From positions 1 to 35,060 of the forward strand of contig CAINLR010000041.1 of assembly GCA_903850425.1 (NCBI GenBank): a DNA stretch of 35,060 bases, written 5' to 3'. A program made the position numbers and the translations under genes. The DNA comes from an uncultured Verrucomicrobia subdivision 3 bacterium. Lineage in GTDB: Bacteria > Verrucomicrobiota > Verrucomicrobiia > Limisphaerales > UBA11358. The notes below the pieces were generated by a model that saw only the letters and a list, made by a program, of their open reading frames with translations, searched no databases and was not told where the DNA came from. Numbering within the stretch: the stretch's first letter is position 1; each line of letters opens with the position of its first letter. Positions 1 to 35,060 of the stretch are shown here, piece after piece.

Positions 1-9
1 GCTGGGCGA

Positions 10-520
10 GTCGCCCCGGTCGCGAGACCGGGGCGCGGATTGAAACTTGGTGATAGCTGCCAATGCCTTTGGCTTCCCAAGTCGCCCCGGTCGCGAGACC
101 GGGGCGCGGATTGAAACGACGTGCTCGTGGTGAAATCGTTCAAGGGAGGCAGTCGCCCCGGTCGCGAGACCGGGGCGCGGATTGAAACAAGTTGGCGGAG
201 ATCATGGAGCGCAACCCGCAAGTCGCCCCGGTCGCGAGACCGGGGCGCGGATTGAAACGACACAATAGCCCGCGCCGCGCCGCGCCGCCGCGGTCGCCCC
301 GGTCGCGAGACCGGGGCGCGGATTGAAACGCCGCCGCGCTCGACTGTCTCCCAGACCCGGAACGTCGCCCCGGTCGCGAGACCGGGGCGCGGATTGAAAC
401 AGCGAATCACCAGCCCGCGCCGCGTGCCGCCCCGGTCGCCCCGGTCGCGAGACCGGGGCGCGGATTGAAACATTGATTCTTACCCGCCATCCGGCAACCG
501 CATTGGTCGCCCCGGTCGCG
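10..520 (+). CRISPR. CRISPR array, leader-distal end: 7 perfect 37-nt repeats, 7 spacers, truncated terminal repeat
   Basis: Identical 37-nt repeats start at 10, 81, 152, 222, 293, 364 and 435. Each begins GTCGCCCCGGTC and ends GCGGATTGAAAC. The repeat folds into a perfect 10-bp stem (CGCCCCGGTC with GACCGGGGCG) closed by a GCGA tetraloop of GNRA type, followed by a 3' tail ending ATTGAAAC, which would give the usual 8-nt crRNA handle. Spacers are 47-80, 118-151, 189-221, 259-292, 330-363, 401-434 and 472-505, 33-34 nt each. The eighth repeat at 506 keeps only its first 15 nt (506-520) and then diverges. Damage at that end and the ATTGAAAC polarity both say that transcription runs on the plus strand and the leader lies left of position 1. 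Tail and spacer length resemble type I-C or related type I arrays, but 37 nt is long for I-C, so the subtype is open. No cas gene is in the window. Confidence 0.98.
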
Positions 521-887
521 TGACTCTGCTACCTTCTCCCAGCCGATGGGTGAAGGACATCTCCCGTTCCCACGGGCGAAGCTCCTCGGGCGCGGCAGCG
601 AAGCGATAACAATTAGCACCCCCGATACAGAGTTTTAGCCGGCCAAAGCAGAAGAGAAATTAAAATGCAAAGTTCGCGAAACTAAAATCGTTTACGACGA
701 TTTGAAATTGCGCGCCAGCGGTGCGAAGGTCCATCCAACGGCGATTTCGGTCAGGGCCTCGCCGAGGCGGACACGGGTTGGGCCGGGGATGCCCAACGGT
801 GCCGCCGCGACGACCATGAAGGCACACAGAGTCGCGTAAAACCCGACCTGTGCAGGCTGGCGAAGTGGCCGGGGAAGTGAGATTAAG
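521..887. other. Non-coding gap between CRISPR array and hypothetical gene, with one hairpin
   Basis: No convincing gene is present; long minus-strand frames here are shadows of the next gene. A stem-loop lies at 532-556: CCTTCTCCCA and TGGGTGAAGG pair at 9 of 10 positions around GCCGA. It has no T-run, so it is more likely a dispersed palindromic repeat than a terminator. A short inverted repeat (AAATCGT 685-691 with ACGATTT 697-703) also occurs. Confidence 0.5.
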
Positions 888-1451
888 ATGGCAAAAATAA
901 CCTATAATCCCGCCGTGCAACACCTGCACGGAAAAGTGGGCAACATGGTGTTCAAGGAACGTCAGGGCCAGGACATCGTGGCGGCCAAGCCGGATCAGGT
1001 GAAGCAACCGAACACGCCCGCGCAGATGCAGCAGCGGGATTACTTCCGTCAGGCGGCCAAGTATGCCAAGAGCGCCCTGGCGGATCCGCAAATCAACGCC
1101 GCCTACGCGGCCAAAGCCAAAGCCCTCCATTCCACGCCCATCGCGGTGGCGGTGAAGGATTGGATGACGGAACCAGAGGTGACGGTCATTGACCTGTCGC
1201 ATTATACCAAACACGCCGGCGACGCGATTTACATCGCGGCGCAGGACGACTTTGAGGTGACTGGCGTGTCGGTGGCCATTGAGGACGCCACCCACGCCAA
1301 CGTGGAAAATGGCACGGCGACGTTCGACGCGGCCAGCGGGTCGTGGAAATACCTGGCCAAAGTGGATGCGTCCGCCAAAACGGGTTTGACGGTGACGGCC
1401 ACGGCGCTGGATCGTCCGGGCAACACGGGCACGCTGACGGCGACCGCGTGA
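888..1451 (+). CDS. Hypothetical protein, DUF6266-like N-terminus, beta-rich C-terminus
   Basis: This 187-residue protein has no signal peptide and no membrane segment. Residues about 14-60 carry the pattern HGKVGNMVF, then KQPNTPAQMQQRDYF and a helical stretch. The layout (Gly-rich GK[IV]GN turn, P-x-TPAQ, Arg, then a helix) resembles the DUF6266 group of Bacteroidota proteins of unknown function; this is from memory and not checked. The C-terminal half, about 95-187, looks like a single beta-sandwich domain, with DDFEVTGVSVAI and a final DRPGNTGTLTATA. The ATG at 888 follows GGGGAAG at about 10 bases, one of the better ribosome sites in the window. It stands alone between the CRISPR tail and a repeat element, so context gives no function. 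Small beta-rich proteins of this type can be phage or tail related, but nothing here proves it. Confidence 0.75.
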   Translation: MAKITYNPAVQHLHGKVGNMVFKERQGQDIVAAKPDQVKQPNTPAQMQQRDYFRQAAKYAKSALADPQINAAYAAKAKALHSTPIAVAVKDWMTEPEVTVIDLSHYTKHAGDAIYIAAQDDFEVTGVSVAIEDATHANVENGTATFDAASGSWKYLAKVDASAKTGLTVTATALDRPGNTGTLTATA

Positions 1452-1566
1452 GGACTGGGAAGTTGGCATCGGCAGGATCGCCGATGCCCGATCGAAAACA
1501 CGGGCGCGACTGTGAGGCCGCGCCCATTTGGTTTGACCCGATTTCCAAAATGGCTCCATTTTCCTG

Positions 1567-1700
1567 AGCGCCTGTCGGAAAATTCCTCTTCCGTGGTAGC
1601 AGCCGACGTGAGTCGGCTCAAATTTCGTTTGAAAACCGCAGCGACGCCACGAAGTCAGAGCCGACTCACGTCGGCTGCTACGATTATTCAGACAGGCTCT
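1567..1700. repeat. REPIN-like paired palindromic element, copy 1
   Basis: A perfect 24-bp inverted repeat has its left arm at 1596-1619 (begins GTAGCAGCCGACGTGAGTCG) and its right arm at 1658-1681 (ends CACGTCGGCTGCTAC), separated by 38 nt. Outside it, CCTGTC (1571-1576) pairs with GACAGG (1691-1696), and pairing continues with mismatches out to about 1567/1700. Two inverted palindromic units at fixed spacing match the REPIN plan. A related pair with almost the same spacing lies at 9331-9411. Confidence 0.8.
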
Positions 1701-1787
1701 GAGCTGTCTCTCCGGCTAGGGAGTGACAGGCGTCACGATTTTCCGGGCCGGTTCAAAAGATCCGAGGTTGAAGGCATTGGTATAATC

Positions 1788-1967
1788 CTGCCGGCCCAAC
1801 CGACTCTGAGCGCAGCCACTTTCAGTGCCGGGCAATTCCAATTGCTCGTGGGCGGCAACATCGGGCCGGACTATGTGATTGAGACTTCGACGAACCTATT
1901 CGACTGGGCCATCAACGATCCGACCAGCTCTTTGGTAACCGAGATGCGGGGTGAGCGAATCCTTTGA
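1788..1967 (+). pseudogene. Remnant of a secreted protein C-terminal module
   Basis: Reading from the Leu codon at 1788 gives about 59 residues beginning LPAQPTLSAATFSAGQFQLL and including DYVIETSTNLFDW before the stop at 1967. This resembles the C-terminal module of large secreted Verrucomicrobiota proteins and matches the ends of three intact proteins in this window (10118-12670, 25205-28357 and 28765-33330), which carry [L/Y]-x-[T/A]-T-x-L followed by a Trp. Upstream the frame runs straight through the palindromic element at 1567-1700, so the rest of the gene is gone. After the Trp the sequence loses the expected ending with an aromatic-aromatic-Arg. From 1968 to the next gene (2164) I see nothing else. 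Confidence 0.55.
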
Positions 1968-2163
1968 CGCAGGTTGCCGCATGGTTTTCAAATGGGCAAT
2001 AAACTCGTCGCACTTGAGATATGAAACATGTTTCGCCGCTTCCGCGCTTGGAATTTGATGACACGGTTGGTGATGATTGCGTTTGAGTCGCGATCCCGGT
2101 CCCTTTACGCTTTGTGCATTCGACTGCCCAACCAGACTCAAAGCAGCCACATATTTTATCCCC

Positions 2164-3375
2164 ATGAAGCCAAACCTGATCATTCTGTCATTGGCTTGCC
2201 TGCAAGCGAACCTCTTCGCCGCCGAGGCCCAGTGGGTCACGACCTGGGGCTGCGCCGTGCAGTTGACGGAGCCGAACAACCTCCCGCCCGCGCCGCTGGC
2301 GAACGCGACACTGCGCCAGTTTGTGCGCACGAGCATCGGCGGGAAAAATCTGCGCGTCCGTTTCTCCAATAGTTTTGGCACCGACGCCGTGACGATCCAC
2401 GCCGCGCACATTGCGCTGGCGGCCGCCAGGGGCAGTGCGGGCAACGGCGAAATCAATCCGGCCACGGACAAGGTTCTGGCCTTCAGCGGCGCGGCTGAAG
2501 TGGTGATTCCAAAAGGCGAATCGGTGCTTTCCGACGCGCTGGATTTTGATTTGCCCGCGCTCGCGGAGGTCGCGTTGAGTCTCTATTTGGGTGACATCTC
2601 AGCGACCACCATCACTGGTCATCCGGGTTCCCGCACGACTTCATTCATCGCTGCGAGCAACGCGGTTTCCGCAGCGAGTTTGCCGGAGGCGAAGAAAATG
2701 GCGCATTGGTGTTTGCTCGCCGGGATTGAAGTCCAGGCTGACAGTTCCAGCCGAGCCGTCGTCGTTCTGGGCGATTCCATCACCGACGGGCGTGGCTCGA
2801 CCAACGACAAGAATAATCGCTGGCCCGACATTCTGGCGCAGCGCCTCAGCACGAATGCGCCGACGGCAAGGGTTGGCGTGGTCAACCAGGGCATCGGCGG
2901 CAATGCCATCTTTGGCGGACTCGGACCGGCGGCGATAAACCGCTTTGACCGCGATGTGCTGGCACAGGCCGGCGTGCGGTATGTCATTTTGTTCGAAGGC
3001 GTCAACGACATCGGCGCGCGGAACAGCAGCCTGGCCACGGCGACGAATCTGGTGCACGCCTACGCCGCAATGGCCGGCCAGGCGAAGGCTCGCGGTATCC
3101 GCGCTTACGGCGCGACCATCACGCCGTTTGGCGGCAGCGGGTATTACAGCGCTCTCCACGAGCAGGAGCGGCAGTTTGTCAATACTTGGATCCGCACCAA
3201 CCCGGTGTTCGATGGCGTGATTGATTTTGATGCGGCGGTGCGCGACCCCGTGACGCTGACGAATTTTCAAGCGGCATACCAACCCGGCCTCTACGCCAAC
3301 GATTGGTTGCACTTGAACCCGGCTGGCTACCAGGCGATGGGGGAGGCGGTGGATTTGTCTTTGTTCACGCGCTGA
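2164..3375 (+). CDS. Secreted SGNH/GDSL-type hydrolase (403 aa)
   Basis: This is a predicted exported esterase of the SGNH superfamily, probably deacylating carbohydrate or a small ester. The start is the ATG at 2164, because it is followed at once by a signal peptide (MKPNLIILSLACLQANLFAA, cleavage near AEA); the open frame extends further upstream without one. Residues about 24-190 form a beta-sandwich-like N-terminal part. The catalytic domain starts at VVVLGDSITDG (block I, Ser205), then GIGGN (block II, around 243-247), GVND (block III, Asn281) and DWLHLNPAGY (block V, Asp380 and His383). All four catalytic positions are present. The natural substrate cannot be read from the sequence. 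Nearest neighbours are a gene remnant and thiG, with no sign of an operon. Confidence 0.88.
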   Translation: MKPNLIILSLACLQANLFAAEAQWVTTWGCAVQLTEPNNLPPAPLANATLRQFVRTSIGGKNLRVRFSNSFGTDAVTIHAAHIALAAARGSAGNGEINPATDKVLAFSGAAEVVIPKGESVLSDALDFDLPALAEVALSLYLGDISATTITGHPGSRTTSFIAASNAVSAASLPEAKKMAHWCLLAGIEVQADSSSRAVVVLGDSITDGRGSTNDKNNRWPDILAQRLSTNAPTARVGVVNQGIGGNAIFGGLGPAAINRFDRDVLAQAGVRYVILFEGVNDIGARNSSLATATNLVHAYAAMAGQAKARGIRAYGATITPFGGSGYYSALHEQERQFVNTWIRTNPVFDGVIDFDAAVRDPVTLTNFQAAYQPGLYANDWLHLNPAGYQAMGEAVDLSLFTR

Positions 3376-3757
3376 AACATGGGGCGCGTTCGCGCGGTTG
3401 GGGCGAAGCATGGTTCAGGGCAATAAGCAATCCCGGCCAGTTGAGAATTTACCGGCGCGCCTTCAATCTTTTTCGTGGCTGTCTCTGGCACTTCAATGTT
3501 GGTGATTGGCATTGCGCTGGGCATGAGGTTCACAAGGCCGGGCGGAACGGCTCCGAGCCAACAAAGTGGTTGTCCATGCCAGGAACAAACCGGTCGAGAT
3601 GCCTATGTCCTACACCAGACTGTATGCCGACAACGATTTCGGAGAACTGCTTCGTCGGCCTGGCGGCACCAAGGATGGGAACATCGGCTTTGAATCTGTT
3701 GCCACTTGAAGTTCTTCCCGCCTCGACAACCGGCGGAAATTTTCTAAATTGTCCCGA
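3376..3757. other. Gap upstream of thiG; no TPP riboswitch seen
   Basis: I looked for a thi-box (CUGAGA and the conserved ACCUGAUCUGGAUAAUGCCAGCG core) and did not find one. Apart from the 36-codon fragment at 3599-3709 nothing is recognisable. Confidence 0.4.
3599..3709 (+). pseudogene. Possible N-terminal fragment of a cupin-like protein
   Basis: A 36-codon frame begins MPMSYTRLYADNDFGE. The segment MSYTRLYAD resembles, from memory, the opening of small cupin-domain proteins (M-x-YTRLYAD-x-x-GES...). The likeness stops after about 15 residues and a TGA follows at 3707-3709, so at best it is a broken leftover. It could equally be chance. Confidence 0.25.
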
Positions 3758-4546
3758 ATGTCGTCAGCTTACAAACCTTTGGTGATTGCCGGACGCGAGT
3801 TTCGCTCGCGGTTGATTCTCGGCACCGGAAAATTCTCGTCGCCGGAAGCCATGCGCGAGGCGCTCGCCGCCAGCGGCACGGAAATGGTCACCGTCGCCCT
3901 GCGTCGCGCCGATTTGAGCGGGAAGAAAGACCCGTTCGCGAACATCCTTGAATTCATTGACCCAAAAAAGTATCTGCTCCTGCCCAACACCAGCGGCGCG
4001 ATGAACGCCGAGGAAGCCGTCCGGCTCGCGCGCCTCGCCGTCGCCGCCGGCTTGCCGAAATGGGTGAAGCTCGAAATCCATCCCGACCCGCGCTACCTGC
4101 TGCCGGATCCGATCGAGACGTTCAAGGCGGCGGAAATTTTGGTGAAGGAAGGTTTCACCGTGCTGCCCTATATCAACGCCGATCCGGTGTTGGCGAAGCG
4201 CTTGCAGGAAGTCGGTTGTGCGACGGTGATGCCGCTCGGTTCGCCCATCGGCTCGAATCGCGGCATCCAGACACGCGACCAGATCAGAATAATTATTGAG
4301 CAGGCGACCGTTCCCGTGGTCGTGGACGCGGGTATTGGCGCACCCAGCCACGCGGCGGAGGCGATGGAACTCGGCGCGGACGCCGTGCTGGTGAACACCG
4401 CCATCGCCGTGGCGAACGATCCGAACCGCATGGGCATCGCGTTCAAGCTCGCGGTGGAAGCGGGGCGCAGCGCGTATGAAATCGGCCTGGGCGCACCAAG
4501 TGAAACGGCAAACGCGACGAGTCCGTTGACGGCGTTTTTGAATTAG
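3758..4546 (+). CDS. thiG: Thiazole synthase ThiG
   Basis: ThiG builds the thiazole phosphate moiety of thiamine from deoxyxylulose 5-phosphate, dehydroglycine and ThiS-thiocarboxylate in the cytoplasm. The 262-residue protein has the usual family length and a TIM-barrel pattern: the opening [19 protein letters not shown], the active-site lysine in WVKLEIHPD (Lys104, Schiff base), [12 protein letters not shown] for phosphate binding, and the late barrel strands VVVDAGIG and [10 protein letters not shown]. The ATG at 3758 is preferred over an in-frame TTG at 3749 because homologues begin near the KPLVI segment; neither has a good ribosome site. No thiS, thiH, thiO or thiF is adjacent, so the pathway must be scattered, and no TPP riboswitch is visible upstream. 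Confidence 0.96.
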
Positions 4547-4900
4547 AGTCGGTCTGAAAACCCCGCAGCGCGACGGTGTCGTCCGCGACCAGCCGAAGCC
4601 TCTCAAGCTGCCGCGCGATTAGCACCCGGATGAGCGGGGAACACCGCCTGGCTAGGCATGTCCATAGTCGGTCCAGAAACCTGCGCACGCTGTCAAAGTT
4701 TCAGCGGCGACCCCGGTAACAACCATGAGATAAAACGACTTCACTTCCTGGCGCGGACAAACCATCATTGGCCAGCATGACGTTTGAATTCCTTAATGGC
4801 CTCGGCACTTCAACGGATGCGTTATTTTGGGTGCGGCCGGCGAGTTTACAACGTCACTGAAGGCTTGATATACAATTGATAATTGAAAGAATCACCAACT
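4547..4900. other. Gap between thiG and the Gfo/Idh pair
   Basis: No gene is visible. At 4619-4640 a half-copy of the TTAGCACCC-type palindrome seen in full near 21979 may be present (TTAGCACCCGGATGAGCGGG), without its matching right arm. The AT-rich stretch just before 4901 (around 4865-4895) is where a promoter would be expected, but I cannot assign boxes. Confidence 0.35.
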
Positions 4901-6262
4901 ATGAACCAGCCCATATCCCGCCGTCAATTCGTCGCCTCGTCCTTCGCCGCCGGAGCGGCTATCGCTTTGATGCCGCGCACTGCGCTGCGCGCCGCTACAT
5001 CGCCCGGTAATAAGATTGTGCTCGCCGTTGCCGGGGTCCGCACCGGTGCGCCCGGCTCCAGTGGTCGTGGCATCGAACTGATTGATAAGTTCACCGCGCT
5101 GCCCGGCGTCGAGTTCAAGTATGTCATTGACGTGAACCAGAGCTATCTCGCGCCGGCCGCCGCCCATGCGGAGAAGAAGCAGGGGTTTGCGCCGAAGCAG
5201 GAGACGGATTTCCGTCGCGTGTTGGCAGACAAGGACGTGGATGCGCTGCTGGTCACGACGCCGGATCATTGGCACGCGCCGATGGCCATTCTGGCGGCGA
5301 AGGCAGGCAAGCATGTCTATGTGGAGAAACCGTGCAGTCACAATCCGCGCGAAGGCGAGATCCTCGTTGAAGTCGCCACCAAGTATAAGCGGCTCGTGCA
5401 AATGGGCAGCCAGCGCCGCTCCATTGCGAACGTCCAGCAGATGGTGCAGGAAATTCACGACGGCGCGATCGGCAAACTCTTTTTGGCCCAATGCTTCTAT
5501 TCCCGCCGTCGCCCGCCGATTGGTTTCGGCAAAGTCATCGCGCCGCCCGCCGAGCTGGATTGGGATTTGTGGCAAGGCCCGGCCCCGCGCACGGCGTATC
5601 GCGACAATGTGGCACCTTACAACTGGCATTGGTTCTGGCGCTGGGGCACCGGCGAGGCGCTCAATAACGGCGTGCATCTGCTCGACGTGGCGCGCTGGGC
5701 GATGAATGTGACTTTCCCGACGAAAGCGAGTTCATTTGGCGGCCGCTGGCACGATGTGGGACTGGACGATTGGGAAGCGCCGGACACGCAAGAGATCCAA
5801 CTGGAGTTCGGTCCAGGTCGCGGTATTTCCTGGTTTGGCCGCTCGTGCAGCACCTATGGCGCGCCCGGCTACAAGGCCAACGGCATTGTGTTCTATGGCA
5901 ACAAAGGCACGATTGACTACGACGGCAGCGGCAGCTACATCGTTTATGATCTCGACAACAAGCCGCTCCGGACGGTGGGTGAAGATCCGACCAAGAAATC
6001 CAATCTGGCCAATGGCGCCGATCCGGGACTCAACGACAAGCACGCTTTGAACTTCATCGAGTCTATTCGGGGCAATGCGAAGCTCAACGCACCCATCGAA
6101 CAGGGATACAACAGCACCTTGCTCGCGCAACTGGGCAACATCGCGCAGCGCAGCGGACATAGTTTGCAGATTGATCCGCAGAACGGTCACATTCTCGGCG
6201 ACCGCCATGCCGCCAAGTTGTGGACGCGGGAATATGCGCCCGGTTGGCAGCCCACGGCTTAG
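4901..6262 (+). CDS. Tat-exported Gfo/Idh/MocA family oxidoreductase (453 aa)
   Basis: This is a NAD(P)-dependent sugar or cyclitol dehydrogenase-like protein sent out through the Tat pathway. The signal is SRRQFV at residues 6-11, a hydrophobic stretch and an AxA-like site near residue 31; it fixes the start at the ATG at 4901 (an in-frame TTG at 4883 would only add residues before it). The Rossmann part follows at about 38-165: a Gly-rich loop (VAGVRTGAPGSSGRG), TTPDHWHAPMAI, and the diagnostic EKP at 142-144. The C-terminal alpha/beta domain holds NWHWFWRWGTGEALNNGVH, typical of the secreted Planctomycetota/Verrucomicrobiota branch. Members of this branch often act on carbohydrates, but substrates are mostly unknown. 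The stop lies 21 bp before a second family member, so co-transcription is likely. Confidence 0.92.
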   Translation: MNQPISRRQFVASSFAAGAAIALMPRTALRAATSPGNKIVLAVAGVRTGAPGSSGRGIELIDKFTALPGVEFKYVIDVNQSYLAPAAAHAEKKQGFAPKQETDFRRVLADKDVDALLVTTPDHWHAPMAILAAKAGKHVYVEKPCSHNPREGEILVEVATKYKRLVQMGSQRRSIANVQQMVQEIHDGAIGKLFLAQCFYSRRRPPIGFGKVIAPPAELDWDLWQGPAPRTAYRDNVAPYNWHWFWRWGTGEALNNGVHLLDVARWAMNVTFPTKASSFGGRWHDVGLDDWEAPDTQEIQLEFGPGRGISWFGRSCSTYGAPGYKANGIVFYGNKGTIDYDGSGSYIVYDLDNKPLRTVGEDPTKKSNLANGADPGLNDKHALNFIESIRGNAKLNAPIEQGYNSTLLAQLGNIAQRSGHSLQIDPQNGHILGDRHAAKLWTREYAPGWQPTA

Positions 6263-6283
6263 TTCGAAAAACAATTCGATCGG

Positions 6284-7705
6284 ATGCCAGAAATGAAAAG
6301 CCAATCGCGCCGTCGTTTTATCAAAGCCGCCGTGAGCAGCGGCGTGGGGCTGGTCGTTTTGCCGAGCATCCTTCCTTCACGATTATTCGGGGCAGATGCG
6401 CCGAGCAAAAAAATCAATGTCGCACAAATCGGCTGCGGTCGCATGGGGCGGAGTGACCTGGGCAGTATGCTAACGGAACCACTCGCGCGCGTGGCGGCGG
6501 TGTGTGATCTGGATTCCAAGCGCCTTGCCGCCGGCAAGCAAATGGCCGAGGACTACTACAAGGAACGCGGCGAGTCCGGCGTGAACGTGAAGACCTATCA
6601 CGATTACCGCGACGTGCTGGCGTCGCCGGAGATTGACGCGGTCGTCGTCACCGTGCCGGATCATTCGCACGCGCAGGTGGCGATTGCGGCGGCGATTGCG
6701 GGCAAACATGTCTATGTTCAGAAGCCGGTGACTTACTCGATCACCGAAGCCATCGCGCTGCGCAAAACGGTCGAGGCGAAGAAAATTATTTTGCAGACCG
6801 GATCGCAGCAGCGTTCCGAGCGTCCATGGGGCAGTTTTCGCAAGGCGAGCGAAGCCGTCCGCAACGGGCGCATCGGCCAGTTGCGGACGATTAAAATCGG
6901 CATCAGCGTGGACAAGGCGAGCGGCAAGAAACCTTTGCCGACGGCGGTGCCGGCGAATCTGGATTACGAACGCTGGCTGGGATCCGCGCCGGAACAGCCC
7001 TATGTGGAAGGCCGGGTGCATCCGCAGGAGAGCTTGGATGACCGGCCCGGCTGGATCACCACGGAAGATTTTGGCCTGGGCATGATCACCAACTGGGGCG
7101 CGCATCATGTGGACATCGCGCAGTGGGCGCTGGGCCAGGAACTCGGCGGGCCGCTGACGGTGGAGGCGCAGGCGAGTTTTCTCCAGAACGATTTGGTGAC
7201 GGTGCATACCACCTATCACGTGGAGCTGCGTTACCCCAAAGACGTGACGTTGATCCTGGATAACCATTTTGAAACCGGCATCCGCTTTGAAGGCGATGAA
7301 GGCTGGGTCTTCTGCACCCGCTCGGGAGAAGTCGAAGCGGCCAGCACTCCCAATAGTCGCGCCGATCGCCTGGCGCGGCTGCCGTTGCGCGCGAGCGATC
7401 CCAAACTTCTTTCGCCGCTGGGCGAAAACGCCGTGCGCTGGATCCCGAGCAAATCGCATTACGGCAACTGGCTCGAAAGCATTATCGCCAACCGGCCGCC
7501 CATTGCGCCGATCCAGCAATCCGCGCGCAGTCTCGAAGCCTGCGCCGCCGCTTGGATCAGCATGAAACTCAAACGCAAACTGACGTGGGCTGCCGCGACG
7601 GAAATGTTTGTCGGAGACGACGCGGCGAATGCGCTGCGCGGACGCCAGGCGCGCAAGCCGGAATATGATTGTGAATTGGCCATGAAACGCGCGGGCATTG
7701 TCTGA
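6284..7705 (+). CDS. Second Tat-exported Gfo/Idh/MocA family oxidoreductase (473 aa)
   Basis: A paralogue of the preceding protein that differs clearly from it. The Tat signal is SRRRFIKAA at residues 8-16, with a hydrophobic segment ending near FGADA. The nucleotide loop is AQIGCGRMG (48-55), followed by [13 protein letters not shown]. The usual EKP motif reads QKP (146-148, VYVQKPVTY); the lysine is kept and the glutamate lost, a change I believe also occurs in other exported family members. The C-terminal domain has [19 protein letters not shown], placing a His pair where catalytic His residues are usually found. The ATG at 6284 gives MPEMKSQ; an ATG at 6293 is also possible and keeps the full signal. 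The 21-bp gap and shared direction suggest one operon with the gene before it. Confidence 0.92.
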
Positions 7706-7808
7706 GCGCCGGTCTGAAAATCAGGCGCCGCGCCTTGCGCTTGACCTGGTTGTTGGCGGCGTGTCATCATGCCGCCGTTTTAGCGCCAACCACCAATCAT
7801 ACCCAGCC

Positions 7809-8405
7809 ATGACCGACTCCACGACGACCCAAATCAAAGACCTCAGCGCCAATCCCGCCCCGCTCGGCTTGCTCGGCTTCGGCATGACGACGGTGCTGTT
7901 GAATTTTCACAACGCCGGCTTTTACGAGCTGAACAGCATGATCCTGGCGATGGGTCTTTGCTACGGCGGCACCGCGCAAATCATTGCCGGCATCATGGAA
8001 TGGAAGAAAGGCAACACCTTTGCCACGACCGCGTTCATCTCCTACGGTTTTTTCTGGATCTCGCTCGTGGCACTGCTGGTGCTGCCCAAGATCATTCCCG
8101 CGCTCATTCCGACGAACGAATCCGCGCTGGCGACTTACCTTGCGATGTGGGGCCTGTTCACCGCCGTCATGTTCCTCGGCACGCTCCGCTTGAATCGTGC
8201 GCTGCAATTCGTCTTCGGTTCCCTCACGATTCTGTTTGCCTTGCTGGCCTACGGCGATTTCACCAGTGCGAGTCCCGGGTTCAAACATTTCACCGGCTAC
8301 GAAGGCCTGGTCTGCGGGTTTGCCGCGATCTACACCGGACTGGCGCAAGTTCTGAACGAGCTTTACGGCAAAACGGTGCTGCCGCTGGGTTTGGTGAAAA
8401 AATAA
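7809..8405 (+). CDS. satP: Acetate/succinate transporter, GPR1/FUN34/YaaH family
   Basis: A small polytopic inner-membrane protein of 198 residues, normal for the family, with about six membrane segments. The family signature [14 protein letters not shown] sits near residue 14, followed by [24 protein letters not shown] and [11 protein letters not shown], both conserved in YaaH/SatP proteins. The family moves acetate, succinate or related short acids with protons, and some members act as channels. The ATG at 7809 is chosen because the NPAPLGL signature normally lies within 10-20 residues of the start; the frame is open further upstream but reads like non-coding sequence. It follows the second Gfo/Idh gene by 103 bp on the same strand. 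A functional link to the sugar dehydrogenases is not evident. Confidence 0.93.
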
Positions 8406-8465
8406 TTCTCCGCCCGCACTCAACGCATAATTGACGACCCCGTTTCGCCTCATCCTCACTACCGC

Positions 8466-9206
8466 ATGAAATCATCCATCCTCGCGCTTACCACCGCCGT
8501 TCTGTGGCTGCAATTTTCCGCCGCCGCGCAAACCAATGCGCCGGTTTTGCACACCAACACCGCCATCATTCCCATCTCGCGCACCGGCTCCATCACCAAC
8601 CGGCAGACCCAGGTGTTGCAGCGCGCCCGGGAACATCCCGGCAGCTACGATCTTGAGTTCATCGGCGACTCCATCACGCAAGGCTGGGAGACCCGGGGAT
8701 CCAATGTGTGGAAACAATATTACGGCAAGCGCAAGGCACTCAACCTGGGCGTGAGCGGCGACCGCACCCAGCATGTCCTCTGGCGTTTTGAAAACGGCCA
8801 GCTCGATGGTATTAAAGCCAAGGTGGCCATTGTCATGATCGGCACGAATAATTCCAACAAGGACGACAACACCGAAGACGACATCCTCGCGGGCGTCACC
8901 GGCATCGTTCAGCAAATCCGCACGCGCCAGCCGGACACGAAAATACTCCTGCTCGCGATTTTTCCGCGCGGCAAAACCTTCAGTCCGCAGCGCGGCAAAA
9001 TTCTCCAGGTCAATCAGGCGCTCGCCAAATTGGATGACGGCAAACACATCTTCTATTTCGACTTTGGTTCCGAGTTCATCCGCAACGACGGGTCCATCTC
9101 CCCGAACATCATGCCCGACGCGCTGCATCCCAACGAAGCGGGCTACCAAATCTGGGCGAACGCGATGGAACCGAAGCTGAAGCAATTGGGTGTCAAAAAG
9201 TCCTGA
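8466..9206 (+). CDS. Secreted SGNH hydrolase, PAF-acetylhydrolase-like (246 aa)
   Basis: A signal peptide (MKSSILALTTAVLWLQFSAA, cut after AAAQ) is followed by a compact SGNH esterase domain. Block I is EFIGDSITQGWE with Ser69, block II is LNLGVSGDRTQHVLWR (Gly98), block III is IGTNN (Asn128), and block V is PDALHPNEAGY with the Asp/His pair. The GDRTQHVLWRL-like stretch and VAIVMIGTNN are typical of the platelet-activating-factor acetylhydrolase-like and sialate or acetylxylan esterase branch common in Verrucomicrobiota and Planctomycetota. It is the second exported SGNH enzyme in the window but is not a close copy of the one at 2164. The likely role is removal of acetyl or other short acyl groups from polysaccharide; the substrate is unproven. 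The gap before it is 60 bp, so it could share the upstream transcript. Confidence 0.9.
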   Translation: MKSSILALTTAVLWLQFSAAAQTNAPVLHTNTAIIPISRTGSITNRQTQVLQRAREHPGSYDLEFIGDSITQGWETRGSNVWKQYYGKRKALNLGVSGDRTQHVLWRFENGQLDGIKAKVAIVMIGTNNSNKDDNTEDDILAGVTGIVQQIRTRQPDTKILLLAIFPRGKTFSPQRGKILQVNQALAKLDDGKHIFYFDFGSEFIRNDGSISPNIMPDALHPNEAGYQIWANAMEPKLKQLGVKKS

Positions 9207-9255
9207 TGGCGCCGGAGCTTCTGATTCACGGAACGAAGGCGGCATTTTTATCCAT

Positions 9256-9285
9256 GTAGCAGCCAACGTAAGGAGGCTCTAATCT
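9256..9285 (+). repeat. Single unit of the REPIN-like family
   Basis: It begins GTAGCAGCCAACGTAAGGAG and continues CTCTAATCTG. It is a diverged copy of the arms at 1596-1619 and 9331-9352 and lies in the same direction as the latter, with no partner arm of its own. Confidence 0.65.
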
Positions 9286-9330
9286 GTATCAAACGAGTTA
9301 AACGGCGGATGCATCGTCGTCAATTATTTT

Positions 9331-9411
9331 GTAGGAGACGAGGTAAGGAGTCTCTAATTTAGAAACCACAATTGGGCCGACATATTTGTGACTCCTCACG
9401 TCGTCTCCTAC
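9331..9411. repeat. REPIN-like paired palindromic element, copy 2
   Basis: The left arm 9331-9352 (begins GTAGGAGACGAGGTAAGGAG) and right arm 9390-9411 (ends CACGTCGTCTCCTAC) are inverted copies matching at 20 of 22 positions, 37 nt apart. Spacing and arm layout match copy 1 (24-bp arms, 38 nt), while the arm sequence has drifted. The left arm is followed by TCTCTAATTT, much like the CTCTAATCTG after the single unit at 9256. Confidence 0.8.
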
Positions 9412-9426
9412 ATCACTCTAGCCAAA

Positions 9427-9443
9427 GCGCCAGCGGCTGGCGC
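9427..9443. repeat. Perfect short hairpin next to the REPIN-like element
   Basis: GCGCCAG, loop CGG, CTGGCGC. There is no T-run after it. GCGCCAGCG occurs again at about 9483-9491, so it may belong to another dispersed repeat. Confidence 0.45.
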
Positions 9444-9845
9444 AGTCCAAGACGCTGTGCGCGGTTCGGTCGTCACCGCCAACGCGCCAGCGTCCTGGAC
9501 CGAGGTGGCCTGCCACCGCTTTCGTGAGCCGATCAGCGACCTTTATGGAAATTCAAAGTTCACCAGAAAAATCACGCTGACTTGCCTCGCCTTGCTGCTT
9601 GATGCTTAATAATTCTTTGGCTTTTGGAAGTTGGCCTGGTCGTTATTTACCTCGGCATCCTTGCGCCCAGCCGAATCCATTGGCCGTAACAGCTCCACCG
9701 TGCCTACGCGTTACCCGTTGTTTCTTGCTAATGGTTTGAGCAAGCTTGGCTTGTGGTAGATAACCTTTGACGCGGATACGGAATCGGTATATCAACCCCG
9801 GCAACATGAATTTGGGCCTGCCAGTTACGGTAACTGTCGCTACTT

Positions 9846-9896
9846 GCGCGTCGTCTCCCGCGCGTCGTCTCCCGCGCGTCGTCTCCCGCGCGTCGT
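9846..9896 (+). repeat. 14-bp tandem repeat, about 3.6 units
   Basis: The unit GCGCGTCGTCTCCC starts at 9846, 9860 and 9874, exact each time, with a partial fourth copy (GCGCGTCGT) at 9888-9896. The core CGTCGTCTCC is also inside the right arm of the palindrome at 9390-9411, which suggests the array grew from a piece of that repeat family. Confidence 0.85.
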
Positions 9897-10117
9897 GATA
9901 GACCTGAAGCGATTTCATCGCCTCGCAAAGTCAAGCCGCTTTCCAGGGCGGCAACCAAGGCCAGTCCGTCTGTCCACTCCAGTGGGTGCGCGACGAGGAT
10001 AACGGGAAGTGATGGCGAAATACTATGTCGGCGGGCGGTGCCGTCAGAGATGCGGGGTCGCAAGTGAAACGATGGACTAGGACGGGAATACTTGAACTAT
10101 TGAACTATATCGAAAAT

Positions 10118-12670
10118 ATGAAAACTTCCTCTGTAAGACTTCTGTTCGCCGGCTTGGCGTTGGTGACGCTGAATACTCCGCTCCACGCGCAACCGGTCAT
10201 CATCAGCCAGCCGGTCAATCCGCCCGTAGTCTGGGGCGGCAATGCGACTTTCAGCGTGGTGGCCACCGGCCTTGGCCCGCTGACTTACCAATGGCAGTTG
10301 AACGGCACGAACCTGCCGAACAATATCATCACCACCGTGGCCGGCGGGCAACTTTCTGAAGGCGCGCCAGCCACAAACATTGTTCTCGGAGCTCCTCCGG
10401 GAGCGGCGGTAGATGCGCTCGGTAACTTGTATATTGCCGATAAAATCAACGAAGTTGTCCGCAAAGTCGGCACCAACGGTTTTTCAAAAATCATCGCCGG
10501 CACTGGGCTAATGGGTTTCTCGGGTGATGGCGGCACCGCTACCAACGCCTGGCTGAATTTTCCAAGTGCCGTCGCCGTGGACACGAATGGGAATTTATTT
10601 ATCGCGGATACGTTTAATTATCGCATCCGCAAGGTGGATACCAACGGAACCATAACTACGGTGGCTGGCAATGGCAGCAGTTTCTCCCCCTATGGTGATG
10701 GTGGTGCCGCTACCAACGCAGCGCTTCCGACGCCAACGAGTGTGGCACTTGATGGTTCGGGAAATTTGTATATCGCCGACTCGCAGAATCACACCATCCG
10801 CAAAGTGGACACGTTTGGAAACATCTCAACGGTGGCCGGCATCAATAGCGCCCTGGGCAGCTTCTCCGGAGACAACTTTTCGGCCAAGAGCGCGCACCTG
10901 AATGCTCCCAGTAGTGTGGCGGTGGACAAGGCGGGCAACTTGTTCATCGCGGACACCTTCAATTATCGCATCCGCAAAGTCACCGCGGCGACACAGAACA
11001 TCTCAACGATTGCGGGAAATGGCACGGCGGGCTATGCGGGTGACGGAGGCAGTGCCACCTCGGCAAAAATTTCAGCGGCTTACGGCATCGCGGCCGACAC
11101 CAATGGGAACGTGTTTGTGGCAGATGCCGGCAATCAGGTCATCCGTAAAATAACGAATGGCATTATTACTACGGTCGCGGGCAATGGTGTCTTTGGTTAT
11201 GCCAGCGACGGCAGCACGGCCACGAATGCCAGTTTGGCGTATCCGCTAGGCGTGGCGGTGGACCGGTTGGGAAATTTGTTTATTGCGGATTCCGCCAATA
11301 ACATGATTCGGAAAGTTGGGACCAACGGAAACATTCTCACCGTCGCGGGCCGGTGGTTCAATGAGGGTGAGCCGGCGACCAATGCTTGTCTTTCCCCGAT
11401 TGGCCTAGCGCTCGATTCGGTGGGCAATGTTTATGTGGCCGACAACGCCAACCACCGAATACGCAAGGTGGATACGAATGGAAATGTTTTCACCGTGGCC
11501 GGCAACGGCATGCCTGCGTTTACGGGTAATGGCGGGCCGGCGACTAATGCCAGCGTCAACAACCCGTGGGGTGTCAGCGTGGACAACGCAGGTAATTTGC
11601 TCATCGCTGATCAAGGTAATCGGCGGATTCGCAAGGTGGACACCAACGGCACCATCACCATCTTGGCCGGAAAAGGCACAGCTAATTTCTCAGGCGATGG
11701 CGGGGCGGCAACTAATGCCGGTATGTGGCCTCAAGGCGTCGCAGCAGATGCTTTTGGAAACTGTTTTGTTTTGGATACACCGTATAATCGTATTCGCAAG
11801 GTGGACACGAATGGAACCATCACCACTGTGGCGGGGAATGGCAACTATGCTTACACCGGTGATGGCGGACCGGCGACCAATGCGGCGATAGCTTACCCAA
11901 TCTCTATTTGGGCGGCTGCCGGAGGAAATCTATTCATTGCCCAACAGAGTTCACCTTGCATCCGCAAGGTGGAGGTCAATGGGATTATCAGCACCATCGC
12001 TGGAAACGGAACCTCCGGCGATGCCGGCGATGGGGGGCTGGCAACAAATGCACTTATACTAGCTCCAGGTGGTGTTTCAACCGATCCTGCCGGCAATATT
12101 TTCATATCCGACGGCCTTGCAGCGCGCGTTCGCAAGGTCGGGACAACTGGTGTTATTACAACCATCGCCGGCAATGGTGTTCCCGGAGTCCCGGTTGATA
12201 ATGTTGTAGGCAACAGTGCCAGTTTAGTTGTCCCGCGTGGAACTTGCCTGGATCGAAACGGAAACCTCTATATCGCTGATGTGGGTTCTGGTCGAATCCG
12301 TAAGTTGTCCTATGTGGACTATGCCAACCAACCGAGCTTCACGCTGACGAATGCAACTACGGATAGTCTGGGTAATCATTACACGGTCATCGTCACCAGC
12401 GCGTCCGGCAGCGTCACCAGCAGCGTGGTCACGGTGAACTTGCAACTACCACCCATCGCCCCGGCATTCACGGCGAGCAACGGTGTCTGCTCTTTTACTT
12501 GGAGTGCGGTGTCCAACCAAACCTATCAACTGGAATACACCACGAATCTGGTCGCGCCCAACTGGATTGATCTCGGCAGTCCCATCACGGCCACGAACAA
12601 TTCCGTGTCCACCACGGATGCCGTGGCCGGCGACGGTCAGCGCTTCTATCGCGTGCGACTCTGGCCGTGA
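10118..12670 (+). CDS. Secreted 12-fold NHL-repeat protein with a split Ig-like domain (850 aa)
   Basis: The ATG at 10118 opens a clear signal peptide (MKTSSVRLLFAGLALVTLNT, cut near LHAQ); the longer open frame upstream does not. Residues about 25-70 look like the first half of an Ig-like domain (IISQPVNPPVVWGGNATFSV, then LTYQWQLNGTNLPNN). Twelve NHL-type repeats follow, each with [IV]-x-T-[VI]-AG-x-G, GDGG-x-ATNA, GVAVD-x-GNL[FY]IAD and RIRKV. Twelve would make two six-bladed propellers or one large one. After the last repeat the sequence resumes what looks like the second half of the Ig fold (SFTLTNATTDSLGNHYTVIV, SASGSVTSSVVTVNL). The end is a C-terminal module (YQLEYTTNL...W...QRFYRVRLWP) shared with other secreted proteins here. 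NHL propellers usually bind proteins, sugars or nucleic acids; no catalytic motif is seen. The gene stands alone among repeats. Confidence 0.9.
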   Translation: MKTSSVRLLFAGLALVTLNTPLHAQPVIISQPVNPPVVWGGNATFSVVATGLGPLTYQWQLNGTNLPNNIITTVAGGQLSEGAPATNIVLGAPPGAAVDALGNLYIADKINEVVRKVGTNGFSKIIAGTGLMGFSGDGGTATNAWLNFPSAVAVDTNGNLFIADTFNYRIRKVDTNGTITTVAGNGSSFSPYGDGGAATNAALPTPTSVALDGSGNLYIADSQNHTIRKVDTFGNISTVAGINSALGSFSGDNFSAKSAHLNAPSSVAVDKAGNLFIADTFNYRIRKVTAATQNISTIAGNGTAGYAGDGGSATSAKISAAYGIAADTNGNVFVADAGNQVIRKITNGIITTVAGNGVFGYASDGSTATNASLAYPLGVAVDRLGNLFIADSANNMIRKVGTNGNILTVAGRWFNEGEPATNACLSPIGLALDSVGNVYVADNANHRIRKVDTNGNVFTVAGNGMPAFTGNGGPATNASVNNPWGVSVDNAGNLLIADQGNRRIRKVDTNGTITILAGKGTANFSGDGGAATNAGMWPQGVAADAFGNCFVLDTPYNRIRKVDTNGTITTVAGNGNYAYTGDGGPATNAAIAYPISIWAAAGGNLFIAQQSSPCIRKVEVNGIISTIAGNGTSGDAGDGGLATNALILAPGGVSTDPAGNIFISDGLAARVRKVGTTGVITTIAGNGVPGVPVDNVVGNSASLVVPRGTCLDRNGNLYIADVGSGRIRKLSYVDYANQPSFTLTNATTDSLGNHYTVIVTSASGSVTSSVVTVNLQLPPIAPAFTASNGVCSFTWSAVSNQTYQLEYTTNLVAPNWIDLGSPITATNNSVSTTDAVAGDGQRFYRVRLWP

Positions 12671-13225
12671 GCTGTTCACTGCGGTTGACTGGTCACAAAA
12701 AGGCGCAAGCAGCGCAAAAGGACGGGGCAAAATGTTGCCTTTACCTTGGACGATTACTTTGCCAAGCCGGTGAAGCGACCGCCAGCCGCTGGCCCAACTA
12801 TCCCCCATTCACTCTTTTGATTCACTGGCGGTAGCCAAGTGAACACGGCCGGCTCAAGCCAGGATAGTCGATCCGAACACCTCAGAGCGCGGCTGCGTCG
12901 TTCCCCGGCGAGTCGCAGCCAGCTTCGATTGAGCCTCGTGCATTGCGGCGGCGGAGCGTGGCGTTCACGCTGCTTCAATGCTCAAAACCACCAGATGCAC
13001 AAAACCTGTGGCCCGCTTGCGGTTTGGTGCTTGAGGCGGCGTAAACGCGGCGCTCTGCTCGCGCCAAGGTCATGTCACTCGATTCTGCAAGGCTCAATAA
13101 ATCGGAATTAAATATCGAGTCGGTGCTTTTGGACAAATGCGGAATCTGTTTTGCTATCGGAATCAATCTGCGGTTCATGAAACAGAAATTGTTGTCGAAG
13201 CCATGTCATCGCCGGTTAGCACAAT
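12671..13225. other. Gap of about 0.55 kb with one long imperfect inverted repeat
   Basis: No gene is supported. The main structure is the inverted repeat at 12951-13058, listed separately. The control region of the fructan locus should lie at its right end (13059-13225), but I can define no operator or promoter boxes there. Confidence 0.4.
12951..13058. repeat. Imperfect 28-bp inverted repeat, second palindromic family
   Basis: The left arm 12951-12978 (begins GCGGAGCGTGGCGTTCACGC) and right arm 13031-13058 (begins TTGAGGCGGCGTAAACGCGG) are reverse complements at 22 of 28 positions, with 52 nt between. Sequence and spacing differ from the REPIN-like pairs at 1567 and 9331, so this is another family of small non-autonomous repeat. 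Confidence 0.65.
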
Positions 13226-15409
13226 ATGAAATTTACATCCGTTAATTTTAAGATGCCGGTGACTCCCTTCGCAGTCGTGGCATTCGCCTTGGCCGGCCAC
13301 GTCCGGGGCGATGCCCCCGCGCTGGCCCAGCGGCCAGACCTGGTCTTTGCCGACTTTGAAGGGACAAACTTTGGCGATTGGAAAGTAACCGGGGAAGCTT
13401 TTGGCACTGCCCCGACAAAGGGAACTCTGCCAAACCAAATGGCGGTGGATGGATTTATGGGCGGCGGGTTCGCCAGTTCCTTTCACCACGGCGATGACAG
13501 CCAAGGCGAACTCAGCTCGCCGCCGTTCAAGGTTGAGCGGAAATATATTCAGTTTCTTATCGGCGGCGGTGGGTATGCCGGTAAGACGTGCGTCAATTTA
13601 CTCTGCGACGGCAAAGTCGTGCGCACAGCCACCGGGCCAAATACGCAACCCGGCGGCAGCGAGCATCTGGATTGGCAAGCGTGGGAGGTCGGCGAATTCG
13701 CAGGCAAAAATGTCGTTTGCAAAATCGTGGACGATGCTACTGGAGGCTGGGGTCACATCAGTGTTGACCAGATCATCCAGTCCGATCGCACGATCGCCGG
13801 GTTGATTCTGAGTGGGGCCGGACTTCCGCTCAGGATCAAGAAGCATTACTTGAATCTACCCGTCAAGAATGGCGCAACCAAGCGCACCTTGAAGCTGATG
13901 GTGGACGGTGTAAACCAACGTGAGTTCCAGATTGAACTGGCGGATGCCAAACCCGATTGGTGGACCTTCCTGGATGTCTCCATGTTCAAGGGACAAGCCG
14001 CGGTGCTACAGGCCGACAAACTGCCGGAAGACTCCCTGGGCTTGAAACAGATTGACCAGTCCGACGCGATCAAGGATGACCAGAGTATTTACCACGAAGC
14101 GTTGCGCCCGCAGTTTCATTTTAGTTCCCGACGCGGCTGGCTGAATGATCCCAACGGTCTGGTCTGCTACCAAGGCGAATATCACTTGTTCTATCAGCAC
14201 AATCCTTATGGTTGGGATTGGGGCAACATGACCTGGGGCCATGCCGTAAGCAGCGACTTGGTGCATTGGCAGGAGTTGCCCAACGCGCTTTATCCCGATC
14301 AACACGGCACGATGTTTTCCGGTTCAGCCGTGGTGGATTGGAACAACACAACCGGTTTTCAGACCGGGACCGAGAAGCCGTTGGTCGCGATGTTCACTGC
14401 CGCCGGGAAACCCTTCACGCAAGGCCTCGCGTTTAGCAACGATCGTGGTCGCACTTGGACCAAATACAAAAGTAATCCCGTGCTCGCGCACATTGCTGCC
14501 GAGAATCGCGACCCGAAAATGGTCTGGTATGCGCCGGAGAACAAATGGGTCATGGCGCTCTACCTTGATCGTAGCGATTACGCACTCTTCAGTTCGCCGG
14601 ATCTCAAGCAGTGGAAAAAGCTGAGTGATGTAAACCTTCCCGGCGACAGTGAATGCCCCGATTTTTTTGAGCTCGCGGTGGATGGCGATACACAAAACCC
14701 GCGCTGGGTTTTCTATGGTGCCACGGGTAACTATTTGGTTGGAAAGTTTGATGGCACCACCTTCACGCCCGAAACCAAACCACAGCGGATGCAAAACGGG
14801 AATGCCTGGTATGCGTCGCAAACCTACAGCGATATTCCAGCGGCCGACGGACGCCGAATCCTGATTCCGTGGGGACGGAACGGCGACCTTCACCGGGGCA
14901 TGCCGTTCAACCAGATGATGGGGCTCCCGGTCGAACTTACTCTTCACCAGACGGACTCGGGGCTGCGTCTCATGGTAAATCCCGTCAAGGAACTCGCGTC
15001 GCTGCGCCAGCGCACGCACACGCTCAAGTCGCAAATGCTGAAGCCCGGGGAAAATCCGTTGGCAGAAGTAAAAGGTCAATTATTGGAAGTGGCGGTAGAA
15101 ATCGCGTTGGGTGATGCCAAGGAAATCAGCCTCAATCTGCGTGGAATACCGGTGGTGTATGATGTGCAGAAACAGGAACTAACCTGTCGGGACAGGCACG
15201 CGGCGCTCAAGCCGGCGGCGGGAAAGATCCAACTGCGGATGTTTGTGGATCGCCCGGCCGTGGATATTTTTGGCAACCACGGTCAACTCTATATGCCCAT
15301 GGGCATGGTGGTCTCACCGGAGAACAAGTCGTTGGAACTCTCGGCTAAAGGCGGCAACGCACAGATCGAATCGCTGACGGTTTATGAGTTGCAATCCGCG
15401 TGGAAATAG
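13226..15409 (+). CDS. Secreted GH32 fructan hydrolase with DUF4980-like domain (727 aa)
   Basis: This is a levanase/inulinase-type beta-fructosidase. An export signal covers about residues 1-28 (hydrophobic VTPFAVVAFALAGHV); Met10 at 13253 is an alternative start. Residues about 37-190 form a beta-sandwich module (FADFEGTNFGDW ... GGWGHISVDQIIQSD) that the second GH32 protein at 17844 also has. A DUF4980-like stretch follows (about 195-285: KHYLNLPVKNGA ... DWWTFLDVSMFKGQ). The five-bladed catalytic domain has all three acidic motifs: WLNDPNG (305-311, nucleophile Asp308), RDP (428-430) and ECPDFFEL (acid/base Glu476). A C-terminal beta-sandwich ends with VDIFGNHGQLYMP. The gene lies 22 bp ahead of a sugar porter. 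Exo versus endo action and levan versus inulin preference cannot be decided. Confidence 0.95.
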   Translation: MKFTSVNFKMPVTPFAVVAFALAGHVRGDAPALAQRPDLVFADFEGTNFGDWKVTGEAFGTAPTKGTLPNQMAVDGFMGGGFASSFHHGDDSQGELSSPPFKVERKYIQFLIGGGGYAGKTCVNLLCDGKVVRTATGPNTQPGGSEHLDWQAWEVGEFAGKNVVCKIVDDATGGWGHISVDQIIQSDRTIAGLILSGAGLPLRIKKHYLNLPVKNGATKRTLKLMVDGVNQREFQIELADAKPDWWTFLDVSMFKGQAAVLQADKLPEDSLGLKQIDQSDAIKDDQSIYHEALRPQFHFSSRRGWLNDPNGLVCYQGEYHLFYQHNPYGWDWGNMTWGHAVSSDLVHWQELPNALYPDQHGTMFSGSAVVDWNNTTGFQTGTEKPLVAMFTAAGKPFTQGLAFSNDRGRTWTKYKSNPVLAHIAAENRDPKMVWYAPENKWVMALYLDRSDYALFSSPDLKQWKKLSDVNLPGDSECPDFFELAVDGDTQNPRWVFYGATGNYLVGKFDGTTFTPETKPQRMQNGNAWYASQTYSDIPAADGRRILIPWGRNGDLHRGMPFNQMMGLPVELTLHQTDSGLRLMVNPVKELASLRQRTHTLKSQMLKPGENPLAEVKGQLLEVAVEIALGDAKEISLNLRGIPVVYDVQKQELTCRDRHAALKPAAGKIQLRMFVDRPAVDIFGNHGQLYMPMGMVVSPENKSLELSAKGGNAQIESLTVYELQSAWK

Positions 15410-15431
15410 AAACCATCGCTAGCATTCTCGC

Positions 15432-16790
15432 ATGAAAAAACAAATCTTCTTCTGGTCGCTGGTTTCCGCCCTCGCCGGGTTTCTCTTCGGTTTTGACACC
15501 GTCGTCATTTCCGGCGCGGAAAAAACCATCCAGTCACTCTGGAACTTGGGGGCGGGATTGCATGGGGTGGTAATCGCTGCCGCCCTTTATGGCACGGTTT
15601 TGGGTTCGCTTTTGGGTGGGTGGCCAACGGACAGGTTTGGCCGTCGCGCCACGCTGCTTTGGATTGGCATCCTCTATGTCGTTTCGGCCGTCGGCTGTGC
15701 CTTCGCCAGCAACGCGTGGATATTCATCGCCGCGCGCTTCCTTGGCGGTCTGGGCATTGGTATCTCCACCGTGGCCGCGCCGCTCTACATTTCCGAGATT
15801 GCGCCGCCGGCCTATCGCGGGCGTTTGGCTGGCATGTTTCAATTCAACATCGTCTTCGGCATCGTCATCGCCTTTCTGTCGAATGCGCTCCTGGCCGGCC
15901 TCGGCGATAATGCCTGGCGTTGGATGATCGGCGTGGCGGTATTTCCCTCCCTCATCTACACGGCGTTTTGCTTTGGCATTCCCGAAAGCCCGCGCTGGCT
16001 GCTGGGCCGGGGCGATCGCGCCAAGGGAATTGCGGTGTTGAAATTGATTCAACCCGAAGCCTCAGACAGTGAAATCAATTTAGCGGCAGACAAAATCGTC
16101 GCCGCTTCGATTCCCGCCGCCACGCGGAAAGATTCAACGCGCTTTTGGAGTCGTGAGCTAAAGACGCCGCTCATGCTCGCGTTTCTAGTGGCCTTCTTCA
16201 ACCAGCTCTCTGGCATCAACGCTATTCTCTATTTCGCGCCGCGCATTTTTGAGATGACCGGCTTGGGCGCCAAAGCGGCCCTGTTGCAATCGGTCGGCAT
16301 CGGCCTGACCAATCTGGCTTTCACCTTCGTCGGCCTTTGGCTCATTGACCGTTTGGGGCGGCGCACGTTGCTGTTTATCGGTTCGTTCGGTTACATCCTC
16401 GCGCTGGGATTAGTCGCGTGGGCTTTCTTCACCGAACATTTCTCGATCGTTCCGGTGTGCATTTTTGGTTTCATCGCCGCCCACGCCGTGGGGCAGGGAG
16501 CGGTCATCTGGGTTTTAATCTCGGAAGTCTTCCCCAATAAGTTTCGCGCCGAGGGCCAGGCGCTCGGCAGCTTTACGCATTGGTTCTTCGCGGCGCTGCT
16601 CACAACCGTTTTTCCGATGATGATCAAGCTGTCGGGAGCCAATGACCAACCGCAGCGAGCCGGATTCATCTTTCTTTTCTTTTGCGCCATGATGGTGCTG
16701 CAACTGGTCTGGGTGAAATTCATGGTGCCCGAGACCAAGGGCGTGGCGCTGGAGGACATGGCTGCCCGATTGGACAATATCCGGCATTGA
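15432..16790 (+). CDS. MFS sugar porter, likely fructose/hexose uptake (452 aa)
   Basis: A twelve-segment inner-membrane symporter of the MFS sugar porter family, of normal length. The family motifs are in order: GGWPTDRFGRR after the second segment, RFLGGLGIGISTVAAPLYISEIAP, PESPRWLLGRG before the central loop, QLSGINAILYFAP in segment seven, WLIDRLGRRTLL, and VPETKGVALEDM at the C-terminus. Known relatives carry glucose, fructose, xylose or arabinose, usually with protons. Its place between a GH32 fructan hydrolase (22 bp upstream) and a fructokinase-like gene (3 bp downstream) makes fructose the best guess. The near-contact with the next gene points to translational coupling in one operon. 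Confidence 0.94.
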   Translation: MKKQIFFWSLVSALAGFLFGFDTVVISGAEKTIQSLWNLGAGLHGVVIAAALYGTVLGSLLGGWPTDRFGRRATLLWIGILYVVSAVGCAFASNAWIFIAARFLGGLGIGISTVAAPLYISEIAPPAYRGRLAGMFQFNIVFGIVIAFLSNALLAGLGDNAWRWMIGVAVFPSLIYTAFCFGIPESPRWLLGRGDRAKGIAVLKLIQPEASDSEINLAADKIVAASIPAATRKDSTRFWSRELKTPLMLAFLVAFFNQLSGINAILYFAPRIFEMTGLGAKAALLQSVGIGLTNLAFTFVGLWLIDRLGRRTLLFIGSFGYILALGLVAWAFFTEHFSIVPVCIFGFIAAHAVGQGAVIWVLISEVFPNKFRAEGQALGSFTHWFFAALLTTVFPMMIKLSGANDQPQRAGFIFLFFCAMMVLQLVWVKFMVPETKGVALEDMAARLDNIRH

Positions 16791-16793
16791 ACC

Positions 16794-17762
16794 ATGAAGG
16801 CTGAGATTCAAACCGAGCGCAAATTCATCGTGGTCGGGTTGGGGGAATTGTTGTGGGACTTGTTGCCGGGCGGGAAGCAACTGGGGGGCGCTTCGGCCAA
16901 CTTCGCCTACCACGCTCAGACGCTGGGGGCCGATGCCGTGCTGATCTCCCGAGTCGGCAACGATCCTCTCGGCCACGAGCTTCTGGCAAGACTGCGCGCA
17001 CGGCAAATGCGGACGGACGGGATCACCGTTGATCCGACCGCGCCGACCGGAACCGTTTCGATTGCGCTCTCCCCGGCCGGCCAGCCCACATTTACCATTC
17101 AGGAAAATGTGGCCTGGGATCACCTCACGGCCACCGATTTTGCGCGGGCCACGGTGGCCCGCGCTGACGCTGTTTGCTTCGGATCGCTGGGCCAGCGCAA
17201 TGAAGTTTCCCGGGGCGCGATCCGTTCGCTGGTGGGCGCCAGCCGCCCGGATGCCTTGCGCATATTGGATGTCAATCTCCGCCAGAATTATTTCTCAATG
17301 GAAATCATCGAGGCTTCGCTGCGGCTGGCCAATATTTTAAAAATCAACGACGAGGAACTTCCGGTCCTGGCGCGGTTCTTTGGTCTGCGAGGCGAGCCGG
17401 CGGAACAACTCGCCGAACTCGCCCGACGCTTCGAGTTGAAAGTGGTGGCGTTGACCTGCGGCGCGCGTGGCAGTTTATTTTACTCACAGGGCTGTTACTC
17501 GGAGGCAAAAGGGTTGCCGGTAAGCGTGGTGGATACGGTTGGCGCCGGCGATGCTTTCACGGCCGTCCTCACCCTGGGCATTTTGGCGGGCTGGAATCTT
17601 GACCGTATCAATCGTCGCGCCAACGAGGTGGCCGCCTATGTGGTTTCCCAACCGGGAGCGACGCCCCATTTGCCGGCGCACTTGCACTTGTCGCAGCCTT
17701 CACGAAGGCCCACATCAAGTCGGCAAGCTGCCCACTTACAAAGAGGCACCTCCGGCAACTGA
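16794..17762 (+). CDS. PfkB-family carbohydrate kinase, likely fructokinase (322 aa)
   Basis: A ribokinase-fold cytoplasmic kinase. The N-terminus has VVGLGELLWDLLPGGKQLGGASANFA, where the Gly-Gly and Asn residues contact the sugar. ISRVGNDPLGHEL follows, with the lid region near QPTFTIQENVAWDH. The ATP/anion-hole signature DTVGAGDAF lies at 247-255 with catalytic base Asp253. WDLLP and PTGTVSIAL resemble bacterial fructokinases of the ScrK/Frk type, and the location among GH32 and porter genes supports fructose to fructose 6-phosphate (or 1-phosphate). The last 25 or so residues (SQPSRRPTSSRQAAHLQRG) are unlike the family and read like run-on sequence, so the stop may have been lost and replaced. 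It starts 3 bp after the porter stop. Confidence 0.92.
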   Translation: MKAEIQTERKFIVVGLGELLWDLLPGGKQLGGASANFAYHAQTLGADAVLISRVGNDPLGHELLARLRARQMRTDGITVDPTAPTGTVSIALSPAGQPTFTIQENVAWDHLTATDFARATVARADAVCFGSLGQRNEVSRGAIRSLVGASRPDALRILDVNLRQNYFSMEIIEASLRLANILKINDEELPVLARFFGLRGEPAEQLAELARRFELKVVALTCGARGSLFYSQGCYSEAKGLPVSVVDTVGAGDAFTAVLTLGILAGWNLDRINRRANEVAAYVVSQPGATPHLPAHLHLSQPSRRPTSSRQAAHLQRGTSGN

Positions 17763-17843
17763 GCGGACCAGAAATAGGCATTAGGACTTGAGCCCTTAGT
17801 TAGCCATGCGACAATCGCAGCCATCGTCAATGGAAAGCCCTTT

Positions 17844-19724
17844 ATGACTCTGTTTTCAATAATTAATCGCCGCTTTGTCCTGCTGGCTTTCGCCGCGCAT
17901 TTGGCTCTACTCTTTAACTGCCGCGCCGGCGATCTGGCGATTGGAAAATTCGGCAGCACCAACTACGGCGATTGGAAGGCGACAGGAACGGCATTTCATT
18001 CAGGCCCGCCTCCAAGCGAATTGCTGCCGAAGCTGGAGATAGAAAATGCCAGCGACCAGCGTGTGGTCAGCAGCGAGATGGAAGGCGACGGGCCAACGGG
18101 AACCCTCACTTCACCCATGTTTAAAATCGCCCGGAAGTATATTTCGTTTTGCATCGGCGGCGGCGATTACGAGCGCGACACCTGTGTCAACCTGCTCATC
18201 AATGGCAAAATCGTGAAGAGTGCGACGGGCTGGCGCAGCGACAGGTTGGTGCCGACGAGTTGGGATGTCAGCCGATTCTGCGGGCAGAAGGCGCAGGTGC
18301 AAATCGTGGACGCTGCGAGCGGTGACTGGGGTCACATCAACGTGGCGCGGATTGTCCAGACCGACACGCCGGAGCGACTACCAGTTACGACCGGTTCGCT
18401 TTACCACGAAACTCTGCGCCCGCAGTTTCACTTCACCGCGCGGCAATGGACTATGGATCGCCTGAATCCCGGCGAACGTCAGGAAGGCTGGGTGAATGAC
18501 CTTAACGGACTCATCTATTATGATGGCGAGTATCACCTCTTTGCCCAGCGCTGGGCCAAATGTTGGATTCATGCGGTGAGCCGCGACCTGGTTCACTGGA
18601 CCGAACTACCACCTGCGTTCTGGGAGGAGCAGTCGGGCAGTGGCGTCCAGTCGGGAACGTGCGTGGTGGATTATCAGAACACTTCCGGACTATCGCGCGA
18701 CAAAGCTCACCCCGCGATGATCGCCTTCTATCCGCGCTGGGATAATCGCAGCCAGTGCATCGCCTACAGTCTGGATCATGGGCGCAGTTGGCAGCACTAC
18801 GAGAAGAACCCGATCTTGGTTCATCCGGAGCGCGACCCGAAAGTATTCTGGTATGCGCCCAGCAATCATTGGGTCATGATGCTTTATGGAGATGGCCAAT
18901 ATCATGTGCTTACTTCTTCAAATCTGTTGAACTGGAAGGATGAACACCATCCGATCAAGGACAGCTACGAGTGCCCGGATTTTTTTGAATTGCCCGTAGA
19001 TGGCGACCGCAGCCAGCTGAAATGGGTGTTGATTCAGGGCAACGGCAACTACTCCCTCGGCACCTTTAACGGCACTGAGTTCAAGGAGGAGACTGGACGC
19101 CATCCTTGCGATGTGGGGCCCAATTTTTATGCCACGCAATCCTGGCATAACACGGACACCGGCGACGGACGACGAATTCAAACCGCGTGGATGCGCGAGC
19201 CGTCTTTCCCGAACATGCCGTTCAACCAGCAAATCTCTTTCCCGTGCGAACTCTCGCTCCATAGCACGCCCAATGGCCTGCGCATTTTCCGCCAGCCCAT
19301 CGCGGAAATTGCCAGCCTGCATCACGCGCCAGACATCTGGAAAAACCGCACGTTGGAAGCGGGCGAAACCTTGCCGCTGGAACCGTCCGGGCAGTTCTAC
19401 CGCATCAAAGCCGAAGTCAGCATTCCTGATGGTGCCAAGCTCACCTTCAATCTCTGCGGCATCGCCGTGGTGCTGACCGCGAAGACAGTGGCCTCCGGCA
19501 CGGCTCCCGTCGCTGTCGCCGACCAGATCAGAACCGTGGAAATTTTGCTGGACCGCGCTTCAGTGGAAACCTTCGTCAATCAAGGGGAAATTTCCAACAC
19601 CCGTTTCGTCTTGCCTAGCGAAAACGGATTATCCGTCAAAGCGGAAGGTCGTCCCGTCACTCTTCAGTCATTGACCATTTACCCCCTCAACTCGGCCTGG
19701 CCGGATGGATTGGTTGATGAGTAG
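17844..19724 (+). CDS. Second secreted GH32 fructan hydrolase, variant nucleophile motif (626 aa)
   Basis: A paralogue of the GH32 at 13226, shorter because it lacks the DUF4980-like segment. The signal peptide runs to about residue 28 (RRFVLLAFAAHLALLFNCRAG). The shared N-terminal module is at about 32-175 (GKFGSTNYGDWKATGTAF ... GDWGHINVARIVQTD). In the catalytic domain the nucleophile motif reads WVNDLNG (Asp219), with Leu in place of the usual Pro; RDPK (330-333) and ECPDFFEL (Glu376) are intact. The region just before the nucleophile has an insertion (TARQWTMDRLNPGERQEGW), and the expected FYQHNP reads FAQRWAK, so the substrate pocket differs. It closes the fructan locus 81 bp after the kinase. 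It probably acts on a different linkage or chain length from the first enzyme. Confidence 0.93.
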   Translation: MTLFSIINRRFVLLAFAAHLALLFNCRAGDLAIGKFGSTNYGDWKATGTAFHSGPPPSELLPKLEIENASDQRVVSSEMEGDGPTGTLTSPMFKIARKYISFCIGGGDYERDTCVNLLINGKIVKSATGWRSDRLVPTSWDVSRFCGQKAQVQIVDAASGDWGHINVARIVQTDTPERLPVTTGSLYHETLRPQFHFTARQWTMDRLNPGERQEGWVNDLNGLIYYDGEYHLFAQRWAKCWIHAVSRDLVHWTELPPAFWEEQSGSGVQSGTCVVDYQNTSGLSRDKAHPAMIAFYPRWDNRSQCIAYSLDHGRSWQHYEKNPILVHPERDPKVFWYAPSNHWVMMLYGDGQYHVLTSSNLLNWKDEHHPIKDSYECPDFFELPVDGDRSQLKWVLIQGNGNYSLGTFNGTEFKEETGRHPCDVGPNFYATQSWHNTDTGDGRRIQTAWMREPSFPNMPFNQQISFPCELSLHSTPNGLRIFRQPIAEIASLHHAPDIWKNRTLEAGETLPLEPSGQFYRIKAEVSIPDGAKLTFNLCGIAVVLTAKTVASGTAPVAVADQIRTVEILLDRASVETFVNQGEISNTRFVLPSENGLSVKAEGRPVTLQSLTIYPLNSAWPDGLVDE

Positions 19725-19872
19725 AGGTCTCAACCAAGGTGCGTGAATGGTTCACGGCTGAAATTGCTTTTGGATTCTGCGGCGGGTTTCGTTCTGCCGG
19801 TTGATTTGCTGCCGCTAACCATGCACACTGGCGGGCGCATCGGTGCGGTCGTTGGCACCGGTGAACGCTGAA

Positions 19873-21912
19873 ATGAAGATCCCCGCCGCTTTGGTGTGCC
19901 GTTTCGCCAGCCTGCTGGTCATGCTGGCCGTGGCCGGCTGCGCCACGTCGGGTCCGCGCAGCCGCTACTTGGAACAGATTGCACCGGAGAGCATCACCAA
20001 TCTCACGGCGTATTGCGCAGGCAGCTCGCTCGAAATCATTTATCCCCTCGGCGGCAAGGAGGCGTTCGCTCATGCCACTTGGCAGCCGGTGCCCCGCGCT
20101 GCGACTGAATATAGTTATCAGTTCGCGATCCTGAGCTTTGAGAAAGAGAAACGAGCCGCCCGCAAGTCGGTGATCCTCCAGGACAACCGCCTGTTAATCC
20201 GCGACGCCAAACAATGGCAGCAGCTACTCCACGCCGTCATGGTCGGGTTGGTGCCGAACCAGCCCGGGCACGGCATATTGCTGCTGGTCCAGTATATGGA
20301 GCTCGTCGTTTACCGCGATCCCTCCGGGGCGGTGAAAGTCACCAAGCTGGAAAGCAAGCCGGCGGAAATCACCGTGGACCGCACGTTCAGCGAAGAAGGA
20401 TTTTCGCGCGCCGCGATTGAACACCTGGCCGCCAGCGTTAGCACCATTGACCGCCACACCAGCCAGTTTCTATTCCTCACCGGCGAATCGCCGGCCTTCG
20501 TTCTGGTGGACCTGCATGAGCGGCGCCTGGTTTTCCTGAGTTATCCCGCCGATCCGGAAGCGGAACCGTTCGCCGTGCCGGGTTGGTTTACCTTGCGCGC
20601 CTTGAATTCACTGCTGATCAAGAGCCTGGCGATCGCCGCCATCAAGAACCCAGTCTCGCTCGTCAGCCGCGGCCTCTGGCACTTGGGCACCTCCGGCATG
20701 ACCATTGTGGATGCGGTCTCCTTTGACTCAAGCCAGACGCCACCGCCGCTAAACTCCGGCCCAGGCATGAACCTGGCGGACTGGGAAAGGGAACTGGACG
20801 GGTTGGTTTCTGCCAAGCGTTATCAAGGCCGGGTGCAACTCTTCATTGATGGCAGCCAGTTCTTCCCGGAGTTCATCCAGTCCATCGAGAACGCCCGGCA
20901 GAACATTGATCTGATGATGTATATTTTCAGCATTGATGACTATTCAATCCGCATCGCTGACCTCCTGAAAGAGCGGTCGGCCAGCGTGCGCGTGCGCGTG
21001 CGCGTGGATGACCTGGGGTCGCTGTTTGCCCGCGCTGACCGTGCGCATGGGGCCGCTCCGCCCGGTTTTCAACGTCCGTCCGACATGGTCTCCTATCTCG
21101 AAGCCGACTCGCAGGTGCGGGTGCGGACGAGCAGTAATCCGTGGTTCACCATCGACCACCGGAAGTGCATTATCATTGACCACCGGCAGGCTTACATTGG
21201 GGGCATGAATATCGGCTCGGTCTATCGCTATGAGTGGCACGACATGATGGTGGGCCTGACCGGGCCGATCGTCGGTCGGCTGGATAAGGAATATCGCGAA
21301 GCCTGGGCCTTTGCCGGGCCGCTGGGCGATTTTGCTTATGCCTGGGCTTGGCTGTTCGATCGCGAACATCTGCGCCAGAATGACATTGCGAACGCGATTG
21401 ACATCCGCCCCCTGCACACCGCGACGGGCAAAGTGCAAATCTACCGCGCGCAACTGGCCGCCATTCGCCGGGCCAAGAGTTACATCTACATTGAGAACGC
21501 CTATTTCACTGATGCCAACATCCTGCGGGAACTCATCCTCGCCCGCCAGCGCGGCGTGGACGTGCGGGTCATCCTGCCGGCCGAAAATGACATTGGCATC
21601 ATGCAAACCAGCAATCTGGTGATGGCCAATGAAATGGTCCGTAATGGCATTCGCGTCTATGCCTATCCGGGGATGTCGCATGTGAAGGCGGCGATTTACG
21701 ACGGCTGGGCGTGCGTCGGCTCGGCCAACCTGGAGAAGATGAGCTTGCGGGTCTCGCAGGAATTGGACGTGGCTTATTCTGACTCCGCTGCGGTGAATCG
21801 CTTGAAACAAGACCTATTCGAAGCCGACTTCAAACGCTCCCGCGAATTAACCAGTCCGCTGGAATCGAGTTGGCTGGACTCGGTGGTGAAAGCGTTTGCC
21901 GAAGAGCTATAG
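19873..21912 (+). CDS. Phospholipase D-like lipoprotein, cardiolipin-synthase type C-terminus (679 aa)
   Basis: The ATG at 19873 starts a lipoprotein signal with lipobox LAVAGC (an upstream GTG at 19843 only adds residues). Residues about 30-300 form a domain I do not recognise, mixed alpha/beta with a GHGILLLVQYMELVVY strand region. The PLD part follows: QLFIDGSQFFPEFIQSIENA, first HKD motif HRKCIIID (His429, Lys431, Asp436) with YIGGMNIG, and second HKD motif HVKAAIYDGWACVGSANLE (His603, Lys605, Asp610) with a closing QELDV. Both active-site halves are complete, so phosphodiester transfer or hydrolysis on phospholipid is likely. A lipid anchor outside the cytoplasm is unusual for a cardiolipin synthase. 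A short GTGCGC tandem (about 20987-21006) encodes the RVRVRV stretch. It lies 148 bp after the fructan locus and is probably separate from it. Confidence 0.88.
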   Translation: MKIPAALVCRFASLLVMLAVAGCATSGPRSRYLEQIAPESITNLTAYCAGSSLEIIYPLGGKEAFAHATWQPVPRAATEYSYQFAILSFEKEKRAARKSVILQDNRLLIRDAKQWQQLLHAVMVGLVPNQPGHGILLLVQYMELVVYRDPSGAVKVTKLESKPAEITVDRTFSEEGFSRAAIEHLAASVSTIDRHTSQFLFLTGESPAFVLVDLHERRLVFLSYPADPEAEPFAVPGWFTLRALNSLLIKSLAIAAIKNPVSLVSRGLWHLGTSGMTIVDAVSFDSSQTPPPLNSGPGMNLADWERELDGLVSAKRYQGRVQLFIDGSQFFPEFIQSIENARQNIDLMMYIFSIDDYSIRIADLLKERSASVRVRVRVDDLGSLFARADRAHGAAPPGFQRPSDMVSYLEADSQVRVRTSSNPWFTIDHRKCIIIDHRQAYIGGMNIGSVYRYEWHDMMVGLTGPIVGRLDKEYREAWAFAGPLGDFAYAWAWLFDREHLRQNDIANAIDIRPLHTATGKVQIYRAQLAAIRRAKSYIYIENAYFTDANILRELILARQRGVDVRVILPAENDIGIMQTSNLVMANEMVRNGIRVYAYPGMSHVKAAIYDGWACVGSANLEKMSLRVSQELDVAYSDSAAVNRLKQDLFEADFKRSRELTSPLESSWLDSVVKAFAEEL

Positions 21913-22307
21913 TCGCTGACAGTGAAGGGTCGGCGCGGACGTTTCACGAGTTTTCCAGCCTTGCGGTTTCAGCTCTCATTAGCACCCCGTATCAGCGGAG
22001 TGCTAAGAAAGGGACCGCAACCGTGACCTCACTATTTGCGAAATCTGCGGGTTTGTCAGCCTAACTGCCATTCTGCGGCCGGCATAACATCATCCATTGG
22101 AGTGAGGGCAGGGCGGCCTTACTCTGCTACATTGACTGAACTTCAAGTATTATCTCGATCCGTTTTTTCTGTTTGGGCGACGTGTCCTTTCCGAGTAGTC
22201 TTGGCGCGTGGTTCCGTCACGCGGACGCAGACCGGGCGCTGGCGGCTGGTTTCCAGCGCGTGAACGCAACTCGGTTGGTCTAGTGTCCCCGGCTGATTTT
22301 AATCCTT
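21913..22307. other. Gap with a nested palindrome, no gene
   Basis: Two short plus-strand frames here have no family features. The only structured element is the nested inverted repeat at 21961-22020, listed separately; the remaining 290 bp up to 22307 shows no motif I can name. Confidence 0.45.
21961..22020. promoter_or_regulatory. Nested palindrome with a CIRCE-like core
   Basis: The inner palindrome at 21979-22006 reads TTAGCACCC, a 10-nt spacer, then GAGTGCTAA. The HrcA operator CIRCE is TTAGCACTC-N9-GAGTGCTAA, so the right half is exact, the left half differs by one base and the spacer is one nt too long. Outer arms TTGCGGT (21961-21967) and ACCGCAA (22014-22020) are exact reverse complements. 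The element lies 288 bp before the FAD oxidoreductase gene. It may be a dispersed repeat that only resembles CIRCE, since partial TTAGCACCC copies occur near 615 and 4619. Confidence 0.5.
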
Positions 22308-23912
22308 ATGAAGATCACATTGTTCTTAGTTGGTTGGCTGATCGGTATCTGCCGGGTGCAAGCAGCGCCAGTGGTGGAAAGCGACATTTGCATTTATGGT
22401 GGAACCTCCGGTGGCATTGTGGCAGCGGTGCAGGCCGCACGCATGGGCAAATCCGTTTCGCTCGTCGTGTTTGGCAGAGAACTCGGCGGCTTGACGAGCG
22501 GCGGCTTGGGTGCGACGGACGTGGGTAACCTCAATTCCATCGGCGGCCTGGCGCGTGAGTTTTATCAGCGCGTCGGCAAGAAATATGGCCGCGCGGAAAG
22601 TTTCGTTTTCGAGCCGCACATGGCGCAAGAGGTCTATGAATCGTGGCTCGCGGAATCGCGTGTGTCGCCGCATCTGAATCAGCGCGTCGTCAACGTCACC
22701 AAAACCGCTCAGCGTCTCATGGAAATTCGCATGGAAGACGGCACCATCTACCGCGCGAAAATGTTCATTGATGCGACTTACGAAGGCGATTTGATGGCGC
22801 TGGCCGGGGTAAGTTTCACCTTTGGTCGCGAAGGCACCAATGTTTACGGTGAGTCCCTCAACGGTATTCGTGCCAGCACACCCAAGCATCAGTTCGCGGT
22901 GAAGGTGGATCCGTATCTTGTGCCGGGTAATCCGACCAGCGGCTTGCTGCCGTTCATTCAAGCTGGTGATGGTGGCAAGCCCGGCGATGGCGACCAACGG
23001 ATTCAAACCTTCAACTATCGTCTCTGTTTCACGCAAAACCCGACGAATCGTCTGCCACCAGTGGTTCCGGCGAATTACGATCCGGCGCGTTACGAACTGC
23101 TCGGGCGACTGCTGGATGCGCAGGTAGCGGCGGGCGAGAAACTCACGATCCATTCCTTTTTCAGCATCAAATCCATGCCCAATGGCAAGACGGATATGAA
23201 CAATAATGGTGCGTTCTCTACTGACTACCTCGGGATGAACTGGACCTATCCGACCAATACCTACGCCGCGCGCGCGCAGATGGAGCGCGACCATCTGGCA
23301 TACACTCAAGGGCTGATTTATTATCTCACCACCAATCCGCGCTCACCCGCGAGTCTGCGGGCCGAGATGGCGAAATGGGGTCCGTGCCGCGATGAGTGGC
23401 CGGAGACAGGCGGCTACTCACCGCAAATCTATGTGCGTGAAGCGCGCCGCATGGTGAGTGACTATGTGATGACCCAGGCCGACTGTCTCAGCCAACGCCG
23501 TGCGGATGATTCCATTTGTCTCGGTTCCTACAACATGGATTCGCACAACTGCCAGCGGATAGTTCAAGATGGCTCTGTCCGCAATGAGGGCGATGTGCAA
23601 ATCGGGCTGCCGAAACCGTATCCCATTTCCTATCGCGCCATCATTCCTCGCCGGGGCGAGTGCGAGAATCTTTTCGTGCCGTTCGCCCTTTCCGCCAGCC
23701 ACATTGCCTTCGGCTCCACGCGCATGGAACCAGTATTCATGATGGCCAGCCAGTCCGCCGCCACGGCGGCGGCGATGGCCCTGGACGAGAAAATTTCCGT
23801 GCAACAGGTCAACTACGCGAAGCTGGCCAGCCGACTGGCCGCCGATCAACAAATTCTGATCTGGAAAAGTGGCGGCGCGACTAATCGACTGAACCAGCGG
23901 AAAGTTCCGTGA
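22308..23912 (+). CDS. Secreted FAD-dependent oxidoreductase (FAD_oxidored family, 534 aa)
   Basis: After a signal peptide (MKITLFLVGWLIGICRVQAA) comes a Rossmann FAD-binding start: DICIYGGTSGGIVAAVQAAR, with GGTSGG at 31-36, and then an Arg-Glu-Leu-Gly-Gly stretch (FGRELGGLTSGGLG) typical of PF12831-type FAD_oxidored proteins. FIDATYEGDLMALAGV is a second conserved FAD contact, and the C-terminal part has PYPISYRAIIPRRGECENLFVP ending in EPVFMMASQSAATAAAMAL. Length and order fit secreted members common in Planctomycetota and Verrucomicrobiota, sometimes labelled as xanthan lyase-like without proof. An extracytoplasmic flavoprotein acting on a sugar or polysaccharide is likely; the substrate is unknown. 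The previous gene ends 395 bp away, so it has its own promoter. Confidence 0.9.
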   Translation: MKITLFLVGWLIGICRVQAAPVVESDICIYGGTSGGIVAAVQAARMGKSVSLVVFGRELGGLTSGGLGATDVGNLNSIGGLAREFYQRVGKKYGRAESFVFEPHMAQEVYESWLAESRVSPHLNQRVVNVTKTAQRLMEIRMEDGTIYRAKMFIDATYEGDLMALAGVSFTFGREGTNVYGESLNGIRASTPKHQFAVKVDPYLVPGNPTSGLLPFIQAGDGGKPGDGDQRIQTFNYRLCFTQNPTNRLPPVVPANYDPARYELLGRLLDAQVAAGEKLTIHSFFSIKSMPNGKTDMNNNGAFSTDYLGMNWTYPTNTYAARAQMERDHLAYTQGLIYYLTTNPRSPASLRAEMAKWGPCRDEWPETGGYSPQIYVREARRMVSDYVMTQADCLSQRRADDSICLGSYNMDSHNCQRIVQDGSVRNEGDVQIGLPKPYPISYRAIIPRRGECENLFVPFALSASHIAFGSTRMEPVFMMASQSAATAAAMALDEKISVQQVNYAKLASRLAADQQILIWKSGGATNRLNQRKVP

Positions 23913-23953
23913 GCAAGCCAACGAAAATGCAAAACAGTTTTATGGCGAATCAC

Positions 23954-24169
23954 ATGAACCCAATCTTCAGCCGCACAATTCTGTGCTGCGCTGGTAATTT
24001 CCGCAATGCTCGCGCTCTCGGACGCCGCTGCTGCCGTGGCGATCAAAAGCTTGGACGGCAAAGTCAAGGTGCCGGTCGAACGGGGCGAACGATTGGGCGC
24101 AAGGATAGTCTTGCCCTGCCGTTGCGCAAGGACGGCGGCTACGTGGCTTGGCTGGTGCGCGCAACTTAA
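23954..24169 (+). pseudogene. Probable twice-frameshifted gene for a small secreted protein
   Basis: Frame one starts at the ATG at 23954 (MNPIFSRTILCC). One base shift near 23980 gives CAALVISAMLALSDAAAA, completing a textbook signal peptide, and then VAIKSLDGKVKVPVERGERL. Near 24100 the sensible reading returns to the first frame (RKDSLALPLRKDGGYVAWL, stop at 24167). In between, the first frame is Arg-rich nonsense. The restored product would be about 72 residues. I do not recognise a family. The alternative is sequencing error or chance. Confidence 0.35.
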
Positions 24170-24372
24170 TGACGAAGCAACGAGCGTTGCTTGGTTCGTG
24201 CCAGATTCAGAATGCGCCGAACTGCAGCTATGGTTCGCGCTTTTGCCAAAATGCACAACACGCCGATTACTGAATGAAATAGCATCGCAGCATTTGGATT
24301 AATGAAGAGGGATTTCCTTATGCGGAAATTGTCCGGCTAAGGCCCCAGTGTCGGAAGCGCGGTTTTTTCCAT

Positions 24373-25068
24373 TTGGAGGCGGCAGTTGGAGACGAATCGT
24401 GTGGGCAATTGGTTGAGAGAATCGCCGCGTTATGTAAGCAAGAGGGGTTGAAGAATAAAAGTGAAGGCCATCGTGATGGAGCTTTCAACTATACCGTATT
24501 TTATCACTACGATCCTTCTGATCTGGAGGCCGCTCCGCTGCTTTGGCTCATGGGGCAAAGGGAAACATTTGATGATCTTGATTCAGACCGCCGAGGCGAA
24601 TTGGGGTGCATGTCAATTCTTGCTGCGCAGGCCAAGCGAGGCATCAAGATCGCTTCAGTTTTTCCACGCCCTTGGATTGTCGTGCCGAACAGAACACGCC
24701 GGATCTTAAAGTCCGGAGCCTTGGCAGGATTGAAGTTTGATGAGGTTAGTCTACGGGGAGGAACTTCCCCCGCATCGGCTGAACCGTTTTGGGAATTACG
24801 AAGTTCGATTGTTTTGCCAAAAATGGTCAACGTGGTTCCAGACACTTTCGTCCAGCATGAGAATTTTTTAATTCGCGATCCCTACGGTGAGCCGCATTAT
24901 CGCCAGAGTGAACTTCAGCCGCTAGGCATTTTCGACATTGCTTTCACACGAGAGCCACCCGGCGGCAATCGTGACCCGTCGTTAATCATTTCCCAGCGTT
25001 TCTACCAGCACTGCCTCAAGAACAAGATTCCACTGGAAGTTCGCCCCGTGCGCATTGATCCGGATTGA
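24373..25068 (+). CDS. Hypothetical protein with blocked natural start; possible immunity-type protein
   Basis: A 231-residue frame opens with TTG at 24373, but protein-like sequence extends upstream in the same frame: from 24283 it reads HRSIWINEEGFPYAEIVRLR, and just before that stands ATG AAA TAG (24274-24282). The natural start thus seems to be the ATG at 24274, cut off by an amber codon at position three. Within the protein two segments share a pattern (WIVVPNRTRRILKSGALAGL near the middle and LIISQRFYQHCLKNKIPLEV at the end): hydrophobic, Ser/Asn, basic helix, then a beta strand. This resembles Imm11-like and double-CXXCG immunity proteins in style, from memory and not proven. No partner toxin is adjacent. 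Codons look less GC-rich than in neighbours, so it may be acquired. Confidence 0.5.
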   Translation: MEAAVGDESCGQLVERIAALCKQEGLKNKSEGHRDGAFNYTVFYHYDPSDLEAAPLLWLMGQRETFDDLDSDRRGELGCMSILAAQAKRGIKIASVFPRPWIVVPNRTRRILKSGALAGLKFDEVSLRGGTSPASAEPFWELRSSIVLPKMVNVVPDTFVQHENFLIRDPYGEPHYRQSELQPLGIFDIAFTREPPGGNRDPSLIISQRFYQHCLKNKIPLEVRPVRIDPD

Positions 25069-25204
25069 GTTTTTCCACACTGCGGTTTGCTCATCTGAAC
25101 CAAGTGAAAGCTTGCCCACATCTGACTCAACGGCCAAACGCCATGCCCGCCTCGGAGCGCTGTCCCGGTCAACCCAGCGCAAGTTAGGATCAAGGGGCAA
25201 CTCC

Positions 25205-28200
25205 TCACGGGCTACCGAGGCGGAAGAACTGTGAATCCATATTGATTGGTAGAGTAATATTGAAACCACCGTTGTTACTACCTGCCGTATTCGTGACGGG
25301 CCACCATACTGAGGGTGTGGTGAGATTGGTGGCGGCATACAGTTGCCAGTCATACGCCCAGCCCGGCCAAGTAATCGTCAGCGCATTCAAATTCGAGGCA
25401 AGATTCAGAGCCGGCAAGGGCAGAAGTATGCCGGCCACGGTCGAATAAATTCCGCTGCCGCACCCATTATTAGCGGTTACTTTGTAATAATTCATCTGCC
25501 CGCTGACGGCATTGGTATCCACATAACTGCTGGTGGCCAGGCCCGTCGCTGCTAACTGATAAGAAACTCCGCTGTCGGTGGAGCGCCAGAGAACATAGTC
25601 CGTCGCGCCTGCCGACAAAAACCAGTTCAGAGAAATTGTGCGGTTGCCCGCCGCGAGTGTCAGGCCCGTCGGTGCGGCGAGGGTGAGGCCGCCAGTCAAT
25701 CCGTATTTGCACTTGAGCGCGCGTTCCTGCCCCAGCCGGTCGGCATCCGTCAAAGGCGAGTTGTATATCTGAACTTCGGCAATATCGCCGGTAAAGTAGT
25801 TGTTCAAAGTTCCCTGGGCCCCAATGGCCAGCCAGTTGGGCGAAGTCAATGACTGGGTTCCGCCCGTGGCCGAGGCCACGAGCGTGCTATCCACATAAAG
25901 CAGGATGTTTCCAGTGCTTTTCGTCCGCTTGAAGGTCAGCACGTGCGGCAAGCCGTTGGCGAATCCGGTGCCAGAGTGGATGCTGGTATCGGGGTTGCCC
26001 GTGCCGGCGAGCATCTGGCCATTGGCATTTAGCGAAATACCGAAGTCATTGACGCTGCCGCTTTGCTCGCCATTCACCAATCCCGCTCCGCTCCAGAAAT
26101 CCGTGCCGGTGTTGATGCCCTGACTGCTCTTGCACACCAGGATCATGGTGAAATCATCCTGCACGGGACGGTAGAGCCAGAGATAAGTGCTGTTGGTGCC
26201 GGTAAACCGAACGGCCGGCAGTCCGTTGATGGCGCTGGTCGCATAAGTCGGTTGATTGGCGCTTAACGACTGGATCGCATTGTAGCCACTGCCGGTCATG
26301 TCCGGCCACAGGGAGATGGCCGCACCATTGTTCAGGTTCGTGATGGCATCCGATTTAAACCAGGCGGTCAGCGGGGTAGGGCTGGCGCTGACTTGGGCGG
26401 AGTTCGTGCTCTCACCGGCGAAGTTTACCGAAGAAACCACATAGTAGTAAGTCCGGTTGTTGGCTGCACTCATGTCGGCATAGCTGGTGGTGGCAACATT
26501 CGTGATGAGCTGGTATGGCCCTCCCGTGATCAGCGAACGTTTGAGGTTGTAGCTCGTGGCGGCGGCGGCATCGCCCCAACTCAACAGAACCTGGGCGTTG
26601 GCGGCTTTGGCGGTGAGGCTGGCTGGTGGAGACGTGGGTGCCACCAAACTGTTGGAGTAGAGCGCCGCCACTTCATTGCTGCTCAAGGTGCGTGTAAAAA
26701 TCTGAACCTCATCGAGACTGCCATTGAAGAAACCATTGCCCGAGGCAATGGCACCGAAGAGCAGGCGGGTCGAGGCGTTCAGAGTATTCCGATTGGCCGC
26801 GCCGGTGGCCTGCAAGTTGCCGTCAACATAGACGCTGACGAATCCAGTCGCCTGTTGTCTCGTCGCCACGCAATGATGCCAGGTGCCATTGTTGATCAGA
26901 CTGGTGGAGAGAATCGTGGTATCGGGATTGCCCACGCCAAAGCCGAGTTTGCCGCCGACCAAAGCAACTCCGAAATCGTTGGCCGCGCCGGAAGCGTCCC
27001 CATCCACCAGGCCGGCACCAGCATACCATTGACCGGTGCCGGCGGTTTGCGTGGTCTTGATCCAAAAGGCAATGCTGAAATCGTTCGCGACCGGATTAGT
27101 GATTTGAACCGAGCTATTCGACCCATTGAACACCAGGCACCCATTGAACTTGCCGGTCGCCGTCCAACTGGCGCCGATCAGATTGCCGGAGTTGTCATTG
27201 CCGGAGGCATCCAGCGTGAGTGTGCCGTTCGTGGCATCCAAAGACCAGTAGCCGATGCGATCCACCGGCACAGCGAATGGTGAAGCTGGCTGAGTGGGAT
27301 CAGCAGCTTGCAAGGCGGAGTAGGAAGAGATGCAGTCCCAAGAATAGAAGTTGGTGTCGGCGGGACTAGGATGTGCCCATTGGCACCAAGAAAGATTATC
27401 TGTCCTCCGAACCCGCCAGGCGGCCACGGCATTGGTTTGGAGCCAAGGTTCATAGAGGTTTTGTAGATTGCGACTCTTCATGAACCGGGTCATCCAGCGC
27501 AGGAAGATGGCATTGAATCCGGAGTTGTTCCCGGCAATGCCATATTCGGGAAGAATCCCGCCACCGCTCAGGCTCGTCATGGTGAACTGGGCGGCGCGCA
27601 TTGCATCATTGGTGAGTCCGAGGAAATGAGCTGCGCCCAGAAAGGTGCCCTGATTGTAAGTGCTGGCCCAGGTGCTAATCACACCATTCGTGCCGATGGC
27701 GTCGTAGATTGCACCTGAGTTGGTATTAAATAGAACCGAACGCTCCCAATAGTAGATGTTAGTGGCTTTGTTCCAGTAGTTCGTGTCGCCATAGATTTGG
27801 TAGAGCAGATAGGCCGCGATGGCACCCGGACCGTTGACGCAGGCGTTCTTGGAGGCCTTGTCGCTATCGCGCCAATATAAACCACCGCCTAGTTTCGTGT
27901 CCCAGGCGCGGGCATAACAGGCATCGAAATTGGCCCTGGCGATATTGCAGTAGTTGGTTTTGCCGGTGTCCACTCCGCCCCGGGCAAAGGCGATGACCGC
28001 CCACAGAATGTCATCGTTGTATTCATTGTAGGTCCAGGCGGAGCCATTGTTCTTGAGGAAGCCATTCAGCAAATTGGTGATCATGGTCTGGGCGGTCGTA
28101 TTGGTGTTCCACTCATAGGCATCAATCACGCATTCAATCATCTCGGCCTGGCCCCAGAAATAGGCGATGCCACCCGTCTGCGTGTCCTTGATATATCCGT

Positions 28201-28357
28201 TCGTGCCGCTCTGGGAGTAGAAGGCGGAATGGAACGCACTAAAAACGGTGCTGGCATCCTTCGTGGTGAAGGCGGAAGCTGATAGTTGGGCCAGCAGCAG
28301 GAATAACCAAGCGAGCAGCGCTATTATCGGCCGGGGGTGACGCCAGAGAAACCTCAT
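25205..28357 (-). CDS. Secreted GH76-type alpha-mannanase with two LamG and two Fn3 domains (1050 aa)
   Basis: A signal peptide (hydrophobic IIALLAWLFLLLAQLSASAF) leads into an (alpha/alpha)6-barrel domain, about 30-350, of GH76 type, a family of endo-alpha-1,6-mannanases. The paired catalytic aspartates fit YNDDILWAVIAFAR (Asp115, Asp116), and GGGLYWRDSDKASKNACVNG is the second conserved block. LamG-type lectin folds at about 365-575 and 670-885 share GAGLV[DN]G-x-x-SG-x-x-NDFG and GNPDT, so they are related copies. Fibronectin III-like domains follow each (about 580-665 and 890-980). The end (WQLYAATNLTTPSVWWPVT ... QFFRLGSP) is the C-terminal module shared with other secreted proteins here. 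The expected role is outer-surface cleavage of mannan or mannan-like glycan with sugar-binding helpers. It is transcribed away from the gene at 28765. Confidence 0.88.
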   Translation of the reverse strand: MRFLWRHPRPIIALLAWLFLLLAQLSASAFTTKDASTVFSAFHSAFYSQSGTNGYIKDTQTGGIAYFWGQAEMIECVIDAYEWNTNTTAQTMITNLLNGFLKNNGSAWTYNEYNDDILWAVIAFARGGVDTGKTNYCNIARANFDACYARAWDTKLGGGLYWRDSDKASKNACVNGPGAIAAYLLYQIYGDTNYWNKATNIYYWERSVLFNTNSGAIYDAIGTNGVISTWASTYNQGTFLGAAHFLGLTNDAMRAAQFTMTSLSGGGILPEYGIAGNNSGFNAIFLRWMTRFMKSRNLQNLYEPWLQTNAVAAWRVRRTDNLSWCQWAHPSPADTNFYSWDCISSYSALQAADPTQPASPFAVPVDRIGYWSLDATNGTLTLDASGNDNSGNLIGASWTATGKFNGCLVFNGSNSSVQITNPVANDFSIAFWIKTTQTAGTGQWYAGAGLVDGDASGAANDFGVALVGGKLGFGVGNPDTTILSTSLINNGTWHHCVATRQQATGFVSVYVDGNLQATGAANRNTLNASTRLLFGAIASGNGFFNGSLDEVQIFTRTLSSNEVAALYSNSLVAPTSPPASLTAKAANAQVLLSWGDAAAATSYNLKRSLITGGPYQLITNVATTSYADMSAANNRTYYYVVSSVNFAGESTNSAQVSASPTPLTAWFKSDAITNLNNGAAISLWPDMTGSGYNAIQSLSANQPTYATSAINGLPAVRFTGTNSTYLWLYRPVQDDFTMILVCKSSQGINTGTDFWSGAGLVNGEQSGSVNDFGISLNANGQMLAGTGNPDTSIHSGTGFANGLPHVLTFKRTKSTGNILLYVDSTLVASATGGTQSLTSPNWLAIGAQGTLNNYFTGDIAEVQIYNSPLTDADRLGQERALKCKYGLTGGLTLAAPTGLTLAAGNRTISLNWFLSAGATDYVLWRSTDSGVSYQLAATGLATSSYVDTNAVSGQMNYYKVTANNGCGSGIYSTVAGILLPLPALNLASNLNALTITWPGWAYDWQLYAATNLTTPSVWWPVTNTAGSNNGGFNITLPINMDSQFFRLGSP

Positions 28358-28764
28358 GGAATTGTTTTGGAGAGAGACTTCTTTGCAGGAAGGTTTCGTG
28401 CGTCCCCCGCATCCGGCCTTCGGCCGGGAGGAGGGGGTGCTTCGCCAAGCCGAGGTTCGTGGAGTGGTAATGACATGCCGTGCATCCTAATTAGATAGCC
28501 GATGCGATGCCAAAAGTCCTGTGGCATGAAATGGCCACGTTCGGACGGGTGGCCGCCAGGCTGAAATTTGTTGTGAGTGGCCTGCCGGCCAAAGGAAGGG
28601 GGCGAGTGTGCCCGCTGCAATTGTATGATTGCACTCGCTTCCTTGGTGTGGTAGCTTTTGGCCGTTACCCGATATAGCCGAAATCATCAACAAGCAAACA
28701 CTTGTCAAACCAAAACTCACACGGCAGAGACTCACAAGAGAAACCCACCAAACTGACACAAACT
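28358..28764. promoter_or_regulatory. Divergent control region for the GH76 and beta-strand-repeat genes
   Basis: These 407 bp separate two divergent genes for large secreted proteins and must hold both promoters. A perfect hairpin, CCGGCC-TTC-GGCCGG (28413-28427), lies 56 bp upstream of the GH76 start, within its probable 5' leader. Neither start has a Shine-Dalgarno sequence. I cannot assign -35/-10 boxes with confidence. Confidence 0.45.
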
Positions 28765-31700
28765 ATGAGAACCTCACCCTCAATCCTCGTTAGTGCCGCA
28801 CTGGCCGCGCTGGGACTTTTTGTTAGCCCGGCGGCCCCGGCGGCGAGTTCAACGTTCAATGCCGCAGCCAGCGCGCTCTGGAACAACACCGCCAACTGGC
28901 TGGGCGGAACACTCCCAAACATTGGCGACGACTTGATCATTCAGGACAGCACCACGCTTACCAACGGTCTGACATTGAACGACGTCTCTCATACTGTCGG
29001 CTTGGTTGAACTCGGAACCACCGGGACGCGGTCAACACAGTTCTTTATCCGAGGCAATTCCACCGGTTCCGGTTCAACTACCCTTACCATCACCAACGGG
29101 TTGATGTCTAATTACGGTAATAGCGGCATCGCCAACGGGAACTTGTCGCTTCAATTGCCCGTCATCGTGCAAGGCGACCAGACGTGGTCGGTCAGCGGCA
29201 ACGTGCCCGCTTCGACCAGTGACTACGGAGTGGTGCTGACGGTTGGCACCAGTGGCACCCAGCGAGCGCTCACACTCAATGGGAAATTAACCAAGACCGG
29301 ATCGGGAGAGCTGGTCTTCATTGGCCAGAACGTGGGCAACGGCGACATCGTGGTGAATCAGGGGTGGCTCAAACTCAATGCTGGGTCTTCCACCTTGGTG
29401 ACCGTGGGCGGCACCGGCTCCATCACGGTAAATAACGGGGGCACCTTCATGATCGCGAAGAACAGTGGATCGCTCAACATTACCAAAGCGATCAACCTGA
29501 ATAATGGTGCCACCTTCCGCTTGGGCGGAAACAGCGGGACGCTGAATGCCGTCGGCTCACTCATCACTTTTAATGGCAATGTGCCCATGATTGTGGACTA
29601 TGGTTCGCTGTTGCTCGACTTCACCAATACTTGGACTGGCTCAATTACCAGCACCATCACCGGGAATGGCGGCACTAATACCTTCTGGAGCGACAACACC
29701 TCGCTCAGCGGGATCATCAACAACAACGGAACTTTCAAGATGCGCTTCGCCTCGACTGCACCCGGCACGGCGAATTCCTGCAGCCCTAATGTTGCCTGGG
29801 GGTTGAATAATGCCGCTGCCTATTATGAAGTCTATGGGGCGGCACTGAACCTGAATCTGGGTTCCTTGGGCGGCACGGCGGGCATCGTCCGCAACAGCAA
29901 TACCAACGGTGCGCTGGCCACGGTGACGGTGGGGGCGTTGAACACTAGCACGACTTTTGGCGGCACGCTCGCCGACAATACCGGCCAACTCGGGCTGATA
30001 AAAGTGGGCACCGGCACCCTGACTCTTACCGGGGCCAACACTCACAATGGCGGCACCGTGATCAGCAACGGAACCATTGCGCTCCAAGGCAGCGGCTCGA
30101 CCGGTCCGGGCACGGTGACGGTGAATGGCGGTGCGACACTCAGCGGCAGTGGCGCGGCCAGCGGCGCGGTGACCGTTCTGAATAGTGGCGTGATTCAAGC
30201 GGATGGCGGGGCTGGCTCGCCGCCTTTGAACGTCGGTTCACTGACGTTGGGGACGACCGGCACGGATCAGACTACGACGCGGGTGAACGCGTATCTAGGC
30301 GGCAAGGTGGCCAGCGGGGCTTTGACGGTCGCGGGAACCAATGTGATTAGCATCATCGGTGCCGCGCCCGCCGTGGGCGTGTATGACCTCATCTCCTATA
30401 CCGGCGGCAGCATCGGTGGCGCTGGCTTTGCCGGATTCAAATTGGGTGATCTTCCCTTTGGTGTCGCCGCCGTGTTGCAGGACTCGGGAACGGCGGTGCA
30501 GTTGAATATCACCGCCATCACCGTCGAGTCGAGCATATGGGTCGGCAATGTGTTGAGTGCTTGGAACCTGGCTGGCGGACTCGAATGGAAGGGTGCCAAC
30601 TCCGGCAATCCTCAACCCTACCATGATTTATACCCGGCCTTTTTTGATGACTCCGCCACGAGTTTTACGGTCAATGTCACCACGAATGTGGCTCCGGCAA
30701 TCGTCGGTATTACCAATACAACACATAACTACACCTTCACCGGCACCGGTGGCATCTCCGGTAGTGCCCCGTTCGCCAAGGACGGAACCGGCACCGTCAT
30801 CTTTGCCACCAGCAACAGTTACACCGGCGGCACCTTCGTGACCAATGGCGTGCTGCAAGTCGGCAACGGTGGAACCAATGGTTCCTTGATTGGCCCGGTG
30901 ATGAACAATGGGGCCTTGGTTTTCAATCGGTCCGATAACTCGGTGTATGCGGGAGCAGTCAGCGGCACCGGCACGGTGGAGCAGCGCGGTCCCGGCGTGC
31001 TGACATTTAGTGGCAACAACACCTTCCTCGGCGTCACTACTATCAGTGCCGGCACGCTGGCTACTGGTAGCGGCACGGCTCTGGGTGATACCAACGCCAA
31101 CACCGTGGTTGCCAATGGCGCCACGCTGGATGTGAATGCGCAGAACCTCGGCATGGAACCCATCACAGTCCAGGGCGCGGGCGTTGGCGGCGCAGGCGCG
31201 ATCGTGAACAACCTTGCCGACAATCAGAATGCCCTGCGTTATGTGACCCTCACCGGCCCGACGACCTTCGGCGGCGGTTTCCGTTGGGATGTCCGCGATC
31301 CGGCCCCGGCGAATGATCCCAATGGCGGTGTCAACGCCTACCTCATTGGCAATGGCAACACCCTGACCAAAGTCGGCACGAATGTTTTTGCCTTCATTAA
31401 TGCGGGTGACCTGGGCCTGGCCGACATCAATATCATGGCCGGCACGATGACGTTTTCGCGTTCCACTTTCCCCGGTAACTCCGCCAACAAGATTACCGTC
31501 TATCCGGGCGCTACCCTCCAGTTCCATCGCACGAGCGAGTATCTCAACAATGTCATCAACAAAGTCCTGGTGATGACCAACGGTAACATTGCCATTGAAT
31601 CCAACGGTCTCACTAATTGGTTTAGTGGGCCGGTGACTTTGAATGGTCCAAATACCGTGAACGTGCCTACCTCTGCCACCGGGCTGGTGCTGCAAGGTCC

Positions 31701-33330
31701 GGTCAGCGGCAATGGTTCACTCACCGCGAACTTGGTGGGTGGCATACTCTCCCTCTCGGGCAGTTGCAACTATGCTGGTGGCACGACCATCAATGGGGGT
31801 GTATTACAAGTAGATGGCACCTTGGGCACCGGTGGGAATCCACTGTTGCTGACGAACGCCGCCCTTACCGGCAGCGGCACCATCAGTGACCAAGTTACCG
31901 TGCCGGCCGGCAGCACGCTGGCCCCAGGTGTCTTTGACATCGGCCGCTTGACGATCAATAACTCGCTGGTGCTGGCCGCTGGCTCGACCAACCGATTTGA
32001 GATTAACAAGGATATTTCGACCAATGACAACGTGGTGGTGTCAGGCAGCGTGACCTATGGTGGCAATTTAGTGCTGTCCAATCTCGGTTCCACCAGCTAT
32101 GCGCCCGGCGATAGCTTCAAGCTCTTCAGCGCGGCCAGCTATGGTGGTGCCTTTGCCAGCATTATCCCGGCCACCCCGGCCTTGGGTCTGCTCTGGGTCA
32201 CTAACTCGCTGAATGTGGATGGCACGTTGAAAGTGATCGTAGTGCCCACGCCGAATCCGCCGCTCGCGCTCTCGGCCGCGAGCCTTTTGACCAATGTTAT
32301 CAATGTTATTTATAGCCTGCCCGTTGACCCAATTACTTCGGTGGACCTGGCTAACTATCAATTGAGCACCACCAATCTCATCCTGGCAGCCACGCAGGTT
32401 TCGGCCACCAATGTTCTCCTGTCCTTGGATTCCCCGCTGTTGGTCTCGAACTACACACTGCACGTGCAAGGGGTGAAGAACCTCAACTTTGTGCCCGACA
32501 CCATCGCTACGACGAATGTGCCCGGCAAGACCTTTGGGTTTGAGCAGGCGGTGAATGTCATCATCAGTCCCACCGACGGACAAGCCTTTGCCGTAGGCGA
32601 CAAGATTCATATTTTTGCCAGCGGCGCGGATATCTTCGGCACTGGGGACCAGTTTGAATTCGTTTATAAGACGGTGACGAACGACTTCGACTATAGTGTG
32701 TGCCTGGAATCTGAAGGGCAAACCGACGTGGCCGCCAAAGCCGGTCTCATGGTGCGCGAAATCTCTGATCCGACGGCACCGTCCCTGGATGACCGCAATG
32801 TTATGGTCGCGAGTTTCCCGCCGCCCCCCGGTCGCAACCAGAATCTGTTCCAGTATCGCGAAACCACCGGCGCGACGGCCGTCGCTCTGGCCTCGCCCCG
32901 GCCGGACTCGACGTTCCCCACAAACTGGTTCCGGCTCACGCGCACTGGCGCCACTTTCTCCGGCTATTGCAGTTCGAACAGCTTGGATTGGGTCTTCCTG
33001 GGTTCACTGGATACCTCCACCAACGCTGCGGGTGCCTATGCGAGCGAAGTCCGCATCGGTTTGGCTGTGTCTAGTCACAACACCACCTTGGTGAATGAAG
33101 CCGTGTTCAGCAACTTCGGTGTGGCGAAGAGTCGTGTGCCGTTGAGCGTGAGCCTCGCTGGCGGCAATGTAATCCTGAGTTGGCCTGCTCCCGGTCTCGG
33201 CTTAATCCTGCAAGCTACGCCGAGCCTGACGTCGCCGATCACTTGGACGAACGTGCCGGACACCACGGGCACGAATCTCATCGAACTGCCGCTCGGGTCG
33301 GGCGAAAGTTATTTCCGATTGGTCCAGTGA
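28765..33330 (+). CDS. Giant secreted protein of autotransporter-type beta-strand repeats, no barrel (1521 aa)
   Basis: The ATG at 28765 is chosen because it opens the signal peptide (MRTSPSILVSAALAALGLFV, cut near PAAPAAS); the frame upstream to 28702 adds an unrelated polar tail. The body is a beta-helix-like fold rich in Gly, Asn and Thr, with several PATR-type units: LTLTGANTHNGGTVISNGTI, FATSNSYTGGTFVTNGVLQV, LTFSGNNTFLGVTTISAGTL and LSLSGSCNYAGGTTINGGVL. From about 1290 to 1450 comes a jelly-roll domain like DUF1349 (DYSVCLESEGQTDVAAKAGL, FRLTRTGATFSGYCS, SLDWVFLG). The end carries the shared C-terminal module (LILQATPSLTSPITWTNV ... SYFRLVQ). No outer-membrane barrel is present, so it is not a classical autotransporter. 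Likely roles are surface binding or matrix; there is no catalytic motif. Confidence 0.9.
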   Translation: MRTSPSILVSAALAALGLFVSPAAPAASSTFNAAASALWNNTANWLGGTLPNIGDDLIIQDSTTLTNGLTLNDVSHTVGLVELGTTGTRSTQFFIRGNSTGSGSTTLTITNGLMSNYGNSGIANGNLSLQLPVIVQGDQTWSVSGNVPASTSDYGVVLTVGTSGTQRALTLNGKLTKTGSGELVFIGQNVGNGDIVVNQGWLKLNAGSSTLVTVGGTGSITVNNGGTFMIAKNSGSLNITKAINLNNGATFRLGGNSGTLNAVGSLITFNGNVPMIVDYGSLLLDFTNTWTGSITSTITGNGGTNTFWSDNTSLSGIINNNGTFKMRFASTAPGTANSCSPNVAWGLNNAAAYYEVYGAALNLNLGSLGGTAGIVRNSNTNGALATVTVGALNTSTTFGGTLADNTGQLGLIKVGTGTLTLTGANTHNGGTVISNGTIALQGSGSTGPGTVTVNGGATLSGSGAASGAVTVLNSGVIQADGGAGSPPLNVGSLTLGTTGTDQTTTRVNAYLGGKVASGALTVAGTNVISIIGAAPAVGVYDLISYTGGSIGGAGFAGFKLGDLPFGVAAVLQDSGTAVQLNITAITVESSIWVGNVLSAWNLAGGLEWKGANSGNPQPYHDLYPAFFDDSATSFTVNVTTNVAPAIVGITNTTHNYTFTGTGGISGSAPFAKDGTGTVIFATSNSYTGGTFVTNGVLQVGNGGTNGSLIGPVMNNGALVFNRSDNSVYAGAVSGTGTVEQRGPGVLTFSGNNTFLGVTTISAGTLATGSGTALGDTNANTVVANGATLDVNAQNLGMEPITVQGAGVGGAGAIVNNLADNQNALRYVTLTGPTTFGGGFRWDVRDPAPANDPNGGVNAYLIGNGNTLTKVGTNVFAFINAGDLGLADINIMAGTMTFSRSTFPGNSANKITVYPGATLQFHRTSEYLNNVINKVLVMTNGNIAIESNGLTNWFSGPVTLNGPNTVNVPTSATGLVLQGPVSGNGSLTANLVGGILSLSGSCNYAGGTTINGGVLQVDGTLGTGGNPLLLTNAALTGSGTISDQVTVPAGSTLAPGVFDIGRLTINNSLVLAAGSTNRFEINKDISTNDNVVVSGSVTYGGNLVLSNLGSTSYAPGDSFKLFSAASYGGAFASIIPATPALGLLWVTNSLNVDGTLKVIVVPTPNPPLALSAASLLTNVINVIYSLPVDPITSVDLANYQLSTTNLILAATQVSATNVLLSLDSPLLVSNYTLHVQGVKNLNFVPDTIATTNVPGKTFGFEQAVNVIISPTDGQAFAVGDKIHIFASGADIFGTGDQFEFVYKTVTNDFDYSVCLESEGQTDVAAKAGLMVREISDPTAPSLDDRNVMVASFPPPPGRNQNLFQYRETTGATAVALASPRPDSTFPTNWFRLTRTGATFSGYCSSNSLDWVFLGSLDTSTNAAGAYASEVRIGLAVSSHNTTLVNEAVFSNFGVAKSRVPLSVSLAGGNVILSWPAPGLGLILQATPSLTSPITWTNVPDTTGTNLIELPLGSGESYFRLVQ

Positions 33331-33355
33331 GCCGCGACCGGATTAGCAAATAGGA

Positions 33356-33382
33356 CTCCGGGGCGGGCCAGTCCGCCCGGAG
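33356..33382 (+). terminator. GC-rich hairpin after the beta-strand-repeat gene, possible terminator
   Basis: CTCCGGGGCGG and CCGCCCGGAG pair over about ten bases with one bulged G, 25 bp beyond the stop at 33330. No T-run follows, so intrinsic termination is uncertain; it may instead stabilise the 3' end of the message. Confidence 0.4.
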
Positions 33383-33613
33383 CATGTCATGGTGCTGGTG
33401 TGGTTGCATGGAGATTGAGCTATTCTGCCAGAAGCTTCCGCGGTCAAGAAGGCTTACGAAGGGGGTTGCCATCTTGCTTGATTCTGGCATAGTATGCCCC
33501 AGATGCGACATGCAGATCTCGATTGGACAGCTGCCAGTCTTGCAACGGAGGCAGGCGAGTATTCTGGTCAAATCCTCAATACGAGAGTCCATGAGTTTAT
33601 GTGAATCGTTGAC

Positions 33614-33706
33614 GGAGAGATGGCCGAGTGGCTGAAGGCGCTGGTTTGCTAAACCGGTATACGGCCAAAAGCCGTATCGGGGGTTCGAATCCCCCTCTCT
33701 CCGCCA
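33614..33706 (+). tRNA. tRNA-Ser(GCT)
   Basis: A complete class II tRNA with encoded CCA. The acceptor stem is GGAGAGA (33614-33620) with TCTCTCC (33696-33702), discriminator G and CCA at 33704-33706. The anticodon stem is CTGGT/ACCGG with loop TTGCTAA, anticodon GCT at 33648-33650, reading AGC/AGU serine codons. The long variable arm (ACGGC-CAAAA-GCCGT) marks serine. The T-arm is GGGGG-TTCGAAT-CCCCC (33679-33695). A tyrosine recombinase gene starts 62 bp downstream. Confidence 0.98.
33679..33706 (+). other. Candidate attachment-site core in the 3' end of tRNA-Ser
   Basis: The T-arm and acceptor 3' strand of the tRNA are the usual crossover segment for integrases encoded directly downstream. 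The tRNA is intact, as expected when the element carries a copy of the 3' end. The second copy would lie beyond the right edge of the window, so the exact core cannot be set. Confidence 0.4.
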
Positions 33707-33723
33707 CTTTTTATTGGGGTTTT

Positions 33724-33758
33724 GCGAAATTCGCTTGAACTCCTGACGGATTCCTGAC
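33724..33758. promoter_or_regulatory. Small palindrome and direct repeat upstream of the integrase
   Basis: GCGAA-A-TTCGC (33724-33734) is a perfect palindrome with a one-base centre. TCCTGAC occurs at 33741-33747 and 33752-33758, an 11-bp period placing both on one face of the helix. The position between the tRNA and the integrase start fits arm-type integrase sites or an operator. Function is inferred only from position. Confidence 0.35.
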
Positions 33759-33768
33759 AGTATTGGGC

Positions 33769-35060
33769 ATGGCATCGCCCAAGTTTCCCATTGTCGTCAA
33801 ACAGGGGTCGGTCACGGTCAAAATCTATCGCACCCCGTCGCGGGGCTGTGAAGCCTACACCCTTTCATACTATCAGGATGGCGTTCGCAAACGCCCCACT
33901 TTCACCGAACTGCGTGCCGCCCGTGACGAGGCCAACGTCATCGTCAACCGCCTCGGCAATTCTGACGCCGATGTGCTGACCCTCACCAGCGCGGACCGGT
34001 CTGCCTATTTGCGCGCCCGCCAGTTGCTCGATCCGCTTGGCATCCCGGTTGAAAATGCGGCGGCGGAGTTCGTCCAGGCCAAACAAGTGCTGGGCGATGT
34101 GCCGCTGTTGCAGGCGGCGGAGTATTATGTGCGGCGGCACCCGACGAAAATCCCGCCGCGTTCGGTCCTGCGGGTCGCGGCGGAAATGCTCAAGTTCAAA
34201 AAAAGCGACGGTTTGAGCGACGAGTATCTCCGGCATCTGCGTTATGACATGAAAAAGTTTGCCGCCACTTTTCATGGCAACATCGGCATGGTGATGGGGC
34301 CGGATATTGACAAGTGGTTGCGCGGCCTGGGGGTGTCGCCCCGCACCCGGAACAACTTGCGCGCCTCGGTGCAAACCCTGTTCGCGTTCGCCAAAGCGCA
34401 AAGATATTTGCCGAAAGACCACGACGAAATTGATGCCGTGATGCTGGCGAAAAATGCCGTGAGCGAAATTGAAATTTTTACGCCGAAGGAAATGGCGGAA
34501 ATTCTGGCGCACGCGGACAAGCAGCTTATTCCTTTTCTGGCGCTGGGGGCATTTGCCGGCATCCGGCACGCGGAAATTCAACGGCTGGAGTGGGCGGAGC
34601 TTCACTTTGATGCGGGCATCATTGAAATCCGGGCGGCAAAGGCGAAGACCGCCAGCCGGCGGACGGTGCCAATTTTGGATAACCTGCGGGCATGGCTGCT
34701 AGAGCGTCATCGCGATGTCGGATTGGTTTGTGGTGGTTTGGACACGAAGAATGAGATTCCAGCGCTGGTGGAAACCATCAATGAATCCCGGCGGGCGGCT
34801 TGGGCCAAGGCCAACCGCGTGAGTGCTGAAGTGTTGAACGAATCGGAGAAGCGGGCCAGAGACAACTCGGCAAAAGCCAAAGACAAAGCGCCGCCTGGAG
34901 CGGAAACCGCCAAGATCGAGGGCTGGCCGGCCTTCGCGTGGAAGCACAACGCGCTCCGGCATTCATTCATCAGCTACCGCGTGGCGGACATCCAAAACGT
35001 CGCACAGGTGGCGCTGGAAGCGGGCAACAGCCCGCAAATGATCTTCAAGCACTACCGCGA
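33769..35060 (+). CDS. Tyrosine recombinase/integrase, C-terminus cut by the window edge
   Basis: An open frame from the ATG at 33769 runs to the end of the window (430 codons so far, no stop). The N-terminal part to about 230 holds an arm-binding-like start (KFPIVVKQGSVTVKIY) and a SAM-like core-binding segment (GLSDEYLRHLRYDMKKFAAT, SPRTRNNLRASVQTLFAFA). The catalytic domain has Arg266 in GAFAGIRHAEIQRLEW, a lysine in the beta-hairpin (AAKAKTASRRTVPI, Lys291 or Lys293), the box-II region WKHNALRHSF with Arg397, and Tyr429 in MIFKHYR. Against the usual HxLRH...GH...Y pattern, the first His position is Asn394 and the later His position is Asn420 (EAGNSPQM). A charged insertion of about 60 residues (325-385) precedes box II. 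It sits 62 bp after tRNA-Ser and probably catalyses integration and excision of an element extending rightwards. Confidence 0.92.
   Translation, partial: MASPKFPIVVKQGSVTVKIYRTPSRGCEAYTLSYYQDGVRKRPTFTELRAARDEANVIVNRLGNSDADVLTLTSADRSAYLRARQLLDPLGIPVENAAAEFVQAKQVLGDVPLLQAAEYYVRRHPTKIPPRSVLRVAAEMLKFKKSDGLSDEYLRHLRYDMKKFAATFHGNIGMVMGPDIDKWLRGLGVSPRTRNNLRASVQTLFAFAKAQRYLPKDHDEIDAVMLAKNAVSEIEIFTPKEMAEILAHADKQLIPFLALGAFAGIRHAEIQRLEWAELHFDAGIIEIRAAKAKTASRRTVPILDNLRAWLLERHRDVGLVCGGLDTKNEIPALVETINESRRAAWAKANRVSAEVLNESEKRARDNSAKAKDKAPPGAETAKIEGWPAFAWKHNALRHSFISYRVADIQNVAQVALEAGNSPQMIFKHYR

Follow-up and report, generated by a model that had tools for sequence, protein, structure and literature searches.

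An Ig-like domain interrupted by twelve NHL repeats, and its recurrence in a verrucomicrobial order

The window, by which we mean the whole stretch of 35,060 nucleotides analysed here, carries at 10118-12670 on the forward strand (ORF 10025-12670, ATG at 10118) a gene for a protein of 850 aa, P0001, in which a signal peptide is followed by one half of an Ig domain, twelve NHL repeats, the other Ig half and a C-terminal domain (Table 1). The start that follows the ATG is signal-peptide-like as read from the sequence, and from it we infer secretion. The repeats are recognized in Pfam as TEN_NHL (2e-75) and NHL (2.2e-48), and an HMM parse places the twelve blades in residues 70-732. The C-terminal domain, which ends in RFYRVRLWP, retrieved no family in a Pfam search, and it has at least 120 matches in the same genome at E <= 1e-3 (150 of 231 candidates scored); in the ORFs of this genome that were read and have it, it stands at the C-terminus, a placement that might be that of a sorting or anchoring domain. 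Two further ORFs of the window, 25205-28357 and 28702-33330, end similarly to P0001, a resemblance seen by eye only; the former encodes a GH76 domain and laminin-G-like domains.

Table 1. Parts of P0001 and their positions in the window
Feature	Residues	Window position	Strand	Basis
Putative signal peptide, ends LHA, followed by Q	1-24	10118..10189	+	Sequence reading
Ig half 1, strands A, A', B, C, C', PVIISQPV...TYQWQLNGTNLPNN	25-69	10190..10324	+	Ig model 2-47
Strand d1, IITTVAG, probable ring 2 closing strand	70-76	10325..10345	+	Model 1 strand; alignment ranges
Predicted ring 1, six abcd blades	~77-411	10346..11350	+	AlphaFold2 pLDDT; structure alignment
Predicted ring 2, five abcd blades and abc of the last	~412-732	11351..12313	+	Model 1 strands 427-730; 6xg7 alignment
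Ig half 2, strands E, F, G, PSFTLTN...SGSVTSSVVTVNL	733-778	12314..12451	+	Ig model 44-81
C-terminal domain, ~70 aa, ends RFYRVRLWP		12452..12667	+	At least 120 own-genome matches

Downstream of P0001, Pfam identifies two GH32 genes (window 13226-19724), and transporter-like and PfkB-like ORFs can be read between them; together these suggest fructan use by a probable gene cluster. A conserved operon was considered as a clue to the function of P0001 and rejected: no neighbouring gene, as judged by eye, is common to the flanks of the five 12-blade relatives L256-L260, and the neighbours of P0001 are not common to its relatives. A scan for promoters and terminators added no clue.

The initial annotation of this locus had proposed that half an Ig-like domain, twelve NHL repeats and a matching second Ig half follow one another in a single protein, and sequence comparison confirms that P0001 is an Ig domain interrupted by twelve NHL repeats. 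Run against the whole protein, Ig_3 finds the first half alone (residues 26-68, profile 2-44 of 78), at 22.2 bits, below the cut-off of 30; the N half by itself scores 26.9 bits, and the C half with the C-terminal domain, searched alone, retrieves no Pfam family. Joining the two halves extends the Ig_3 match to profile 2-77 of 78 and raises it to 34.4 bits, above the cut-off; the joined halves score 20.8 bits against I-set, below its cut-off of 23.7. An Ig model of 83 positions, made from 40 uninterrupted Ig domains of the same genome and of relatives, with E-values computed for a nominal 1000 sequences, is tiled by two matches on P0001, residues 26-71 at positions 2-47 (E 2.7e-13) and residues 735-773 at positions 44-81 (E 2.3e-6). 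These two tiling matches and the completion of Ig_3 by joining establish both halves and the twelve-repeat insert between them, so that the first segment pairs with the last as had been claimed; independent complete domains on either side of the propellers are rejected at the level of sequence, since the two matches tile one Ig model. A chance match of the C half is likewise rejected, as it scores 29.3 bits alone against the Ig model and none of 5000 shuffles reached this value (best 14.8).

Alignment with uninterrupted Ig domains gives the same picture. In a MAFFT alignment whose added rows are Ig domains alone, 18 of 18 uninterrupted Igs split across the insert, at 25-73 and 741-775, bridging a gap of ~670 residues; a first set had split 20 of 20 at 25-66 and 739-775, with ~5 residues straying to 137-141, and adding NHL rows misplaced the C half, so the Ig-only set was used instead. 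Identity between the joined halves and four intact Igs from the genome of P0001 is 35-44%, with small gaps in the alignment where the halves meet. The join falls at GTNL...TNSTLTL of the intact domains, which we take to be the C'-E connection, the strand names being assigned from general knowledge of the fold.

The split domain recurs within the order. At E <= 1e-95, a profile of the single-ring unit (length 420) had matches in 42 of the 320 genomes searched within the order, and 49 loci fetched from 32 genomes contain 69 two-half Igs; by a count made by hand, these 32 genomes represent eight families. Between the two halves lie six blades in 52 cases, twelve in 8 and five in 3, with four, seven and eleven in one case each and no blades in three; the counts of six and twelve fit closed six-bladed rings. 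The four-blade unit contains an assembly gap (X), and the seven-blade unit spans 351 residues and so probably holds six blades; the units with five or eleven blades (at L097, L179 and L095) are either real variants or assembly-collapsed repeats. In the 66 bladed units the median end of the N match is model position 46 (42-52 in 56), and the median start of the C match is also position 46 (41-50 in 59). Runs of at least four blades have both halves in 64 instances, the N half only in one, which is truncated by a contig end, and by the automatic rule the C half only in seven, a sample biased towards co-occurrence because the loci were picked with a profile that holds both halves. In three of these seven the N half is visible by eye, and the other four begin at or near the start of the open frame; their N half may have been lost, or may be located outside that frame.

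In the genome of P0001 itself, scoring 150 of 241 candidates gave at least 149 Ig matches at E <= 0.01. Five split Igs with NHL blades were found in it: P0001, one in the 1144-aa open frame L032, and three in the 1539-aa open frame L031, where Igs split by six blades each alternate with intact ones. Five relatives with twelve blades, 48-61% identical, are found in five other genomes of the same genus. Among 387 genomes of the phylum searched at E <= 1e-60, no end-to-end profile match was found outside the genome of P0001; the widest matches cover 1-387 and 15-407 of 420, and their loci (L193, L194) are without a two-half unit. Both profile thresholds (1e-95 and 1e-60) are strict and can conceal weaker split-Ig cases. 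Many of the NHL matches listed in the order are without Ig halves (e.g. 47-377 of 420).

Two AlphaFold2 models were made, and the predicted structure that had been proposed as a check came out in parts: good propellers in model 1 and good Ig halves in model 2, but never both in one model. Model 1, made with six alignment rows, none of them over the Ig, has a mean pLDDT of 75.4, with block values of 66-95 over 71-730 and below 50 in both Ig halves. In model 2, made with 18 Ig rows, block pLDDT is 85-95 for residues 21-70 and 86-96 for residues 741-780; the Ig strands are at 27-30, 36-38, 43-46, 48-50, 55-61 and 64-73 in the N half and at 740-743, 755-761, 764-767 and 774-776 in the C half. The propellers of this model are poor (mean pLDDT 64.7, pTM 0.43). 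Model 2 is partly circular because its Ig rows span both halves, and it is to be read as finding the sequence compatible with an Ig fold, not as finding that fold blind. Foldseek and VIA, run on model 2, each gave no Ig chain among the 50 matches listed, propellers filling both lists.

Model 1 predicts that the NHL repeats form six-bladed rings. The two six-bladed propellers expected from the repeat number are thereby retained, at the level of prediction, with one refinement: model 1 and the linker lengths indicate that ring 1 is probably nested in ring 2 and that the two do not lie side by side. The strands of model 1 are 70-76 standing alone, then six abcd blades to 411, then five abcd blades and a final abc to 730. 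The simplest reading of a strand before the first blade and an abc at the end is that strand 70-76 closes ring 2; ring 2 would then be interrupted by ring 1 directly after its closing strand, so that both ends of ring 2 face one Ig loop. In VIA, 6g7w aligns on residues 87..411 (Z 43.7, rmsd 1.8, 316 aligned), Pizza6 on 85..402, and 6xg7 on 68..730 (Z 35.3, rmsd 2.1, 279 aligned of 288); the ranges of some NHL structures are 68..730 or 63..732. These ranges give the first and last aligned residue only, and the strand exchange is read from them; strand assignment by AlphaFold2 can, moreover, be misled by near-identical blades.

The sequential order of rings is the usual one for tandem propellers, and it offers the main alternative: the same Ig socket, with ring 1 running from d1 to c6 and ring 2 from d7 to c12, the Ig loop being closed by the ends of two different rings. 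We consider this unlikely, since the alignment ranges of model 1 place d7 within ring 1 and group d1 with ring 2, and since the segment from c6 to d7 has the length of an ordinary hairpin. Across the 12-blade units, c-to-d turns are of 13 residues in 79 of 83 measured (12 in three, 14 in one), and the turn from blade 6 to blade 7 is of 13 residues in all five measured; a turn of ordinary length implies that d7 belongs with blade 6. The d-to-b linkers point in the same direction, being short at positions 1 and 7, the would-be ring crossings (24-25 residues in P0001 and L162-L165), against a median of 29 at each position of six-blade units. A blade-1 linker of at most 27 residues occurs in 7 of 9 units of 11-12 blades and in 4 of 50 six-blade units, which are not independent of one another; counted by lineage the comparison becomes 3/5 vs 4/50 (Fisher p 0.012), a rough value because L166 adjoins L164 on the tree and its counting as a lineage of its own was chosen by hand. 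In the comparison of blade 7 with other positions, on which the nested reading does not draw, one of the 78 linkers measured has 27 residues or fewer. Linkers were taken from the HMM parse, except in L162, L164 (blade 7), L165 and L095, where they were read from the sequence. Some room for the sequential order is left by two exceptions, L166, in which linkers 1 and 7 are of normal length and blade 6 is odd, being short by eye (outside the HMM parse), and L169, with a normal linker 1; it is left also by the identities among blades, which have no +6 periodicity in a parse that merged some blades. In L084, linker 7 has 28 residues.

Twelve-blade NHL arrays in which no Ig half was detected were also seen in Geobacteraceae and acidobacterial genomes (L041-L044). 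By eye, three of them (L041, L042 and L044) have short blade-1 linkers, and nested double rings may therefore be more general.

In the nested arrangement, the two Ig halves would fold as a single sandwich within the same chain. A swap of halves between two chains, which would make the split Ig a dimer or fibre joint, is improbable: sequence cannot separate pairing within a chain from pairing between chains, but in a velcro-closed ring, which starts with strand d and finishes with abc, the two ends should be adjacent, which fits a single local loop, and single-ring units keep the same junctions. Least probable of all is that the Ig is a remnant broken by the insertion and that the propellers alone matter, a reading that the disorder of both halves in model 1 would suit but that is at odds with 69 units, drawn from eight families, in which the Ig model still recognizes both halves, with the YxW and C-half G/N-x-Y-x-V motifs, mostly kept by eye at the junctions compared, and with a P0001 C half that scores far from its shuffles.

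NHL blades are not the only insert. Three two-half Igs carry no blades and instead have a GGxGYT repeat of ~70-80 aa, unrelated to NHL, which splits the Ig model at 39-41 and 40-41, slightly before the NHL repeats, with one N match reaching 54. GGxGYT inserts at about the NHL insertion point were seen in L040, L086, L178 and L181. L040 holds the sixth split Ig of the genome of P0001; the halves match the model at 2-70 and 42-83, and a Pfam search with its insert retrieved no family. A FastTree tree without support values was computed over 83 columns from the halves of 68 split Igs, the one unit with X among the 69 being left out, together with 64 intact Igs. On this tree the split state changes 7 times, against at least 36 times in 300 label shuffles, and the ring-hosting Igs group together, although 83 columns resolve little. 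The three GGxGYT-hosting Igs lie nearest each other and then nearest intact Igs, suggesting independent use of the site. Double-ring Igs fall at several places in the tree, and L084 adjoins single-ring Igs from its own genome. Whether the C'-E loop of this Ig subfamily serves the secreted rods of the order as a general socket for interchangeable folded inserts (one NHL ring, two nested rings or GGxGYT repeats), with doubles that arose more than once, rings alternating with intact Ig spacers, modular display and three-level nesting, we judge to be evenly balanced; the repeated origin of the doubles rests on a weak tree.

Both NHL rings and Ig domains are familiar modules, and the logic of an insert within an Ig fold is known from integrin beta, in which, according to PMC1538996, a PSI domain hosts an Ig-fold hybrid domain that in turn hosts an A/VWA domain. 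The layout that the sequence of P0001 gives is similar in placing a whole domain inside an Ig-fold domain and in its three-level nesting; it differs in that the insert is a propeller, whereas that of integrin beta, an animal receptor, is a VWA domain. P0001 was rejected as an integrin, as it has no PSI, VWA or EGF Pfam family at E <= 1 and shares the layout alone.

By sequence, the blades fall in the NHL family of the teneurins (TEN_NHL, as above), and P0001 matches PDB 9ifo at 3.4e-80, with 47% identity over 321 aligned residues. As described in PMC6425310 and PMC13018210, teneurins and bacterial teneurin-like proteins have a six-bladed NHL ring between the FN-plug and the YD shell; the former source also describes the Ig-like domains of the bacterial proteins as separate N-terminal repeats and gives teneurin NHL a part in the specificity of homophilic contacts. 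Membership in this group was rejected, P0001 being without an FN-plug, YD or Rhs Pfam family at E <= 1, as was membership in the scytonemin families ScyF and ScyD-ScyE (142.1 bits against an NCBIfam cut-off of 350, and 64 against 80). The ring fold is shared with single six-bladed NHL structures (NHLRC2 6g7w, SOQ1 7djj, Thin 6xg7, PknD 1rwl and Pizza6), whose titles, the level at which they were compared, name no Ig host. The N half, the only half so compared, matches Ig repeats of phage tails (9ncf_S, 4e-20; 9c2d_S, 6.2e-11), and 18 I-set-like Igs on viral contigs, the rows of the Ig-only alignment, are, unlike that of P0001, uninterrupted. Viral sequences scanned with P0001 contained no relative, and one DNA-pattern search gave no match. 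The initial annotation had called the architecture uncommon; this agrees with a literature search that found no Ig hosting a propeller, weak evidence of absence given that subscription papers lay mostly outside its scope and the sources were seen in part, but the architecture is recurrent in the order and not unique to P0001.

At the level of sequence, the split Ig, its insertion point, the twelve blades, their recurrence and the other insert at about the same point are demonstrated, and we consider it likely that a secreted Ig socket holds ring 2, which holds ring 1. The socket would be the I-set-like Ig domain of P0001, in which the C'-E connection, as a rule only a few residues long, would be opened and would hold a closed NHL beta-propeller by both of its ends. 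Ring 1 would be inserted in this anchored ring 2, after the closing strand d1 and before the first full blade of ring 2. Such a double tether would fix the orientation of the rings, whose faces may bind an extracellular ligand, be it a glycan, a peptide or another cell. The Ig and C-terminal domains would keep the protein on the cell surface or close to it. The function would then probably be extracellular ligand display, a proposal that draws on the start sequence for secretion, on L031, where Igs that host rings alternate with intact ones, for display and, by analogy, on the roles of NHL rings elsewhere for ligand binding.

In family scans such a protein is reported under its NHL repeats, and one half of the split Ig goes unmatched. 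If the proposed arrangement is correct, an Ig loop tolerates inserts of ~70 to 680 residues, which would be useful for domain grafting, and a ring within a ring within an Ig domain would be an extreme case of natural domain insertion, with many natural variants to compare.
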